In this document: positions 1-64,000 of the stretch, one piece after another
Layout of the letters: the number at the start of each line of letters is the position of its first letter
Position numbering within the stretch: position 1 is the first letter of the stretch
NCBI RefSeq assembly: GCF_902729405.1
Contig: NZ_LR746496.1
Span: 1,674,001-1,738,000 of the forward strand
From: Acididesulfobacillus acetoxydans
Lineage (GTDB): Bacteria; Bacillota; Desulfitobacteriia; Desulfitobacteriales; Desulfitobacteriaceae
Direction: 5' to 3'
Length of the DNA stretch: 64,000 nt
The notes under the pieces: generated by a model
Database searches by the model: none
Seen by the model: only the letters and a program-made list of their open reading frames with translations
What the model was told of the DNA's origin: nothing
Made by a program: the position numbers and the translations under genes

Positions 1-1635
1 GAACCGAAAGAAATTATTGCGGCTTTAGAGAAAATAAAGCAGGAAGGTGTCGAATCGCTGGCAGTTTGTTTTTTGTTTTCATTTCTCAACAGTGAAAATG
101 AAAAAGCAGTTGAAGACTGCATCAAACAAGTCTGGCCGGAAGTTTACTATTCACTATCGTCAGCTATTCTTCCCGAGTTTAGGGAGTTTGAGCGGCTGAG
201 CACGACGGTAATAAACTCCTATCTTGGTCCGAAGATGAAAATATATATCGACAACATGCAAGAACGGGTTAAAGAAGTGGGTGTCACGGTTGAACCGTAT
301 ATCACCCAGTCCAACGGCGGGGTAATGTCGATCAGCTCCACGGTGGAGACGCCGGTCCAGACCGCGTTGTCCGGTCCGAGCGCAGGTGTTGTCGGAGCGA
401 TTTATGTGGCCGAGTCCGCGGGATTTAAAAACATTATCACTTATGACATGGGCGGCACCAGCACGGACGTTTCGCTGGTGAACAACGGGACGGCCGAATA
501 TACGACCAAACGCAAGGTTTGCGGTTTGCCGTCGGGTGTGCCGATGATCGATGTTCATGCCGTCGGGGCTGGCGGGGGAAGCATTGCCCGGGTTGACAGC
601 GCGGGAGCCCTCAAGGTTGGTCCGGAAAGCGCCGGGTCGGTACCTGGCCCGGCTTGCTACGGCTTGGGCGGGGATAATCCCGTAGTTACCGACGCCAATC
701 TGGTGCTCGGGCGCATAAACCCCAAGCATTTTCTGGGTGGGCGGATGCAAATCAAGGCGAAATACGCCGAAAAAGCAATCCGGGAAAAAGTCGCCGGAAA
801 GCTTGGGATGTCGGTAGAGGAAGCGGCTCAGGGCATTATCCGCGTCGTCAACTCGAATATGTCCCGGGCAATCCGCGTCATCACCGTCGAACGCGGCTAC
901 AATCCGTCTGATTTTACGTTGGTAGCCTATGGCGGCGCCGGTCCTTTGCATGCGGTTCACCTGGCCCAGGATATGGGCATCAAAACAGTGCTCATTCCGT
1001 CGGCCCCGGGAGTTCTTTGCGCATTCGGCCTGTTAACGGCCGATATCAAAAAGAGCTATGTCAAGACTTGGCTTTCAAAATACGATGAAGCTGGTCCGGA
1101 ACTTCTCAACAGCATTTTCAAACCGCTTATCAAACAGGGTAATGCTTGGCTTGCGTCCGAGAACGTGCCGGAAGCCAACCGCAAGTTTAATAATATCGTT
1201 GAAATGCGCTACATCGGTCAGAATTACGAACTTCAAGTCAGTGTTCGGTCCGGCGCAATCAGCCAGAGTGATTTCGAGGAGCTTAAAACCAAATTCTTTA
1301 AAGAGCATGAGAAGAACTACGGATATTTCAATCCTACCGCTCCGGTGCAATTTGTCAATTTCCGGACCGAGGCGATCGGCATTGTCGCCAAGCCGAACCT
1401 TGCTACAATCGAAAAGATGACGGATAACATTAAAAAGGCCCTGATCGAAACCAGGGAGGTTTATTTTGCCGAGACGGGGACTATTGACTGTCCGGTATAT
1501 GACCGCTATAAAATCGGCCAGATCGATCGCGTGCAAGGGCCCTGCATTATTGAGCAGATGGATTCCACCACGGTCATTCCCCCCAATACCCATTTTAAAG
1601 TCGATTGTTACGGCAACATCATCGTTACGGTTTGA
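1..1635 (+). CDS. hyuA: Hydantoinase/oxoprolinase subunit A (HyuA-type), 5' partial
   Basis: The reading frame is open from base 1, so the true start lies outside the window. This is the C-terminal 544 residues of a HyuA-family protein (usual length about 680), the ATP-binding ASKHA-fold subunit of N-methylhydantoinase, 5-oxoprolinase and acetone-carboxylase-like enzymes. Visible signatures are the phosphate-binding DMGGTSTDVSLV motif and the glycine-rich stretch GGGSIARVD followed by GPESAGSVPGPACYG. The gene is followed after 25 bases by the B subunit, as usual for the family. The family hydrolyses cyclic amides with ATP; the exact substrate cannot be read from sequence. Confidence 0.93.
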   Translation, partial: EPKEIIAALEKIKQEGVESLAVCFLFSFLNSENEKAVEDCIKQVWPEVYYSLSSAILPEFREFERLSTTVINSYLGPKMKIYIDNMQERVKEVGVTVEPYITQSNGGVMSISSTVETPVQTALSGPSAGVVGAIYVAESAGFKNIITYDMGGTSTDVSLVNNGTAEYTTKRKVCGLPSGVPMIDVHAVGAGGGSIARVDSAGALKVGPESAGSVPGPACYGLGGDNPVVTDANLVLGRINPKHFLGGRMQIKAKYAEKAIREKVAGKLGMSVEEAAQGIIRVVNSNMSRAIRVITVERGYNPSDFTLVAYGGAGPLHAVHLAQDMGIKTVLIPSAPGVLCAFGLLTADIKKSYVKTWLSKYDEAGPELLNSIFKPLIKQGNAWLASENVPEANRKFNNIVEMRYIGQNYELQVSVRSGAISQSDFEELKTKFFKEHEKNYGYFNPTAPVQFVNFRTEAIGIVAKPNLATIEKMTDNIKKALIETREVYFAETGTIDCPVYDRYKIGQIDRVQGPCIIEQMDSTTVIPPNTHFKVDCYGNIIVTV

Positions 1636-1660
1636 TAAGTATCGTTAAGGAGTGAACACC

Positions 1661-3370
1661 GTGAGTATAAAATTTGATGGCGTGTTACTCGAGATTATCG
1701 AAAATACTTTCATGTCGATTGCCGAGGAAATGGGGGCAGTCCTGGTAAAATCGGCTTACTCGACCAACATCAAAGAGCGTAAAGATTGCTCGTGCGCCAT
1801 TTTTGACGCCGAAGGTAATACCATCGCTCAGGCTGAACATATCCCTATGCATCTGGGTTCGCTGCTCGGCATGGTCCGGGATATCCGCAAAAATTACGCC
1901 CCAGAGGACATTCATGAGGGAGATATGTTCATCGCTAACGATCCCTATAACGGCGGGGGAACTCATCTGCCCGACATCGCGATTGCCTCGCCGGTCTTCT
2001 GGGAAAATGAGGTGGTAGCCTATGTTATCAATATTGCCCATCACAATGATGTGGGCGGCCGGGTTCCCGGAAGCAATGCCGCCGATTCGGAGACAATCTA
2101 TGAGGAAGGCATAAGGATTCCACCGGTAAAAATCTTCAGAAAAGGCCAGCTTGACGACGATATTCTGCGGCTGATCCTGCTCAACTGCCGGATCAACGAG
2201 ATTCGCCGCGGCGACCTTCATGCCCAGTTCGCCTGCAACCGTAAAGGAATCCAGCGCGTGCAGGAAGCCTGTAAAAAGTTCGGCAAGACGACGCTGACCG
2301 CTTACATGAAAGAATTGCTGAACTATTCGGAGCGCAAAATCCGCCAAGCTATATCCCAGATACCGAATGGGACGTTTGAATTTACCGACTACCTTGACTC
2401 CGACGGTAGGGGCAGCGCGCCGGTGCCGATCCACGTCAAGCTTGAAATCCGGGATACCGAGATATTCCTCGATTTCACCAAGAACTGCCCGCAGGTCAAA
2501 GGGGCATTGAATCTGACCGAGACCGCCCTGCTTGCCTGTATTTATTATAGTCTGAAATGTATTGTCGAGCCTTCTTTACCTTCCAATGGGGGATACTATC
2601 GGGCCATCAAGTACAAGGTCGAGCCGGGGACGCTCGTCGCTTGCAAGGATCCTGCCGCCGTGGCGGGAAGGACCGACACGGCGCAGCGGGTTGTGGACGT
2701 CATTTTCGGCGCGATGGCCCAAGTAGTTCCAAAGCGTGTAGTGGCAGGCTGCAACAGCGCCATTACCTCCATTGTTTTTGGAGGCGAGAATCCCAAGACC
2801 AACAAATTCTATATTTACCTCGAAACCGTGGCCGGCGGGTCCGGGGCCCGGTTCAATAAAGACGGTCTAGACGCCGTCCAGGTGCATATGACCAATACTT
2901 CGAATCTACCCATTGAAAGTCTGGAGAGCGAGTATCCGCTCATGGTCGAGCAGTACAAGATGATCACCGATTCCGGCGGGGCCGGGAAATACCGCGGAGG
3001 CCTCGGGATTCGTAAAGACATCAGGATCTTGGATCATCAGTGCATATTCTCGGTGAAAGCCGACCGCCAAAAACTCCCCCCGTGGGGACTTGAGGGCGGC
3101 AAAACCGGGGCAGCGGGGAAAATCGTTATCAATCCGGATTCAGCGGATCCCATAATTCTAGACTCAAAAAAATCGAATACGTTGCTTGCTCCGGGTACTA
3201 TTCTGAGTTGCCAGACTCCCGGCTCCGGCGGATACGGAGACGCCAGGGAGCGGAGCCGGGAACTGATTGTTCTTGATCTTGAGCAGGGAATGATTTCGCG
3301 GAGCAGCGCTATTGAAGACTATGGCCTGACTGAGGCAGAATTGTCCGCCATCAAAATTTTTAGTGAATAA
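1661..3370 (+). CDS. hyuB: Hydantoinase/oxoprolinase subunit B (HyuB-type)
   Basis: 569 residues, full length for the HyuB family, the partner of HyuA in ATP-dependent opening of hydantoin-like or 5-oxoproline-like rings. Family signatures include IANDPYNGGGTHLPD, GRVPGSNAADS near the N-terminus and the C-terminal QTPGSGGYGD. I place the start at the GTG at 1661 because AAGGAG at 1647-1652 sits 8 bases upstream; an in-frame GTG at 1652 overlaps that ribosome binding site. The gene forms an operon with hyuA. It is followed by a gap of about 300 bases before an unrelated regulator. Confidence 0.93.
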   Translation: MSIKFDGVLLEIIENTFMSIAEEMGAVLVKSAYSTNIKERKDCSCAIFDAEGNTIAQAEHIPMHLGSLLGMVRDIRKNYAPEDIHEGDMFIANDPYNGGGTHLPDIAIASPVFWENEVVAYVINIAHHNDVGGRVPGSNAADSETIYEEGIRIPPVKIFRKGQLDDDILRLILLNCRINEIRRGDLHAQFACNRKGIQRVQEACKKFGKTTLTAYMKELLNYSERKIRQAISQIPNGTFEFTDYLDSDGRGSAPVPIHVKLEIRDTEIFLDFTKNCPQVKGALNLTETALLACIYYSLKCIVEPSLPSNGGYYRAIKYKVEPGTLVACKDPAAVAGRTDTAQRVVDVIFGAMAQVVPKRVVAGCNSAITSIVFGGENPKTNKFYIYLETVAGGSGARFNKDGLDAVQVHMTNTSNLPIESLESEYPLMVEQYKMITDSGGAGKYRGGLGIRKDIRILDHQCIFSVKADRQKLPPWGLEGGKTGAAGKIVINPDSADPIILDSKKSNTLLAPGTILSCQTPGSGGYGDARERSRELIVLDLEQGMISRSSAIEDYGLTEAELSAIKIFSE

Positions 3371-3678
3371 AGTTTTTGATCTTCAAGGTGAGATAATATT
3401 CCAACCGTCAGTCAACGTATAATTCAAAGAATGGAAGGGGTTTTACGGTCTGAAATTTTTGCGCGCACTAAACCCAGTTTGCTTTTAAAGCGGAGAATTT
3501 AATTGGACAACTTGTAGTGATGTGGGCGGTCGGCTCTCGGGCGCGGTGGCTTCGAGGATGAATTTCTGAGGAAATCTCGTACAGGCCAGCACGACGACAG
3601 TACTAGCTCGGCGGCTATCGATAGTATTTAACTGGTAAGTTCATAATATTTACAATTGGGTGCAATAGAGGTGAAAGC
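3371..3678. other. Intergenic region upstream of the MocR-type regulator
   Basis: About 308 bases with no gene I can support. I see no clear terminator after hyuB. An AT-rich stretch around 3500-3520 and a GAGGTG ribosome binding site just before 3679 belong to the downstream regulator. Confidence 0.5.
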
Positions 3679-5184
3679 ATGATAAAAGTAAACATTGAAA
3701 GAAGCTCAAAAACGCCGATTTATCTACAAATGTTTCAACAAATTAAACAGCAAATTCTTGATAATGAAATACCCGAAGGATATAGGCTGCCATCTGAGCG
3801 AGAGTTTGCCATTTCCTTGGGGGTTAATAGAAGCACCATTGTCAACGCTTATAAAGAACTGGAAGCGGAAGGTTATTTAGAGGCAAAGGTTGGCAGAGGT
3901 ACAGTCGTTCGTGAGTTTGGCGGCAGTGCGGCACGGAAAGTTCCGGATCCCGATGAGGTTTTTAATTGGCGTGATACATTGGAAGCAGTTTCACCGATTG
4001 ATCTTTCCCGAAAAATTACGACAGATGAACAAATCCTCTCCCGAATTCGGAAACTCGTCAAAGATAGCGAAATTATTTCTTTTGTCAAAGATATTACGCC
4101 AAAAGACGGTAGCATCCCCAATCTGCTCATTGAGTCGTTTTCCCGGGTAGCGACAGCCAAAACGGCGAAGTTGTTTCAAAAAGGCCCTGTTGAAGGGTTT
4201 TCCTCCCTGCGCGAATGCGTTGTGAAAATCATGAGAAAGCGCAATGTTTCCGTCACTCAGGATCAGATTGTGATAACAAGAAACTCGCCCCACGCCCTTG
4301 ATTTAGTTGCCAGACTTTTAATAAGATCAAACGACACGGTCATTACCGATGAACCGACTTTTATGTCTTTTATCCGGATTTTTTCCCGCCATGAGGCGCG
4401 GGTGGCGACAATTCCCATGCTGAACAACGGGCAAAATAACTATTATTCTGAACATTTTTCGGAAGTGCTCCGCCGGAACTACGCCAAGTTTTTTTTGATT
4501 AGGCCGACCTATTTAAACCCTACTGGCAGGACGTTGGATCATGAAACCCGCCAGTCGATACTGGATAATGCTTACAAATTTGGAGTACCGCTTGTCGAGT
4601 ATGATCCCTATTATGATCTTTATCATGATCGGTCGCCGCCTGATCCGATAATATCAATGGACTTTAAGGATTATGTCCTTTATATTGGCTCATTCCCGCG
4701 GAGTTTGCCGCTCGATATGCAACTGGGCTGGATAGCCGGCCCCAAAGCGGTAATATCCAGGATCGCCAGGCTTAAAAGAATGGACCGAGACTATACCACC
4801 AGCATCCTCCAGTGGATTGCCGACGATTTTTGCCGCACGGGGAATATGGAAAGATATTTATACGAAGTCCGGAAACAATGCCGTCAAAACTGCCAGGCAT
4901 TTGCCGACACAATCAAAAAATATGGCCAGAATTTGATCAGGTGTATTCCTCCCCTAGGAGGCTACCATGTCTGGTGTGTCCTTCCCGAGTCGGTCAACGC
5001 CGAGCAGCTTTTAGCTGTCGCGACCCATCACAAAGTTGTTTTCATGCCTGGTGATATGTTTTTTCTTTCCGGAACTCCGGGTGAAAATCATATAAGAGTG
5101 ACCCTGTTCGATATAACCGAAAGAGAGGTAATTGAAGGAACTAAGAGATTGTGTAGGGCTGTTCAGGAAGTGGTTGAGTCTTAG
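3679..5184 (+). CDS. MocR-type GntR/aminotransferase-fold regulator with altered PLP site
   Basis: 501 residues, the usual MocR length. Residues about 5-75 form a GntR winged helix (PIYLQMFQQIKQQI, then LPSEREFA, then NRSTIVNAYKELEAEGYL). Residues about 120-490 are a fold-type I aminotransferase domain, with NPTGRTL visible near residue 282. MocR proteins normally bind pyridoxal phosphate through a lysine in an SFSK-L-P motif. Here the equivalent segment reads GSFPRSLPLDMQLGW, with Arg341 where the lysine is expected. It may therefore be a PLP-independent regulator or bind a different effector. The MFS transporter downstream on the same strand is a plausible target. Confidence 0.88.
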   Translation: MIKVNIERSSKTPIYLQMFQQIKQQILDNEIPEGYRLPSEREFAISLGVNRSTIVNAYKELEAEGYLEAKVGRGTVVREFGGSAARKVPDPDEVFNWRDTLEAVSPIDLSRKITTDEQILSRIRKLVKDSEIISFVKDITPKDGSIPNLLIESFSRVATAKTAKLFQKGPVEGFSSLRECVVKIMRKRNVSVTQDQIVITRNSPHALDLVARLLIRSNDTVITDEPTFMSFIRIFSRHEARVATIPMLNNGQNNYYSEHFSEVLRRNYAKFFLIRPTYLNPTGRTLDHETRQSILDNAYKFGVPLVEYDPYYDLYHDRSPPDPIISMDFKDYVLYIGSFPRSLPLDMQLGWIAGPKAVISRIARLKRMDRDYTTSILQWIADDFCRTGNMERYLYEVRKQCRQNCQAFADTIKKYGQNLIRCIPPLGGYHVWCVLPESVNAEQLLAVATHHKVVFMPGDMFFLSGTPGENHIRVTLFDITEREVIEGTKRLCRAVQEVVES

Positions 5185-5310
5185 TGCGCCCTGGCTGAAT
5201 CATTCCTTTGCGGAGTACAGGGGCCTAAAGGTCCGCAGCGCGCACATGGGTTGCAGCATTTCATTCATTGGAAAATCCAGACACACGCATGAGTTTAAAA
5301 AAAAAGAGTT

Positions 5311-5403
5311 ATGATGGAAATTCTTAAGGAAGAAAGGAGTATCGCAGAGATTGCCGTAGACCACGGGGTCTATCCCACACAACGAAAGAGATCGAATAGC
5401 TAG
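5311..5403 (+). pseudogene. IS3-family OrfA remnant
   Basis: A 30-codon open stretch reads MEILKEERSIAEIAVDHGVYP, which resembles the N-terminal helix-turn-helix of IS3-family OrfA proteins (pattern: lysine-glutamate rich, then IAEIA-x-x-x-GVHPNQ). It stops just after the expected VHPNQ-like segment. No OrfB, inverted repeat or other half of the element is visible. It is a scrap between the MocR regulator and the MFS gene. Confidence 0.5.
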
Positions 5404-5444
5404 GGTGTACCAAACATGGGGGATAACTTATCAGGAGAGAAAGG

Positions 5445-6749
5445 ATGGTAGTAATGGAGCAGAAAACTCAAAAAGTAGGTAATGTGCGTTGGGGTATGGC
5501 GATGTTGATTGGTTTAGGGCTTCTTATAAGCTACCTTGATCGGTTTAACATCTCAGTTGCCGGGGCAATGATGGCTACTAAGTATGGATGGAGCGCCACT
5601 AAATTGGGTTTCTTGTTTTCCGCCTTTTCATGGTCTTATGCGATCTTTCAGGTGCCAATGGCCGCGATCTTAGACAAGATTGGGGTTAAATGGATGCAAC
5701 GAGTCTGCATAACCTTGTGGGGGATAACGTCGATTGGCACGGGTTTTATCACTGGTTATGCTGGAATCTGGGTGATGCGGTTGCTGCTCGGTGTTTGCGA
5801 GGCCCCTTCTTTTTCGGCTGCTTCCAAAGGTACTAGTTACTGGTTCCCGAAACAAGAACGGGGTTTGGCTACATCGTGTTTTGATGGGGCATCTATGTTT
5901 GGCAACGCTGTTGGCGCCCTCTTGGTTTCGGTGGCTATCATTAAGTGGGGATGGCGAGGTGCCTTTTGGAGTACGGGCGTCGTAAACTTGGTGTATGCCG
6001 TCTTTTTCTGGATTCTCTACCGGGATCCCAGTGAATCAAAAAAGTTGACCAAGGAAGAATATGAATACATCAGGAGAGGCGGTGCTCAGGAGGAGGGAAG
6101 AGATAGCCAGCTGCTGTCAAATATAGGCTTGATGATGGGTAGCAGTAGAGCCTGGGGCTTAGCCATAGCAAAGGCATCTGCGGGATATATTTTCTACATG
6201 TTACTTACGTGGATGCCTTCTTATATTACTAAGGCACTCCATATGACGCTGGCTAAGGGCGCCATATATCTGGCAATTCCTTGGCTGGTAGCGACGATCA
6301 CCGATTTTTTTATTGGAGGGATTACGGTCGATTATTTTGTCCGGAAGGGCTATAATCCAAACAATGTGCGCCGGTCGGTATTCATAGTGGGAACGGTAAT
6401 CAGCGCCATCAGTATGGGACTGATAACGCTTACTTCTAATCCAAATATCGTGGTGGTATTTCTATCACTTGCGGTTGGTGGAATTACATGCACCAGCCCT
6501 GTTGTGTGGGCGATTTCAGGATTAATAGCGCCTAAGGGCATGGTGGGAAGTCTGGGCGGCTTTATTAACTTCATAAATAACATCGCTGGCATTCTTGCGC
6601 CTATAGTAACTGGGGTGCTAATAGACGCTACCGGTTCTTATAATACTGGCTTCGTGGTGGCAAGTATTGTTTTCCTGATTGGGATATTATCATATCTACT
6701 GTTGGTTGGGGACATCAATAAACCTATCGAATTGAAGATAAAAGGGTAA
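5445..6749 (+). CDS. MFS transporter, anion:cation symporter-like
   Basis: 434 residues with about 12 hydrophobic segments, fitting the major facilitator superfamily. The N-terminal segment LISYLDRFNISVAGAMM and the later RLLLGVCEAPSFSAASKG and FPKQERG segments are typical of the anion:cation symporter family (galactonate, glucarate, phthalate and similar organic anions). AGGAG at 5433-5437 supports the ATG at 5445. The transported substrate is unknown; the hydantoinase genes and the MocR regulator upstream suggest an organic anion or amino-acid derivative. A stem-loop terminator follows at 6809. Confidence 0.85.
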   Translation: MVVMEQKTQKVGNVRWGMAMLIGLGLLISYLDRFNISVAGAMMATKYGWSATKLGFLFSAFSWSYAIFQVPMAAILDKIGVKWMQRVCITLWGITSIGTGFITGYAGIWVMRLLLGVCEAPSFSAASKGTSYWFPKQERGLATSCFDGASMFGNAVGALLVSVAIIKWGWRGAFWSTGVVNLVYAVFFWILYRDPSESKKLTKEEYEYIRRGGAQEEGRDSQLLSNIGLMMGSSRAWGLAIAKASAGYIFYMLLTWMPSYITKALHMTLAKGAIYLAIPWLVATITDFFIGGITVDYFVRKGYNPNNVRRSVFIVGTVISAISMGLITLTSNPNIVVVFLSLAVGGITCTSPVVWAISGLIAPKGMVGSLGGFINFINNIAGILAPIVTGVLIDATGSYNTGFVVASIVFLIGILSYLLLVGDINKPIELKIKG

Positions 6750-6808
6750 GTGTGGATTCGCTCAAGCCAACGGGTGCCAAAATGCTATCCGTTGCTCACT
6801 CCAATTGA

Positions 6809-6836
6809 GGCCACGATAGTGGCCGTTTTTCTTTTG
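6809..6836 (+). terminator. Rho-independent terminator after the MFS gene
   Basis: A perfect 6-bp stem, GGCCAC with loop GATA and GTGGCC, is followed by GTTTTTCTTTT. It lies 60 bases after the MFS stop codon and just before the IS boundary at 6880. Confidence 0.8.
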
Positions 6837-6879
6837 CGCTCATAAAAGGAACCACTGTACCTAGTAGCGATCTCTTTAA

Positions 6880-7985
6880 CTCGGCTTCGACAGTTTTTCG
6901 TGGATTTAGGCATCCGTTAAAAAATGGATGCCTTTATTCATGCGGGTTTCAGGGCTTATCCACAGGCAAAAACAGAGAAAATGTGTAGGCACACGGTTAT
7001 ATGGATAAGCCGTGGAAATCCCTTATTAATACTTGAAGGTATGTCTGACTTGTGGTAAAATGTAGGCATGTATATACGTGTGACGTCTCGTAAGAACAAA
7101 GATAATAGTGTGGTTAAGTACGTTCAGTTAGCTCATAACGTTCGTAATCCGAAAACCGGCTCTCCGCAGGCGAATGTCCTTTTTAATTTCGGACGCTTGG
7201 ATCGGTTGGATATGGAGTCCCTTCGCCGGCTGGAACGCAGTATCCGGCGTTTCCTTGGGGAACCGCTCGATCCGGTGGAGGCCCCGAAACCGGAGTTCCT
7301 CTCCTGTCGCCCGCTGGGCGGTGCCTGGTTTCTGGATCAGCTCTGGCGGAAACTCGGAATCGATAGCATTTTGAAGCGCCGCTTGAAAGAGCGCGAGTAT
7401 CGCACGGAGGTGGAACGCGCTCTGTTCGCGATGGTGGCTAACCGGGCTTTGGCACCTTTGAGCAAGCTGCAATTGGAGAAATGGGTGCCCGAAAAGGTAG
7501 TCATTCCCGGCCTTGCGAACGTGGAGGTTCAGCACTGCTATCGCGCGATGGATTTCCTCTTGGAATCCCAAGAAGACGTTGAGCGAGAGGTGTTTTATGC
7601 CGTAGCGGACTTGTTCCATCTTGAAGTCGACCTCCTGTTCTTCGATACCACTTCGACTTACTTTGAAATGGACGCGTGGGACGATGAGGAACAGGACTTA
7701 AAGGCGCTGGGTCACTCGAAGGACAGCCGGCCCGATTTGCCCCAAATTGTGATCGGCCTGGCGGTCACACGGGACGGGATCCCGATTCGCTCTTGGGTCT
7801 GGCCCGACAATACCTCCGATATGTCGGTTATCCCGGAAGTCAAGCGGGATCTGGCGGGTTGGAAGTTGGGGCGGGTCGTGAGTGTGATGGATAGGGGTTT
7901 TTCCTCCGAGGAAAACTTGCGGATTCTGCAAAGGACCGGGGGCCACTACATCGCTGGAGAACGTCTTAGAGCCGGTAAGCCCGAA
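6880..7985 (+). mobile_element. IS1634-type element, copy 1, truncated at its right end
   Basis: The left inverted repeat is at 6880-6894 (CTCGGCTTCGACAGT). It is followed by a 7-bp stem-loop (6909-6932) ending in TTTATT, a DnaA-box-like TTATCCACA at 6956-6964, the subterminal motif GTGTAGGCACAC, and the transposase. The element stops at 7985, where the left end of a second, nearly identical copy begins. The two copies are offset by 1106 bases and differ at roughly a dozen positions by eye, so copy 2 is not a simple recent tandem duplication of copy 1. Confidence 0.85.
7033..7061 (+). promoter_or_regulatory. Promoter of IS1634 transposase copy 1 (likely leaderless)
   Basis: TTGAAG at 7033-7038 and TAAAAT at 7056-7061 are separated by exactly 17 bases. 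The transposase ATG is only 6 bases after the -10 box and there is no ribosome binding site. The predicted transcript would therefore begin at or next to the start codon. Confidence 0.65.
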
Positions 7986-8015
7986 CTCGGCTTCGACAGT
8001 TTTTCGTGGATTTAG
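7068..8015 (+). pseudogene. IS1634-family transposase, copy 1, C-terminally truncated
   Basis: About 306 residues match copy 2 nearly perfectly (N-terminal region, the DTTSTYFE aspartate motif, and VMDRGFSSEE with the second catalytic aspartate). The frame then runs into the left end of copy 2, adding about nine foreign residues before a stop at 8013-8015. The C-terminal part with the catalytic glutamate is missing, so the protein should be inactive as a transposase. It could still bind the element ends if expressed. Confidence 0.9.
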
Positions 8016-8138
8016 GCATCCGTTAAAAAATGGATGCCTTTATTCATGCGGGTTTCAGGGCTTATCCACAGGCAAAAACAGTGAAAATGTGTAGGCACAC
8101 GATTATGTGGATAAGCTGTGGATAGCCCTTATTAATAC

Positions 8139-8167
8139 TTGAAGGTATGTCTGACTTGTGGTAAAAT
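8139..8167 (+). promoter_or_regulatory. Promoter of IS1634 transposase copy 2 (likely leaderless)
   Basis: TTGAAG and TAAAAT with 17-base spacing, identical to copy 1. The ATG at 8174 follows 6 bases after the -10 box, with no Shine-Dalgarno sequence. Confidence 0.65.
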
Positions 8168-8173
8168 GTAGGC

Positions 8174-9829
8174 ATGTATATACGTGTGACGTCTCGTAAG
8201 AACAAAGATAATAGTGTGGTTAAGTACGTTCAGTTAGCTCATAACGTTCGTAATCCGGAAACCGGCTCTCCGCAGGCGAATGTCCTTTTTAATTTCGGAC
8301 GTTTGGATCGGTTGGATATGGAGTCCCTTCGCCGGCTGGAACGCAGTATCCGGCGTTTCCTCGGGGAACCGCTCGATCCGGTGGAGGCCCCGAAACCGGA
8401 GCTCCTCTCCTGTCGCCCGCTGGGCGGTGCCTGGTTTCTGGATCAGCTCTGGCGGAAACTCGGAATCGATAGCATTTTGAAGCGCCGCTTGAAAGAGCGC
8501 GAGTATCGCACGGAGGTGGAACGCGCTCTGTTCGCGATGGTGGCTAACCGGGCTTTGGCACCTTTGAGCAAGCTGCAATTGGAGAAATGGGTGCCCGAAA
8601 AGGTAGTCATTCCCGGCCTTGCGAACGTGGAGGTTCAGCACTGCTATCGCGCGATGGATTTCCTCTTGGAATCCCAGGAAGACGTTGAGCGAGAGGTGTT
8701 TTATGCCGTAGCGGACTTGTTCTATCTTGAAGTCGATCTCCTGTTCTTCGATACCACCTCGACTTACTTTGAAATGGACGCGTGGGACGATGAGGAACAG
8801 GACTTAAAGGCGCTGGGTCACTCAAAGGACAGCCGGCCCGATTTGCCCCAAATTGTGATCGGCCTGGCGGTCACACGGGACGGGATCCCGATTCGCTCTT
8901 GGGTCTGGCCCGGCAATACCTCCGATATGTCGGTTATCCCGGAAGTGAAGCGGGATCTGGCGGGTTGGAAGTTGGGGCGGGTCGTGAGTGTGATGGATAG
9001 GGGTTTTTCCTCCGAGGAAAACTTGCGGATTCTGCAAAGGACCGGGGGCCACTACATCGCTGGAGAACGTCTTAGAGCCGGTAAGCCCGAAGTCGAGGAG
9101 GCCCTCTCCCATCCCGGAAGGTTTCGCACGCTTCAAGAGAATCTGGAGGCGAAAGAAGTCGTTGTCGGCCACGGAGAGGCCCGCATCCGCTACGTTCTGG
9201 TCCGTAACCCTGCGGAAGCCAAGCGTGATGCCCATACCCGCACCAAGCACCTGGAGAAGCTGAAGCAGAAGCTCGCGAAGCTGAAGGAGCTGGACGGAGA
9301 AGCGCACACCAAAGCCCACTGTGCCCTCTACAGCCATATCGTCTACAAGCGATATTTGCAAATCGATGCTAAAGGCAACCTTAGGATTAACCAGAAAGCG
9401 GTCAAAGCCGCGGAAAGGCTGGACGGGAAATACCTTATCCGCACCTCGGATGACACCCTCTCCATAGAGGATATCACCTTGGGCTTCAAACAGCTTTGGG
9501 AAGTGGAGCGGGCTTTTCGCACGCTCAAAACGACTCTGGAGCTACGGCCTGTTTACCACCGAAAAGACGATCGGATCTGTGCCCATGTCCTGCTGTGTTG
9601 GCTGGCTTTGCTCCTGGTACGCCTGGCAGAAGTAGAGACTCAACAAACCTGGGCCAACCTTCGTTTCGAACTGGGGAAAATTTATCTCGTCGAGTGGGAA
9701 TCGACGGACGGGAAAGTCTTTCAAAGGACAGAATTAACCCAAGAGCAAACGGGTATTTTTTCAGCACTCAAATTGCCGGAACCCCCGAGAATATGGGATA
9801 TTTCGCTTCCCAAGGGACAAAAAGTGTAG
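8174..9829 (+). CDS. IS1634-family transposase, intact
   Basis: 551 residues, full length for IS1634-family DDE transposases. Catalytic candidates are the aspartate in FFDTTSTYFE (about residue 194), the aspartate in VMDRGFSSEE (about residue 275) and the glutamate in LWEVERAFRTLKTTLELRP (about residue 443). The N-terminus YIRVTSRKNKDNSVVKYVQL is typical of the family. No ribosome binding site precedes the ATG; the promoter position implies a leaderless transcript. This is the only complete transposase of the local IS stack and could mobilise truncated copy 1 ends in trans. Confidence 0.93.
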   Translation: MYIRVTSRKNKDNSVVKYVQLAHNVRNPETGSPQANVLFNFGRLDRLDMESLRRLERSIRRFLGEPLDPVEAPKPELLSCRPLGGAWFLDQLWRKLGIDSILKRRLKEREYRTEVERALFAMVANRALAPLSKLQLEKWVPEKVVIPGLANVEVQHCYRAMDFLLESQEDVEREVFYAVADLFYLEVDLLFFDTTSTYFEMDAWDDEEQDLKALGHSKDSRPDLPQIVIGLAVTRDGIPIRSWVWPGNTSDMSVIPEVKRDLAGWKLGRVVSVMDRGFSSEENLRILQRTGGHYIAGERLRAGKPEVEEALSHPGRFRTLQENLEAKEVVVGHGEARIRYVLVRNPAEAKRDAHTRTKHLEKLKQKLAKLKELDGEAHTKAHCALYSHIVYKRYLQIDAKGNLRINQKAVKAAERLDGKYLIRTSDDTLSIEDITLGFKQLWEVERAFRTLKTTLELRPVYHRKDDRICAHVLLCWLALLLVRLAEVETQQTWANLRFELGKIYLVEWESTDGKVFQRTELTQEQTGIFSALKLPEPPRIWDISLPKGQKV

Positions 9830-10979
9830 GTACACGGTACGTTATCCACAAGTGCCTGAAGCCCAGATGCCATAAGGGTTTGAGGCACTTCCCGTGTCTA
9901 CGGACTGTCGAAAGCGAGTAAGGGATCCGCCCAGTGTTTTCGATGTGGCGTCTCACGGTGCCCAAGAGCAAACTTTCATCGCTGGGGTTGCCTATATGGA
10001 TTTTGTAATCCGTAACCAGACGGTCTTCATTCTCTGTGATTTCGGTCTTATAGCCAAATTCCGTCGGGCTCTTCAACTTGCCCTTCTGGATAGGCCTCGC
10101 GTCAGGATCATAGAGGCTAATTACCCGTTGCGGGATGTGTGTTTTTCCGCTGTTCACCTGAAGCGTTTGATTGACAATCTTGTCCGTGGTATGAATGAGC
10201 TTGTCCAATTTCTCGATCGTATTTTTTAGAGCTGGGCTTATTTGCTCGCCCCAAGTCTCTTCAACTTTATCCATTATCCGATGGGCATCGGAAATCGTCT
10301 CAATCGCTTTATCCACAAGCTTATCCGTGATGTTGCGAACCTCCTGTACCGCCTCATGGCTTCGCCGTTTCAAGGTCTTGCCGATTTCCAGTATCCGTTT
10401 TTTCGTTGAACGAAAACGATTCCTCATCTTAGGAACTGTGCCACTCACTTGATCGCAAAGGCGGTTCGCCTGTCGGGTTATGGTTTTTACTGCATCCGCC
10501 AGCAGATGGGCATCCGTTGGGTAGTGAACATTGGATTCGGTTACTGTAGTGTCCGTACGCAGCCGCCGGTTCCGTGTCATCTGTTCCTGACTCGCCTTAG
10601 TAACAAGTTTTTTGTTCAGATCCTCAATGATTTCGTCCCCGTATTTCTGGCTCAGCTTGATCAATGTCGTACTGTGCGGCACTAAGGCATCGAGATCAAC
10701 GCGGCAGAACCGCCGCCATTTGATACTGTCACTGACTTCGCTAACAAGTGTTTCATAGCCAAATCCATAACAGAATTTGAGAAACATTAGACGGAGATAA
10801 GTTTCCACCGGAACAGTTGGTCGGCCAATACGAATATTCCAGTGAGAGAGAAAGGGCTCCATAAATCGCTCATCATCCAAGAGACGATCAACCGTCTTGA
10901 GTTCTGGGCTTAGTTCCAGCACTTCCTTCGGCAAAATGGAGTCCCAAATTGTAAGCTGTTCGTTGCGAAGTCGTAACAT
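9768..10979 (-). pseudogene. IS4/ISNCY-type transposase, 3'-truncated by IS1634
   Basis: The minus-strand frame encodes about 350 residues of a DDE transposase with a DUF772-like N-terminus (WDSILPKEVLELSPELKTV, then RPTVPVETYLRLMFLKF) and the LRTDTTVTESNVHYPTD catalytic aspartate segment. After GRIP (about base 9921) the frame enters the right end of the IS1634 element and continues through it by chance. The real C-terminus with the remaining catalytic residues is lost. The N-terminal side of this element adjoins the beheaded LevR-like gene at about 11160, so it is the older insertion. Confidence 0.85.
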
Positions 10980-11161
10980 TTTTTGCCCCCCAAAAAAGGA
11001 TTTTCATGTCCCTTTGGAGAACCACAGGAACGAGGAATTCTCTAAAGGGTGGTTGTGGAGTTTCGTTGTTTGGTCACTTCTAAATTTCCACAAAATCCTA
11101 GTGAATTCCTTTTTGTTTCGAGGGATTTTTGCACAGAGTTTGCTTAGTTTTTCAGGGCAAT
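9919..11161 (-). mobile_element. Remnant of an IS4/ISNCY-type element
   Basis: This covers the truncated transposase plus about 180 bases of its upstream non-coding end. One boundary is the IS1634 right repeat at 9918. The other is near 11155-11170, where sequence homologous to LevR-type activators begins in the middle of a domain. I could not define the terminal inverted repeat of this older element because its partner end has been deleted. Confidence 0.7.
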
Positions 11162-13552
11162 CTAGATAAGGCCATGTTTGAATTTGCACAGGCCAATGGT
11201 CGAATAACAATGCGTGGTAGGTTTATTCTCTTTAATTGTGCTGATTATAGGGAAAACCCGCAGCTTTTGATTTCCCAATTGTTTGGTGTGGCTAAGGGTG
11301 CTTATACCGGGGCCAATTACGATAAAGCCGGTTTAGTAGAACAGGCTGACGGAAGTATGCTTTTTCTAGACGAAGTGCACTGCCTGCCGCCCAACGGCCA
11401 GGAGATACTGTACCAACTAATTGACCACGGAACTTTTCATCGTTTGGGAGAATCAGACTTGCCACGCAAAGCTCAGGTCATGATCGTCGCGGCGACTACA
11501 GAGGATATCGATTCGTCCTTACTATTACCATTTAGACGGCGGATACCTATGGTCATCTATTTACCATCCCTTAAGCAAAGACCGATAGCCGAGCGCATGG
11601 AGTTCCTTCAGAAAGTTCTCGCCGAAGAAGCCACCCGAATCGGTATGCCAATTAGGATAAAGGCAGATGCGCTTAGGGCATTCCTGCTGTATGAATGCCA
11701 GGGTAACTTGGGGGGGTTAATGGGAGATGTTCAAGTTACTTGTGCCCGGTCTTATGTTCCTATTGTCAGCAAAGGCGACCGGATAATGAGCATTGGGGTT
11801 CATAGTCTTCCGTCGCATGTGGCCAGCGGTCTGCTGAGGACTTTCGAGAAACGTCGAGAATTGGATGGACTGGTCCTGGGAGATCAAGAGATAAATCCTG
11901 GTGAACAACCTATTAAGCCACTGGTAAAAGACATTTATGTCATGCCCAATGAGATTTATGAATATATTGAGCACCGTTATGGTGAGTTGGTAGCCAAAGG
12001 ATTAAAACAGGAGAACATTGATAAAGTGCTCTATGATGATTTGGAAGAAAGGCTCAATGCTTTTGTTCAGCACTTAAAGATTGACACTTGGGAAGAACCT
12101 CAAGCAAACTTAACTACAATAGTTGACAGTCAAGTTGTACGTGCGGCAACATCCATGGTTACCGTAGCTAAAGATAATTTGGGAGCGGTGGATGAACGTC
12201 TCCTCTACTGTCTCGCGACACATCTTGCTGCCACCATAGACCGTATCAAAGAGGGGCGTTCCCTGCCCGGTTTCCAGTTGCCGTCACAGGATTACATTAG
12301 GGAGCTGGAGACTGCGAAAAAGATGGTCGCGGCTGCGGAAAAAGAGTTAGCCTTGGAATTACCCCGTGAAGAAATCGATTATGTGGCTATCTATTTGCAC
12401 TCTGTCTATGGAGGAAAGGAAAACGGTCAGCCGAGGGTGGGCGTAGTAGTTCTCAGCCACGGGAAAGTAGCAGGGGCTATGGCTGAAGTTGCTAACCGCT
12501 TATTAGGTGTGAATCACGCCCGAGCTGTAGAAATGGCTTTGGACGAATCCCCGGAAGCTGCTCTGGCCCGGGCTCGCCAGGTCGTGTTGGATTCTGATGA
12601 AGGAAGAGGAGTTTTAATCCTAGCCGATATGGGATCTTTAGTCTCCTTCGGATCGTTAATAACGGAAACCACAGGTATTGCAACCAGGGTAATTGAGCGC
12701 ACAGATACGCTTGCGGTAATTGATGCTGTGCGACGGGCCATGTTGCCTAGAGCCAGTCTTGATGAGATCGTCACAGGTTTACCGGGAATTAAGTCTTTAA
12801 CACCCATTGCCAATCGGTCCTCTCCGAGGGGCATACTGGCTGTGTGTATTACCGGTGAAGGTACAGCATTAAGGATCAAAGACCTCATCCAGAAGGCCAT
12901 TCCGGATTTACTGATCCTTACGGAAGGCCTAATATCTCCAGAAGCTCTAAGTCGGGTCAGTGAACGGTATGATTTAGCAGCCGTCGTAGGTACTGTAGAC
13001 CCAGGTTTGCCCGGGGTGCCGTTTATTCCCTTTGAGGAAGTACTTGCTGGCCCAGGTACTGTCCGCTTGCGCCTACTAATAGGTGATACAGAAACCTCAA
13101 AGTCAATGATTCCCAGGCTTAAGAGGATACTTGACACTGCCTTGCTTCTCCCTCGGATATCGGTAGAGAGCAAAGAAAAAATATTGAAGATTATGGCAGA
13201 CCTAATGATAAGCCATGGTTATGCGAGTGCCGGTTACCTGGAAAGCGTTATTAAACGTGAAGCCTTTGGCCCCGCAATTTTTAGCCCGCATTTTGCTGTA
13301 CCCCATGCTGCAGATCCGACTTTGGTGCGTCGGTCAGGTGTGGCTGTAGCCGTTCTCAAGGAACCCTTACCTTGGGGAGAAGGTCTAACAATAGATATTG
13401 TCTGTATGCTGGCACTTACTGTAAGCGATGTGGAAGTCGTCCGCGAGTTAAGCAATTTGGCTAACCGGCCTGAACTCTTAGAGAAATTGTATAGAGCCAA
13501 GTCAAAAGAAGAGCTGTTACAGGTTTTGAGCGATAGGAGATTACATCTCTGA
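11162..13552 (+). pseudogene. LevR-like sigma-54 PTS activator, 5'-truncated
   Basis: About 796 residues survive. In order: an AAA+ domain from just after the Walker A site (FNCADY, the sigma-54 contact motif GAYTGA, Walker B MLFLDEVH); a PRD (about 300-400); an EIIA-Man-like domain (VVVLSHGKVAG, about 440-560); an EIIB-Gat-like segment (LAVCITGEGTA, about 570-650); and a C-terminal EIIA-Fru/Ntr-type domain with FAVPHAAD (about 690-800). The N-terminal helix-turn-helix and the Walker A loop were removed by the IS insertion. ATP hydrolysis and DNA binding should be lost even if an internal ATG (11174) is used. In intact form it would activate the PTS genes that follow. Confidence 0.9.
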
Positions 13553-13637
13553 ATCTAACGAAAGTTGCCTTCTTGACTGGGATGGAAAGTGTATGGTCTT
13601 CGATGTTTATAAGAATTAATGTGAGAAGGTGCTAAAA

Positions 13638-14111
13638 ATGGAAACCGATGCAAATTATACACTACTACAACCAGAATTAATATTTTCCCATGTTACGGCG
13701 TCTAACCAAGAAGATTTATTAATGGACTTATCTTCCAAACTTTTAAGTAAGGGATATGTGAAGGATTCATTTGCAGATGCTGTAATAGCCCGGGAAAGGA
13801 CTTTTCCTACGGGATTGTTTACAAATGGGGTTCCTGTCGCTATTCCTCATACGGATGCTATTCATGTTCTTAAACCAGGCATTTTGATTGCTAACCTAGA
13901 TAAACCGATTATTTTCAAAGAGATGGGAAATGGGGTAAACGATGTTAGCGCGGAACTGATCTTCCTCTTGGCTATAGATAAACCAGAGAATCAAATAGAT
14001 GTGTTAAAAAAGGTCATGAATATTCTGTGCAAGTCAGAGATTCTTTTCAAGATTAAAAAAGCCCAAGATATTTCTGAAACGCTGGAGATCTTAAAGCAAG
14101 AGATTACTTAA
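13638..14111 (+). CDS. gatA: PTS EIIA component, galactitol type
   Basis: 157 residues of the EIIA-Fru/Ntr/Gat fold. The phosphorylated histidine is His71 in VPVAIPHTDA. I chose the ATG at 13638, about 8 bases after GAGAAGG; a GTG nine bases upstream overlaps that site. EIIA takes phosphate from HPr and passes it to EIIB. The EIIB and EIIC genes lie about 1.3 and 1.7 kb downstream, with deoC in between. Confidence 0.87.
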   Translation: METDANYTLLQPELIFSHVTASNQEDLLMDLSSKLLSKGYVKDSFADAVIARERTFPTGLFTNGVPVAIPHTDAIHVLKPGILIANLDKPIIFKEMGNGVNDVSAELIFLLAIDKPENQIDVLKKVMNILCKSEILFKIKKAQDISETLEILKQEIT

Positions 14112-14146
14112 AAGCTTAGAGGACCTAATCGTATGTACTCCAATGT

Positions 14147-14290
14147 CTAATGAATTTTTGGTACTCTAAGTGAGAACGCCATAAACCTTAACAAAACAAT
14201 CACTCCAAGTAGTATGGTAAACAGTACAAGCCAGATCAATTTTGGGGGTGTTTCCCAGAAGTCAAGGAAATGTCCTGGAAATATTTTAGA
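14147..14290 (-). pseudogene. Minus-strand membrane-protein remnant
   Basis: Read on the - strand, this stretch encodes about 45 residues ending in LIWLVLFTILLGVIVLLRF then MAFSLRVPKIH and a TAG stop. It looks like a single transmembrane helix with a short charged tail. There is no convincing start codon and a stop lies just upstream. It may be the 3' end of an otherwise lost gene. I do not recognise the family. Confidence 0.3.
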
Positions 14291-14392
14291 TGTTTTGGGT
14301 TAAATTTTAGAGGAAACGGAAAACCCCCGAGCCCTGGAATCCAGCGACTCCGAACATCGGGAGTTTTCGACAGAATTCAACGTGGAGAGGAG

Positions 14393-14545
14393 GTGAGAGT
14401 TATAGTTTACAGCTTCGGCGTTGCAACTTTGGTATCCAAAGTCAAAGATCTTTGCAGAAAAGAATGTCTGCGAGTCCAGATGGGTCCAGGTGGGGGCGAC
14501 TACATCGGGAAATTAGAAGTCCATATCAAGAACTGTGACATCTAA
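14393..14545 (+). CDS. Small hypothetical protein
   Basis: A 50-codon frame starting at a GTG preceded by GGAGAGGAG. The predicted protein begins RVIVYSFGVATLVSKVKDL and ends in HIKNCDI. I recognise no domain. The frame is open further upstream to 14270 but that part has poor coding character. It lies between EIIA and deoC and may be a decayed gene. Confidence 0.25.
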   Translation: MRVIVYSFGVATLVSKVKDLCRKECLRVQMGPGGGDYIGKLEVHIKNCDI

Positions 14546-14640
14546 ACTTGTTTCAGTAGGGTGGGTTTGTGCTATTAACCAGAAACCTTCAAACACCGTC
14601 GAGTGAATGTAATATGAAGAAAGAAAGGAATGGTTTTATT

Positions 14641-15351
14641 ATGCAAGGTGAGGGTAGTTCAATCATTACCAGCACGAGGGAGTTTGCTGTTGCCGTCGAT
14701 GCTTCCGTTCTATTTGCTAATGCCACACCGGATGATATTAGGAAACTTTGCGACATGGTTCAAAAGTGGGGTTTCAATGTTTGCGTAAATTCGGTGTATG
14801 TGCAATTTGCCTCTGAATTGCTAAAAGCATTAGGTGTATCTGTAGAGTTGGCGGCCACGGTGGGATTCCCCTTTGGAGCAAGTTCGACGGCGGCTAAGGT
14901 AGCAGAAGCCAAACTAGCGGTCAACCAGGGGGCTACGGAAGTCGATATGGTGCTTTCGATTGGGCAATTGCGAGGGGGTCAGCACCAAGCGGTCCAAGAT
15001 GATATCCAGGCGGTGGCATCAGTGGTACACGACAATGGAGGGAAAGCCTTGAAAGTCATTATTGAGACCTGCTATCTTACTGATGAGGAAAAGATCATAG
15101 CCTGCCACCTACTAACGGAGGCCGGCGCTGACTTTATTAAAACCTCTACCGGCTATGGTACTGCTGGAGCTGCTGTCAAGGACATTAGGCTGTTTCGCAA
15201 CCATGTCGGCCCGCAAGTCAAGGTGAAGGCTGCCGGAGGTATCCGAACGTTAGAACAATCCATGGCACTGATGGAGGCGGGAGCCTGCCGACTAGGCATT
15301 GGAGCTGGGCACGCCGAAAAGATCATTAAGGAGTGGGGAGCGGCTCATTAA
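14641..15351 (+). CDS. deoC: Deoxyribose-phosphate aldolase family protein (DeoC)
   Basis: 236 residues, TIM-barrel class I aldolase. Schiff-base Lys167 lies in FIKTSTGYG; Asp102 (EVDMVLSIG) and Lys196 (KVKAAGG) complete the usual catalytic set. DeoC cleaves 2-deoxyribose 5-phosphate to glyceraldehyde 3-phosphate and acetaldehyde. The usual N-terminal IDHTLL motif reads VDASVLF here, which may indicate altered specificity. The ATG at 14641 is chosen for the AAGGA 11 bases upstream; an in-frame ATG at 14614 is the alternative. Its place inside a galactitol-type PTS operon suggests it acts on a phosphorylated sugar derived from the PTS substrate, but that is inference. Confidence 0.88.
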   Translation: MQGEGSSIITSTREFAVAVDASVLFANATPDDIRKLCDMVQKWGFNVCVNSVYVQFASELLKALGVSVELAATVGFPFGASSTAAKVAEAKLAVNQGATEVDMVLSIGQLRGGQHQAVQDDIQAVASVVHDNGGKALKVIIETCYLTDEEKIIACHLLTEAGADFIKTSTGYGTAGAAVKDIRLFRNHVGPQVKVKAAGGIRTLEQSMALMEAGACRLGIGAGHAEKIIKEWGAAH

Positions 15352-15388
15352 TGCTAAATCGAAAAGAATGGGGGGGAGCCGGACGATT

Positions 15389-15682
15389 ATGAAAAAGAAA
15401 CGCATCGTGGTTATTTGTGGCACAGGGATCGCTACCTCTACAGTAGTCGTGAAAAAGACAGAGGAGTTTTTTCAGAAAATTGGAATTCAAGTGGATATTT
15501 CGCAAGGGCGTGCCGTAGAGGCTAATATTATGTCGGAGAGGGCGGATCTCGTACTTACCACCACCCCGTCGATCAAGCTTGATCATAACGTTCCTATTTT
15601 GAACGCAATTCCTTTTTTAACTGGCATGGGTGAAGACGACCTTAAAGAAGAAATACTGAAGGTTTTGGTCGGCAAGGAATAA
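15389..15682 (+). CDS. gatB: PTS EIIB component, galactitol type
   Basis: 97 residues. The phosphorylated cysteine is Cys10 in VVICGTGIATST, the P-loop-like site of the lactate/galactitol EIIB fold. The start is the ATG at 15389, after a GGGGGAG ribosome binding site. EIIB transfers phosphate from EIIA to the sugar carried by EIIC, encoded next. About 120 bases separate it from gatC. Confidence 0.9.
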   Translation: MKKKRIVVICGTGIATSTVVVKKTEEFFQKIGIQVDISQGRAVEANIMSERADLVLTTTPSIKLDHNVPILNAIPFLTGMGEDDLKEEILKVLVGKE

Positions 15683-15802
15683 TCTACCGAGTGCAAGGTG
15701 CCCTTCAGAATGATCCAGTAGAGTTTATAGAGATGGTTTCCTGACTGGATTGAGTTAATCGTTTAAAGACTCAACTTTTACAAATTAAGGAGGATGAGGT
15801 AG

Positions 15803-17260
15803 ATGCAGGCGATCGGATTAATGGAGGTTGGAAGGTATATTCAGGTTTTTCTAGGATTTGGCTCGGCGGTAATCCTACCCATAATTATCTTTATCTTTGG
15901 ATTGATTATTGGTCAACCCGCTGGCCGGGCCTTTAGGTCGGCTCTAACCATCGGAATCGGCCTCACCGGTGTGACGTTGGTGGTCAACCTGTTGACCGGG
16001 CAACTGGGACCCGCAGCCGAACAGATGATCAAGGTAACCGGAATCCAATTATCAGTGATTGATGTCGGCTGGCCGACGATGGCGGCTATGACCTGGGCCT
16101 GGATCGGAGCGGCACTTGTGTTCCCGCTGGGGATCGCTTTGAACGCCATTATGCTCTGGCGTGGCTGGACCAAAACTATGAATATCGATTTATGGAATTA
16201 CTGGCAGTTTGCCTTTATTGGTGCCGCAGTCTATTTTCTTACTAACAACCTCCTCTGGGGCTGGCTGGCAGCTACGATTGCTTCGGGAGTGGCCTTGGTG
16301 TTCGCCGATATGACGCAGCGATGGGTAGAGCGGTACTTTAACCTGCCGGGCATTTCCTTTCCTCATTTGACGGCAGTCGGCTGGTTGCCCCTTTTCCTGC
16401 CAATCATCGGTTTATTGAACAGCTTCAAGTGGTGGCGCAACATGCCGCGGATCACCCCAGAATCGGTCCAGAAACGGTTTGGCATATTCGGGCAACCGAT
16501 GGTCTGGGGTCTTATACTAGGGATCTTGATCGGTATTTTAGCGAGGGAAAATCTCTCTGGTATTTTGACGCTCGGTGTTTCCATGGCGGCAGTGATGCTG
16601 CTACTGCCAAGAATGGTGTCTGTCTTGATGGAAGGGTTGATTCCGATTTCGGAAACGGCCAGGGGATTTCTGCAGAAGCGATTTCCTAACCGTAAGGATC
16701 TGTTTATCGGGATGGATGCTGCTCTGGCTATCGGCCACCCTTCGGTGATTGCTACTGGGCTGATACTTGTCCCGATCACACTGGTGTTGGCCTTCATCCT
16801 CCCTGGCAATCACATCCTGCCCTTTGTCGACTTGGCGGTGTGGCCGTTCCTGATCTGCCTGGTCGTGGCGATGAACGGTGGGGACGTGCTACGTTCGGTG
16901 ATACTGGGAACCATCATGTCCGTGGGGGTTCTCTATTCGGCAGATATAATGTGGCCGTTGCAGACAGCCCTGGCGCACGCTTCGCATGTAGCAATTCCCT
17001 CGCTGGCTAGTGGGCATATGGGAATCAGCAACCTTGATCGCCAGCAATTTATTACTTTTGCCCTGGTAGAAGTGTTTTCCTTCTTTAACTCCGGCATTTC
17101 GCTGGTCAAGGACATCATTTATGGTGTAATCTTCCTGTTCTTGATTCTTTCTTTCTGGATCTCACCGCGTTTGCTGGCGAAGATGGCAGCACAGGAAGAT
17201 CGCGAAGCTGCTCTGGCTGAGCCTAAAAGCACTATGCCCGGTTCCGACAAAGCCATGTAA
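15803..17260 (+). CDS. gatC: PTS EIIC component, galactitol type
   Basis: 485 residues with about ten hydrophobic segments, matching the EIIC-Gat family in length and texture (N-terminal FGLIIGQPAGRAFRSALTIG; later DLWNYWQFAFIGAAVYFLT). It is the membrane channel that brings in and phosphorylates a hexitol. AAGGAGG precedes the ATG at 15803. With gatA and gatB it makes a complete EII; HPr and EI are encoded 6-8 kb downstream. Confidence 0.92.
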   Translation: MQAIGLMEVGRYIQVFLGFGSAVILPIIIFIFGLIIGQPAGRAFRSALTIGIGLTGVTLVVNLLTGQLGPAAEQMIKVTGIQLSVIDVGWPTMAAMTWAWIGAALVFPLGIALNAIMLWRGWTKTMNIDLWNYWQFAFIGAAVYFLTNNLLWGWLAATIASGVALVFADMTQRWVERYFNLPGISFPHLTAVGWLPLFLPIIGLLNSFKWWRNMPRITPESVQKRFGIFGQPMVWGLILGILIGILARENLSGILTLGVSMAAVMLLLPRMVSVLMEGLIPISETARGFLQKRFPNRKDLFIGMDAALAIGHPSVIATGLILVPITLVLAFILPGNHILPFVDLAVWPFLICLVVAMNGGDVLRSVILGTIMSVGVLYSADIMWPLQTALAHASHVAIPSLASGHMGISNLDRQQFITFALVEVFSFFNSGISLVKDIIYGVIFLFLILSFWISPRLLAKMAAQEDREAALAEPKSTMPGSDKAM

Positions 17261-17531
17261 CTAGGTGAAGACGGATCGTGGGGATGCTAGTAATGGTATA
17301 ATTCCTCCGTGCCGGCAGATTTAAAAGGTGTAACGTGCAGAACCCAGCTGCCGGATCGGATTGCCACCCGTCATAAAAACCACGCCCGGCACTCTTTCCG
17401 CCCAAGACGCAAACAGGAAGTTGAAAAACGAGTTTTCATATCAGAGCGGTAGTGCCCGTCCGGATCATGACAAGATGTCTTGACCGACGGAGTGATTACT
17501 ATAACTTATTAAGACAGGAGATGTTGTTAAA

Positions 17532-18566
17532 ATGCAAGCAGTAAGATTGCACGGACCAAGGGATTTGAGAGTTAATGAAGTAGAGCTGCCATCCCTAGGT
17601 GATAGAGAAGCGATGGTCAAAGTAGCCTTTTCGGCGATTTGCGGCTCCGATAAGCGTTGGTATACAGTGGGAACTCATGTGATGCCGCTCACGCTGGGGC
17701 ACGAGTTTTCCGGTATCGTGGAAGAAGTGAAGGATTCACGCCACCAGGATTTAGTGGGACACCGGGTAGGTGTAATGCCTTTGATGCCGTGCGGCCATTG
17801 TACGTATTGTTTGAACGGACTGCCTAACCTGTGCACCGGATACTCGTACCTAGGCTCGAGAAGAGATGGTGGTTTTGCTCAATATGCCGCGGTACCCGTA
17901 CAAAACTTAGTGCCGCTACCGGATAGCATAGACCTGGCGGATGCGGCCATTATGGTCGACCCGGTTTCTGTAGCGCTCCATGCTTTGAGACAAGGAGGAT
18001 ACCGCACAGGGATGAGGGTCACCGTGATTGGTGGCGGTGCTGTAGGCCTATCTGTATTTTTGTGGCTCCATTTCGCCTTTAATGAGAATGCAGTAACGGT
18101 AGTTGATCGAGTCCCGGAAAAGGTGGCTTTTGCAAAGTCACTCGGCGGCGATGCATTCACGGATAGTGATCCCCTGTTGAAAGAATTAGATTCGCAGATG
18201 GAGCTAGTGGTGCTAGCAACTCCCGCCCCCGAGGCTATTTCGACGGCATTAGAGCTTGTGGCGCGGCGGGGGACCATTGTCATGCCGGGTATTCCTTATA
18301 AAACGATCTCTGTGGAGGCGATGACCTGGGAGAAACTGTTACGAAAAGAAGCGCGGCTAATTGGTAGTTGGAACTACGCCTGGACTGATTACCCGGAGAA
18401 TGAATGCCAAACTACGCTGCGATACCTGGCGGCCGGGACACTCAAACCGACAATGATCGTCACGCACCGGTTTACTTTTGATCAGGCGAAAGAAGCGTTT
18501 AACACGGCGTTCAATAACAACAAGGCCGAAGTAGTCATGTTCGCGGCTTCGGAAGTGACAGGGTGA
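17532..18566 (+). CDS. Zinc-dependent medium-chain dehydrogenase (galactitol-1-phosphate 5-dehydrogenase-like)
   Basis: 344 residues. The N-terminal GroES-like domain has catalytic zinc ligands in ICGSDKR and GHEFSG, and a structural zinc cluster CGHCTYCLNGLPNLC. The Rossmann domain begins VTVIGGGAVGLS at about residue 168. Position directly after the galactitol EII genes makes hexitol-phosphate oxidation (GatD role, giving a ketohexose phosphate) the likely function. Sorbitol- or threonine-dehydrogenase activity cannot be excluded from sequence. Confidence 0.82.
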   Translation: MQAVRLHGPRDLRVNEVELPSLGDREAMVKVAFSAICGSDKRWYTVGTHVMPLTLGHEFSGIVEEVKDSRHQDLVGHRVGVMPLMPCGHCTYCLNGLPNLCTGYSYLGSRRDGGFAQYAAVPVQNLVPLPDSIDLADAAIMVDPVSVALHALRQGGYRTGMRVTVIGGGAVGLSVFLWLHFAFNENAVTVVDRVPEKVAFAKSLGGDAFTDSDPLLKELDSQMELVVLATPAPEAISTALELVARRGTIVMPGIPYKTISVEAMTWEKLLRKEARLIGSWNYAWTDYPENECQTTLRYLAAGTLKPTMIVTHRFTFDQAKEAFNTAFNNNKAEVVMFAASEVTG

Positions 18567-19005
18567 ATCGTGAAACGCTGCTTCCAGCACAGATCTGGGG
18601 GCAAACGCCCGAAGCCTGACCATTCGTTGACACGGGCAGGTTAAACGTTACCAGGGGATGGGGGGGTGACGTTGTGAGTGGTGATGGTACAACGCCATGG
18701 GGCACTGCCTAGGTGTAGGCAATCATCTTAGTTACGAGCAAGGGTAACTGGTTTGGCTGTCTGCCCGAATAGTAAGTTGGCGCCAGGGCCTATCCTTTTG
18801 GTCGGGTTCGGCCCAGTTTGGGCAGTCTTAACCATTGTCTGGCGCTGAAATCCCTTGACCGCTGGTTTCAAACACATGGGGGCTGGGTAGCACTCAAGGG
18901 AAACATTAGGGGTCATTATGGAACACAAGGATTTATCCTTAACAACAAAAGAGACATACATGTCCAGTTGACCCCGAACTTTATCAAAACGGGAGGTAGA
19001 AGCAA
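18567..19005. other. Gap between the two dehydrogenases
   Basis: About 440 bases. On the - strand a short frame ending at 18728 reads TGPNPTKRIGPGANLLFGQT and then AKPVTLARN before a stop, which looks protein-like but which I cannot assign. A ribosome binding site (GGGAGG) for the next gene lies at 18991-18996. Nothing else is supported. Confidence 0.4.
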
Positions 19006-20043
19006 ATGAAGGCAGCGTTACTGGAAGGGATAAAACACTTGGCACTACGGGACATTCCAGACCCGGTCTGCGAACCGGATGGACTGTTGCTACAAGTGGC
19101 CGCGTGCGGGGTATGCGGTTCAGATGTTCGCAACTATCTCTATTCTGCCAACACCGGAGTATCTCAGCGGCTTAAGGGGCACGAGGTAAGCGGTCGGGTG
19201 GTGGCAGTAGGAAGTAAGACAACTGGTTTTGCGATAGGTGAGCGTCTGAGCATCGCGCCTCCCATTTCCTGTGGTCAATGCTACTATTGCCAGCGGGGGC
19301 TGCAACATCTATGTGATCATTATCAGGAGATTGCCAGGGAATACCCCGGCGGGTTTGCGGAACTGATGGCGATACCGGCAGTGGCTTTGCAATACGGTTG
19401 TGTCTGTAAAATTACCGATCAGCTGTCATTTACCGAGGCTACGGTATCAGAGCCGCTGTCGTCAGTTATTGCCTGCCAGGAAGCGGTTAATGTCGGGCTT
19501 GGTGATAATGTGGTAATTTTCGGCGCCGGTCCAATCGGGATATTACATGCCCAACTGGCACGTATCCATGGTGCCGGTCAGGTGATTGTCATAGAGCAAC
19601 GTCCAGAAAGGCTGGGGCAGGCGCTGAAACTTGGGGCAACCATGGCCCTCAACGGTTTACAAGACGATCTCAGGCCGGCAGTCTTAAACGCTACCGAGAA
19701 TAGGGGGGCAGATGTGGTGATTGTGGCAGCGCCGTCGAGCATGGCCCAGGCGCAGGCTATTAGGTTAGCGCGCAAACGTGGGCGCGTGGTTTGGTTCGGC
19801 GGTCTGCCAAAAGGCTCAGAAACTAAGGTTGATGCCAACGACATCCACTACCGGGAAGTTACTATCTATGGAGCCTTCAGCTACAGCCCACGCCACAATC
19901 GGATGGCGGTCGATCTCATCTCTCGCAGGAAAATTGATGCCAGCAAACTGATTACGGCCACATTTCCTCTCGGGCAGGTAGAGAAAGCCTTCGAACATGC
20001 GGCGGAGGGGAAGGGATTGAAGACGGTGATAGTAATGAATTGA
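19006..20043 (+). CDS. Second zinc-dependent medium-chain dehydrogenase
   Basis: 345 residues. Catalytic zinc ligands are in GVCGSDVRN and GHEVSG; the structural cluster is CGQCYYCQRGLQHLC. The nucleotide-binding motif is VVIFGAGPIGILHAQLA. It resembles the sorbitol/threonine dehydrogenase branch and is clearly a paralogue of the gene at 17532, not a duplicate. In this cluster it probably oxidises a polyol or polyol phosphate; two dehydrogenases could handle two stereoisomers. It is followed within 75 bases by a class II aldolase gene. Confidence 0.82.
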   Translation: MKAALLEGIKHLALRDIPDPVCEPDGLLLQVAACGVCGSDVRNYLYSANTGVSQRLKGHEVSGRVVAVGSKTTGFAIGERLSIAPPISCGQCYYCQRGLQHLCDHYQEIAREYPGGFAELMAIPAVALQYGCVCKITDQLSFTEATVSEPLSSVIACQEAVNVGLGDNVVIFGAGPIGILHAQLARIHGAGQVIVIEQRPERLGQALKLGATMALNGLQDDLRPAVLNATENRGADVVIVAAPSSMAQAQAIRLARKRGRVVWFGGLPKGSETKVDANDIHYREVTIYGAFSYSPRHNRMAVDLISRRKIDASKLITATFPLGQVEKAFEHAAEGKGLKTVIVMN

Positions 20044-20117
20044 GACTCTCCTGCCAGGCAGGATACTACCGGTAGTACTGCCATGACATAGTATGCCAAT
20101 ATGATTCCGAAGGGAGA

Positions 20118-20780
20118 ATGGAAGAGATGTTGTTGGAGAACTTACGTTACGACGTGATCAAGTGTGCAGTTAAAATGGCAACACTTAATTTGGTAGTGGG
20201 TACATTTGGAAATGTCAGTGCCAGGGACCCGGAGACCAATTATGTTGCCTTAACCCCTAGTGGCATGGATTACAACACGCTCCAGCCCGAAGATATCGTG
20301 ATCCTGGATCTGTCTGGACACGTAGTCGATGGACATCGAAAACCGACCACAGAGACTCCTATGCATATGGTAGCCTATCAAAGACGATCGGATGTTAACG
20401 TTGTTGTACACACTCATTCTGTATATGCGACTGCGCTGTCGGTTGCAGACGAGAAACTGCCGATCGTAGTGACAGAGATGGCCAATGTAGTCGGGGGTGA
20501 AGTTCTAGTGGCTCCCTATACTACACCCGGCACTGTCGAATTGGGAAATACAGCACTAAATGTGATGAACGATCACATGGCGGTGCTTTTAAAGAATCAC
20601 GGCGTTCTGGCAGTGGGAGACACAATGAACACCGCCCTCAACGTGGCTTTAATTGTGGAGGAGACCGCCAAGATCTTTTGTATCTCCAAAAGCCTGGGCA
20701 GATGCGACCTGGTGCCGGAAGCGGCAATTAGCGGCTTACGGGAAGCATTTCTCAAATATTACGGCTCAAGCAGCACTTGA
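20118..20780 (+). CDS. Class II (zinc) aldolase, FucA/AraD family
   Basis: 220 residues. Typical features of L-fuculose-1-phosphate aldolase and relatives: GTFGNVSAR near the N-terminus, VALTPSGMDY, a glutamate in ETPMHM, paired histidines in VVHTHSVYA, and KNHGVLAVG. The family cleaves sugar 1- or 5-phosphates into dihydroxyacetone phosphate plus an aldehyde, or epimerises ribulose phosphate. Exact substrate unknown. IS256 lies 48 bases downstream and probably separated this gene from the HAD phosphatase that followed it. Confidence 0.85.
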   Translation: MEEMLLENLRYDVIKCAVKMATLNLVVGTFGNVSARDPETNYVALTPSGMDYNTLQPEDIVILDLSGHVVDGHRKPTTETPMHMVAYQRRSDVNVVVHTHSVYATALSVADEKLPIVVTEMANVVGGEVLVAPYTTPGTVELGNTALNVMNDHMAVLLKNHGVLAVGDTMNTALNVALIVEETAKIFCISKSLGRCDLVPEAAISGLREAFLKYYGSSST

Positions 20781-20828
20781 TGGGAGACGGGGTCATGAGC
20801 ATATCCACCTTCATTTTGGGAATGTAAA

Positions 20829-22297
20829 TTGTGTAAATGGTATTTCTACCCAAACGATTTTTGGGTTAGAATATAGCTGGCTCTTGCCAATCTGGGAGGG
20901 CAGGGCTCTGCTGGAGAGCAACCTGAGCGCCCAGCTGGTTTCTGCCGGAGGAAATGGGAACTGTCTGTTCGAGGTTTCCCTTTCCAACTCCATTTCCTCA
21001 CGGGCAGAACCAAGGCGATAAACTCCAGGGGCGAAGCCCCTGACTAGAGGGCACCGCTGAGCCGGTCCCCATATTGTATCGCAAACTGTGAGATACATTC
21101 TGCCCAATTTTGAACGGGCATAGTCCATTTCTTCGTGATTTCCATGGTTGCCAGGTAAACGATTTTTCGTAGGGCATCATCCGTGGGAAAAGCCGTTTTC
21201 GTTTTCGTGATTTTCCGCAGTTGTCGGTGATAGGCTTCCACTGTATTGGTTGTATAAATCAGCCGGCGGATTTCTCGGGGGAAAGCAAAGTAAGTGGTGA
21301 GCTCCAGCCAGTTGTTTTCCCAGGAACGAATTACCAATGGAAATTTCTTACCCCATTTTTCTTTGAACATTTCGAAAGCAAATTCGGCTTCATCCAAAGT
21401 CGCCGCTTGGTAAACCTGTTTTAAGTCAGCCATCACCGGCTTTCGATCTTTGAAGGAAATATACTTCATGGAGTTGCGAATCTGATGAATCACGCACAGT
21501 TGAATCGATGTTCGGGGAAAAACGCTGTTTATGGCCTCTGAGAAGCCTGTCAGCCCGTCTTTGCTGGCAATTAGGATGTCTTCTACGCCCCGATTCTTTA
21601 AGTCGTTGCAGACACTGAGCCAGAAGCTGGCACTTTCACTTTCGCCAATCCAGATTCCGAGAATATCTTTACGGCCTTGTACATCCAGGCCCAAAACAGA
21701 GTAAGCGGCTTTGGTGACAATCCGATTATCTTTGCGAACCTTGAAGTGAATCGCGTCCAGAAAGACGATGGGATAGATACGCTCAAGGGGTCTGCATTGC
21801 CATTCTGTGACGAGTGGCATGACCTTGTCCGTGATTTTACTGACCAACTCGGCTGAGACATCAATGCCGTAGATATCGCGCATATGGGCTTCAATATCCC
21901 GGGTCGACATGTCTTTGGCATACATCGCGATAATCTGTTGTTCGAGTTCACTGGCGTTTTTCTCGTACTTCTTGATGATGTGTGGTTCAAACTCGCCGTT
22001 GCGATCCCGGGGAATCGCCAGTTCTGTTTCACCCATACGTGTTTGAATGGTCTTTCTCGAATATCCATTGCGACTGTTGCCTGAATTGTTGCCCTCAACA
22101 CTGTGTTTTTCATAACCAAGATGGTCGCTCATCTCGGTTTCCAGAATCTCCTGCAGGGTGCGTCTGAAGAGGTCTTTGAGCGTGTTGTGGACGTCTTCGA
22201 CGGTCTTACAGTCCTTGGCGACTTCACGGGCTAACCGGTCTTTAACATCTTGCATAAATGATCAACTCCTTATTGGTAGTTTTAACCATTTACACAA
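20829..22297 (-). mobile_element. IS256-family insertion sequence
   Basis: Perfect 13-bp terminal inverted repeats: TTGTGTAAATGGT at 20829-20841 and its reverse complement at 22285-22297. Length about 1469 bases, transposase on the - strand. The 8-base flanks (AATGTAAA left, AACTTCAT right) do not match, so the expected target duplication is missing. That points to an adjacent deletion after insertion. Confidence 0.9.
21044..22255 (-). CDS. IS256-family transposase
   Basis: 403 residues, full length for the family. Visible signatures are EMSDHLGYEKH, the N-G-S type segment GNSRNGYSRKTIQTRMGE, FLDAIHFKVRKD with the first catalytic aspartate, and the C-terminal IYTTNTVEAYHRQLRKITKTK containing the catalytic glutamate. 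No frameshift or stop is seen, so the element is probably active. The + strand frames over it are shadows. Confidence 0.95.
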   Translation of the reverse strand: MQDVKDRLAREVAKDCKTVEDVHNTLKDLFRRTLQEILETEMSDHLGYEKHSVEGNNSGNSRNGYSRKTIQTRMGETELAIPRDRNGEFEPHIIKKYEKNASELEQQIIAMYAKDMSTRDIEAHMRDIYGIDVSAELVSKITDKVMPLVTEWQCRPLERIYPIVFLDAIHFKVRKDNRIVTKAAYSVLGLDVQGRKDILGIWIGESESASFWLSVCNDLKNRGVEDILIASKDGLTGFSEAINSVFPRTSIQLCVIHQIRNSMKYISFKDRKPVMADLKQVYQAATLDEAEFAFEMFKEKWGKKFPLVIRSWENNWLELTTYFAFPREIRRLIYTTNTVEAYHRQLRKITKTKTAFPTDDALRKIVYLATMEITKKWTMPVQNWAECISQFAIQYGDRLSGAL

Positions 22298-22298
22298 A

Positions 22299-22937
22299 AC
22301 TTCATACGTCCTCTTCATTTTTGATCTGGACGACACTCTGCTGGATACTCTGTCAGGCATCACGGAAGCGCTTAACTTCACACTCAAAAGATTCAAGCAC
22401 CCTCCCGTTGCCAGGGATTACGTCTCGACCATCGTCAATGACGGTGAACTCTTGTTTATGGAAGAAGCGTTGCAAGTGGAAGACCCGGTTCTCGTTGCCA
22501 GGGCGTCTGAAATCTTCAGAGAGCGGTATCTGTCCGATTGTTATGCTGAGCCTTTTGTCGGTGTTCCGGAGTTGTTGACTGCACTAGTAGCAGCCAGGAA
22601 AAAGATTGCGGTGGTTTCTAACAAACCCCACCCGATTGCCGAAAAGCAGCTCCGGCTTGCTAATTTGGTAAGTTACATTGATGTTTTCAAGTCGGACGAC
22701 GGGAGCATGAGACTCAAGCCTTGTCCCGATGCAATCGAGCAGGTTCTGAGGGAAACTGGTGCGGCCGCGCCGGGGAGCTTGATGATCGGGGACAGTTGCG
22801 TGGATATCAAAGCTGGCCAGGCGGCACACGTTTTGACCTGCAGTGTGACCTACGGATATACCGATCGGAATGTGCTGTCACAGGCGGGCCCCGATTTTTT
22901 AGTTGATGATATTAGAGATCTAGGAAGAATGTTGTAA
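22299..22937 (+). pseudogene. HAD-family phosphatase (Gph-like), start removed by IS256
   Basis: About 212 residues of a HAD hydrolase: nucleophile motif FDLDDTLLD, motif II VVSNKPHP, motif III lysine in RLKPCPDA and motif IV IGDSCVDIKAG. These are the phosphoglycolate/sugar-phosphate phosphatase hallmarks. The native start is missing because the IS256 repeat ends within the first few codons, and no in-frame start codon with a ribosome binding site remains. Translation from inside IS256 is conceivable but unsupported. In the cluster it may have dephosphorylated a sugar phosphate or glycolate phosphate. Confidence 0.82.
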
Positions 22938-23128
22938 GCAAGGCCAAAAAACTGCAGGTAGCACCTGCAAAGGAGACCATCACTGCGGTGTGATCATCTA
23001 GCCGGACGGCCCAATTCGGCTGCAATGCTCATCGACAGGTGCCCCAGAGCCCCTGAACGACGACTTGTCCGAACAAAAGAGGTTGGGTCCGTAGTAGCGC
23101 TTGAGGCAAACAAAAGGGGATAAATGGA

Positions 23129-23389
23129 ATGTTGCGTAGGGATTTTATCATTAGGAACAAAACAGGCCTACATGCCAGGCCAGCATCGATTTTTATTAAG
23201 ACGGCGAACAAATTCAAGTGCGATATTCACTTGGTCAAAGACGGCCAGGAAATTGACGGCAAGAGCATTATTTCCTTGCTAACTATTGGTGCCAGGCAGG
23301 GGTCAATGATCATAATCACCACCAATGGAACAGATGAGAAGGTAGCCATGGATGAGTTAATAAACGTGCTCAATTCTCTAGAGGACTAG
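23129..23389 (+). CDS. ptsH: HPr phosphocarrier protein
   Basis: 86 residues, standard HPr length. His15 (active site) lies in GLHARPAS; Ser46 (site of HPr kinase in Firmicutes) lies in DGKSIISLL, so the protein keeps both regulatory and catalytic residues. HPr carries phosphate from EI to EIIA. It is separated from the EI gene by about 1.8 kb of decayed DNA. Presumably it serves the galactitol-type EII upstream. Confidence 0.95.
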   Translation: MLRRDFIIRNKTGLHARPASIFIKTANKFKCDIHLVKDGQEIDGKSIISLLTIGARQGSMIIITTNGTDEKVAMDELINVLNSLED

Positions 23390-23701
23390 CCAGGGCGTTT
23401 ACACCAGCCACGAAGACGTGTTTGTATTGTTCGATGGTATCGCCGCAATGGCTTAGAAGGCAGTCGTACTTTTTCTTGCAAGCTTTGTAAGGCTAATTTC
23501 CATTGGTAATTATGGGGGGTGTATCCGGTTGCGAGAGCTAAGCCGAGTAGTTTTTCAATGTTGTTGGTAGGAATTTGAGATATCACACCTGCAAATAGGC
23601 GTAGCAAAGCTAAGTGGCTGCAACAGATTAAGGTGGAACGGCTTAACAAATTGGTAGCGGAGTTGTAGACTACCGTTGAGGTGGTCTGAGGTGGCATCGA
23701 A
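23390..23701. other. Decayed region after ptsH
   Basis: Lies directly after the HPr stop. The - strand shows a frame with QIPTNNIEKLLGLALATGY that looks coding but is not recognisable. No intact gene. Confidence 0.4.
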
Positions 23702-24130
23702 GTGGGACCCCCCTTTTGGATCGGGGATCGGCTGTTCACCCCGGAAGACATCGAACTGATCCGGTGGACAACTGATCGTTTTGAGGGGCTGAGCCAGACG
23801 GAACTGGCCAGCACGATCTGCGAGAACCTGCTCTGGAAGGCGCCGAACGGGCGATTGCGGGTACATGAGGTCTACCGCTTTTGGAGCAACTGGCACCGGC
23901 CGGGGTGGTGAAACTGCCAGCTAAGCAAAGCCGCCAAACGTACCGGGCCGCGCGGTTACGAGCTGAGCCCTTGCCGGAAGCGGAGATCGTCGCGAGCCTG
24001 CGTGAATTGTGGCCGTTAACGGTGGAGCCGGTGCCACCACAGGAGGCGGCCATGGTGACACACCATGCGGTGGATTACCAGCGAGCCTTTGGCGCCCACA
24101 AGCGTTGCTGGGCCAACCGTCCACAGGGGC
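23702..24130 (+). pseudogene. DUF4338-like (DruA/transposase-associated) fragment, frameshifted
   Basis: The frame from 23702 reads IELIRWTTDRFEGLSQTELA and later LLWKAPNGRLR, then VYRFW. After a frameshift near 23905 it continues in another frame as LEQLAPAGVVKLPAKQS and EIVASLRELWPLTVEPVP. This pattern fits the N-terminal part of DUF4338 proteins, found in Druantia DruA and in several transposase-associated proteins. No complete gene remains, so I read it as a transposon relic rather than a defence system. Confidence 0.5.
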
Positions 24131-24460
24131 ATGCAGGAAGTGCAAAACCCGACTGCGATAGAACCGGAACGGGTGCGCCGCAGGGGAGGTGGCCGTAAAC
24201 CCACGACGGCTTCCGATCGGGATCTGCACGCCCACCTGGAAGAACTGGTGTTGCCGAGTACCTGTGGGGATCCGGAATCGCCGTTACGGTGGACTAGATG
24301 AAGCCTGAACGCGTGGTCAGCGATCACCTCGTGCGCGACCTTTTACACGAGATGGGATACAGTCTTCGGTTCAGCCGCAAGACGCGCGAAGGTTCTGAAC
24401 ATCCTAATCGTAACACCAAGTTCCACTACATCAACCAACGATATCGGCAGTGGTCTGCCC
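24131..24460 (+). pseudogene. ISAzo13-type transposase fragment, frameshifted
   Basis: Two adjacent frames together read VRRRGGGRKPT, LEELVLPSTCGDPESPLRW, then after a frameshift at about 24297 DLLHEMGYSLRFSRKTREG and FHYINQR. This order is characteristic of the middle of ISAzo13-family transposases. N- and C-terminal parts are missing. Confidence 0.65.
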
Positions 24461-24735
24461 CACCAATCCGGGACGATCATGTCCACCCGACTGGGAGATT
24501 TTGACCCGAGGGTTTTTCCTGTTATTATGGAAAAGATCGGGCTGCCAGCCGGGGAGGTCAGTGAAATGATGGTGACGCAGGGGGGTTGCTGGGGATTTCC
24601 GGCCTCAGCGCAATATGGGGGTTTGGATGTGGGCGCCGCTGCGGGGGCGGAGCGGGCAGAGTTAGCGCTGGAGGTTTTCTGCTACCAGGACTTCAGTTCC
24701 GTTTCCCTGACTGTGGAACCAGCCCGTACCGCCAC

Positions 24736-24913
24736 CGTAGAGGCTGTGAAGCCGAGCCGGGAATCCGGTGCTCTCATATCGCTTGATCCGAATCTGCGTC
24801 TTTCTCTTTTGACAGAAGAGAGTTTGGCCCGGGAGGCTATAAGGAAAGCCGTAGGACAACCAGATGTTGCGAAATTAAATGAGCATTCCAGTAAAGAAAG
24901 AATTGAGGGTTAA
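24736..24913 (+). pseudogene. PfkB-family sugar kinase fragment
   Basis: About 58 residues, including SGALISLDPNLRLSLL and DVAKLNEHS, match the central part of PfkB carbohydrate kinases (fructokinase/KDG kinase type). The flanking parts of the kinase are absent; the upstream portion of the same open frame (24479-24735) is not recognisable. Confidence 0.55.
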
Positions 24914-24964
24914 TTCTCTCCCTCACCGCCAAGCGCCCCCAGCGACCCAACGCTTGCTGCGGCT

Positions 24965-25175
24965 TATACGGTGAAATGGCTGACCATTGAGTTGCCCGCT
25001 TTAGTTGTTGAAGACGAAGATGGGGCTAAGGCGGTAAATAAGCTGAAAGAGCTAATACAATCAAATTTCGGGAGCACAAAAAGGGGACAGTCTGGTCGTT
25101 AAGATCGAGGGACCAGATGAGGAGGAGACGGATGCCAAAGTTCAGAAGCTCTTTGCTGGGAATTTCGGCCAATAG
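24965..25175 (+). pseudogene. Two HPr C-terminal remnants
   Basis: Two overlapping short frames each resemble the last helix of HPr. One ends at 25102 and contains GAKAVNKLKELIQSNFG. The other (25083-25175) reads GDSLVVKIEGPDEEETDAKV and ends KLFAGNFGQ with a stop. Both lack the His15 half. They sit where ptsH normally sits, just before ptsI, suggesting the original ptsH copies were destroyed here. Confidence 0.5.
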
Positions 25176-25261
25176 GGGCCGAATGCTGACGGATGCGGTT
25201 TGAATGTGAAGGGATCGTAGATGTTGACGGGAGTTTAGAGTTCGAGGGGAGAGGGGCGGAA

Positions 25262-26971
25262 ATGCAAGGAATAGGGGTTTCGCCCGGAATCGCGATCGGC
25301 GAGGCTCTGGTGCTGAGAGATGCGCTATCCGCTTTGCCGGAACGGAGCCGGTTGGCTGTGGAAGAGGAAAATGAGCGCCTGAACCGGAGCTTGAGTTCGG
25401 CTCGCCGGCAGCTGGAGAAAATCCGGGCCGACGCTGAAACGCGCCTGGGGGACAAGGCGGAAATACTGGATGCCCAGATCCTAATCACGGAAGACGAAGA
25501 ACTGCTGTCTTTGGTTTGTGAGAAGTTAAAAGAGGGGTTGACGGCCGAAGCGGCTCTGCGGGACGGGGTGGAGTATTATGCCAATCTGATGGAAAATATG
25601 GATAACGAATATTTGCGGGAGCGGGCGGCCGACATCCGGGACACGGGGCGCAGGGTCATCCGCGACCTCATGGGGGTGGAAGAAACCGATCTGGCTCATC
25701 TGAGCGCTCCTTGCATCGTCGTGGCCAGCGATCTCACACCTTCCGATACGGCGACGATGGCCCCGGAGCGTGTGCTGGGGTTTATTACCGACGTGGGAGG
25801 GAGAACGTCCCACAGCGCCATCATGGCGCGCACCCTTGAGATTCCGGCGATTGTGGGAACCGTGCGGGGAACGGAGTTGATCCGAACGGGGGATTCCCTG
25901 ATTTTGGACGGGGATAGCGGTGAGGTCATCGTCAACCCTGAGCCGGAAGTGCTCGGGGCCTACCGGGAAAAGCAAAGGGCCTAGGCGGAACGCAAAGAAA
26001 AGCTGCGGGCTCTGAAAGGGCAGCCGACGGTGACACATGACGGGCGCAAGGTCATCGTGGCCGCCAACGTCGGGACGCCGAAAGATTGTGAAGGAGCCCT
26101 TAGAAATGGGGCGGAAGGCGTCGGCCTGTTCCGGACAGAATTTATCTACTTGAACCGGGAGGATCTGCCGGGGGAGGAAGAGCAGTTTCAGGCCTATAAA
26201 GAGGTACTGGAAGCGATGGCTCCCCGGGAAGTGGTCATCCGGACGCTCGATGTCGGCGGGGACAAGGAACTCCCCTACTTGGGTTTGGCGAAGGAAAGCA
26301 ATCCCTTTTTGGGTTACCGGGCGATCCGGGTCTGTCTCGATCGGCCGGAGATGTTTAAGACCCAGTTGCGCGCCCTCCTGCGCGCGAGCGTCTACGGCAA
26401 ACTCGGCATCATGTTTCCCATGATTTCCAGCCTGGACGAAGTCCGCCGGGCCAAAGGGATGCTGGCGCAAGTCAGAGAGGAATTGGTAAGCGAGGGCGTG
26501 GCCGTGAGTGAGGAGGTGGAGGTCGGAATCATGATTGAGATTCCGGCGGCCGCCGTCATGTCCGACGTGCTGGCTCGGGAAGTGGACTTCTTCAGCATCG
26601 GGACCAACGATCTGATTCAATACACGACGGCGGTAGATCGGCTCAATGGAAAGATTGCATCTCTGTATACCCCTTATCATCCGGCAGTTTTGCGCCTGGT
26701 GAGGCAGGTGATTGAAAACGGGCACAAGTTCGGGATTTGGGTCGGGATGTGCGGGGAGGCGGCCGGCGATCAAGCTCTGATCCCGTTGCTGCTGGGCATG
26801 GGGCTCGACGAATTCAGCATGAGCGCGATATCTGTATTGGAGTCGCGGGAACTGCTGGGCAGGCTGAACTACGCGGAGGCCAGGGCCCGAGTGCCGGAAG
26901 TGCTGGCTCTAGGCACGGCGGCGGAGATCGAAGAGACTTTGCAAATTCTTAGGATCTCAGAAGAGGTTTAG
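25262..26971 (+). pseudogene. ptsI: PTS enzyme I interrupted by one in-frame amber codon
   Basis: The two open parts (25262-25984 and 25985-26971) are in the same frame and together give 569 codons, the standard EI length. Only a TAG at 25982-25984 (codon 241) separates them. Active-site His184 is in GGRTSHSAIMAR; the PEP-binding half has [11 protein letters not shown], the IEIPAAA motif, [11 protein letters not shown] and the active-site cysteine in [12 protein letters not shown] probably arose from CAG by one transition. Unless the stop is suppressed or is a sequencing error, the truncated N-terminal half could not take phosphate from PEP. Confidence 0.9.
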
Positions 26972-27370
26972 CAAAACAGGAGCCGTCCGAAAAAAACGGA
27001 CATTGGTTAGTCCCTGAATCCAACTCCGGTGCTAAGACGTTATAGCCTAACGTGTAGCGCTCCAAGTAGGATTGTTAGCCGAAAACACGTTTGAGTTGGA
27101 TTTCCAGTCCCACCAGTAGGGGGAAGTCAATATTTCCTCATCATCATATCCCTGAACCAGTTTTTCTCAAGGAGTGAAGATTATTTAGTGTAAATGTCTG
27201 TCCAAATTGCGTCAAGGGGCAGATGGGCTAGTCAGTTTCTCCTCCAGAGCCTGTTCCCTTTGGGGGAAAAGAAGATAGTGTGGCGGTTAGGGCATATACC
27301 TTTGGGTACGCCAAAATTCTGCACCATCTGGGAGCGACTGCATTAGATAGACTTCGATTTTTAGTCTACT
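26972..27370. other. Gap after ptsI
   Basis: About 400 bases. Contains a small GTCCG/CGGAC stem-loop just after ptsI (about 26987-27003) without a clear T-run. No gene seen. Confidence 0.4.
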
Positions 27371-27904
27371 TCAGGCGCTTCCGGGCAAAAATGCGGAACG
27401 GGTATGTACCCAGGAATTTGTATTGACGATAGGACGGACAATTCCTGCCAGCCAACCAGATGTATGTCCAACGTAAAGTCCAATTCTTTGGTGTGCAGAA
27501 AGTGTGGGGACGGACGGCTCCTCCACAGGGTCTTGCCCAAGACGAATCGCAATGGCATTTAAACAGCTCAGAAAATACGGGAGGATCATGATAAACCACA
27601 CTCGCAGAAGGTACAATGTGGCATTATCTGCCGCAACATCGGAAGACTCAGAACCCTTCGACACAACGCATTTGATACTGGCGGATTCATAGCGTGTGTA
27701 CGGCACCAAGCAGTCTGGTAGTTCGTGATGAATTCGCCCGCACTGCACACAACGCAATCGACGAATGATTAGCACCCTGGTTTGCCCGGAACTGGTTTTA
27801 CATTTCCTTCTTCGACTTCCGATGACGCTGAGCTGTCCTCCGCAGCAAGGACAAGGGACGGATTCTGCACACCTAACAAAAGAGCCCAGTAAGAGGGTTT
27901 TCAA
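27371..27904 (-). CDS. Zinc-ribbon protein of the DUF6431 type (transposon-associated?)
   Basis: 177 residues. The N-terminal part has two CxxC pairs, CPCCGGQLSVIGSRRRKC and LRCVQCGRIHHELPDCLVPY, forming a likely zinc ribbon. The second motif is typical of small proteins often annotated DUF6431 and found next to transposases in Clostridia. The C-terminal part (about 90-177) has one hydrophobic stretch (LYLLRVWFIMILPYFLSCL). It is on the opposite strand to the PTS genes. Function unknown; the family assignment is from memory of the motif only. Confidence 0.5.
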   Translation of the reverse strand: MKTLLLGSFVRCAESVPCPCCGGQLSVIGSRRRKCKTSSGQTRVLIIRRLRCVQCGRIHHELPDCLVPYTRYESASIKCVVSKGSESSDVAADNATLYLLRVWFIMILPYFLSCLNAIAIRLGQDPVEEPSVPTLSAHQRIGLYVGHTSGWLAGIVRPIVNTNSWVHTRSAFLPGSA

Positions 27905-28412
27905 TTAGATCATATTTTGACACAATAACCATGATTTTGTGGGGGATGCCTCTGGTAAACCTGTTAGAGCAAGTTTACTTTGAATGGGGGCATCCTTTTC
28001 CTTTCCAAACGATATGGTCATTATATCTAGCAATTTCCGGACAGGCAATACCGCCAGCTTTTGGACTTTATACTCTCGCTAGCCCAAACATTACGGCTTC
28101 AGATAGACAATGTCATGTGAGGCCACTTTCTTGGTTTTAGCAGGCGGGTTGCACAAGGTAAAGCTAAGAGTGGAAGACGTTGGCAGACGCGCCTGCCGGA
28201 TTTTGCCGATGCGGGAGGGAGCTCGGAATATGAGAGGCTAGCTCCACGGGGCCAAAATCAGAAAAGAATATAATATTTTCGAAAAAGTCCGTTTGCTAGG
28301 GAGGAATATTCGAAGTGAGGTCGAATAGTATAAAAAGACAACAATAAAGAGCAAAATCGAACGCGATCCGATTATGGATGTTTAATTGTTTGCGAGGTGA
28401 GAAAGGAAGGAG
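27905..28412. other. Gap upstream of the SIS gene
   Basis: About 500 bases. A + strand frame of 69 codons (27931-28140) has no recognisable features. The last 20 bases carry GAGGTGAGAAAGGAAGGAG, the ribosome binding region for the SIS gene. A promoter is likely here because the next operon begins at 28413, but I cannot place it. Confidence 0.4.
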
Positions 28413-29516
28413 TTGTCTGAGACGAACCAAGACATGTTGGTTGATTTGGATGATGTAAAGAGGATTAGGGAAATGGATTCCTTGGCTTCCATCGTAGCAA
28501 CGGAGAATTACGACCTCCAGTTCAGAGAGGCTGTGGAAATAGGTGGAGCATTTGAACCGGGTAGACCGGGGAGCACCATTCACGAGATTGTTATCTTGGG
28601 CACCGGCGGTGGCTCAGCCGTTACGGGAGGATTGTTGAGGTCATTTCTCTTTAACCAGCTTAGCCAGCCCATTGTTATCTGTCAGGGGTACAACATTCCG
28701 GCCTATATTGACGAGCATAGTTTGGTACTAGTCATGTCGCACTCTGGTAACACCGAGGAAATTCTCTGTATGTATGATCAGGCTAAGGCTAAGGGTGCAC
28801 ATTTAATCTCAATAACATCCGGAGGTACCCTCTTAGCGCGAAGCAGGCAGGACGGTGTAGAGAGCTTGGTAGTACCCTGTGATATTGGGCATCCCCGCCG
28901 GGATTTGGGTTATCTTTTTGTAACAGCCGTAATCTTACTCCATAAATTAGGGCTTATTGATGACAAAACCTCGGAGTTAGAAGGGGTTGCTGACTTGTTC
29001 GCTCTCTTGAGAGAAAAATATAGACCCGAAATTCCGTCCGAAAGGAATTTGGCAAAGCAAATTGCGTTCAGGTTGGCCTGGCGGATACCCGTTATATACG
29101 GATCATCGGATTATTATGATTCGGTCGCGTGGAGGTGGAAAAACCAATTTGGCGAGAATAGCAAGCAGATGTCGTTTTACAATGTGATTCCGAATATCCA
29201 TCATGATGAGGCTGTGGGTTGGGAAGCGCCGGACGAGATAATGCGGAATTTTCACTTCATCATACTTCGGGACAATGAACTCGATCGGGTGGAGGTTAAG
29301 AAGAGAAAAGATGTGACCGCGAAAATGTTGAAACAGAAACAAGCGGGGATTACAGAGGTAGATGCCGAGGGGGTGGGAGTACTAGCACGGATGTTTTCCT
29401 TAATATACCTTGGCGACTTTGTGTCCTTGTATGCTTCGATTTGCAGGGGGATAGATCCCACGCCAGTAGGAATCATTAATCTATTCAAGAAAGAAATGGC
29501 GGAGTGGTCGAAGTGA
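28413..29516 (+). CDS. SIS-domain sugar isomerase (phosphoglucose/phosphomannose isomerase-like)
   Basis: 367 residues starting at a TTG next to a purine-rich AAGGAAGGAG. It has two SIS subdomains: the first with VILGTGGGSAVTGGLLRSF and VMSHSGNTEEIL, the second around IPVIYGSSDYYDSVAWRWK and the HHDEAVGWE motif that marks bifunctional phosphoglucose/phosphomannose isomerases. It probably interconverts an aldose and a ketose phosphate, or acts on an amino-sugar phosphate as AgaS does. The stop overlaps the next gene's GTG by 4 bases, so the two are translationally coupled. Confidence 0.85.
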   Translation: MSETNQDMLVDLDDVKRIREMDSLASIVATENYDLQFREAVEIGGAFEPGRPGSTIHEIVILGTGGGSAVTGGLLRSFLFNQLSQPIVICQGYNIPAYIDEHSLVLVMSHSGNTEEILCMYDQAKAKGAHLISITSGGTLLARSRQDGVESLVVPCDIGHPRRDLGYLFVTAVILLHKLGLIDDKTSELEGVADLFALLREKYRPEIPSERNLAKQIAFRLAWRIPVIYGSSDYYDSVAWRWKNQFGENSKQMSFYNVIPNIHHDEAVGWEAPDEIMRNFHFIILRDNELDRVEVKKRKDVTAKMLKQKQAGITEVDAEGVGVLARMFSLIYLGDFVSLYASICRGIDPTPVGIINLFKKEMAEWSK

Positions 29517-30442
29517 TTTTAACCGTTACACTAAATACAGCGATTGATAAAGCTTATAAAGTCGAGAGTTTCCAGCCCGGCCAGGTTATAAGGGTTAAGG
29601 ATGCGAAATATTCAGCCGGTGGTAAAGGGCTGAATGTAACGCGGGTGATTACAACGTTAGGTGAGCCGGTACTTGCCATAGGATTTAGCGGAGGCTACGC
29701 GGGGATGTTCGTCGAAAGTGAACTTAACAAGGCGAAAATTCCGCATCAGTTTGTCCGTATACAAGGAGAAACAAGGTCCTGCATTAACATTATAGATAGC
29801 TCTACGGGGGTCCAGACTGAGCTGTTAGAACCGGGCCCCACGGTCGAAGAAGAGGATCTCAGCAAACTGATTGATCTTTACGAAAGAGAAGTGGACTTAT
29901 GTGACGTGATAACGCTATCCGGTAGTGTACTCAATGGAGTTAAGGAAAATATATACAGAGTATTGGTTGAGATTGCCCGCAGCAAAGGCAAAAAGGTGAT
30001 TTTAGACACGAGCGAAAGGTACTTAGTGGAAGGGACAAAATCCTACCCGACACTTGTTAAACCAAACGTTAATGAGGCTGAGTATCTGCTCGGTACCAAA
30101 ATCAGAAACGTCACGGACGCGAAGTCCGCTGCAAAGCATCTTGTGAAATTAGGCGTTCAATTGGCAGCCATATCATTGGGGAGAGACGGTGCGGTTGTGG
30201 CGACGGAGAAGAGAACGTACTATGCTAAAGCCCCCAGCGTCCAGGCCTTGAATACCGTGGGTAGCGGTGACGCAATGGTCGCAGGATTTGCCGTTGCTCT
30301 GGCAAGAGGGTATGGTGTCGAGGAGATGTTGAAATTGGGAGTTGCCGTGTCCGCGGCAAACGCGGTAACCATTGAAACGGGAAGTTGCAAATTGGAGGAT
30401 ATTCAGTTTTTCTTGAGACAGGTGGCGGTGACAGGGATGTAG
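29513..30442 (+). CDS. PfkB-family kinase (tagatose-6-phosphate kinase / 1-phosphofructokinase)
   Basis: 309 residues, the LacC/FruK length. Starts MILTVTLNTAIDKAY at the GTG at 29513, overlapping the SIS stop by 4 bases. PfkB signatures are SAGGKGLNVTRVI and the catalytic-base motif NTVGSGDAMVAGFAV near residue 250. It would phosphorylate tagatose 6-phosphate or fructose 1-phosphate to a bisphosphate for the GatY-like aldolase at 31349. That fits a galactitol pathway: PTS, dehydrogenase, kinase, aldolase. Confidence 0.88.
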   Translation: MILTVTLNTAIDKAYKVESFQPGQVIRVKDAKYSAGGKGLNVTRVITTLGEPVLAIGFSGGYAGMFVESELNKAKIPHQFVRIQGETRSCINIIDSSTGVQTELLEPGPTVEEEDLSKLIDLYEREVDLCDVITLSGSVLNGVKENIYRVLVEIARSKGKKVILDTSERYLVEGTKSYPTLVKPNVNEAEYLLGTKIRNVTDAKSAAKHLVKLGVQLAAISLGRDGAVVATEKRTYYAKAPSVQALNTVGSGDAMVAGFAVALARGYGVEEMLKLGVAVSAANAVTIETGSCKLEDIQFFLRQVAVTGM

Positions 30443-30525
30443 GGATAGTGGAGGCGGTAATCTAGTCATGCTACTATTAAGGTAGAGAAATAAACCATAG
30501 AAGAGTATAGACGGGTGGTAACGCA

Positions 30526-31308
30526 ATGAGAATTGCAGCACAGCGACAAAAAGTCATCATGGATAAAATACGGGCCGGTATACCGATTAACGTCGGGGAA
30601 TTCAGCCGTGAACTGGGAGTTTCCACCATGACGATTAGGCGTGATTTAGAAAGGCTCGAAATAGAGGGCCTCCTTACAAGAACACATGGTGGGGCCGTCC
30701 CTTTAAACGGATCGTTTGAGGAACCGTCGTTTGCAGAGAAAATGAGCCAATTTCCTGAAGAGAAAATGGCAATTGCCAAAAAGGCTTCGGAATTAATTGA
30801 AGAAGGGGATACTGTTCTCCTAGGCGCGGGTACGACCTTAACGGCTCTGGCGAAGTTATTGAAAAACCGGCAAAACCTTACAATAGTAACTAACACAGTA
30901 AATGTAGCTATGGAACTGGCGCAAAGCGAAGGAATTCAGCTTATTTTAACGGGGGGGCATATTCGCACAAAGTCTTACGCCCTTGTCGGTCCGCTGACGG
31001 AAAGAGTGTTCCGTGAGGTACACGCCAAAAAAGTTTTCTTGGGTGTTAACAGCATCAGCATAGAACATGGATTAAGTACGCCTGACATGACGGAAGCTTA
31101 TACTAATGCCCAGATGATTGACTCTGCTGATAAACTTATCGTTCTGGCTGACCATTCGAAATTTGGCCAAGGTGCCTTGTCGCGGTTCGCCGACATAGCA
31201 GACATTGATACGTTGATTACGGATAACCGCACTCCGCTGCATTTCCTGGAACAGGCCAGAAAGCGCAGTGTAAATGTGATCATAGTGAATCCGGGGGAAC
31301 CCAGCTAG
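30526..31308 (+). CDS. DeoR-family transcriptional regulator
   Basis: 260 residues. N-terminal helix-turn-helix (VGEFSRELGVSTMTIRRDL, then EGLLTRTHGGAV) and a C-terminal DeoRC sugar-phosphate-sensing domain (residues about 75-235; VLLGAGTTLTALAK, GPLTERVFREVHAKKVFLG). DeoR proteins usually repress neighbouring sugar genes and release on binding a sugar phosphate. It lies inside the kinase-aldolase operon, 83 bases after the kinase gene, so autoregulation is likely. Confidence 0.93.
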   Translation: MRIAAQRQKVIMDKIRAGIPINVGEFSRELGVSTMTIRRDLERLEIEGLLTRTHGGAVPLNGSFEEPSFAEKMSQFPEEKMAIAKKASELIEEGDTVLLGAGTTLTALAKLLKNRQNLTIVTNTVNVAMELAQSEGIQLILTGGHIRTKSYALVGPLTERVFREVHAKKVFLGVNSISIEHGLSTPDMTEAYTNAQMIDSADKLIVLADHSKFGQGALSRFADIADIDTLITDNRTPLHFLEQARKRSVNVIIVNPGEPS

Positions 31309-31348
31309 TCAGGTATTGCGGTGAGTACAAGGGTGGGAGGAAAATATA

Positions 31349-32203
31349 GTGGATTTGGTAAATTCAAAAGAGCTTTTAGAACGTGCTCGTGCGGGCGGCT
31401 ATGCCTTAGGGGGATTCAATATTCATAATCAAGAAACTATACAAGCAGTTGTTGAGGCGGGGTTTGAACATCGCGCACCGGTAATCCTTCAGGCGACTCC
31501 TGGAACGGTTAAATACACCGGGAGTGACTTGCTTGTGGCGATGGCCCGAGCTCTGGCGATACGGGCGAACGTACCGATCGTACTGCACTTGGACCACGCT
31601 ACGGATCTGGAATTAATTGAAGAATGTGTTAAAGCCGGTTTCACATCGGTCATGTTTGACGGCTCACGTTTGAAATGGGAAGAAAATATCCGCCTAACAC
31701 GCTGGGTTGTAGGTTTGGCCCATAGCAAAGGGCTTACGGTGGAAGCCGAGTTGGGACGGATTGGCGGTCAGGAAGAGGTAACGATCGTGAGCGATTCCGA
31801 GGTGAACTACACGGATCCCGGTGACGCAAGACGATTTGTCCAGGAAACAGGGGTTGATTCGTTAGCAATTGCCATAGGTACGGCTCATGGGGTTTACAAG
31901 AACGAACCAAAGCTGGATCTCCAGCGGCTCGAAGCCATCGCCTTGGCTGTAAACGTTCCACTAGTACTCCATGGGGCCTCAGGAGTGCCTGATGCCGCGA
32001 TTACCAGAAGTATAAGTCTTGGTATAAGTAAAATTAACATCGCAACAGATTTGAAATTGGCCTTGGCGGCGGCATTGAGAAGTGCTCTTCTTGCGAAACC
32101 AGAGGAAAATGACCCCCGTCGCTACTTTGCCAAAGCACGCGGTGAGGTCAAAAACGTCGTGAGCCAAAAAATGCGTCTATTCGGTATCGAAGGGCGGGCG
32201 TAG
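31349..32203 (+). CDS. Class II bisphosphate aldolase, GatY/KbaY-like
   Basis: 284 residues, the same length as tagatose-bisphosphate aldolases GatY and KbaY. Zinc ligands are visible in VLHLDHATD, IGTAHGVYK and LVLHGASGVP; the GGQE motif occurs in the 140s. It cleaves tagatose or fructose 1,6-bisphosphate to dihydroxyacetone phosphate and glyceraldehyde 3-phosphate. Start is the GTG at 31349 after GGGAGG. Context with the galactitol EII, dehydrogenase and kinase favours tagatose bisphosphate, but fructose bisphosphate is possible. Confidence 0.9.
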   Translation: MDLVNSKELLERARAGGYALGGFNIHNQETIQAVVEAGFEHRAPVILQATPGTVKYTGSDLLVAMARALAIRANVPIVLHLDHATDLELIEECVKAGFTSVMFDGSRLKWEENIRLTRWVVGLAHSKGLTVEAELGRIGGQEEVTIVSDSEVNYTDPGDARRFVQETGVDSLAIAIGTAHGVYKNEPKLDLQRLEAIALAVNVPLVLHGASGVPDAAITRSISLGISKINIATDLKLALAAALRSALLAKPEENDPRRYFAKARGEVKNVVSQKMRLFGIEGRA

Positions 32204-32424
32204 GTGTTGTTGAGCTGCATAGGCTCTTAATAGATACGGGTGCCGTCAAATCTAAACAGAGAGTATTCAGAAGCGGACTACACAACTGGGGTGAGGCCGG
32301 AATCTCTTGGTTATCGTGTTTTTGGAAAGGGGGTGAGGTTTGGAAAAACGTTGGACCCAAAGCGAAAGACTGCAAAGAGGCAAAACTGACGGAAACTTGG
32401 CATGGTAAAAAAAGGAGGGCGAAC

Positions 32425-33732
32425 ATGTTTAAGAGAAAATTAAGGAGAGTCTTCTTGCCGTTAATGGTGAGCATGTTGGTCGTTGGGATGTTTGCTATTG
32501 GCTGCGGTCAGACAAACACTCAAGCGGCGGGGCAAAGTTCCCAGGGTAAACCGGTGACGATCAACTTCATGGCAGATTCACGCCCGGAATTTGACAAAAT
32601 GGAGCAACTCCTGCCTCAATTCGAGAAGAAGACCGGGATTCATGTGAACTATATGAAGCTGCAAGAGACGCCTCTGAGGGCGAAGACTGGTCTCGAAGTG
32701 TCGGCCCCGTCGACCGACATAGACGTGTTCATGACGGATTTCATGTTCCTTAATAAGTATGCGAAGGCAGGTTACTTGGCACCCCTCGATAAATATCTCG
32801 ATGCTAGCAGTACATTTAATAAAGCCAATTACATGAAACCTTTTATCGATTCCGTCAGCTACAAAGGGCAAATTTACGGCATGCCTTTGTATCAAGACTG
32901 TAACATCCTGGTATATAGGGCTGACATCTTTAAAAAACTCCATCTAACGGTACCAAAAACCTTTGCTGAACTTGAACATGACGCCAAAGTCATTAAAGAA
33001 AATGAGCCCGGTATGGCGGGGATCGTTATGAGAGGACAACGAGGATATGGAGTCAACGAATGGACTTGGCCGACCTTTCTTGAGGGATTTGGTGGAAGTT
33101 ATCTGACTCAAGACGAAAAAGCGGGTAATCTCACGTCTCCGGAAGCTATCCAAGCGCTGACCTATTATACAGACATCTTGAAAAAGTATGGACCGCCCGG
33201 AGTTGCCAACTATTCTTATGTTGAGGTGCAAAACGACATGATGCAGGGCAAAGTGGGGATGTTTGTTGACTCAGCCACTTTGGCTCCGCGTTGTGAGGAC
33301 CCCAGCGCATCAAAGGTGGCCGGAAAGCTGGGTTTCGCCATGGTTCCTGGAGATAAAGCGGTTGCTCCGGGGTTCTACAGCTGGACATTGGCGGTGCCGG
33401 CACATGCAAAACATAAAGCGGCGGCTGCGAAATTTATTGCCTGGCTGACGAGTCCTAAAATTGCGACCGAGTGTGGTTTTTCCGCACCGAATCAGGCTTT
33501 AGAGAAGGTTTATAACATTCCGGCTTATCCGGGCACGGAACCTTTGATTGACGTTATGAAAGCTTCTCTCAAACTGGCTAATCCGGATTATAGACCGCGC
33601 ATTCCGCAGGCTGATCAGGTAGGAACCGCTGTTTCCGTTGCTATCTCCTCCGTTTTGGATGGGTCTAAGACCCCGAAGGAAGCACTCACGCAAGCAAATG
33701 ACGAGGTAAACCGTATTCTGCAAGGAAAATAG
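32425..33732 (+). CDS. ABC transporter sugar-binding lipoprotein
   Basis: 435 residues, family 1 extracellular solute-binding protein. The N-terminus has a lysine/arginine-rich start, a hydrophobic core and a lipobox ending FAIGC, so Cys27 is the lipidated residue. The mature part begins with a low-complexity linker, then VTINFMADSRPEFDKME. AAGGAGGG precedes the ATG. It would capture a sugar or polyol outside the membrane for the two permeases that follow. Confidence 0.93.
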   Translation: MFKRKLRRVFLPLMVSMLVVGMFAIGCGQTNTQAAGQSSQGKPVTINFMADSRPEFDKMEQLLPQFEKKTGIHVNYMKLQETPLRAKTGLEVSAPSTDIDVFMTDFMFLNKYAKAGYLAPLDKYLDASSTFNKANYMKPFIDSVSYKGQIYGMPLYQDCNILVYRADIFKKLHLTVPKTFAELEHDAKVIKENEPGMAGIVMRGQRGYGVNEWTWPTFLEGFGGSYLTQDEKAGNLTSPEAIQALTYYTDILKKYGPPGVANYSYVEVQNDMMQGKVGMFVDSATLAPRCEDPSASKVAGKLGFAMVPGDKAVAPGFYSWTLAVPAHAKHKAAAAKFIAWLTSPKIATECGFSAPNQALEKVYNIPAYPGTEPLIDVMKASLKLANPDYRPRIPQADQVGTAVSVAISSVLDGSKTPKEALTQANDEVNRILQGK

Positions 33733-33933
33733 TCTTAGCGAGACCGGCGGCTGACGCATCGGACGCAGCCGCCGGATTTAAAAACTCAGCGCGGCAACCC
33801 TCGTGGGGAGTGTCCAGTCGAGCAGTGTAATCACTTCGGATTTTCGATTTGCTCGGGGATTCTTTGGCGGTTGTGTACAATCTGCGTATTAGAAGCAGTC
33901 GGCAGATATGATGCCTTGGTGGGAGTTGAAGAG

Positions 33934-34845
33934 ATGGAAGCGGAACAAAGATACAGAAGGATCTTACGGATCAAGGACAAACATTATGTAGCGCTGTTTT
34001 TGGCTCCGGCTATAGCGGCACTTATTTTGCTGACAATTTACCCTATGCTCTATAGTTTGAAAATCAGCTTCTTTAATTGGAATCTTACCGTTCCTGGTTC
34101 GCAAAACCAATTTGTCGGTTTGCAGAATTACGCTGAGATTCTTAAACACGGAGAATTCTGGCATTCTCTGTGGATAACTATTTGTTTTACCTTTTTTAGC
34201 GTTTTGTTCTGCATGGTCATTGGGACTAGTTTAGCGTTTCTTATGTTCCAGAACCTAAAAGGGGCAAGTATCGTTCGGACGTTTGTTATTTCCGCGATGG
34301 TGATTGCCCCAATCATTGTGGGAACGGCCTGGCGGCTAATGTACAACCCGGGTTGGGGATTAATTAATTACTTCCTTTCTGTGGCCGGTATTGGGGGACG
34401 ACCGTTCTTGGCACAGGCGAGCACCGTACTGCCCGCGTTGATTGTAGTTGATGTATGGGAGTGGTCGCCTCTGGTTATGGTGATAGTTCTTGCGGGACTC
34501 CAGGGGCTGTCCCCAGAAGTCTATGAATCTGCTAGGGTAGATGGGGCTTCTCGTTGGCAAACGTTTATTCATATTACGTTACCACTACTGAAACCAGCGT
34601 TGCTACTGTCCCTATTGATAAGAACTATGGACGCCTTTCGGACTTTCGATACCATTTATGCTATGACCGGCGGAGGCCCAGGGCGCTCAAGCGAAAATCT
34701 GAATATCCTCATGTACAATACCGCTTTCGAGTATTTCCAAGTCTCTAAAGCGGCCAGCATGGCTCTCTTAAGTCTAATTGTAATTACCGTCATCTGTACT
34801 TTGATCTTCAGAGTATTTCGGAGGAACGAGGGTGAAGCACAGTGA
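33934..34845 (+). CDS. ABC sugar permease, MalF/UgpA type
   Basis: 303 residues with six hydrophobic segments. The cytoplasmic EAA loop is visible as YESARVDGASRWQTFIHITL near residue 212. I choose the ATG at 33934 with GGGAG 8 bases upstream, rather than an upstream ATG that adds an implausible N-terminus. Its last codons overlap the next permease start by 4 bases. No ATPase gene is present in the operon, so a shared MsmK/UgpC-type ATPase elsewhere must drive it. Confidence 0.92.
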   Translation: MEAEQRYRRILRIKDKHYVALFLAPAIAALILLTIYPMLYSLKISFFNWNLTVPGSQNQFVGLQNYAEILKHGEFWHSLWITICFTFFSVLFCMVIGTSLAFLMFQNLKGASIVRTFVISAMVIAPIIVGTAWRLMYNPGWGLINYFLSVAGIGGRPFLAQASTVLPALIVVDVWEWSPLVMVIVLAGLQGLSPEVYESARVDGASRWQTFIHITLPLLKPALLLSLLIRTMDAFRTFDTIYAMTGGGPGRSSENLNILMYNTAFEYFQVSKAASMALLSLIVITVICTLIFRVFRRNEGEAQ

Positions 34846-35669
34846 GAAATAGAAAAAGACTTATACGCATTCTCCTTTATGCCCTCTTGTTGATTGTCTT
34901 CTGCGTTTACGTCACACCGATTTGGTATATTGTAACCACTTCTTTCAAACTAGAACGAGACGCATATGCCATTCCACCCAAAGTTTTTTTTGTTCCTACC
35001 TTGGCCAATTATTTTGACGCCTTTTCCGGACGGGGAATGGGACACAATTTTTTTAACAGCCTCGTCGTTTCCAGTGTCAGCAGCGTTTTAGCCTTGTTAC
35101 TAGGCACTCCGGCAGCCTATGCCCTTTCTCGCTTCGAGTTTAAGAAGAAAGAAAGTATCTTCTTTTGGTTTCTAAGTACACGTATGGCACCATTTATCTT
35201 GGCGGGCTTACCCGTTTACCTTCTGTCTAAGCAAATTGGTTTGTATGACACCAGGACCTTACTTGTGATTATGGACATGCTGATCAACCTGGCTTGGGTT
35301 GTCTGGATGATGCGCTCATTTTTTGACGACATTCCGCCGGATATTGATGAAGCGTGCATGGTAGACGGTTGCAGTCGGACTTCGGCCCTTTTTCGGGTTA
35401 TCCTGCCTTTAGCTACCCCCGGCCTTGTTGCCTCTACGATTTTCTGCCTGATTATGAGTTGGAATGAATATTTCTTTGCCATGATTTTGACAAGTTTCAA
35501 TGCCCAAACGCTGCCTGCAGCCATTTCGTCTTTTTTGACGGTTTACGGTTTGCTGTGGGGCCAGATGGCCGCAGCGGGTACTGTCATCGCTATTCCAATC
35601 ATGGTTTTTGTATTCTTTATGCAGAAGCATATTATCCGCGGACTGACAATGGGCGCGGTGAAAAGTTAA
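34842..35669 (+). CDS. ABC sugar permease, MalG/UgpE type
   Basis: 275 residues with six hydrophobic segments and the EAA loop DEACMVDGCSRTSALFRVIL near residue 170. The GTG start overlaps the stop of the preceding permease in a GTGA. It forms the membrane channel together with the gene at 33934. The C-terminus RGLTMGAVKS is typical for this subfamily. Confidence 0.93.
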   Translation: MRNRKRLIRILLYALLLIVFCVYVTPIWYIVTTSFKLERDAYAIPPKVFFVPTLANYFDAFSGRGMGHNFFNSLVVSSVSSVLALLLGTPAAYALSRFEFKKKESIFFWFLSTRMAPFILAGLPVYLLSKQIGLYDTRTLLVIMDMLINLAWVVWMMRSFFDDIPPDIDEACMVDGCSRTSALFRVILPLATPGLVASTIFCLIMSWNEYFFAMILTSFNAQTLPAAISSFLTVYGLLWGQMAAAGTVIAIPIMVFVFFMQKHIIRGLTMGAVKS

Positions 35670-35697
35670 AGATTTAAGATTAAGACAGGTGAAAGGT

Positions 35698-37185
35698 ATG
35701 CAGTATGTACTGGGAATTGACTTGGGGACCTCCAGCTGTAAAACAGTCCTGTTTACAGACAAGCTCATTGTCGTGTGTTCAGCCAGCGCAGAATATGGAA
35801 CTTCTTATCCCCGTCCGGGGTGGGCTGAACAGCGAGCGGAAGAGTGGTGGGAGGCACTCAGACAGACGGTTTCCCGTGTTTTGACGGAGAGCCGAATCAA
35901 GCCGTCGGAGATAGCTGCCATTGGAGTGGATTCACAGGGAAGCACTGTTTTGCCAGTGACTGCCGAGGGACAGGCACTTCGCCCCGGTTTAATCTGGATG
36001 GACCGGAGGGCAGAGGTACAGTGCCGCTGGATTGATGAAAACTTGGGAGACAGCTTGTGGCAGATCAGTGGAAACCATAATGATCCCTCGAATATTGCCC
36101 CTAAGGTTTTGTGGCTCAAAAATAACGAACCGGATGTTTACAGTCGAGCCGATAAGTTCATGCACGCGAACGGTTACCTAATTTATAGATTAACCGGTCA
36201 GTTTAGTATGGATAAATCTGAAGGAGGTCTGACCCAGCTGTTTGATACGGTGCGGGGCTCATGGTCCGAGGAACTCATCATGTCATGTGGTATTGATCGA
36301 GCCAAGTTGCCGGATATCTACGACTGCTTTGAGGTGGTCGGACAGGTAACAACGGAGGCTGCGCGAGAGACTGGCCTATGCCAGGGAACCCCAGTGGTTG
36401 CCGGCGCTATGGATATGGTGGCTTCAGCCTTGGGTGCCGGGGTGTACCACGCGGGAGAAATGTACGTTGCCGCGGGAACCGTAACAGCCCTGGGGGTTGC
36501 CGTGGACGAGCCTAAGTTTACACATTCGATGCACCTTTACCATCATATTATCCCCGATCTCTGGATTAACGCTGCGGGGGTAGACTTTGGTGGAGGGGGC
36601 CTGCGATGGCTAAGGAATGTCCTGTCGGAAGAGGATTACCTTATTCTAAACGATTTGGCGCAGGAGTCGTGCCCCGGTAGCAACGGTTTAATATTCCTTC
36701 CCTACATGGTGGGACAGCGTGCTCCGCTTTGGAACAGTGCCACTCGCGGTGTAATCATGGGCCTACATCCCGCCACGGGTAAGGCGGACTTTATTCGCAT
36801 GTTCATGGAGGGTAATGCCTTTGGAGTACGCAACATTCTAGATATCGCTGAGAAGGAGGGTTTGGCGGGTGGATCCATACGAATGACGGGAGGTTGTACC
36901 CAAAGCCCGATCTGGACGCAAATCTTCGCAGATATCACCGGCAAGAACATAGAGGTGCCGGGCGCCCTGGATGTAGCGGCATTGGGCTCGGCTGTCACTG
37001 CCGCGGTTGGGATTGGGATGTTCCGTGGCTTTGAGGAGGCTTTAACGGGATATTCGCTGGAAAATACTTATCAGGTTAGGAGTTCCGAACATCAACTTTA
37101 CGAAAAGATGTTTCGAATCTACAAGCGGATCTATGCAAACTTGCGGGAGGAGTTTACTCTTCTTGCGGAGATCGGGTTTTCTTAA
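35698..37185 (+). CDS. FGGY-family carbohydrate kinase (xylulokinase-like)
   Basis: 495 residues. N-terminal phosphate-binding GIDLGTSSCKT, then the catalytic-base region AGAMDMVASALGAG and the second phosphate motif AAGTVTALG. The C-terminal MTGGCTQSPIWTQIFADITG is the usual FGGY signature. It phosphorylates a sugar or polyol delivered by the ABC importer just upstream (20 bases apart). Xylulokinase is the nearest familiar member, but FGGY specificity cannot be read by eye. Confidence 0.88.
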   Translation: MQYVLGIDLGTSSCKTVLFTDKLIVVCSASAEYGTSYPRPGWAEQRAEEWWEALRQTVSRVLTESRIKPSEIAAIGVDSQGSTVLPVTAEGQALRPGLIWMDRRAEVQCRWIDENLGDSLWQISGNHNDPSNIAPKVLWLKNNEPDVYSRADKFMHANGYLIYRLTGQFSMDKSEGGLTQLFDTVRGSWSEELIMSCGIDRAKLPDIYDCFEVVGQVTTEAARETGLCQGTPVVAGAMDMVASALGAGVYHAGEMYVAAGTVTALGVAVDEPKFTHSMHLYHHIIPDLWINAAGVDFGGGGLRWLRNVLSEEDYLILNDLAQESCPGSNGLIFLPYMVGQRAPLWNSATRGVIMGLHPATGKADFIRMFMEGNAFGVRNILDIAEKEGLAGGSIRMTGGCTQSPIWTQIFADITGKNIEVPGALDVAALGSAVTAAVGIGMFRGFEEALTGYSLENTYQVRSSEHQLYEKMFRIYKRIYANLREEFTLLAEIGFS

Positions 37186-37230
37186 GCCTAAGTGTTAATG
37201 AACTCAAAAAGAGAGAAAGGGTGCTAATTT

Positions 37231-38376
37231 ATGGATAAACTTACGCCGCGCCAGAGGGTGGCTATTGCACTGAACCATCAGGAGCCGGATCGCGTGCCCA
37301 TTGATATTGGCTCAACCGCTTGTAGTTTTACTAACGATCTTTTTCAGAGAATGAAAGCGCATCTTGGGATTACAAGCCGTGACATCGTGATGCGTCCGGA
37401 TGAGAGTGCAGCCTTCTACAACGATGATTTACTTGAGGCTCTCGGTGTTGACTTTCGCCACCTCTTTTTGATGCCGTCGGATAGTCACGATTTTGGCGTG
37501 GACGCTGAAGGTTGCATGGTGAGCGAATGGGGATTGAAAAAGAAGAAGGTCGACGGATTATCCATCATTGTTAACAAGCCCCTTGAAAACGCCACATTGG
37601 ACGACATCGACAGATATCCCTGGCCGGATCCTTTCGATCCCAGCCGGGTCAGGGGTTTAAGGCAAAGAGGCCAGTACCTTTATGAACATACCGAGTATGC
37701 CTTGGCCGCACGGGCGGTTTCTCATGGGTTCTTCGAATTGGCCTGGGAACTCAGGGGGATGGACAATTTTCTGGTCGATATGATGGTTGACAAGGAATTT
37801 GCCACGAAGCTGCTTGACAAGACTCTGGAGATTCAAATGCAGTTCTATGAGGTACTGCTCAGAAATGTTGGTCCCTACCTGCAAATTGTGGAGACAGCCG
37901 ATGACTACGGTACTCAGAACGGTCCAATGATGTCTCCGAATTTATTCCGCGAGATGATTAAGCCACGGCGCAAAAAGTTGAATGACCTTATTAGAAGTTT
38001 GGCACCTCAGGCCAAGATTTTCCACCACACTTGCGGTTCAGTATATCTTTTGATCGACGATCTCATTAAGACCGGTGTCGATATCCTGAATCCGGTTCAA
38101 CCCTTGGCCAAGGACATGGACTCGTTCCGACTAAAGAAGGAATTCGGGAGCCGCCTTTGCTTCCACGGAGGCGTGGATGAACAGCGGGCTTTGCCGGGCA
38201 GCAAAGCAGAGTTAGCAAGGGAAATAAAGATTCGTTTGGCGGCATTTGCCCAGGGCGGCGGTTACATTATGGCTCCCACCAGTAATTTCCAAGCCGATAC
38301 TTCAATCGAAAATATCCTCTTCTATTTGGAGACCATCAAGGAATATGGCCTGTATCCAATTCGAGTCGTCGAATAA
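37231..38376 (+). CDS. URO-D-fold methyltransferase-like protein, paralogue 1
   Basis: 381 residues of the uroporphyrinogen-decarboxylase superfamily (N-terminal LTPRQRVAIALNHQEPDRVPID). It is not a likely HemE: His266 and Cys268 in FHHTCGS and Cys310 in RLCFHGGVD reproduce the H-x-C...C zinc site of the corrinoid-dependent methyltransferases MtaA and MtbA and of O-demethylases in this fold. These activate a methylated substrate or coenzyme thiol and exchange methyl with a corrinoid protein. A second paralogue follows and a corrinoid protein is encoded 2.5 kb downstream. The substrate is unknown; operon context points to a methylated polyol or sugar. Confidence 0.82.
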   Translation: MDKLTPRQRVAIALNHQEPDRVPIDIGSTACSFTNDLFQRMKAHLGITSRDIVMRPDESAAFYNDDLLEALGVDFRHLFLMPSDSHDFGVDAEGCMVSEWGLKKKKVDGLSIIVNKPLENATLDDIDRYPWPDPFDPSRVRGLRQRGQYLYEHTEYALAARAVSHGFFELAWELRGMDNFLVDMMVDKEFATKLLDKTLEIQMQFYEVLLRNVGPYLQIVETADDYGTQNGPMMSPNLFREMIKPRRKKLNDLIRSLAPQAKIFHHTCGSVYLLIDDLIKTGVDILNPVQPLAKDMDSFRLKKEFGSRLCFHGGVDEQRALPGSKAELAREIKIRLAAFAQGGGYIMAPTSNFQADTSIENILFYLETIKEYGLYPIRVVE

Positions 38377-38421
38377 TTTGTAGATACGCTATGTCTTAAG
38401 CCGGTTGGAAGGAGGATGAGG

Positions 38422-39555
38422 ATGAATTCGCGGGAAAGAGTGTTGGCAGCGATTAATCATAAGGAGCCCGATCGGGTGCCCCTTTATTTTGGCGGTACGT
38501 CATCATTCATGACAGACGAGGCCTACTTTCAGTTAAAAGATTATCTTGGGATTACTGGGGATGTAGAAGCATACCGTGAAGGACACACCGGAAATTATTT
38601 TGATCAGCGTATCCTGGAAGCGTTAGACGCAGATGTGCGCTTCGTGCACATGAAGAAAGCAGCCGCAACTCCTGTGCGCAGGATCGATGAAAATACCGTC
38701 TTGTGTGACTGGGGAGTGCCTATTCGGAAAATCGATGGTTACGGAGTTCGGGTGGATCCGCCATTAGCCCATGCTACAAAAAGTGATATAGCCTGCCATC
38801 CGTGGCCGGATCCTTACGATCCGGGCCGGACAGCTGGACTGGCACTAGCAGCCCGCACTTTACGGGAACAAACGGATAAAGCAGTAGTAGCACGTTCTCC
38901 CCAATCAGCCAGTTTTTTGGAATATGGAGCTTGGTTGCGCGGAATGGAGCAGTTTCTTATGGATCTACTTCTTGACAGGGGGTTTGCAGAAGCACTTTTG
39001 GATAAGATTCTTGATCTCCAAATAGGATTCTATGACGCTTTATTGACAGAGGTAGGCAGGTACGTAGACATTGTCGAGACTGCTGAGGATTACGGGACCC
39101 AGAACGGCTTGCTTATCTCTCCGCAGTTATTTCGGGACATCATAAAGCCTCGTCGCAAGGCCATCAATGATTTTATTAGAAAGAAGGCACCAGGGGCCAA
39201 AATTCTCCACCATAGTTGCGGAGCCATCGAACCGATCATTACCGACTTGGTCGAAGTAGGTGTAGATATTCTCAATCCGGTCCAACCCCTGCCGAACATG
39301 AACCCGAGCGAGATCAAGAAGAAGTATGGAGATAAAGTTGTCCTCTGTGGAGGAGTTGATATGCAGAATACAGGCTTGCAGGACCCCTATCTTTTGGAAC
39401 AGGAAGTTGTTTTACGCATAGAGCAGCTGGCATCCGGAGGGGGCTATCTGTTTGCTCCGTCTAACCATATCCAGCCAGACCTGCCGACGCGCAGTGTGGT
39501 GGCCTTGTTCGCTTTGGCGAAAAAACACGGGGTTTACGGGCGAAACGAGGCTTAG
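38422..39555 (+). CDS. URO-D-fold methyltransferase-like protein, paralogue 2
   Basis: 377 residues, clearly homologous to the preceding protein over its whole length (shared VETADDYGTQNG-like and VDILNPVQPL-type segments) but well diverged. The zinc-site residues are His264, Cys266 (HHSCGA) and Cys309 (VVLCGGVD). I start at the ATG at 38422, 7-8 bases after GGAAGGAGG; an ATG at 38416 overlaps the ribosome binding site. Two adjacent paralogues could form a heteromer or act on two methyl groups or stereoisomers. Confidence 0.82.
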   Translation: MNSRERVLAAINHKEPDRVPLYFGGTSSFMTDEAYFQLKDYLGITGDVEAYREGHTGNYFDQRILEALDADVRFVHMKKAAATPVRRIDENTVLCDWGVPIRKIDGYGVRVDPPLAHATKSDIACHPWPDPYDPGRTAGLALAARTLREQTDKAVVARSPQSASFLEYGAWLRGMEQFLMDLLLDRGFAEALLDKILDLQIGFYDALLTEVGRYVDIVETAEDYGTQNGLLISPQLFRDIIKPRRKAINDFIRKKAPGAKILHHSCGAIEPIITDLVEVGVDILNPVQPLPNMNPSEIKKKYGDKVVLCGGVDMQNTGLQDPYLLEQEVVLRIEQLASGGGYLFAPSNHIQPDLPTRSVVALFALAKKHGVYGRNEA

Positions 39556-39585
39556 TGTTATAGGCTTACAGATTTGGAGGTAAGA

Positions 39586-40629
39586 ATGAAAGCTGCGATC
39601 TTACATGGACAAATGGACTTGCGCTACGAAGAAAGGGCTCTTCCGTCAATCGGATCTGGGGAAATCCTAGCCAAGGTCAAGATAAGCGGCATTTGCGGTT
39701 CCGATCTTCCTCGCGTTTTAGGTAACGCTGCCCATAGCTATCCCATTGTTTTGGGACACGAGTTTTCTGGAGAAGTGACCGAGCTCGGGTCAGGCGTGAA
39801 GAATATCAGTGTGGGACAGCATATTGTTGGAGCGCCACTTTTGCCCTGTCATCACTGTGAGGACTGTCTACGCGGCTATTACTCCCAGTGCAAAAACTAC
39901 TCGTTTATTGGTTCACGTACTGACGGCAGCTGGGCCGAATATGTGAAAATGCCTGCTGTGAATGCGGTTCCATTACCGGAAGGTGTTGGGGATAAAGAAG
40001 GGGCGTTCTTTGAGCCGGCGACTGTCGCCCTGCATGGTTTGTCCCAAATGAATTTTCGCGGTGGTGAAGACGTTGCCATCGTTGGCATGGGAACTATTGG
40101 CCTCCTGACGTTGCAGTGTGCTCACGCCCTAGGCGCGAAGCGTATCTTTGCCTTTGACATAGATTCGCGTAAGTTGCAGCTTGCGAAAGAATTGGGAGCC
40201 GATGTCGTTCTCAACACGGGTGCTGAAGATTTCGCCGAAAGATATGCATGGGAAACTAAGGGGGCGGGTGTATACCAGGTGATCGAGACGGCTGGAGTGG
40301 AGTTTACCGAAAAGCTGTGCCTAGAGATTGCCGCTAATAAAGGACAAGTGATGTACATTGGCACCCCTACTCGTAGCGTGTCCTTTGAACCTCGCGAATT
40401 CGAGCGTATTAACCGAAAGGAACTGACAGTTCGTGGCTCCTGGATGTCTTACTCAGCTCCCTTCCCTGGACAGGAGTGGAGACTCGCCGGTCATTTTTTT
40501 CAGAAAGGCAAAATACAGTGTCAGGGCCTTATAGACCGTATTGTTCCATTATCGGAAATCAACGCTGCCTTCCGCGATTTGCAGATTCCCGGCGAGGTGA
40601 AGGGCAAGATACTGCTAAGGTGTTCCTAA
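39586..40629 (+). CDS. Zinc-dependent medium-chain dehydrogenase, third paralogue
   Basis: 347 residues. Catalytic zinc ligands are in GICGSDLPR and GHEFSGE; the structural cluster is CHHCEDCLRGYYSQC. The Rossmann motif is VAIVGMGTIGLLTLQ. It is closest in texture to sorbitol- and galactitol-phosphate dehydrogenases, like the gene at 17532. In this operon it could oxidise the demethylated or phosphorylated polyol. The ATG at 39586 follows GGAGG by 5 bases. Confidence 0.85.
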   Translation: MKAAILHGQMDLRYEERALPSIGSGEILAKVKISGICGSDLPRVLGNAAHSYPIVLGHEFSGEVTELGSGVKNISVGQHIVGAPLLPCHHCEDCLRGYYSQCKNYSFIGSRTDGSWAEYVKMPAVNAVPLPEGVGDKEGAFFEPATVALHGLSQMNFRGGEDVAIVGMGTIGLLTLQCAHALGAKRIFAFDIDSRKLQLAKELGADVVLNTGAEDFAERYAWETKGAGVYQVIETAGVEFTEKLCLEIAANKGQVMYIGTPTRSVSFEPREFERINRKELTVRGSWMSYSAPFPGQEWRLAGHFFQKGKIQCQGLIDRIVPLSEINAAFRDLQIPGEVKGKILLRCS

Positions 40630-40858
40630 ATTCGGTGATTTCTGCCCCATGAGGAGCTTAATAGGGGGGGAGTCTCCCGGAGACAGGTCAAGAGCACCAT
40701 TTCGGCGAAGGTTGGAGTTGGGCGAAGGTTTTTTGAGAGCCTAATTTATCGATCACGAAAGGGCGTTTGCAGACAATGGGACGGACAGCGGGAAACCAGT
40801 TTGAACTTTATTACGTTGCAAAATTAAATTATCGCGGGATTTTCAGGGGGTATAGTAT

Positions 40859-41479
40859 ATGTCAACATTACAAGAGATGGCCGAAGCCGTCATTTGCGGA
40901 AACGCCAAAAAGGTCAAAGAGATTGCCGAAAAGGTTTTGTCTGAAGGCATTGCTCCCCAGACCATTATCAATGATGGCTTGATTGCCGGAATGAACGTGG
41001 TCGGGGTTAAATTCAAGAATAACGAGGTCTATGTACCGGAGGTCCTCATTGCGGCCCGGGCCATGCATGCCGGGATGGATGTAGTCAAACCGCTCTTGTC
41101 CGCGAGTGAAGTGCAGGACAAAGGGATCGTTTTGATTGGCACGGTGAAAGGAGACCTCCATGACATCGGGAAAAACTTGGTGCGCATGATGTTGGAAGGT
41201 GCCGGTTATAAGGTCATTGACGTGGGGGTGGATGTGTCGCCGGAGAAGTTCGTTCAGGCTGTCGAAGAGCATAAACCGCAAATCGTAGGTCTGTCTGCTC
41301 TTTTGACAACCACCATGGTCAACATGAAAAGCACCATCGAACTGCTTGAATCCCATCCGGTGAAAGTTATGATCGGTGGCGCACCTGTTACGCAAAAGTT
41401 TGCCGATGAGATCGGGGCCGATGCCTATGCCCCCGACGCAGCTACGGCGGTGGAGTTAGCTGACAAGCTTTTGGCTTGA
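40859..41479 (+). CDS. Corrinoid protein (MtaC/MtbC-type B12-binding)
   Basis: 206 residues. A helical cap domain (residues 1-85; KVLSEGIAPQTIINDGLIAG and VYVPEVLIAARAM) precedes a cobalamin-binding Rossmann domain with the D-x-H-x-x-G motif GDLHDIG, where His101 is the lower cobalt ligand. This is the methyl carrier of corrinoid methyltransferase systems. It is the last gene of the ABC-kinase-URO-D operon. No methyltransferase II or RamA-like activator is encoded next to it, so those must act from elsewhere. Confidence 0.92.
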   Translation: MSTLQEMAEAVICGNAKKVKEIAEKVLSEGIAPQTIINDGLIAGMNVVGVKFKNNEVYVPEVLIAARAMHAGMDVVKPLLSASEVQDKGIVLIGTVKGDLHDIGKNLVRMMLEGAGYKVIDVGVDVSPEKFVQAVEEHKPQIVGLSALLTTTMVNMKSTIELLESHPVKVMIGGAPVTQKFADEIGADAYAPDAATAVELADKLLA

Positions 41480-42405
41480 CTTTTGGCATAATGGACCAAA
41501 GGATAACTGTTTCGAAAGGCGTTAGAGAAGGCAAATTTACAACCGGCACAGCGACAATTGCGGATTGACCGCACGATGCGCTAACGCGCTATAGGTTTAG
41601 GAAAAACAACCAAGAATCCATAAAATAACCGAGAGAAAGTCACTCGAAGGGGTGACTTCCTCTAATTCGGTGCGCCACGCATGATGATTAACTTGACGAT
41701 GACAGTCCGTTATGGGGGTATGTAGCGACCAACCATTAGCTCAAGGCAAGGGTGTCGATCGTGGGGTGGATCCGAAGGTAGCCGGCGGCAAAGTTCCGCC
41801 CCGAGGAACACGGTAAAGTAAGGGGGTATTTTGTTTAGTCCAGGTGTTATTGCTAAGCTATCCAGTCCAAAGGTTGAAGGCAAAAGTTGTCTTTAATTTG
41901 ACGGCGTACGTGTCCAAAAGGCTTGTTCACGCGATTGTGAGCAAAAAATCTGACGAGCTAAAATGTCCACATTTGCGGACTGACTGACAGACGGACAATA
42001 ATGCACTCTTTCTGTAAGATACTGGCACTTAACGTCGTCAATATATAGACATTATAGGGTAGTAGAAACACCTACTCTCCAGCGTTTTGATATCCAGGCT
42101 GTATGCAAAAAGCAAGTTGATTTAACGCGGTCTATACCGCTGTCAATGTGCAAACTCTGCGCCGTGTGTGTCTAATTCTAGCCGCAATTATCTAACCCCG
42201 GAGACGTAGGATATCTAACGCGAACGACTTATTTAGTGTGAGCACCCGAAGCAGTAAAAAACCTGCGGCGATCCCGAATGGATAGCTCGATGAGCCGGGA
42301 GGAATTAGACTGAAATTGGCGAATAGTTACGTATACGAGAGTGAAGAATATCATTCGACGATGTAGAACGAAACTCCTCTAGAGTTTGAAGGAGAGTAGA
42401 TTTAG
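41480..42405. other. Long non-coding gap with group II intron scrap
   Basis: About 930 bases with no supported protein gene. A 7-bp stem-loop AAGTCAC/GTGACTT (about 41636-41659) may be a weak terminator. The 5' end of a group II intron lies at about 41670-41822 (separate entry). The last 250 bases carry no recognisable feature except a short inverted repeat AAACTC/GAGTTT just before the IclR gene, possibly its operator. Confidence 0.5.
41670..41822 (+). ncRNA. Group II intron 5' fragment (domain I)
   Basis: The sequence begins GTGCGCC, a group II intron-like 5' end. It then contains AGCTCAAGGCAAGGGTGTC, GGTGGATCCGAAGG-AGCCGGCGGCAAA and GAGGAACACG in the order I know from domain I of bacterial group II introns. 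No reverse transcriptase/maturase reading frame and no domain V/VI follow, so it is a truncated relic. Confidence 0.6.
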
Positions 42406-43218
42406 ATGCAGAAAGAGCCCTCAGTGATAAGATCACCCATTAAGTCCGTATCCAAGGCGCTTAAAATCATCGATTTTTTGGCAGAGGCAAGGCGGGATGT
42501 TTCCCTGGGTGAAATAGCTAAAGAAATGAACCTTGCCAAAAGCACGGCTTACGGGCTTTTGGCAACACTAAGGGATTTCGATTATGTTGAACAGTCACCC
42601 TTTGATGGCAAATATCGTTTAGGCATCCGGCTCTTTGAAGTGGGCAACGTCGTTGCGAACACATGGGATGTGCGTCAGATTGCCGGACCCCATATCGAAT
42701 ATTTGGTAGACAATCTGGGAGAGACGGTGCATCTGGTAATCTTGGATAAGGGAGAAGTTCTCTATATTGATAAACGGGAGAGCAAGCAATCATTGCGAAT
42801 CGTTTCGCAGGTGGGGAATCGCTTGCCGGCCCATTGCACCGGGGTGGGCAAGGTCTTGCTGGCGCACCTTCCGGCGGGGGAACTGAAACGACTCCTTGCC
42901 GTTAAAGGGTTAAAACGATACACGAAAAACACGATAACGGAGGAAAAAGTTTTGCTTGAGGAACTGAAAAAGATAGGCCGGCAGGGATACTCCATTGATG
43001 ATGAAGAGATTATGGATGGCCTCCGCTGTGTGGCTGTTCCGATTCGGAACTTTTCCGGCAAGGTTATTGCGGGGATGAGTGTATCGGGTCCGACGGCCCG
43101 TTTGGATGGAGAACGACTGGAGAGCATCATTGAGCATATGCTAAAGACCGGCCAGGATATATCTGCCAGTCTGGGTTACAGGTCGGGGGTGGGAGGGAAT
43201 GCTCATGGATGTTCGTGA
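42406..43218 (+). CDS. IclR-family transcriptional regulator
   Basis: 270 residues. Winged helix at residues about 10-75 (KALKIIDFLAEARRDVSLGE, AKEMNLAKSTAYGLLATL) and IclR effector domain (VGNRLPAHCTGVGKVLLA, then RCVAVPIRNFSGKVIAGMSV). It heads an operon for 2-oxopentenoate breakdown and overlaps the next frame by about 14 bases. IclR proteins often control aromatic acid catabolism, which agrees with the enzymes downstream and the BenE-type permease. Confidence 0.94.
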   Translation: MQKEPSVIRSPIKSVSKALKIIDFLAEARRDVSLGEIAKEMNLAKSTAYGLLATLRDFDYVEQSPFDGKYRLGIRLFEVGNVVANTWDVRQIAGPHIEYLVDNLGETVHLVILDKGEVLYIDKRESKQSLRIVSQVGNRLPAHCTGVGKVLLAHLPAGELKRLLAVKGLKRYTKNTITEEKVLLEELKKIGRQGYSIDDEEIMDGLRCVAVPIRNFSGKVIAGMSVSGPTARLDGERLESIIEHMLKTGQDISASLGYRSGVGGNAHGCS

Positions 43219-44005
43219 ATTCCTCTTTGCTCCGCTCCAGGGGAAAACCTATAAGTTTTCCATAAAGTCCCGGGAGAACGGAATTTTCTCCGGAGCCGCT
43301 CGTCTCAAGGATATGGCGGCGGAATTGGGTATAGCTCAGTTCCGGGTGCGGCCCGAGGGACAAGAATTACACGCAGGCAGCCTCGTTTTTTCAGGGATGG
43401 GTAACGCTGAAACGGTGACCAAAGCGGAGGAAATTCTTCCAGGGGTGATCGGCAAGCCTTCTGGGGTTGCCACCGCCGCTGCGGCCTTCACCCAGAAAAC
43501 GCAGAGGCTTAAGGTGGTCTGCGGGGCTTGGAAAAAGGTTGACAGGGCTGTAAGAAAGGAACTGCGCCAGGCGGTGATCACCGGTGGTGCTGAGTTGCGC
43601 ATCACCGATGAACCGTTTATCTATCTGGATAAAAACTACATCAGAATGTTTGGTGGAATCGCCGTCGCGGTGGCCAGGGCAAAAGCGTTCGACGCCAGTC
43701 GAGTGGTGGTGGCCCAGCTTCGGGGTGAGAGTATGGATATCGCTTCAGAGGCCAACCTGGCTGTCAGGGCGGGCGCTGGTATTCTCATGGTGGATACAGG
43801 TCAGGTATCGGATCTTCGACTCGTAGTCGCGGCAGCGGAGCAAGGGGGTTGGCGAGAACGCGTGCGCTTGGCCTTTGCCGGGGGTGTGAACGTCCAGCAA
43901 TTGGAGGAGCTGGCCAACCTGGGGGCAGATATTGTAGACGTAGGCCGGGCGATTCTTGATGCGCCTATGCTCGATTTCTGCCTGGATGTGGAAGGAGAGT
44001 TGTAA
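43205..44005 (+). CDS. QPRTase-fold protein (ModD/NadC-like)
   Basis: 266 residues with the nicotinate-nucleotide pyrophosphorylase fold. GKPSGVATAAAAFTQK replaces the usual FLSGIAT-x-T motif, and the C-terminal barrel has GILMVDTGQVSDLR and FAGGVNVQQLEELANLGADI. The residues around RITDEPFIYLDKNYIRM differ from the canonical DTRKTTPGLR quinolinate site, so it probably acts on another pyridine or heterocycle, or is a ModD-type accessory protein. Start at the ATG 43205, 8 bases after GGGAGG. It is the first enzyme gene of the operon. Confidence 0.72.
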   Translation: MDVREFLFAPLQGKTYKFSIKSRENGIFSGAARLKDMAAELGIAQFRVRPEGQELHAGSLVFSGMGNAETVTKAEEILPGVIGKPSGVATAAAAFTQKTQRLKVVCGAWKKVDRAVRKELRQAVITGGAELRITDEPFIYLDKNYIRMFGGIAVAVARAKAFDASRVVVAQLRGESMDIASEANLAVRAGAGILMVDTGQVSDLRLVVAAAEQGGWRERVRLAFAGGVNVQQLEELANLGADIVDVGRAILDAPMLDFCLDVEGEL

Positions 44006-44887
44006 ATGGAATGGGAGCTCCTGGAAAAAACGACCTTTTGGATCGATGATATCGAGTTAAACCACGCCAATTTAGGCGAGGCGGCCAAAATTGCTGCTGA
44101 AGCACTTGGCTTAATGCCAGAGGAGGTGATGGTTGTCGATGTACGGCCAGGCATGATTGCCTTTGATGTCTTAAAACACAAGGTCCAGGCCGAAAGGGTG
44201 GCTGGCAAAGGGGAGGAGATTCTGAAGGGTTTAGCGGCTCTACCCGGAGTCACAAGAGGGGAAAAAGCAGCGATTCACTCGGAAGGCGTTCTGGGGTTCA
44301 TCGCTCTGGATCCCGAGGAAGTGAAAAGTGTGCTTGAAGCATCTGCTGTTCAGGCTCAAGGGATTAGCCAGGCCGTTGCGCGCAGGGCCATCGTGTTCTC
44401 TTCCGGGGCTGAGGTGATCGCCAAGAAGATTGAGGATACGAATTCTCCCTATATTACGCGAACATTAGAAAGCCATGGTTATCAAGCGCGATTTGGCGGC
44501 ATTCTGGAAGACGACGCCAAGGCTGCGGCGGCAGTCTTGGAAGGGGCACTGGAGGCTGGGTATGGCTTAATTATCACGACAGGCGGTGTGGGAGCAGAGG
44601 ACAAGGACTATAGTATTGAAGCGGTTCTGCGTCTTGATCCCAAAGCCTACACACCCTGGATCCTGAAGTTTACCCCGGACTTCCACCGCCACCACAAAGA
44701 GGGGGTACGGATTGCGGTCGGACAGGTGGGAATTGCCCTCTTGGTGGCTTTACCCGGTCCACATGAGGAAGCTCGCCTGGGGTGTGACCGCCTGGTCGAA
44801 GGTTTGGCGCACGGGTTGACGGCTCCGGAACTGGCCGATGTCATCGCCTCCGCCCTGCGAGAACGTTGGCATTCGATGATGAATTAA
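44006..44887 (+). CDS. MogA/CinA-fold molybdopterin-binding-like protein
   Basis: 293 residues. The C-terminal half carries a MoCF-biosynthesis-like fold: VARRAIVFSSGAEVI, then GLIITTGGVGAEDKDYS, the usual TGG-x-G-x-x-x-D signature. The N-terminal 140 residues are not recognisable and may bind a substrate. It starts directly after the preceding stop. In related clusters such proteins accompany molybdenum hydroxylases, but none is encoded here. It may prepare or insert a nucleotide cofactor. Confidence 0.68.
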   Translation: MEWELLEKTTFWIDDIELNHANLGEAAKIAAEALGLMPEEVMVVDVRPGMIAFDVLKHKVQAERVAGKGEEILKGLAALPGVTRGEKAAIHSEGVLGFIALDPEEVKSVLEASAVQAQGISQAVARRAIVFSSGAEVIAKKIEDTNSPYITRTLESHGYQARFGGILEDDAKAAAAVLEGALEAGYGLIITTGGVGAEDKDYSIEAVLRLDPKAYTPWILKFTPDFHRHHKEGVRIAVGQVGIALLVALPGPHEEARLGCDRLVEGLAHGLTAPELADVIASALRERWHSMMN

Positions 44888-44900
44888 GGAGGACATGAGC

Positions 44901-45674
44901 ATGAACTACAAAGACATAGCGGAGATGCTGGCCAAGGCAGAAAATGAGAGGAAGCCGCTGGAGCCATTGACGGAAAGGTACCCGGGTCTGAGCATTCAGG
45001 ACGCTTATAAGATCCAACTCGAGGGCATTGCTCTGAAGCGGGCCCAAGGGCGCAAAATCATTGGCAAAAAGATCGGGATCACCAGCAAGGGCATGCAAAA
45101 GCTCTTGGGGGTGAACGAACCTGATTATGGTCATTTGCTCGACGATATGTTCTTATTGGAAGGCGAGGCTTGCCGACGGGAGGAGCTTCTTCTGCCCAAA
45201 GTGGAGGGGGAACTGGCCTTCGTGTTAAAAGACAGGCTTAAAGGACCGGGAGTCACGATCGCGGATGTCCTGCGGGTTACGGCAGGCGTGATGCCTTCCT
45301 TTGAAATCGTGGACAGCCGGATTCGCGACTGGAAAATCAAGTTGCCGGATACCATCGCGGACAACGCCTCCAGCGCCCGCCTCGTTCTAGGCAGCCGCTT
45401 GGTTCCCGTTAAAGATCTTGACTTGCGGCTGATTGGCATGGTCTTAGAGAAGAACGGCGGGATGGTCAGCAGTGGGGCAGGGGCTGAAGTCTGGGGTCAT
45501 CCGGCGGCGTCTGTGGCGTGGCTTGCCAATAAACTGGCTGATTTTGATATCGCCTTGGAAGCCGGGGAAATCATCCTGTCCGGAGCCGTGACTGCGGCGG
45601 AAGCGGCGGCGGCCGGAGATGTGTTTACCTTGTCCTTTTACGGCCTGGGTAGCTTGAATCTTAGATTTATTTGA
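44901..45674 (+). CDS. 2-oxopent-4-enoate hydratase family protein
   Basis: 257 residues of the fumarylacetoacetate-hydrolase-like hydratase/decarboxylase family (MhpD, DmpE, DmpH). Family signatures include SIQDAYKIQLEGI, GKKIGITSKGMQKLLGVNEP and the metal-binding VEGELAFVL with its paired glutamates. It adds water to 2-oxopent-4-enoate to give 4-hydroxy-2-oxovalerate, or decarboxylates 4-oxalocrotonate. The ATG at 44901 has AAGGAGG 8 bases upstream. The two genes after it encode the next two steps. Confidence 0.9.
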   Translation: MNYKDIAEMLAKAENERKPLEPLTERYPGLSIQDAYKIQLEGIALKRAQGRKIIGKKIGITSKGMQKLLGVNEPDYGHLLDDMFLLEGEACRREELLLPKVEGELAFVLKDRLKGPGVTIADVLRVTAGVMPSFEIVDSRIRDWKIKLPDTIADNASSARLVLGSRLVPVKDLDLRLIGMVLEKNGGMVSSGAGAEVWGHPAASVAWLANKLADFDIALEAGEIILSGAVTAAEAAAAGDVFTLSFYGLGSLNLRFI

Positions 45675-45703
45675 ACTCAATGTGAGGAGATGAAGACGTA
45701 ACC

Positions 45704-46579
45704 GTGAAAAAGATTAAAGTGGCTGTCATTGGTCCGGGCAATATTGGTTCCGACTTAATGTACAAAATACTCAACAGTGATCGGCTGGAAATGGCTCTAC
45801 TCACGGGAATTGTTGAATCCGAAGGGATTAAGAGGGCTCGGGATATGGGGATCAACACTTCTATCGAAGGGGTGGATGCGGTTCTCAAGGACCCGGATAT
45901 CAAAATTGTCTTTGATGCGACCGGAGCGAAACCTCATTCGACGCATGCCCCTTTGCTGAAGCAGGCGGGTAAGGTCGCGATTGATCTGACGCCGGCTGCC
46001 ATTGGGCCGTATGTAGTGCCCTGTGTTAACCTGGATCAACTGAAAGATGAGCCTAACTTGAATATGGTGACTTGTGCCGGACAGGCGACGGTTCCCATCG
46101 TGTCTGCCATTCATCAGGGGGCTGGAGTCAAATATGCGGAAATTGTGGCCAGTATCTCCAGTAAGAGCGCAGGGCCAGGGACTCGCCAGAATATTGATGA
46201 ATTTACCGAAACAACCTCCAGGGCTATTGTTGAGGTGGGTGGGGCAAAAACCGGTAAGGCTATCATCATTCTGAATCCGGCAGAGCCTCCGGTTTTGATG
46301 TGCAATACTGTTTATGTTGAGGTCGAGAATCCAGACGAAACTGCGATAAAAGATGCTGTTCATGGGATCGTTAAGGAGATCCAGAAGTATGTGCCTGGCT
46401 ACAGGCTCCGGGTGCCCCCCATACTGGAGGGTCACAAGGTGACGACCATCATTGAAGTCGAAGGGGCAGGCGACTTCCTGCCCAAATATTCCGGAAACCT
46501 CGACATTATCACCTCAGCCGCTGTGCGGGTGGCCGGGAAAATCGCGGAGAAGTTACTGGCAAAGGGAGTGCAGGCATGA
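45704..46579 (+). CDS. Acetaldehyde dehydrogenase (acylating)
   Basis: 291 residues, typical of MhpF/DmpF. N-terminal nucleotide-binding [18 protein letters not shown], and the catalytic cysteine in [13 protein letters not shown]. It converts acetaldehyde plus CoA to acetyl-CoA with NAD. The family channels acetaldehyde from the aldolase encoded next, whose ATG overlaps this stop by 4 bases, consistent with a physical complex. Confidence 0.95.
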
Positions 46580-47607
46580 ATAAGGAAAAAATGATTCATC
46601 TGGTGGATACAACCTTGCGGGATGGCAGTCATGCCGTAAGTCATGAATATACGGTGGAACAGATCTCGGCCATTGCCGGAGGGTTGGATGCTGCCGGAGT
46701 TGAATACATTGAAGTAAGCCATGGGGACGGTTTGGCCGGGTCTTCTTTTAACTACGGGTGGTCGCTGACCCGCGAAGAGGATATGTTAATCGCGGCGGCC
46801 AAGGCCATTAAGAAGGGAAAACTCACCGTGCTCCTCTTGCCGGGTATCGGGACTGTGGAAAATCTGGAACATGCAGCCCGATGCGGAGCCAAAGCCGTAC
46901 GGGTGGCCACCCATGTTACGGAGGCCGATATTGCCGAGCAGCATATCGGGATAGCCAAGAAATTGGGTCTGAAGACTTTTGGCTTTCTGATGATGAGTCA
47001 CATGGCTCCGCCGGAAAAAGTACTCGAACAGGCTAAACTGTTCGAGTCTTATGGGGCTGACATCATCTATGTTGCAGATTCAGCGGGAGCGATGCTGCCT
47101 GAGGATGTAAAGGTCCGCGTGGGGGCTGTCGTGGATGCCGTAAAAGTGCCCGTTGGTTTTCATGCTCATAACAACTTATCCTTGGCTACCGCCAATTCTT
47201 TAGCGGCTTTGGAAGCCGGCGCGAGTTTTCTGGACGGGACTTGTCGGGGCTTGGGTGCCGGGGCAGGGAATACCCAGATCGAAGTGCTGACAGGGGTTTT
47301 AGATAAAGCGGGTTATCAGACCGGTGTGGATTTTTACAAAATTATGGATGTAGCTGAAGAGGTGGTAGAGCCAATCATGCACCGCCCGCAAGTCGTGCGC
47401 AATGCTCCGTTAATGCTGGGTTATGCCGGGGTCTATTCCAGTTTTCTCTTACACACCTACCGGGCTGCGGAAAAGTTCCGGCTTGATCCCAGGGACATTC
47501 TGGTTGAACTGGGAAGGAGGCGAATGGTCGGGGGACAGGAAGATATGATTGTCGACGTCGCGTACCAGTTGGCCCAAAAGAAAGGAGGTTCACATGAAGG
47601 TCGTTAA
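46576..47607 (+). CDS. 4-hydroxy-2-oxovalerate aldolase
   Basis: 343 residues, DmpG/MhpE family. [19 protein letters not shown] is the N-terminal active-site strand; [17 protein letters not shown] contains the metal-binding histidines; [12 protein letters not shown] follows. It splits 4-hydroxy-2-oxovalerate to pyruvate and acetaldehyde and forms a channelled complex with the dehydrogenase encoded just before. The 3' end overlaps the next gene by 14 bases. Confidence 0.95.
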
Positions 47608-48214
47608 TCTATTGGCTGTGGTGGAACAAGACAAGTGTCGCGGCTGCAGAATTTGCGAATTTGTTTGCCCTGTCGTAGCAATTAAAATGGAGAATCGCAT
47701 GGCCGTCATTGACAATGGACGTTGCCGGGGTTGTGCCGCATGCGAACAGCGCTGTCCTGAGTATGCAATATCCATGGTCAAAAGGGAGCAGCCAGTCTTC
47801 GTAAAAGTGGATGTCAGTGCTGTTGATTATACCCAAATAGAAGAATTGTGCACGAAGGCAAAATTTAACCCGGAACAACTGATTTGTTACTGCACGGCGA
47901 CCCGGGCAGAAGAAGTGGCGGCGGCCATCTTGCAAGGGGCCGAGTCGCCGGAGGAGCTTTCTTACTTAACGGGGGTACGCACCGGATGCAAAGTGGAATG
48001 CATCCAGCCCTTGCTTCGTTTGCTGGCCGCTGCAGGTATCGAACCGCGGCGGCCCAAGGACGGATGGCAGTGGTATGGCAAAACGGTTACGGTCTGGGAA
48101 ATCCCGGAAGAGGTGAAGCAGAAGTATGCCAGCCGCGGATTTTACTTCGACGAGGATATTGAGCTTTTAAACCGGATTGTCGAAGCACCTCTGCAAGGAA
48201 GGAGTGATACCTAA
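47594..48214 (+). CDS. Ferredoxin fused to a BFD-like [2Fe-2S] domain
   Basis: 206 residues. Residues about 10-60 hold two [4Fe-4S] motifs (CRGCRICEFVCP and CRGCAACEQRCP). Residues about 95-150 form a BFD-like [2Fe-2S] domain, with cysteines in ICYCTATRAEEV and GVRTGCKVECIQ. The C-terminal 55 residues are unassigned. The ATG at 47594 follows AAAGGAGG. Such proteins pass electrons to partner oxidoreductases. None of the neighbours is an obvious redox partner except the aldehyde dehydrogenase, so a redox step is probably missing from the known picture. Confidence 0.85.
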   Translation: MKVVNLLAVVEQDKCRGCRICEFVCPVVAIKMENRMAVIDNGRCRGCAACEQRCPEYAISMVKREQPVFVKVDVSAVDYTQIEELCTKAKFNPEQLICYCTATRAEEVAAAILQGAESPEELSYLTGVRTGCKVECIQPLLRLLAAAGIEPRRPKDGWQWYGKTVTVWEIPEEVKQKYASRGFYFDEDIELLNRIVEAPLQGRSDT

Positions 48215-49635
48215 TGCATTCTCCTTTAGTCCCCATACCGCCGCGCGCTTCCCAATACGGGATTGAACCGGAATTGGTGAAAACCCGGGTCAGTGAACTT
48301 CCTAGGATGACCTCCGTTTTGTTGAAAGAACTTTTTCCGGATCTGCCGGAAGTAATTTATCCCAGCTCAGAAGGATTAGATGCTATCCGCAAAGCGTCTG
48401 TCGCTGCTTTACAAAAGGTCGATATGAGCAAAATTAAACCTGAACATTCAGTGAACATTTTAGCTTCCCATCACGGGTTTACCTTGTTGGGCGGTGAGCC
48501 TTATGCCGAACTGCTAAGGACCATTAGAGATGTCGTTGAGGCAAGAACAGGCTGTCATAACATTCGGCTACGGGCCGGGGTGGGCTTACGCTTTCGGGAA
48601 ACGGAGGAGTACATCAAACGTTATGGCTTGGATAAAGACTTTAACGGTAAGGCGATTGGAGTAGCCCCCATTGATCAGGGGATCGCCATTGAGACGGAAA
48701 TTGGCACGCTTTACGGCATCAAGAAGGTTTATGATGCGGATTGGATCATTCATGCCCATAACAGCGATGTGCGGGAAGTCCATTTTCATCGTCAAGTTGA
48801 CCGGGCAGTGAAACCGTTCGGGATGTCCTATGCCCGTATCGAAACCCGCTCTACTTACCATCAGAATCTGGGGCCACGGGCGGCCAATTTTACAGCACGG
48901 GCGATCTTTGATTCCCCGTTTGTACAGAGTAAGTTTGCTTTTGCCGCTTTCCTGACCATGGCCCCCAACGGCATCGTGGGCGTGGATGTGGACAGCAATC
49001 TCTACGCCTTGAACGACAGGGTGACAGAAATTGGCTGCCGTTACTACGGCAAGATGATGACTTTGCTCGGGGAAATTGACGAGTGTATCGCTGCCCTGGA
49101 TTTTCCGGCTCCAGCTGTCTATGTATTCTCTGCCGGGGTTATTTATGCCAACTTCGCCGGCGCGAACACCGATCTCTATGATTTAGAACTGCCTCTGCCG
49201 GCCTATACCTGGTACACGGAGTCTTTTTATGGCAAACTGGGCAGACCTTTGCTGGATGAAATCCCGCCAATGAATAAAGCGATCAAGATGACTGTGCATA
49301 ATTATGCTTGGACGGGGTATCCTTGCGCTTTTTTCACTGAGCATATTCCGACAGTTGTGGTGGGTCAGGAACAGGCTGAACTCTTTAACCGCGATCCGCA
49401 AAATCTTAATTATATGAAACATGCGGTGGTATCTGAAAGTACAGAAGATGCGATGGAATTTGCCTATAAGGCTAGCGGAACACGGAAGGTGATTGTGTTT
49501 GACGGCGCGATGGGCGGAATTAATGTCAGTGAGCCGTTGGCAGAGCTCTTATTAAAGAAAGCACCGGAAGTCAGTGAGCGAGTGGAGGAAACATTGCTGC
49601 CAAAATGGCTGAGGCAACGCGGTGTGAGATTATAG
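48214..49635 (+). CDS. Distant LarA-family (nickel-pincer) racemase/epimerase-like protein
   Basis: 473 residues. By pattern it follows LarA, the nickel-dependent lactate racemase: RLRAGVGLRFRETEEYIKRY aligns with LarA's strand before its His108; DADWIIHAHNSDVREVHFH with the His174 region; and STEDAMEFAYKASG plus VIVFDGAMGGI with the LarA C-terminus. His190, Lys200 and His216 reproduce the spacing (10 and 26 residues) of LarA His174, Lys184 and His200, which bind the nickel-pincer cofactor. The residues at LarA Asp72, Arg75 and His108 differ, so the substrate is probably not lactate. The start overlaps the previous stop by one base. Closest to a 2-hydroxy-acid racemase or epimerase. Confidence 0.7.
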   Translation: MHSPLVPIPPRASQYGIEPELVKTRVSELPRMTSVLLKELFPDLPEVIYPSSEGLDAIRKASVAALQKVDMSKIKPEHSVNILASHHGFTLLGGEPYAELLRTIRDVVEARTGCHNIRLRAGVGLRFRETEEYIKRYGLDKDFNGKAIGVAPIDQGIAIETEIGTLYGIKKVYDADWIIHAHNSDVREVHFHRQVDRAVKPFGMSYARIETRSTYHQNLGPRAANFTARAIFDSPFVQSKFAFAAFLTMAPNGIVGVDVDSNLYALNDRVTEIGCRYYGKMMTLLGEIDECIAALDFPAPAVYVFSAGVIYANFAGANTDLYDLELPLPAYTWYTESFYGKLGRPLLDEIPPMNKAIKMTVHNYAWTGYPCAFFTEHIPTVVVGQEQAELFNRDPQNLNYMKHAVVSESTEDAMEFAYKASGTRKVIVFDGAMGGINVSEPLAELLLKKAPEVSERVEETLLPKWLRQRGVRL

Positions 49636-49636
49636 T

Positions 49637-49988
49637 CGTAGAAAGTACCGACACCCCGAATATCCTCGGGTTCGAAGCCACTAAGGATGGCGTAAGGAGG
49701 AACCCGCATTGTCTCATCAATCTACTCAGTAACGCCGATTTCTGGCATCGTCATGAGAAAGAGAAAATACGATCGGAGCATGGAAGCCGGATCACGAGGC
49801 TCCGGGCCTTTAGCACCATAGCTGTTCTGAAGCAGCGTCGCGATGTGATACAAATCGGTCATCCAGAACTGGGCAACCCAACGCCAGTCAGCGTTCGCGA
49901 TGACGAAGGTCCCATCGGAATAATGACGTCGAAGATGTTCGATTACGGAATCCTGATAGGCCGCATGCGGAATCAAAACAGGTTTCAA
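49637..49988 (-). pseudogene. Transposase N-terminal fragment with an amber codon
   Basis: The - strand reads MKPVLIPHAAYQDSVIEHL, IANADWRWVAQFWMTDL and ASMLRSYFLFLMTMPEIG, an N-terminal transposase segment (DUF772-like). A TAG then interrupts the frame, where Trp is likely in intact copies, and the frame resumes with MRVPPYAILSGFEPEDIRG. It breaks off two bases after the LarA-like stop codon. It is a scrap left by an insertion/deletion at the 3' edge of the operon. Confidence 0.65.
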
Positions 49989-50449
49989 GCAAATCGCCCC
50001 TAGTTTTGTCGTAAAGGAAAATAGTTCCTTTCGTCGCGGTTATGGGCGTGATTCTCAAAAGTCAGGTGCTTTAGACAGGATTCGCAATATCATTTTCGGA
50101 GTGAACTTCCAGTGGGAAGCTCACAAAAATTAAAGTGGGGTTGTTGGGTAGTGCCAGTTCGTGTAATCAATGTATAATTATACATTGATTACAGCAGAGG
50201 TTTCTATATCCATTTTAGAGCTTCCAAGGTCACAGTTTGCCGCCTGCTATACTCAGCAAATACATCATGCGATAAATATATTTTGATGCATAACTATACT
50301 ATAGCGCTGGCACTAATTAGACTACCCCATAAAGAAATTACCTACCGGAAAGTAGGAGGGAATCCATATCAAATGGTTCAATGCTAAGCCTTGTGCCATC
50401 CGACCCGGCGAATAGAGAGAGGCTACTATAGGATTAAGGAGGCGATTTC
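49989..50449. other. Regulatory gap upstream of the BenE-type permease
   Basis: About 460 bases without a gene. It contains a 32-bp perfect palindrome (50162-50193) and AT-rich DNA around 50270-50310 that could hold the promoter. The ribosome binding site AAGGAGG (50436-50442) belongs to the permease. Confidence 0.6.
50162..50193. promoter_or_regulatory. Perfect 32-bp palindrome, probable operator
   Basis: The left half TGTAATCAATGTATAA is followed without spacer by its exact reverse complement. The core TGTATAATTATACA resembles GntR-type (FadR/VanR) operators. It lies about 260 bases before the BenE-type permease. No GntR gene adjoins it; the nearest regulator is the IclR gene 7 kb upstream. 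Confidence 0.6.
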
Positions 50450-51703
50450 TTGTTAATCGAAAAAGGTTATAATCTTGGTGGGAGTTTGAAAATATTGGGA
50501 AAAAACATAAGCGCTGCTCCGATAGCCACAGGCTTTGTTGCAATGCTTTTCAGCACCATGGGGCCGGGAATGATTGTTATGAATGCTGCAAAACAAGGCG
50601 GTTTGAGTGATGCCCAGGCTGTATCCTGGTTGTTAGCAATTTATGTATTCGGCGGCTTGTCCACAATGTTCATGGCTTTGCGCTATCGTATACCTTCGGT
50701 CGTGGCTTTTAGTATCCCAGGTGCAGTGATGCTCGGCAAGATGATTCCTCATTTTGCTTTCAATCAAGTTATAGGTGCTTATATCGTTGTAGCTTTGGTA
50801 GCGATGATCCTGACGTTGACTGGGGTAATTAAAAAGGTTGTCGAACACATTCCAGTTCCGATAATGTTAGGCATGGTGGGTGGGGTCTTGTTGAGCTTTG
50901 GAACGAACATGTTAACCGCAACTTTACAGACTCCGCAAATTTACGGTGTAATGCTGGCAGCTTTTTTCTTGGTTATGACTTTTAGAAGTTTTTCTCAGAA
51001 AGTTCCACCTATCATCGTTGCTATCGTGGTTGGCGTAATTATGCTGATTTTCTATAAGGATATTAAACCCGTCCCTTTCACCTGGGAAATCGCGTCACCG
51101 GTTTTCGTGGCCCCAGCGTTTAGCTTGCGGGCGATCTTGGATATCAGCGTCCCACTCTTTTTCTTGGTGATCGGTGTGCAAAATATACAAGCAGTTGGTG
51201 TGTTAATGGCTGAAAACTATGAGCCGCCGATCAATGCCATGTACCTAGTCCCAAGCATTGTGTCAGTTATTAACTCGGTTTTTGGCGGACATTCGGCGGT
51301 TCATGCGGGGCCGAGTACCGCTATTTGCTCCAGTTCGGCGGCCGGTGAGAAGAAAGAATACCGTTTCATCGCAGCCTTCTTTGAAGGGGTATTCTGGTTT
51401 GTTTTCGGCTTGCTGGCCAAGGTTGTTGTGGAATCCGTAAAAATGGTGCCGCCACAATTTACGGCGGTTTTGGCCGGCTTGGCTATGTTCGAAGTCTTTG
51501 CCAGCGCTTTTAAAGGTGCATTTAACGGGAAATTTCGGTATGGGGCCTTGGTGGCGTTCTTTGTGGCAATTACAAACCTTACCGTCCTGAATATCGGCGC
51601 ACCGCTCTGGTCTATTATTCTGGGTGTGGTTACTTCTTTGCTAGCCGAACGCGGTGATTTCAATTTCAGCAAACCGCCTGTGTCTACCGGTGAAGCAGCC
51701 TGA
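50450..51703 (+). CDS. BenE-family aromatic acid (benzoate) transporter-like
   Basis: 417 residues with about 11-12 hydrophobic segments. The order SAAPIATGFVAMLFSTMGPG, VSWLLAIYVFGG, LRYRIPSVVAFSIPGAVML matches the BenE benzoate:proton symporter family, which has related substrates such as hydroxybenzoates. A TTG start at 50450 is supported by AAGGAGG 7 bases upstream. It follows the 2-oxopentenoate operon and likely supplies that pathway, though the two are separated by a transposase scrap and may not be co-transcribed. Confidence 0.82.
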   Translation: MLIEKGYNLGGSLKILGKNISAAPIATGFVAMLFSTMGPGMIVMNAAKQGGLSDAQAVSWLLAIYVFGGLSTMFMALRYRIPSVVAFSIPGAVMLGKMIPHFAFNQVIGAYIVVALVAMILTLTGVIKKVVEHIPVPIMLGMVGGVLLSFGTNMLTATLQTPQIYGVMLAAFFLVMTFRSFSQKVPPIIVAIVVGVIMLIFYKDIKPVPFTWEIASPVFVAPAFSLRAILDISVPLFFLVIGVQNIQAVGVLMAENYEPPINAMYLVPSIVSVINSVFGGHSAVHAGPSTAICSSSAAGEKKEYRFIAAFFEGVFWFVFGLLAKVVVESVKMVPPQFTAVLAGLAMFEVFASAFKGAFNGKFRYGALVAFFVAITNLTVLNIGAPLWSIILGVVTSLLAERGDFNFSKPPVSTGEAA

Positions 51704-51710
51704 AACAAGG

Positions 51711-52044
51711 TTAAAATGGTTCGGCGAACACCCCCTCGGACACTGGAAAACAGGCTGTACTAAGGGCGTATTCCTTGAGATGGACGAAATCTGCCGAGAG
51801 GTAGGCCTCCACCGATCCAGGAGCAGTATGTCCGAGTGTGTCACTGATCACTGCTTGGGGTACCCCGTTGCTCAAAAGGGTTGTCGCAAGATGGTGACGG
51901 AAGATATGGAAACCTTTTCTGTCCCCCTTCGATCGTCGTATGCTCGCCTCCTCCATGATTCGAGCCGCCACCCTCCAAATGTTGGTGCTTTGCATCCCTT
52001 TGTAAGGCCCTCTCTGGGTCAAGAACAGGATTGGGCAATCAACT
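51711..52044 (-). pseudogene. Tyrosine recombinase C-terminal fragment
   Basis: The - strand encodes about 110 residues with FHIFRHHLATTLLSNGV, ISDTLGHTAPGSVEAYLSAD, containing the conserved H-x-x-R, the second histidine and the catalytic tyrosine of phage-integrase-type recombinases. The N-terminal DNA-binding part and first arginine are missing. It abuts the 3' end of the permease gene by 7 bases. A relic of an integrated element. Confidence 0.7.
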
Positions 52045-52171
52045 GAGGGAAACAGAGACGAAATTACCCTGTGGATTGCGCAGGGTTGAGCGAGCGGCAT
52101 TGTCGCCCGCTGCTCCTATATATATCATCCTGCCCTGATAGTTTGCAAAACCATGGCAAGGGGAAGAGAGC

Positions 52172-52789
52172 GTGTTCGATCTTAAAATAGAGACATCGGG
52201 CCGGATTAGACGGGCCCAGGCTGAGATCCTGGCCGCTGAACTCGATATGCTGCTTATCGTTGGCAGGGAAAATCTTATTTACTTTACCGGCAGCACCCAA
52301 TTGGAATGCATGGCTTTGATTATTCCTAAAGAAGGGCAGGCCACCGCAGTTACGCTTTGGCTGGATGTGGAGTATCTAAAGGCCAATACAGGAATTCCCC
52401 ATATCAAAGGTTACGTCTTTCCGGCACAGGATTTGGTAACTAAGACGATTGAAGTCATAAAAGAATATAATTTAACCAAGCCTCGCATCGGGTTTGAGAA
52501 ATATTTTGTGGAATTTGCAGTCTATGATGGTCTGCGCCACGTCTTTCCCGAGGAGAATTTTGTGAATGCCACCGAACTGATTTACCGGCTACGTTCCGTC
52601 AAGTCGGCTTATGAAGTGGAGATGGTCACTAGGGCTCCCCAAATTGTGGGAAAAGGAATGACTGCGGCCATCCAGGCTGTAAAGCCAGGAGTAAGTGAAG
52701 TTGACGTCTTGGCCGAGGCCGAGTACGCAATGCTAAAAGCCGGCTCCGGCGGTTGTTCCTTTAGGATGCAGGTCTTCAGAGGTTTCTGA
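52172..52789 (+). pseudogene. Xaa-Pro peptidase (M24), C-terminally truncated
   Basis: 205 residues: a complete creatinase-type N-terminal domain (LLIVGRENLIYFTGSTQLEC; GFEKYFVEFAVYDGL) and only the first turn of the M24 pita-bread domain (RSVKSAYEVEMVTRAPQI, VKPGVSEVDVLAEAEYAML). After AGSGGCSFRM the frame ends quickly. The metal-binding aspartates and histidine are absent, and full-length relatives have about 380 residues. It should be inactive. Peptidase theme fits the M20 hydrolase and D-aminoacylase downstream. Confidence 0.8.
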
Positions 52790-52823
52790 ACGATGAGAGA
52801 CAGCAACCTATTTTTCGCAAAAA

Positions 52824-52850
52824 AATTCCCCTCTCGTGGAGGGGAAATTT
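52824..52850 (-). terminator. Stem-loop with T-run on the - strand
   Basis: TTCCCCTC, loop TCGTG, GAGGGGAA forms a strong stem. Read on the - strand it is followed by AATTTTTTT, a classical terminator. On the + strand only AAATTTAT follows. Probably left over from a lost minus-strand gene, or works in both directions. Confidence 0.6.
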
Positions 52851-53074
52851 ATCGGTCGTGGCTCTTAAAGGACTTAATTGAGTTCTGGGCTATGTCGATC
52901 ACCGGCCATGCGGAGCAGCCCAACGATGTTCAATAGAATCGACTTCTATTTCCGGGACAAATAGCATTTGTCCATATTTTGTTAGTTGATGCTACGGAGA
53001 ACGGTCGTTAGGAAAATCAATACTCTGCGTAATTAAAAGCCAAACTAAGGGCATGATAAAAGAAAGGGGTATTG

Positions 53075-54283
53075 GTGTTGTCCATGTTAGCGGAAGGGCG
53101 AAGGCGTGACGTCGTTAATCTTTGCCAAGAACTTATTCGGGTCCAGAGCTATTCCGGGGCAGAGTCTGCAATCGCGGATAAGGTTAGGCTGATAGCCATT
53201 GAACTAGGCTATGACGATGTTTTTATTGATGAGTACGGGAGCATTGTCGGAATAATCAAAGGCCGCCGTCGCGGTAAGAGTATCTTGTTTGATGGCCATT
53301 TGGACGTAGTCCCCGTTCCGGATGCCACAAAGTGGAAGTATGGTCCGTTTAGTGGGGTTATTCATGACGGCAAAATTTTCGGGCGGGGCGCTTCCGATAT
53401 GAAAGGTGCACTGGCGGCCATGCTCGCGGCGGCTGCCTTTTTTGCCAGCGACACGAAGCGAAACTTCAAGGGCGAAATCTGCGTTGCGGGCGTAGTGCAA
53501 GAGGAGTGTTTTGAGGGAATTGCCTCCCGCCAGATTGGCGAAAAGCTACGTCCTGACTATGTCGTGATTGGCGAAGCTTCGGAGCTCAACTTGAACATTG
53601 GGCAGAGGGGCAGGGCGGAAATTGTCATCGAAACATATGGTAAGCCCGCCCACTCGGCAAATCCAGAGGCCGGAATCAACGCCGTCTACAAGATGACGAA
53701 GTTAGTCGAGCAAATTCGCAAGCTTCGCGTTCCACAGCACGAAATACTGGGACCGGGTATCATGGAATTGACCGATATCAAATCATCCCCATACCCGGGC
53801 TCGTCAGTAGTTCCGGATTACTGCCGGGTGACATTTGACCGAAGACTTCTGGTGGGCGAGGACAAGAAGTCGGTGTTACAGCCGGTGCATGATCTGGTTC
53901 AAGAAATGCGTTCCTTGGATCCCGACTTAGACGCGCACGCTAATTATGCAATCGGTCACGAAACTTGTTATACAGGGAGGCCGATCGAAGGGGAAAGGTT
54001 TTTTCCGGGATGGCTGATGGAAACACAGGATGAATTTGTTCAGATGGCTCTCCGCGGAATGAAGGAAGCAGGATTGAGCCCCAGGTTGTCTCATTACTCG
54101 TTCTGTACCAATGGCAGTTACTACGCGGGTGAAGCCGGCATCAAAACCATCGGCGTCGGACCTTCGCGGGAGGACTTGGCCCATACCGTTGATGAGTACA
54201 TTGAGATTGAGCAAGTATTAAAAGCGGTTGAAGCCTATTATGGTATTCTTAAATCGGTATTGGAACCGGCGGGTGATGCTTAA
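53075..54283 (+). CDS. M20 family hydrolase, YgeY-like
   Basis: About 402 residues. Metal ligands occur in LFDGHLDVVP, GRGASDMKGALAAML and VVQEECFEGI; GEASELNLNIGQRGRAEIVI and GKPAHSANPEAGINAVYKM follow, and ITFDRRL-type and FCTNGSYYAGEAGIKTIGVGP segments near the end. This set matches the YgeY branch of M20 hydrolases, often annotated as linked to selenium or purine/diamino acid metabolism. Start uncertain: GTG 53075, TTG 53078 or ATG 53084 after AGAAAGGGG. It hydrolyses an amide or peptide bond with two zinc ions; substrate unknown. Confidence 0.87.
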   Translation: MLSMLAEGRRRDVVNLCQELIRVQSYSGAESAIADKVRLIAIELGYDDVFIDEYGSIVGIIKGRRRGKSILFDGHLDVVPVPDATKWKYGPFSGVIHDGKIFGRGASDMKGALAAMLAAAAFFASDTKRNFKGEICVAGVVQEECFEGIASRQIGEKLRPDYVVIGEASELNLNIGQRGRAEIVIETYGKPAHSANPEAGINAVYKMTKLVEQIRKLRVPQHEILGPGIMELTDIKSSPYPGSSVVPDYCRVTFDRRLLVGEDKKSVLQPVHDLVQEMRSLDPDLDAHANYAIGHETCYTGRPIEGERFFPGWLMETQDEFVQMALRGMKEAGLSPRLSHYSFCTNGSYYAGEAGIKTIGVGPSREDLAHTVDEYIEIEQVLKAVEAYYGILKSVLEPAGDA

Positions 54284-54414
54284 GGATATTGCCGAGGATG
54301 TCGGGCTCAAATCGTTTAAAAAGGGGGGTATTGTCCGAGCAAAGCGATAGTGTTGCTTAATTAAGGCATGATACATGCCCCAACTTAGTTGACAGACAAA
54401 GGAGGACGGTTTTA

Positions 54415-55761
54415 ATGACTGAAAATGTTGCCGAACGGTTGGCAACTTTACCCCTAACCAAGAAGCACTATAAAGTTTGGTGGCTGGCTTCTCTTGGCTT
54501 TTTCTTCGAAGGTCTTGATCTGACCATAGTCGGTGCCATTCTTGTAGCTATAACCAAGGTGTTTCACATGACCAATCAAGAAGCTGGAACGATCGGAAGT
54601 ACCGCGCTAGCCGGATACGTGATCGGGGTAGCCTTGGCAGGATGGATCGGTGACCGATACGGACGTAAATTTGTTATGCAGTATACACTCTTGGTATTTA
54701 CGGTCTTTACCATACTGGCTGCTTTCACCTGGAATACATTGAGCTTTGGGGTGCTACGGTTTATTACGGGTATTGGGGTCGGCGGAGAGAGTGCAATTGT
54801 CACTCCGTACCTGGCGGAACTTTTTCAGCCCCGGTATCGCGGCAGATTCATGGGTATATCAGATACTTTCTACACGATTGGCATGATCATTGCTTCATTG
54901 ATTGGTTTAGTCTTGATTCCAATCTCTGTCAATGGCTGGAGATACGCTTTGGTTGTAGCCGGGCTGCCGGCCCTATATGTAATGCTCATTCGGAACTATT
55001 TGCCTGAGTCGCCCCTATGGCTTCTCAAAAAGGGTCGGGAGGAGGAAGCGGAACAAATCGTTCGTGACTTTGAAAAGTACGCCCATGCGGCAGATTCGAG
55101 CACGGGTACGGTTGCGAAGAAAGATCAGGGAAGTCCGCAAGGTACTGTAGCTACTTCGGGTCAGAAAGCTTCCTTGGGTGCTCTTTGGACTAAGTATGCC
55201 CATCGCACGGCTATGCTATGGATCATCTGGTTTTTCATCGAATTGGTTTATTATGGCTTTCTTGTCTGGTTACCCGAGCTTTTGGTTAAGCATGGCTTTA
55301 GCGTGGTGAAGTCATTAGAATATTCCCTTCTAATCAACATTGCGGCTCTGGTAGGGGGCATCGTTGCCGCGTTTTTACAGGATACAAAATTAGGCCGGAA
55401 ATATATAATCGTTGTATTCTTTCTTCTTGCGGGGATTTCTTCTTATCTATTTTCGCGGGTTAATACCCCGGCGGGTGTATTGATGTTTGGCGGGCTCATT
55501 TCGTTTCTCCTTAACGGATTGTTTGCAGTGCTTTATACTTTCACCCCGGAGCAATATCCCACTAATGTCAGAGCCTCGGGCCAAGGCTTTGCGTCAGCCG
55601 TGGGTCATGTCGGAGGAGTTGTTGGGCCTTTCTTAGTCGGTGCGGTTTTAACGGCATTTGGCTTTAGCGGCATCTTTGGATTATTCGCCTTTTTCCTGAT
55701 TATACCGATTATCGCAACCATTTTTTTAAAAGAACGCCGCGGAGCGCTCTTAGAATCGTAA
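54415..55761 (+). CDS. MFS transporter (sugar/aromatic acid:proton symporter type)
   Basis: 448 residues, about 12 hydrophobic segments. Typical loop motifs are GWIGDRYGRKFVM (loop 2-3), RFITGIGVGGESAIVTPYLAEL, YLPESPLWLL and PEQYPTNVRASGQGFASAVG. These features fit the aromatic-acid:H+ and sugar-porter branches (BenK/NiaP-like). AAAGGAGG precedes the ATG. It lies between the YgeY-like hydrolase and D-aminoacylase and may import their amide substrate. Confidence 0.87.
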   Translation: MTENVAERLATLPLTKKHYKVWWLASLGFFFEGLDLTIVGAILVAITKVFHMTNQEAGTIGSTALAGYVIGVALAGWIGDRYGRKFVMQYTLLVFTVFTILAAFTWNTLSFGVLRFITGIGVGGESAIVTPYLAELFQPRYRGRFMGISDTFYTIGMIIASLIGLVLIPISVNGWRYALVVAGLPALYVMLIRNYLPESPLWLLKKGREEEAEQIVRDFEKYAHAADSSTGTVAKKDQGSPQGTVATSGQKASLGALWTKYAHRTAMLWIIWFFIELVYYGFLVWLPELLVKHGFSVVKSLEYSLLINIAALVGGIVAAFLQDTKLGRKYIIVVFFLLAGISSYLFSRVNTPAGVLMFGGLISFLLNGLFAVLYTFTPEQYPTNVRASGQGFASAVGHVGGVVGPFLVGAVLTAFGFSGIFGLFAFFLIIPIIATIFLKERRGALLES

Positions 55762-55942
55762 AAGTAAAATATCGCGTTTATTTGCTCAATCAATTAAGGG
55801 CTTTTTGGAACTCCAGTTTTCTGACGGTCCGGAACAATTACGTCGTGATGGAATTGGATCAGCTTTAATCCGCGTCTTGACGGTTGAGTTTTTAAGAGTT
55901 TGAACACCAGCTATGGGTTTATTAAGGAGATGTACGGAAATT

Positions 55943-57529
55943 TTGAACATGCTCATAAAAGATGGGACAATAATTGATGGGACGGGAGCCAGCCGCATTT
56001 GGGCTGATGTGGTTGTCGAAGATGCCTGTATTGCCGGAATCGGGCATTTTAACGGCGAGGGTTGGGATCGGGTGATTAACGCTGCCGGTCATATCGTTTG
56101 CCCGGGATTTATTGATACCCATAGTCATTCTGATCTTGCCGTGTTAGTCGACCCGTTGGTAGAGCCTAAGGTGAAACAGGGAGTTACCACTGAAGTTTTA
56201 GGTCAGGATGGGATTTCGCTGGCCCCACTGCCTCGGGAGTATATTAAACCCTGGCGCAAAAATCTGGCCCCACTGGGCGAGGATAGTGACCGGATTGATT
56301 GGCACTATGAGACTACAGAGAGCTACCTACAGTTAATCGAAAACCGCAGACCCGGGCCCAATGAGAGCTATCTCGTACCTCACGGCAATGTTCGCATGAA
56401 GGCCATGGGTCTCAATAACAGGTTGCCCACTCGCGACGAAATGCAGAGGATGAGGGAGATTGTTCGGGAAGAGATGGAGACCGGGGTTTACGGCCTTTCC
56501 GTCGGGTTACTCTACGTGCCTGGTGCCTATGCCCGGACGGAAGAGCTTATTGAACTTTGTAAGGTAGTTGCTTTATACGACGGTATCTTCGCCATCCATC
56601 AGCGCAGCGAAGCTGATGCTATCCTGGAGTCGATGAGGGAAGTGATCCGGGTCGGTAAGGAGTCGGGGGTCAAAGTGCATTTTTCGCACTTTAAGGTCTG
56701 CGGGCAGAAAAATCAGGACAAGGTGGACCGGATGTTGGAGCTCATCGATGATGCTGAGTCCGAAGGCATCAGAATTAGCTTTGATCAGTATCCTTATGCC
56801 ACTGGCAGCACGATGCTTGGGGTCATTCTTCCTCCCTGGGCCCATGATGGCGGGACGGATAAACTAATGGCGAGATTACGCGATCCTGGTCTCAGGGAAA
56901 AGATGGTTTATGACATTGAACACGGTCTTCCCGGTTGGGACAACTTTATCGATTTCGCCGGGATGGATCAGATTTTCATCAGTAGCGTCAAGACGGGCAA
57001 AAACCAGGATCTGATTGGCGAAAGCTTGCTTGAGGTAGGCAAAATGCGGGGTAAAGATCCTTATCACGCGGCTTTTGACCTTTTGCTACAGGAAGAGAAC
57101 GCCGTGGGGATGGTCGATGTCCACGGCTTGGAGAAGAACGTTGTGCGCCTAATGAAGAGACCGGAACAGAATGTCTGCACCGACGGACTGCTGGGCGGTA
57201 AACCCCATCCCAGGGTCTACGGCGCCTTTCCGCGCGTCTTGGGAAAGTACGTCAGAGAGCAGAAGGTTTTGACCTGGGAAGAAGGGATCCGGAAGATGAC
57301 CGGAAAGGCGGCGGCAACGATGGGCTTGGACCACCGGGGAACGATTGCGGTGGGAAACTATGCGGATATCGTGGTTTTTGACCCGGAAACGGTGACCGAC
57401 AACGGCGATTACGCGGAACCGGCGCAATTCCCAACCGGGATCAATTGCGTGATTGTTAATGGTCAAGTAGCTGTCGAAAATGGCCGTCATACAGGGATCA
57501 GAGCGGGCAGAGTGTTAAGAAGGCGATAG
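55943..57529 (+). CDS. N-acyl-D-amino-acid deacylase (amidohydrolase)
   Basis: About 528 residues, typical of D-aminoacylases. Metal-binding DTHSHSDLAVLVDP, then KQGVTTEVLGQDG, the HFSHFKVCG histidine and the C-terminal CTDGLLGGKPHPRVYGAFPRVLG motif. It removes an acyl group from N-acyl-D-amino acids. Start: the TTG at 55943 lies 13 bases after AAGGAG; an ATG at 55949 and one at 55913 are alternatives. It ends the peptidase/amidase group, possibly a route for D-amino-acid derivatives, in keeping with the hydantoinase genes at the window's left end. Confidence 0.9.
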   Translation: MNMLIKDGTIIDGTGASRIWADVVVEDACIAGIGHFNGEGWDRVINAAGHIVCPGFIDTHSHSDLAVLVDPLVEPKVKQGVTTEVLGQDGISLAPLPREYIKPWRKNLAPLGEDSDRIDWHYETTESYLQLIENRRPGPNESYLVPHGNVRMKAMGLNNRLPTRDEMQRMREIVREEMETGVYGLSVGLLYVPGAYARTEELIELCKVVALYDGIFAIHQRSEADAILESMREVIRVGKESGVKVHFSHFKVCGQKNQDKVDRMLELIDDAESEGIRISFDQYPYATGSTMLGVILPPWAHDGGTDKLMARLRDPGLREKMVYDIEHGLPGWDNFIDFAGMDQIFISSVKTGKNQDLIGESLLEVGKMRGKDPYHAAFDLLLQEENAVGMVDVHGLEKNVVRLMKRPEQNVCTDGLLGGKPHPRVYGAFPRVLGKYVREQKVLTWEEGIRKMTGKAAATMGLDHRGTIAVGNYADIVVFDPETVTDNGDYAEPAQFPTGINCVIVNGQVAVENGRHTGIRAGRVLRRR

Positions 57530-58155
57530 GGAGTAGTGTTACCTGTGATCAGTGAGGATAACCGCGGGCGGCTGCAATCGGGACATGTCCCAGGAGCCGC
57601 CTGTCCGTTGGCTGCGCCATCATGTCAGGCAGAGGCCACTGGTGTACGAGCAGGTGTATATGGAATAAGGGATAATGACCTGGGGGTGTTCGGTAATTTG
57701 GCAAGACGGGCATATTAGGGGCTGTTAGAGCGTTGTTAGGATGCCGTATTCCAGGAAAGGGAGTGGAGAGGGGACGAGCGATGGAGGTTTCATTCCACCG
57801 TGACCCTGGGCCGGAGCAAGGAAGTTTTGTCCACGGTGCCGTTTGGCGACGGAGCGGCTCAAAGAAGTTAGGATGTGGGTGGAGGCATCCAACTACATCG
57901 GGGCACCCAACAGTTTGCGAGGACCCGTGATCTAGTGTCCCTTACTTGGATTACCGCCCGCCTGACGAGAATGAACGGGAGATCCAGCGAGCGATAGGGG
58001 AAACTTCTTGGCTACATCATGAAGACGCTTACGCTTGGGTGCGTCAGCTGAGGGAAGAAACGGAAGCTTGGAGGAGGGAAATGGTTGCGCAGAACGGTTT
58101 TCCCTTGGACACACTCTTGTGATCGATTTCCTTCGCGGACGAGAAGAAGGAGTGC
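57530..58155. other. Gap with coding relic
   Basis: About 630 bases between the D-aminoacylase and the converging adenine deaminase. From about 57935 to 58122 the + strand has an open, protein-like stretch (YLDYRPPDENEREIQRAIGE, later HHEDAYAWVRQLREETEAW, stop at 58120), charged and helical, lacking a start and family. It may be the tail of a lost gene. The rest shows nothing. Confidence 0.4.
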
Positions 58156-59769
58156 TCAGACGAAGAGGCTGACAATTCTGCCCCCGTTGACGTCGATTAA
58201 GCCCCGGTCGGTGATTTTCAGCTCCGGGCTCACAGGTAAAGCTGGCGTACAGAAAGACATGATCCCAGTGCGGTAGCCAAGCGAAAACATTGCCTGAAGC
58301 AACTCTTCCACTTCTTGGCCTACAGCGTCGAACCCTTTATCGCTTAAAATTCCCCCCACTGGCAAGCTCAGGTAGGAGAGGATCTTTCCGGCGACGACGG
58401 CACAGATTCCACCTTGCCTTTCCATGACGGTCCGGGCAGCAAGAAGCAAATCCTCTTTGCTCCGGCCGAGAACCAGGAGGTTGTGATGGTCATGCGCATA
58501 GGTCGTCGCCAAGGCCCCCCGGGTTAAAGCCGGTCCGGTGAGCAGCCCCTGCGCCTTGTTGCCGTTCTTTCCGTAGCGTTCAAACACGCCGATGAAAGCG
58601 TAAGGGCTTTCCTCCCATAGAAGTTCACACTCCCGCACCGGCAGGGAAGCGATTAGCATTCCGGTAAATGTGGTGCCTTCCGTAATCTTGATGATGCGGC
58701 AAGGCACCACGCCGCTTTTCTGCGGTGCCGCAATTCGAAAATCATCTAAAGAGATCGCAGGAAGATGCACACTATGGTAAAAGTAAGACGGAAAACTCTG
58801 TGCCGGAGCATCTTCCTGCCCGGCAAGGTGGGCTTCCCGGCCATTTTTATAAACCTTCACCGGCTGAAAGGAGGATAGATCTTTGGTTAGGAAAAAATCC
58901 GCCACTTTTCCCGGTGCAATACTGCCGCGGTCGGAAAGTTTCATGCGCGCGGCCGGTGAAGCTGTCGCCGCAAAAAGAGCCGTTTTCGGAGGCATACCCA
59001 GCTCAACCGCTTTGCTCAGCAAAGCATTCAGATGCCCTCGCCGCCAAAAACTATCGGCCATCCGGTCGTCAGTGACGAAACAGAAAAGCCCGTCTTTGTT
59101 GGTCAGAAAATCAATGTTCTCTCGGTTGATTGATTTCTCTTGAATTTCCACAAACATGCCCCGTTTCATCCGTTCGGACATGCCAGACGCCGTCTGTTGG
59201 GTATGATCAGAATCGATTCCGGCATAGATGAAACGGTTAAGATCGAGATCCTCAAGTTTGGGGCAATGCCCTTCAATAATAAAGCGCGGATCGCGCTGGC
59301 GCAGGTGGCGAAGAATCCGATTTGTCTTTCCTTCCGGGTTATGGATAATGTCCGGATAATTCATCACTTCGCCGAGGCAAATCACGTGTGGATCTTCGAG
59401 CAGTTTTTTCATCTCCGGCCAATCAAGTTCCCCACCGGACGTTTCAAAATCCGTCGACGGAACCGAGCTGGGAATGGCAAAAAAGATATCGGCTTCAAAC
59501 TTTTTGCTGACTTCTATCATAGCCGATCCCCCTCCAAGCCGAAAACATTGGCCATTTCATGGGCATCCGCTACAACGCTAGTCACGGCGTTGCGCAAGAG
59601 ACCTTCGGAGAAAGCCTGCGGTAACATCATCGAACTCTCAATATGCAGGTGAATGTCAATTAGCCCCGGTAGAAGATAGAAACCGTCGGCCACCAAGGTT
59701 TCTCCGGCGGCAAAATGCTCTTCTCCCGCCCCTCCGATATAGAAAAAACGCCCATCCTTTAGTGTCGAT
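58156..59769 (-). pseudogene. Adenine deaminase, frameshifted and 5'-truncated
   Basis: The main frame (58156-59520) gives 454 residues with adenine deaminase signatures: IPSSVPSTDFETSGGELD, GEVMNYPDII, GHCPKL, DSDHT, FVTDDRMADSF and TYAHDHHNLLVLG. The preceding part lies in another frame up to 59769 (GLIDIHLHIESSMMLPQAF, VTSVVADAHEMANVFGLEG). A one-base shift in the G-run at about 59526-59530 separates them. The first about 40 residues are absent because the gene ends abruptly at a corrinoid-protein fragment. Adenine to hypoxanthine conversion is probably lost. Confidence 0.88.
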
Positions 59770-60048
59770 GTTCAACCAGAGGCTTTTGTACGGGCGCTTA
59801 AGGAGACGGGGGCTAAGATCTTAGGAATTTCTGTGCTTTTGACCTTTTCTATTCAGTCTGTGAAACGGGTCGTTGTCCTTTTGGAAGAGGCGGGCCTTAG
59901 AGATGAAGTCACGGTCATTCTTGGGGGGTATCCGGCGAACAAAATGATTCAAGAGTTTACGGGCGTCGATTACTTCTTTACCGATGTCATGCGCGCGGTC
60001 AAGCTTTTTCAGGAACTCGCTCAGCCAGGTGGAGATGTCGGAGAGTGA
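59764..60048 (+). pseudogene. Corrinoid protein C-terminal fragment
   Basis: About 94 residues covering the second half of a B12-binding Rossmann domain: VDVQPEAFVRALKETGAKIL, then LGISVLLTFSIQS, VILGGYPANKMIQEF and a tail ending ELAQPGGDVGE. The cap domain and the D-x-H-x-x-G half are missing. It meets the beheaded adenine deaminase head-on at about 59768, so both genes were broken by one rearrangement. Confidence 0.75.
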
Positions 60049-60425
60049 GCCGGATCACATTTTCGCAAGATTGATGTAGGTGCGATCGGCTCGGCTCCGC
60101 TCCGTTCGTGCTGTGACTTGCGACATGCTATTCTTTCTATTCACAATACATGTCTATACAACTAGACACATAGCCTGTCTCTGTTTTGCTGAACCTAAAA
60201 GATTTTTGTGACATGACTGAACCCCGGATGAAGCGAGGATTCAGCAAGGGAGGAACAATAGACGGAAAAGGGGACAGAACGCAAAATTTCAATGACTAGA
60301 TCGCAAAGGTTAAAGGGCAAAATGAAAGGGGAAACAGGAGGTGTTGGTTCATGTCAGAGTATGGCGTCGATGATCAGGCCTTTGGTTCTGTCTAGCTTAA
60401 TTTTAACTTAGGGGGATGATGAAGT
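60049..60425. other. Gap before the chimeric corrinoid gene
   Basis: About 380 bases. It holds an inverted repeat TGTCTA-6 bases-TAGACA (60151-60168), an imperfect stem-loop around 60221-60246 and a purine-rich ribosome binding region. No gene seen. Confidence 0.45.
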
Positions 60426-61130
60426 ATGTCAAAAACTACAGAGGAACTTTATGCAGAGCGCTTAGGCCGTTATCAGGCGACAATCGTGCTGGAACCGACG
60501 GATCGGATTCCCGTGGCCTCGGGAAGTAATTATTTCTCAGAAATCTATTCCGGCAACACTAACCAGGAGACAATTTATGATCCGGGCAAATGGCTGATCA
60601 TTCAGCAGTGTAATGCGGCGATGTCCAGAATCGGGAAGCTCTTTGAAGAGAATGAGTACTACCTGAGCGAACTGATCATGTCCGGGAAGATTATGAAAGA
60701 CGTCACGGGGGTCCTCGAACCGCTACTGGCTGAGGCCGGCAAGGCAACTGTGTCTTCCAAAGGGACTGTTATTATAGGGACAGTAAAGGATGATATTCAC
60801 GATATTGGCAAAAATATCGTGACGACGTTACTAAAAGGAACCGGATTTAACGTCGTAGACTTAGGGGTAGATGTTCCGGCAGCGACTTTTATTCAAGCTC
60901 TCAGGGACACGGGAGCCAAAGTTCTCGGGCTGAGCACTTTACTCAATTTCACCTTTCCACAGATGAAGAATGTTATCGAAGAACTGGAAAAAGCCGGAAT
61001 GCATAACAGCGTTAAAGTAATCATCGGTGGGGCTCCTCGTGACGAGGATGTTCGCAAATTCGTCGGAGCTGATTATTATGCCAAAGATGCAGCGGCCGGA
61101 GTCAGTGCCTGCAAAGAAATTTATGCCTAA
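60426..61130 (+). CDS. Chimeric URO-D N-terminus / corrinoid protein
   Basis: 234 residues. Residues 1 to about 56 (ELYAERLGRYQATIVLEPTD, RIPVASGSNYFSE) look like the N-terminus of a URO-D-type methyltransferase. From about residue 57 the protein is a corrinoid carrier that lacks its first cap helices (AAMSRIGKLFEENEYYLSEL) but keeps the B12 domain with DDIHDIG, His125. An in-frame deletion between adjacent methyltransferase and corrinoid genes would explain this. The cobalamin domain may still fold; the cap is damaged. Confidence 0.75.
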   Translation: MSKTTEELYAERLGRYQATIVLEPTDRIPVASGSNYFSEIYSGNTNQETIYDPGKWLIIQQCNAAMSRIGKLFEENEYYLSELIMSGKIMKDVTGVLEPLLAEAGKATVSSKGTVIIGTVKDDIHDIGKNIVTTLLKGTGFNVVDLGVDVPAATFIQALRDTGAKVLGLSTLLNFTFPQMKNVIEELEKAGMHNSVKVIIGGAPRDEDVRKFVGADYYAKDAAAGVSACKEIYA

Positions 61131-61251
61131 GAGAAAATGGGTAGATATAGGACGGCTGGCCGCTTAAGCGATTAGCCTTTTCCTCACCTGGGATAGTATA
61201 GTGTCGGCGTGCGATGATAGCGTAGTTTTTTAGTCATGGAGGGACTTAGAC

Positions 61252-61469
61252 ATGGAGACCAGACTTACAGGTGTGAGCCAAGAGGTAATTATTACAAGCG
61301 CACCTTCCTCATCGGAGAACGGATTAATCCGACGAGCAAGAAAAAAGCGACGGCGGCCTTGGCAAACGGGGATTTTGAGTGGGCTCGTCAGGAGGCCAGA
61401 GAGCAGGTGGCCGCCGGAGCGGACATTTTGGACGTCAACGTCGGAGCAGGGAGTGTCGATGAAGTATGA
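61252..61469 (+). pseudogene. Methyltetrahydrofolate:corrinoid methyltransferase fragment
   Basis: The first 12-15 codons (ETRLTGVSQEVIIT) read in one frame. After a frameshift at about 61300 the other frame gives TFLIGERINPTSKKKATAAL, QEAREQVAAGADILDVNVGA, the N-terminal pterin-binding barrel strand of MtgA/AcsE-type methyltransferase II. It stops after about 50 more residues (GSVDEV); about 200 residues are missing. This was probably the partner of the corrinoid proteins around it. Confidence 0.75.
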
Positions 61470-61849
61470 ACCAAGTCCGTAATACCTGGGCTTGCCAAGA
61501 GAGACCTCTGAGGAAACGGCTGTTTCAGTACTTGGAGGTGTCCGTCTAGAGAGCTTGGGTGGCAGAAATGGATAAAAAGGCCGGAAAGAAGCTTGGAGAC
61601 TACTTTTACAGGTTGAAGCGGGGCGGACAAGCTGGCAAGCGCAGTAGGGCATCGGGAACTCTCTCTGCATCAAGGATTTCAAAGGAAATTCGCCAGGGCG
61701 ATTACCTTTTAGGACTCAAGAGCGCCGGCCAAGGTATGTCCCACACTGAAGCCTAATGCCAATACGCGAGGAACTTTTTGCTATATCCTCTACGGCAAAA
61801 ACAAACGACCATTTGATTTTTTTTCGGTGCAGTTTCGTCGAGAGAACGC
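61470..61849. other. Gap among corrinoid-system relics
   Basis: About 380 bases. A 65-codon + strand frame (61559-61756) is lysine- and glycine-rich with no recognisable motif. Nothing else supported. Confidence 0.4.
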
Positions 61850-61903
61850 GGACCTATCACGCAGAAATTCGCCGATGAGATCGGAGCCGATGCCTATGCC
61901 CCG
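61850..61903 (+). pseudogene. Corrinoid protein tail scrap
   Basis: Eighteen codons, GPITQKFADEIGADAYAPGT, closely match the C-terminus of the intact corrinoid protein (APVTQKFADEIGADAYAPDA at about 41390-41440), including most of the DNA. It is a third broken corrinoid gene copy in this region. Confidence 0.65.
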
Positions 61904-61951
61904 GGCACCGGCTTTCATCATCCAGGTTCAAAGCGGAGGTTTACACGCGAT

Positions 61952-63367
61952 TTAAGGGCTTGGTACACGATCACTGGATACATGATCAGAAGAGGGATTC
62001 GTTGCTGACAGAAAACGGTTTCGGCTGGCTATCCAGTAGACAAGCGCTGCAATAAGCATAGTGGGGTAGGTGGCGCCGATACCTGCGATGAACCACGGGA
62101 TTTGTTTGAGGATGAAGTAGACGACAACACCCAATACCCAGACACCTAAGGCGGTCCAGTTGACGCCATTGCTGAACCAATAGCGGCTTTCTCGGCGATC
62201 AAGGTCACGGACATGATATTTCCGTTTTTTCAAGGTGAAGAAATCGATGATCATAATAGCAAAAACTGGGGCGAATACCATGCCGATATAATCAAGAAAG
62301 GCAATGAAAGTATTGAGAAAGCTGGCCAAAAAAACCGGAACCAGAGTTACGAAGGCGGAAATGACAGTGACTGACCACACGGCATGCTTAGCTTTCAATT
62401 TCGGGAAGATATTGGAAAGGGACATTCCGGCAGCCATTAAATTGACGGCGTTGGCCGTAGTGCTGGTCAAGACAATCACGACGAGGGCAAGCACACCCAA
62501 GCCCAGCTTTGTGGCGATGGTACTGGGGTCAGAGTTGTTCGGATCAAACGTTCCGGTGATAATGGCAGTTCCGATTGCGCCTAAGATGCCAACACCTGCA
62601 AACCAAAAGAGAGAAATGTTGGCGCCAATCATCGGAGCAATCATAGCAGAGGATTTATTCTTAGTATAACGAGTGAATTCGGCAATTGCTGGTACCCAAC
62701 CAAGACTAAAGGCGGCCATGGCATCCATAGCCGATCCTAACGGCATAGCTTTGCCGGCAGGAGGTTGCCAGGTCAGGATCTCGTGCAAAGGGATATGCTG
62801 AATCACGACTACCGACTCCCACATGCCTAGGATAAGGAGAAGGACGACTCCTATGCGTTCTACGATTTTTACGGAGTGATGTCCGACTGCGACGGAGATG
62901 AGGTGCAACACACTCATGATTAAGATTCCCAGGACCAACACCTTGCTTGCGCCGGGTTGCCCGTAGGCGGGCCAGCCGAAAGCCTCGGCCGCGATAAATG
63001 AGATAGAGATAGAGGCAATAAAGGTATTGACGGCAGTCCAGCCGATAAATTGGGTGGCATTGAGCACGGATGGGAGATAACTGCCGCGGATGCCAAAGGA
63101 TGGCCGGGTTAAGGCCATCGTTCCAACACCGGCTTTGAAGCCGATGTAACCGATAAGGGCCATGATTAAATAAGCTATCGGATTGGCTACCAAGGTTACT
63201 AAGACGGCTCCGCCAAAAGCCGCTCCGGCAACAACGCCGCCGATGAACCAGGTTCCGTTATTTCCGTTCGCGCCAATCCAAGTAGCGAGCATATCCAAAA
63301 AGCCGATGTCGCGATGGTCGTCAGGTACCGGCTCCAGGGTTCCATATTCGATTCGTTCTTCCGTCAT
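61952..63367 (-). CDS. codB: Cytosine permease (NCS1 family)
   Basis: 471 residues with about 12 hydrophobic segments. The N-terminus (VPDDHRDIGFLDMLATWIGA) and the conserved ALTRPSFGIRGSYLPSVLNATQFIGW segment are typical of NCS1 nucleobase transporters of the CodB type. It imports cytosine or a related pyrimidine with a cation. It lies 18 bases after codA on the - strand, forming a codAB-like operon. Confidence 0.88.
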   Translation of the reverse strand: MTEERIEYGTLEPVPDDHRDIGFLDMLATWIGANGNNGTWFIGGVVAGAAFGGAVLVTLVANPIAYLIMALIGYIGFKAGVGTMALTRPSFGIRGSYLPSVLNATQFIGWTAVNTFIASISISFIAAEAFGWPAYGQPGASKVLVLGILIMSVLHLISVAVGHHSVKIVERIGVVLLLILGMWESVVVIQHIPLHEILTWQPPAGKAMPLGSAMDAMAAFSLGWVPAIAEFTRYTKNKSSAMIAPMIGANISLFWFAGVGILGAIGTAIITGTFDPNNSDPSTIATKLGLGVLALVVIVLTSTTANAVNLMAAGMSLSNIFPKLKAKHAVWSVTVISAFVTLVPVFLASFLNTFIAFLDYIGMVFAPVFAIMIIDFFTLKKRKYHVRDLDRRESRYWFSNGVNWTALGVWVLGVVVYFILKQIPWFIAGIGATYPTMLIAALVYWIASRNRFLSATNPSSDHVSSDRVPSP

Positions 63368-63385
63368 CCATTATGCCCCCTTTCG

Positions 63386-64000
63386 TTATTTTACCAGGCG
63401 GATTGTCTCGGTCTTGCCGCCCAATACTACGTGTTGCTCTACGGGACGGCTGGTGGCGATAACTTTGCCAAAGCGTATTGAATAGAGGCACTCCGCTTCT
63501 AAGCGCAAAGCCTCAATGGGATCGCTGGCGTTCAAAATAATAAAGTTGGCGGGGTGTCCCTCTGAAATCTCATAATTCGGTATATTCATCACTTTAGCTG
63601 AGCTAGATGTGATCATTTTGAATACGTCGAGCATTTGTTGCCGCCCTGTCATTTGGGTTACATGCAGAAGCATGGAAGCGGCCATGAGCATGCTGCCTTT
63701 GCCCAGTTGGTACCACGGATCCATGATTGAATCATGTCCGATGGCTACAGTAAGGCCGGCTTCGTTAAGTTCTTTGACACGGGTCAGACCCCGTCGCTTG
63801 GGATAGGTGTCAAAGCGCCCCTGCAAAACTATGTTGTCGAGCGGGTTGGTGATCAGGTTGAGCTCAGCCTTCTTTAGCCAGCCTATGAGCTTAAAAGCGT
63901 AGGCGTTGTTATAAGAGTGCATGGCGGTGGTGTGGCTGGCTGTGACTCGTCCCTGAAAGTCTTTCTCTAAGGTTAAAGCGGCCATGTGTTCAATAAAGCG
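63386..64000 (-). CDS. codA: Cytosine deaminase, partial (C-terminal part)
   Basis: The - strand frame is open to the window edge, so the N-terminus is outside. The 204 visible residues include ASHTTAMHSYNNAYAFKLIG, NLITNPLDNIVLQGRFDTY and GHDSIMDPWYQLGKGSML, with the metal-binding aspartate of CodA-type amidohydrolases. It deaminates cytosine to uracil and ammonia. It precedes codB with an 18-base gap. Confidence 0.9.
   Translation of the reverse strand, partial: RFIEHMAALTLEKDFQGRVTASHTTAMHSYNNAYAFKLIGWLKKAELNLITNPLDNIVLQGRFDTYPKRRGLTRVKELNEAGLTVAIGHDSIMDPWYQLGKGSMLMAASMLLHVTQMTGRQQMLDVFKMITSSSAKVMNIPNYEISEGHPANFIILNASDPIEALRLEAECLYSIRFGKVIATSRPVEQHVVLGGKTETIRLVK

Follow-up and report, generated by a model that had tools for sequence, protein, structure and literature searches.

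A candidate operon for corrinoid-dependent demethylation and catabolism of an O-methylated polyol or ketose in Acididesulfobacillus acetoxydans

Here we analysed a 64,000-nucleotide stretch of the Acididesulfobacillus acetoxydans genome (the window; contig NZ_LR746496.1, positions 1,674,001 to 1,738,000) and found an operon that probably encodes a module for the corrinoid-dependent O-demethylation and catabolism of an O-methylated polyol or ketose, judging from gene content, structure models and comparison with related loci. Among possible substrates, O-methyl hexitols or ketohexoses are the likeliest class, and we lean towards a polyol because the substrate-binding protein is nearest to a sorbitol-binding protein and the dehydrogenase is nearest to GatD. 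The core of the original prediction, that methyl groups are removed from an O-methylated sugar or polyol and the remaining backbone is then used, is supported by comparative genomics, which revealed pairs of URO-D and corrinoid genes in sugar operons.

Gene content of the operon and its surroundings

A single same-strand run at 32425–41479 comprises an importer, an FGGY kinase, two URO-D-superfamily proteins, a dehydrogenase and a corrinoid protein, all with Pfam matches well above cut-off; every gene named in the original prediction was recovered as an open reading frame in its expected place. A tagatose/fructose-bisphosphate set upstream (28413–32203) was absent from that earlier inventory.

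28413–29516, + strand: SIS-domain sugar-phosphate isomerase (bact-PGI_C; Pfam PF10432, 173.9 bits)
29504–30442, + strand: PfkB-type hexose-phosphate kinase, 1-phosphofructokinase/tagatose-6-P kinase-like (TIGR03168, TIGR03828)
30526–31308, + strand: DeoR-type regulator (open reading frame, assigned from sequence)
31349–32203, + strand: class II ketose-bisphosphate aldolase, GatY/Fba-like (TIGR00167)
32425–33732, + strand: substrate-binding lipoprotein (SBP) of a sugar/polyol ABC importer (SBP_bac_1, PF01547, 155 bits)
33871–34845, + strand: ABC importer permease 1 (BPD_transp_1, PF00528)
34842–35669, + strand: ABC importer permease 2 (BPD_transp_1, PF00528)
35689–37185, + strand: FGGY carbohydrate kinase (FGGY_N/C, PF00370/PF02782)
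37231–38376, + strand: URO-D-superfamily protein 1 (URO-D-1), proposed methyltransferase I (PF01208, 76.6 bits)
38416–39555, + strand: URO-D-superfamily protein 2 (URO-D-2), proposed second methyltransferase I or partner (PF01208, 78.4 bits)
39574–40629, + strand: zinc polyol dehydrogenase, galactitol-1-phosphate 5-dehydrogenase (GatD)-like (ADH_N/ADH_zinc_N)
40859–41479, + strand: corrinoid (B12) carrier protein (B12-binding_2, PF02607; B12-binding, PF02310)
42406–43218, + strand: IclR-type regulator (PF01614/PF09339)

Intergenic gaps are between −4 and 45 bp from the first permease through the dehydrogenase. A gap of 138 bp follows the SBP gene, and the corrinoid gene is preceded by a gap of 229 bp, which counts against the demethylase reading. 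The IclR-type regulator, 926 bp beyond the corrinoid gene, is more likely to be part of the next catabolic operon than of the demethylation run. No ABC ATPase, pterin-binding methyltransferase II or activase was found within 32425–41479; genes for the methyltransferase II and the activase sit elsewhere in the same genome, outside the operon. The window contains no riboswitch at gathering score, promoter and terminator scans gave hits no more numerous than in shuffles, and a plasmid collection yielded distant relatives only (24–32% identity).

Assignment of the substrate by family cut-offs was dropped; the FGGY kinase, SBP and dehydrogenase are all below equivalog cut-off. The kinase is nearest to xylulokinases (TIGR01312, 348.7 against an equivalog cut-off of 380), with XylB (2itm) as its closest solved structure. 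The closest solved structure to the SBP is the sorbitol-binding protein 4rya (E = 2.8e-44), and that to the dehydrogenase is GatD (4a2c, E = 8e-81), although a score of 328.9 bits against the cut-off of 550 for galactitol-1-phosphate 5-dehydrogenase (NF007642) makes it GatD-like only. Upstream, the PfkB-type kinase exceeds the cut-offs of both TIGR03168 (331 bits over 216) and TIGR03828 (306 over 292), and the aldolase exceeds that of TIGR00167 (312.8 bits over 215.6; GatY subfamily, 368 versus 383). The SIS-domain isomerase and the rest of the upstream set are probably associated with the operon and may act in the same pathway. In a related operon (L022) a GatY-like aldolase gene separates the GatD-like gene from the orthologue of URO-D-1, and genes similar to the DeoR-type regulator adjoin the URO-D clusters L040, L046 and L146.

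The URO-D-superfamily and corrinoid proteins

The two URO-D proteins are each about 380 amino acids in length. Their models (pLDDT of 92 for URO-D-1 and 87 for URO-D-2) both have MtaA (4ay7) as the closest solved structure, which together with PF01208 scores over cut-off is consistent, at the fold level only, with a URO-D-fold methyltransferase I. Compared with MtaA, the soluble coenzyme M methyltransferases and the MtaA-like proteins of mlp clusters, they share the conserved HxC but fall far below the curated cut-offs (58.7 versus 235 for TIGR01463; 47.7 versus 400 for NF040654) and lack the second zinc Cys; they also occupy a branch separate from the 325-amino-acid MtaA-like proteins. The fold is common to HemE (uroporphyrinogen decarboxylase) as well, but there is no NCBIfam heme-synthesis match, the neighbours are sugar genes rather than tetrapyrrole genes, and HxCG occupies the position at which HemE has a sequence of its own.

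Asp225 and His266-x-Cys268 are invariant or nearly so across 68 relatives, with H266 conserved in 100% and C268 in 89% (the other residue is mostly Asp). The original prediction proposed an H-x-C...C zinc site; the HxC part of that proposal holds and the site as a whole is rejected, because the second Cys, C310 of URO-D-1, varies among the 68 relatives (V/I/T/C/S/A), and the MtaA Cys that follows HxC (APGCGI) is replaced by Ser351 in URO-D-1, Asn350 in URO-D-2 and His in the subfamily consensus. C310 lies at the start of a beta-strand in the structure model. Both proteins thus lack the MtaA-type arrangement, in which H-x-C is joined by a second Cys beyond the last strand, and this incomplete zinc site counts against the demethylase reading.

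The operon encodes a cognate corrinoid protein (40859–41479), which has the cobalamin His motif DxHxxG at residue 99 and is below the cut-offs for the glycine-betaine and methanol corrinoid proteins MtgC/MtaC (NF047996, 235 versus 370; NF040655, 144.6 versus 420). Its closest relatives adjoin the URO-D genes of sugar clusters (267–368 bits), whereas corrinoid proteins encoded next to MtaA-like controls mostly reach about 170–190 bits; the corrinoid protein subtype follows the URO-D subtype. The A. acetoxydans genome contains 18 B12-binding_2 domains, several pterin-binding methyltransferases, 4 RACo (corrinoid activase) genes and acetyl-CoA synthase, so a pterin-binding methyltransferase II and an ATP-dependent activase are available at the genome level.

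Related sugar clusters and alternative explanations

A sugar importer permease adjoins 29 of 57 URO-D genes of this subfamily and none of 20 MtaA-like controls (p = 2e-5), and a sugar kinase adjoins 21/57 compared with 0/20 (p = 9e-4); among the URO-D genes compared, only this subfamily is associated with sugar importers. Further clusters with URO-D and corrinoid genes lie in the same genome. One is a rhamnose cluster (L146) with RhaS and RhaI above NCBIfam cut-off, a rhamnulokinase-like kinase and a microcompartment shell protein, in which the URO-D and corrinoid genes are placed between DeoR and RhaI. Another (L031) carries a galactose Leloir set: an Rbs importer, URO-D, corrinoid, GalT, GalK and GalE, the last above cut-off. 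In a further cluster (L148), MocA-type oxidoreductase and xylose-isomerase-like genes adjoin the URO-D and corrinoid genes. Relatives have galactose (L035; galactokinase and GalT above cut-off), rhamnose (L046; RhaI and AldA above cut-off) and xylulose (L039; the xylulokinase XylB above cut-off) versions, and in L040 a single run combines an importer, two URO-D genes, a corrinoid gene, a pterin-binding methyltransferase II and RACo.

The importer, FGGY kinase and both URO-D genes are kept together in a Blautia and in a Spirochaetia metagenome-assembled genome, so the side-by-side URO-D genes, with a sugar importer before them and a corrinoid gene after them, are not placed there by chance. URO-D-1 has orthologues at 59–60% identity in L021, L022 and L023, the orthologous operons nearest to this one, and URO-D-2 forms a separate orthologue line (49% identity in L021 and 53% in L023).

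None of these three operons has an adjacent corrinoid gene. Across the subfamily a corrinoid gene occurs within 6 kb at 17/57 loci and is missing at 40/57, and URO-D itself is not among the metal-dependent methyltransferases (PMC539065), all of which would fit a corrinoid-independent sugar-pathway enzyme, such as a lyase or isomerase with a barrel fold, that has a coincidental corrinoid neighbour. We consider this unlikely. The case from L021–L023 is weakened because all three genomes encode a corrinoid protein and an activase elsewhere, and because RACo is present in 34/34 sampled genomes with the subfamily, compared with 184/364 others (p = 7e-10; 218/398 overall), an association that is partly phylogenetic, since the families concerned commonly carry RACo. 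The 17 loci with a nearby corrinoid gene, the tracking of corrinoid subtype with URO-D subtype, MtaA as the nearest solved fold and the methyltransferase II and activase genes in L040 also argue against it. The absence of corrinoid genes in most relatives, named in the original prediction as evidence against a demethylase, is therefore seen locally but not at the genome level.

Other substrates for a corrinoid-dependent system can also be considered. The characterised URO-D/corrinoid systems in the papers we consulted use methylated non-sugars or haloalkanes (PMC13222342, PMC10418091), and the sugar genes could be bystanders or serve co-feeding while methanol, methylamine, a methoxy-aromatic or a thioether is demethylated. 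This seems improbable given the tight spacing of importer and kinase with the URO-D genes, the several distinct sugar pathways that each have their own URO-D and corrinoid genes, the 0/20 MtaA-like controls beside sugar importers and the existence of a separate, classical-looking O-demethylase cluster (L149) without sugar genes. O-methyl-inositols (pinitol, ononitol), which the original prediction suggested, are not favoured for this operon and are similarly improbable: the dehydrogenase has a secondary match to the scyllo-inosose dehydrogenase IolM (174 versus a cut-off of 450), and L148 has genes that would suit such a substrate, but the dehydrogenase is much closer to GatD and its neighbours are a hexose-bisphosphate kinase and aldolase rather than an inositol pathway. 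Also improbable is a methyl glycoside, in which the methyl group sits on the anomeric oxygen instead of forming an ether elsewhere on the ring or chain; the gene content is compatible with it, but a GatD-like dehydrogenase together with an SBP of polyol type points to an open-chain polyol, which has no anomeric carbon, and methyl glycosides can be hydrolysed by glycosidases without a corrinoid.

Proposed pathway and significance

We propose that an O-methylated polyol or ketose enters through the ABC importer, with an ATPase supplied from elsewhere. The role of methyltransferase I would fall to one or both URO-D proteins, which would bind the methyl ether inside the barrel and transfer its methyl group to the Co(I) centre of the corrinoid protein. 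From there a pterin-binding methyltransferase II, whose gene lies outside the operon, would pass the methyl group to tetrahydrofolate and on to the Wood–Ljungdahl pathway, and one of the RACo-type activases encoded elsewhere may keep the cobalt reduced; the methyltransferase II and activase components are present in the genome. For the freed backbone, the GatD-like dehydrogenase would supply the oxidation step and the FGGY kinase the phosphorylation step, and the PfkB kinase and class II aldolase encoded upstream would help to convert it to triose phosphates.

The acetogen three-component O-demethylases (MtvB/OdmB/VdmB) and the chloromethane system CdmBCA likewise combine a URO-D-superfamily methyltransferase I and a small corrinoid protein with a pterin-binding methyltransferase II and a RACo-type activase, but act on methoxy-aromatics or haloalkanes (PMC13222342), whereas the genes described here are in a sugar-importer and kinase operon. 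CdmB is also longer (429 amino acids), and its similarity to the URO-D proteins of the window is weak (E = 1e-4 with a profile). The galactitol/tagatose pathway (GatD, GatY, LacC) and sorbitol-type ABC importers draw on the same families of dehydrogenase, aldolase, kinase and SBP; we know of no version of them with URO-D and corrinoid genes.

Polysaccharides of plants, algae, fungi and bacteria commonly contain O-methylated sugars. The sugar-demethylating route that our literature searches found, which marine bacteria use for 6-O-methyl-D-galactose, is aerobic and P450-dependent; there too the methyl group is removed and the backbone enters normal metabolism, but the reaction is oxidative, releases formaldehyde and involves proteins unrelated to those of the window (PMC10033563). 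Our searches of open-licence papers found no description of corrinoid-dependent sugar demethylation.

On the basis of these sequence comparisons, we think it reasonably likely that the operon belongs to a family of anaerobic carbohydrate O-demethylases, in which every sugar operon is equipped with a URO-D methyltransferase and a corrinoid protein of its own that unmask O-methyl-rhamnose, -galactose, -xylose, polyols or others, with the methyl group directed to the Wood–Ljungdahl pathway and the backbone to central metabolism, and with about five systems of different sugar specificity in one genome. This idea lends itself to direct testing with the rhamnose and galactose versions, for which the product to expect is known. 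Our findings suggest that corrinoid-based use of methylated sugars is widespread among oxygen-free microbes and apparently undescribed. If true, this route would account for the use of O-methylated sugars by anaerobes and gut bacteria. It would also provide functions for many URO-D genes that are currently annotated as decarboxylases, and would connect the breakdown of polysaccharides with one-carbon metabolism.

Operon layout and closest relatives

The candidate operon, carried by a closed genome of 4.52 Mb, contains the genes listed by the original prediction, the second zinc cysteine being the only incorrect detail.

32425–41479, single strand: sugar-binding lipoprotein (SBP), two importer permeases, FGGY kinase, two URO-D-superfamily proteins, zinc dehydrogenase and corrinoid protein, in this order
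37231–38376, same strand: URO-D-1, proposed methyltransferase I
38416–39555, same strand: URO-D-2, proposed as another methyltransferase I or a partner protein

Intergenic distances are −4 to 45 bp from the first permease through the dehydrogenase, with gaps of 138 bp 3′ of the SBP gene and 229 bp 5′ of the corrinoid gene. Upstream of the SBP gene, beyond a 221-bp gap, are genes for a SIS isomerase, a PfkB kinase, a DeoR regulator and a class II aldolase; the PfkB kinase scores over the cut-off for 1-phosphofructokinase. The nearest solved structures are a sorbitol-binding protein (SBP), xylulokinase (FGGY kinase) and galactitol-1-phosphate dehydrogenase (zinc dehydrogenase); as none of the three proteins reaches an equivalog cut-off, these relatives suggest a polyol or ketose pathway but do not name the compound.

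URO-D-1 and URO-D-2 share only 42% identity, and each has separate orthologues in two MAGs, one from Blautia (L021) and one from Spirochaetia (L023), at loci that retain the importer, the kinase and both URO-D genes. A Lachnospiraceae MAG (L022) groups a URO-D-1 orthologue with a GatD-like gene, two FGGY kinases and a GatY-like aldolase, an arrangement that links the aldolase encoded upstream of the SBP gene in the window with the system. No corrinoid gene is adjacent at these three loci; corrinoid proteins and corrinoid activases (RACo) are present elsewhere in all three genomes, and the single corrinoid protein found in the Blautia genome adjoins a URO-D gene, a pterin-binding methyltransferase II and RACo (L085).

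Elsewhere in the window, a weak group II intron D1-D4-3 match (41755–41927; 23.6 bits, gathering score 32) within the 926-bp gap 3′ of the corrinoid gene is a possible intron remnant. The region at 42406–51700 encodes an IclR regulator, then QRPTase/ModD-like, molybdopterin-binding-domain, FAA-hydrolase-family and acetaldehyde dehydrogenase proteins, as well as a DmpG-type 4-hydroxy-2-oxovalerate aldolase, ferredoxins and a BenE-type transporter, a predicted lower meta-cleavage-like pathway in an anaerobe. At 60426–61451, a second corrinoid protein, whose N-terminal domain match is incomplete, precedes a fragment of a pterin-binding methyltransferase that stop codons interrupt; together they appear to be the remains of a methyltransferase cluster.

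Putative metal site and fold of the URO-D proteins

In MtaA, the HxC residues and the Cys of ‘APGCGI’ bind zinc. The proposed H-x-C...C zinc site held in its first part: HxC aligns with that of MtaA in the subfamily profile, and across 68 relatives Asp225 and His266 never vary and 89% have Cys at position 268, the remainder mostly Asp. The proposed second Cys, C310, is variable among these relatives, and the counterpart of the MtaA ‘APGCGI’ Cys is Ser351 in URO-D-1, Asn350 in URO-D-2 and His in the subfamily consensus. Predicted models (pLDDT of 92 for URO-D-1 and 87 for URO-D-2) are nearest to MtaA (4ay7), with HemE second. In the secondary structure of the URO-D-1 model, H266 is at a strand end and D225, C268 and S351 follow their strands, which would place these residues at the usual active-site end of the barrel, unlike C310, at a strand start. 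Zinc is not universal in such demethylases, being absent from CdmB and the Moorella enzyme and present in the veratrole and vanillate enzymes (PMC13222342).

Sugar genes around the subfamily

Counting same-strand genes within 6 kb of the URO-D gene, 57 subfamily loci (not fully independent) include 29 with a sugar-importer permease, 21 with a sugar kinase and 17 with a corrinoid gene, versus 0, 0 and 15 for 20 MtaA-like URO-D controls, all drawn from one and the same order. The link to sugar genes thus characterises this subfamily and not URO-D genes at large. The subfamily forms largely a single group in the tree, separate from the 325-amino-acid MtaA-like controls, and the corrinoid protein of the window is closest to those adjoining sugar-cluster URO-D genes. 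Among 398 sampled genomes of the phylum, RACo occurs in all 34 that carry the subfamily (E ≤ 1e-55) versus 184 of 364 others (P = 7e-10). This co-occurrence is partly phylogenetic; with a rough family-level count by hand (around 83 of 140 families with RACo), P is still around 1e-5.

The strongest evidence is the URO-D and corrinoid pair within operons of readable sugar. In the same genome as the window, L146 has this pair between DeoR and RhaI; its RhaS and RhaI score over cut-off, and it further encodes two permeases, a rhamnulokinase-like kinase and a shell protein of a microcompartment. L031 combines the pair with a ribose-type importer, GalT, GalK and GalE, and two more clusters, L030 and L148, join an importer to URO-D and corrinoid genes with no sugar assigned. 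Congener loci pair URO-D and corrinoid genes with RhaI and AldA over cut-off and a rhamnulokinase-like kinase (L046), or with GalT and galactokinase over cut-off (L035). Another family member has a xylulokinase over cut-off (L039), and L040 holds an importer, two URO-D genes, a corrinoid protein, methyltransferase II and RACo in one run. The pairing with sugar operons probably arose more than once, since the URO-D proteins of L146 and L148 score with other branches than the pair in the window.

Directly upstream of the L146 operon (1020–8528 of that locus) are a PduT-like shell protein, a phosphate propanoyltransferase, an aldehyde dehydrogenase and an apparent acetate kinase, suggesting deoxy-sugar breakdown inside a microcompartment. 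At 11066–16629 of locus L030, two MttB-family genes with corrinoid proteins adjoin the sugar importer and URO-D cluster, with an Rfam PYLIS_3 match within an uninterrupted MttB open reading frame. A congener genome (G001; 5.3 Mb) has an unusually large set of 32 URO-D-superfamily matches; the same search found 15 in the genome of the window. Two kinds of conserved cluster lack a corrinoid gene. One, with a different subfamily branch (L101, L103, L104, L105 and L109), appears from sequence alone to encode a kinase, amino-acid dehydrogenases and subunits of a 2-oxoacid:ferredoxin oxidoreductase. In the other (L041, L042, L106, L107 and L111), URO-D and sugar importer genes lie with fucose-isomerase-like, MocA-type and class II aldolase genes, and none for a corrinoid protein is close by.

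Proposed pathway and substrate

Alongside the observed gene content, conservation and co-occurrence, we infer a reaction, a flow of methyl groups, roles for the two URO-D proteins and a substrate. In a scheme modelled on three-component O-demethylases, an ether methyl group would pass through URO-D to Co(I) of the corrinoid protein and from there, through methyltransferase II, to tetrahydrofolate, with RACo repairing cobalt that becomes oxidised. Candidate methyltransferases II, four RACo proteins and acetyl-CoA synthase are encoded in the genome. We found no published description of corrinoid-dependent sugar demethylation among the open-licence papers searched; the nearest published route is aerobic P450 demethylation of 6-O-methyl-galactose (PMC10033563).

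An O-methyl hexitol or ketohexose appears to fit the operon best. The methyl-inositol originally suggested is less likely here; for that compound, L148 may be the more promising locus. The general interpretation, demethylation of an O-methylated sugar or polyol, is well supported. For the sugar operons that include URO-D and corrinoid genes, the simplest common factor would be a sugar that comes in methylated and needs unmasking.
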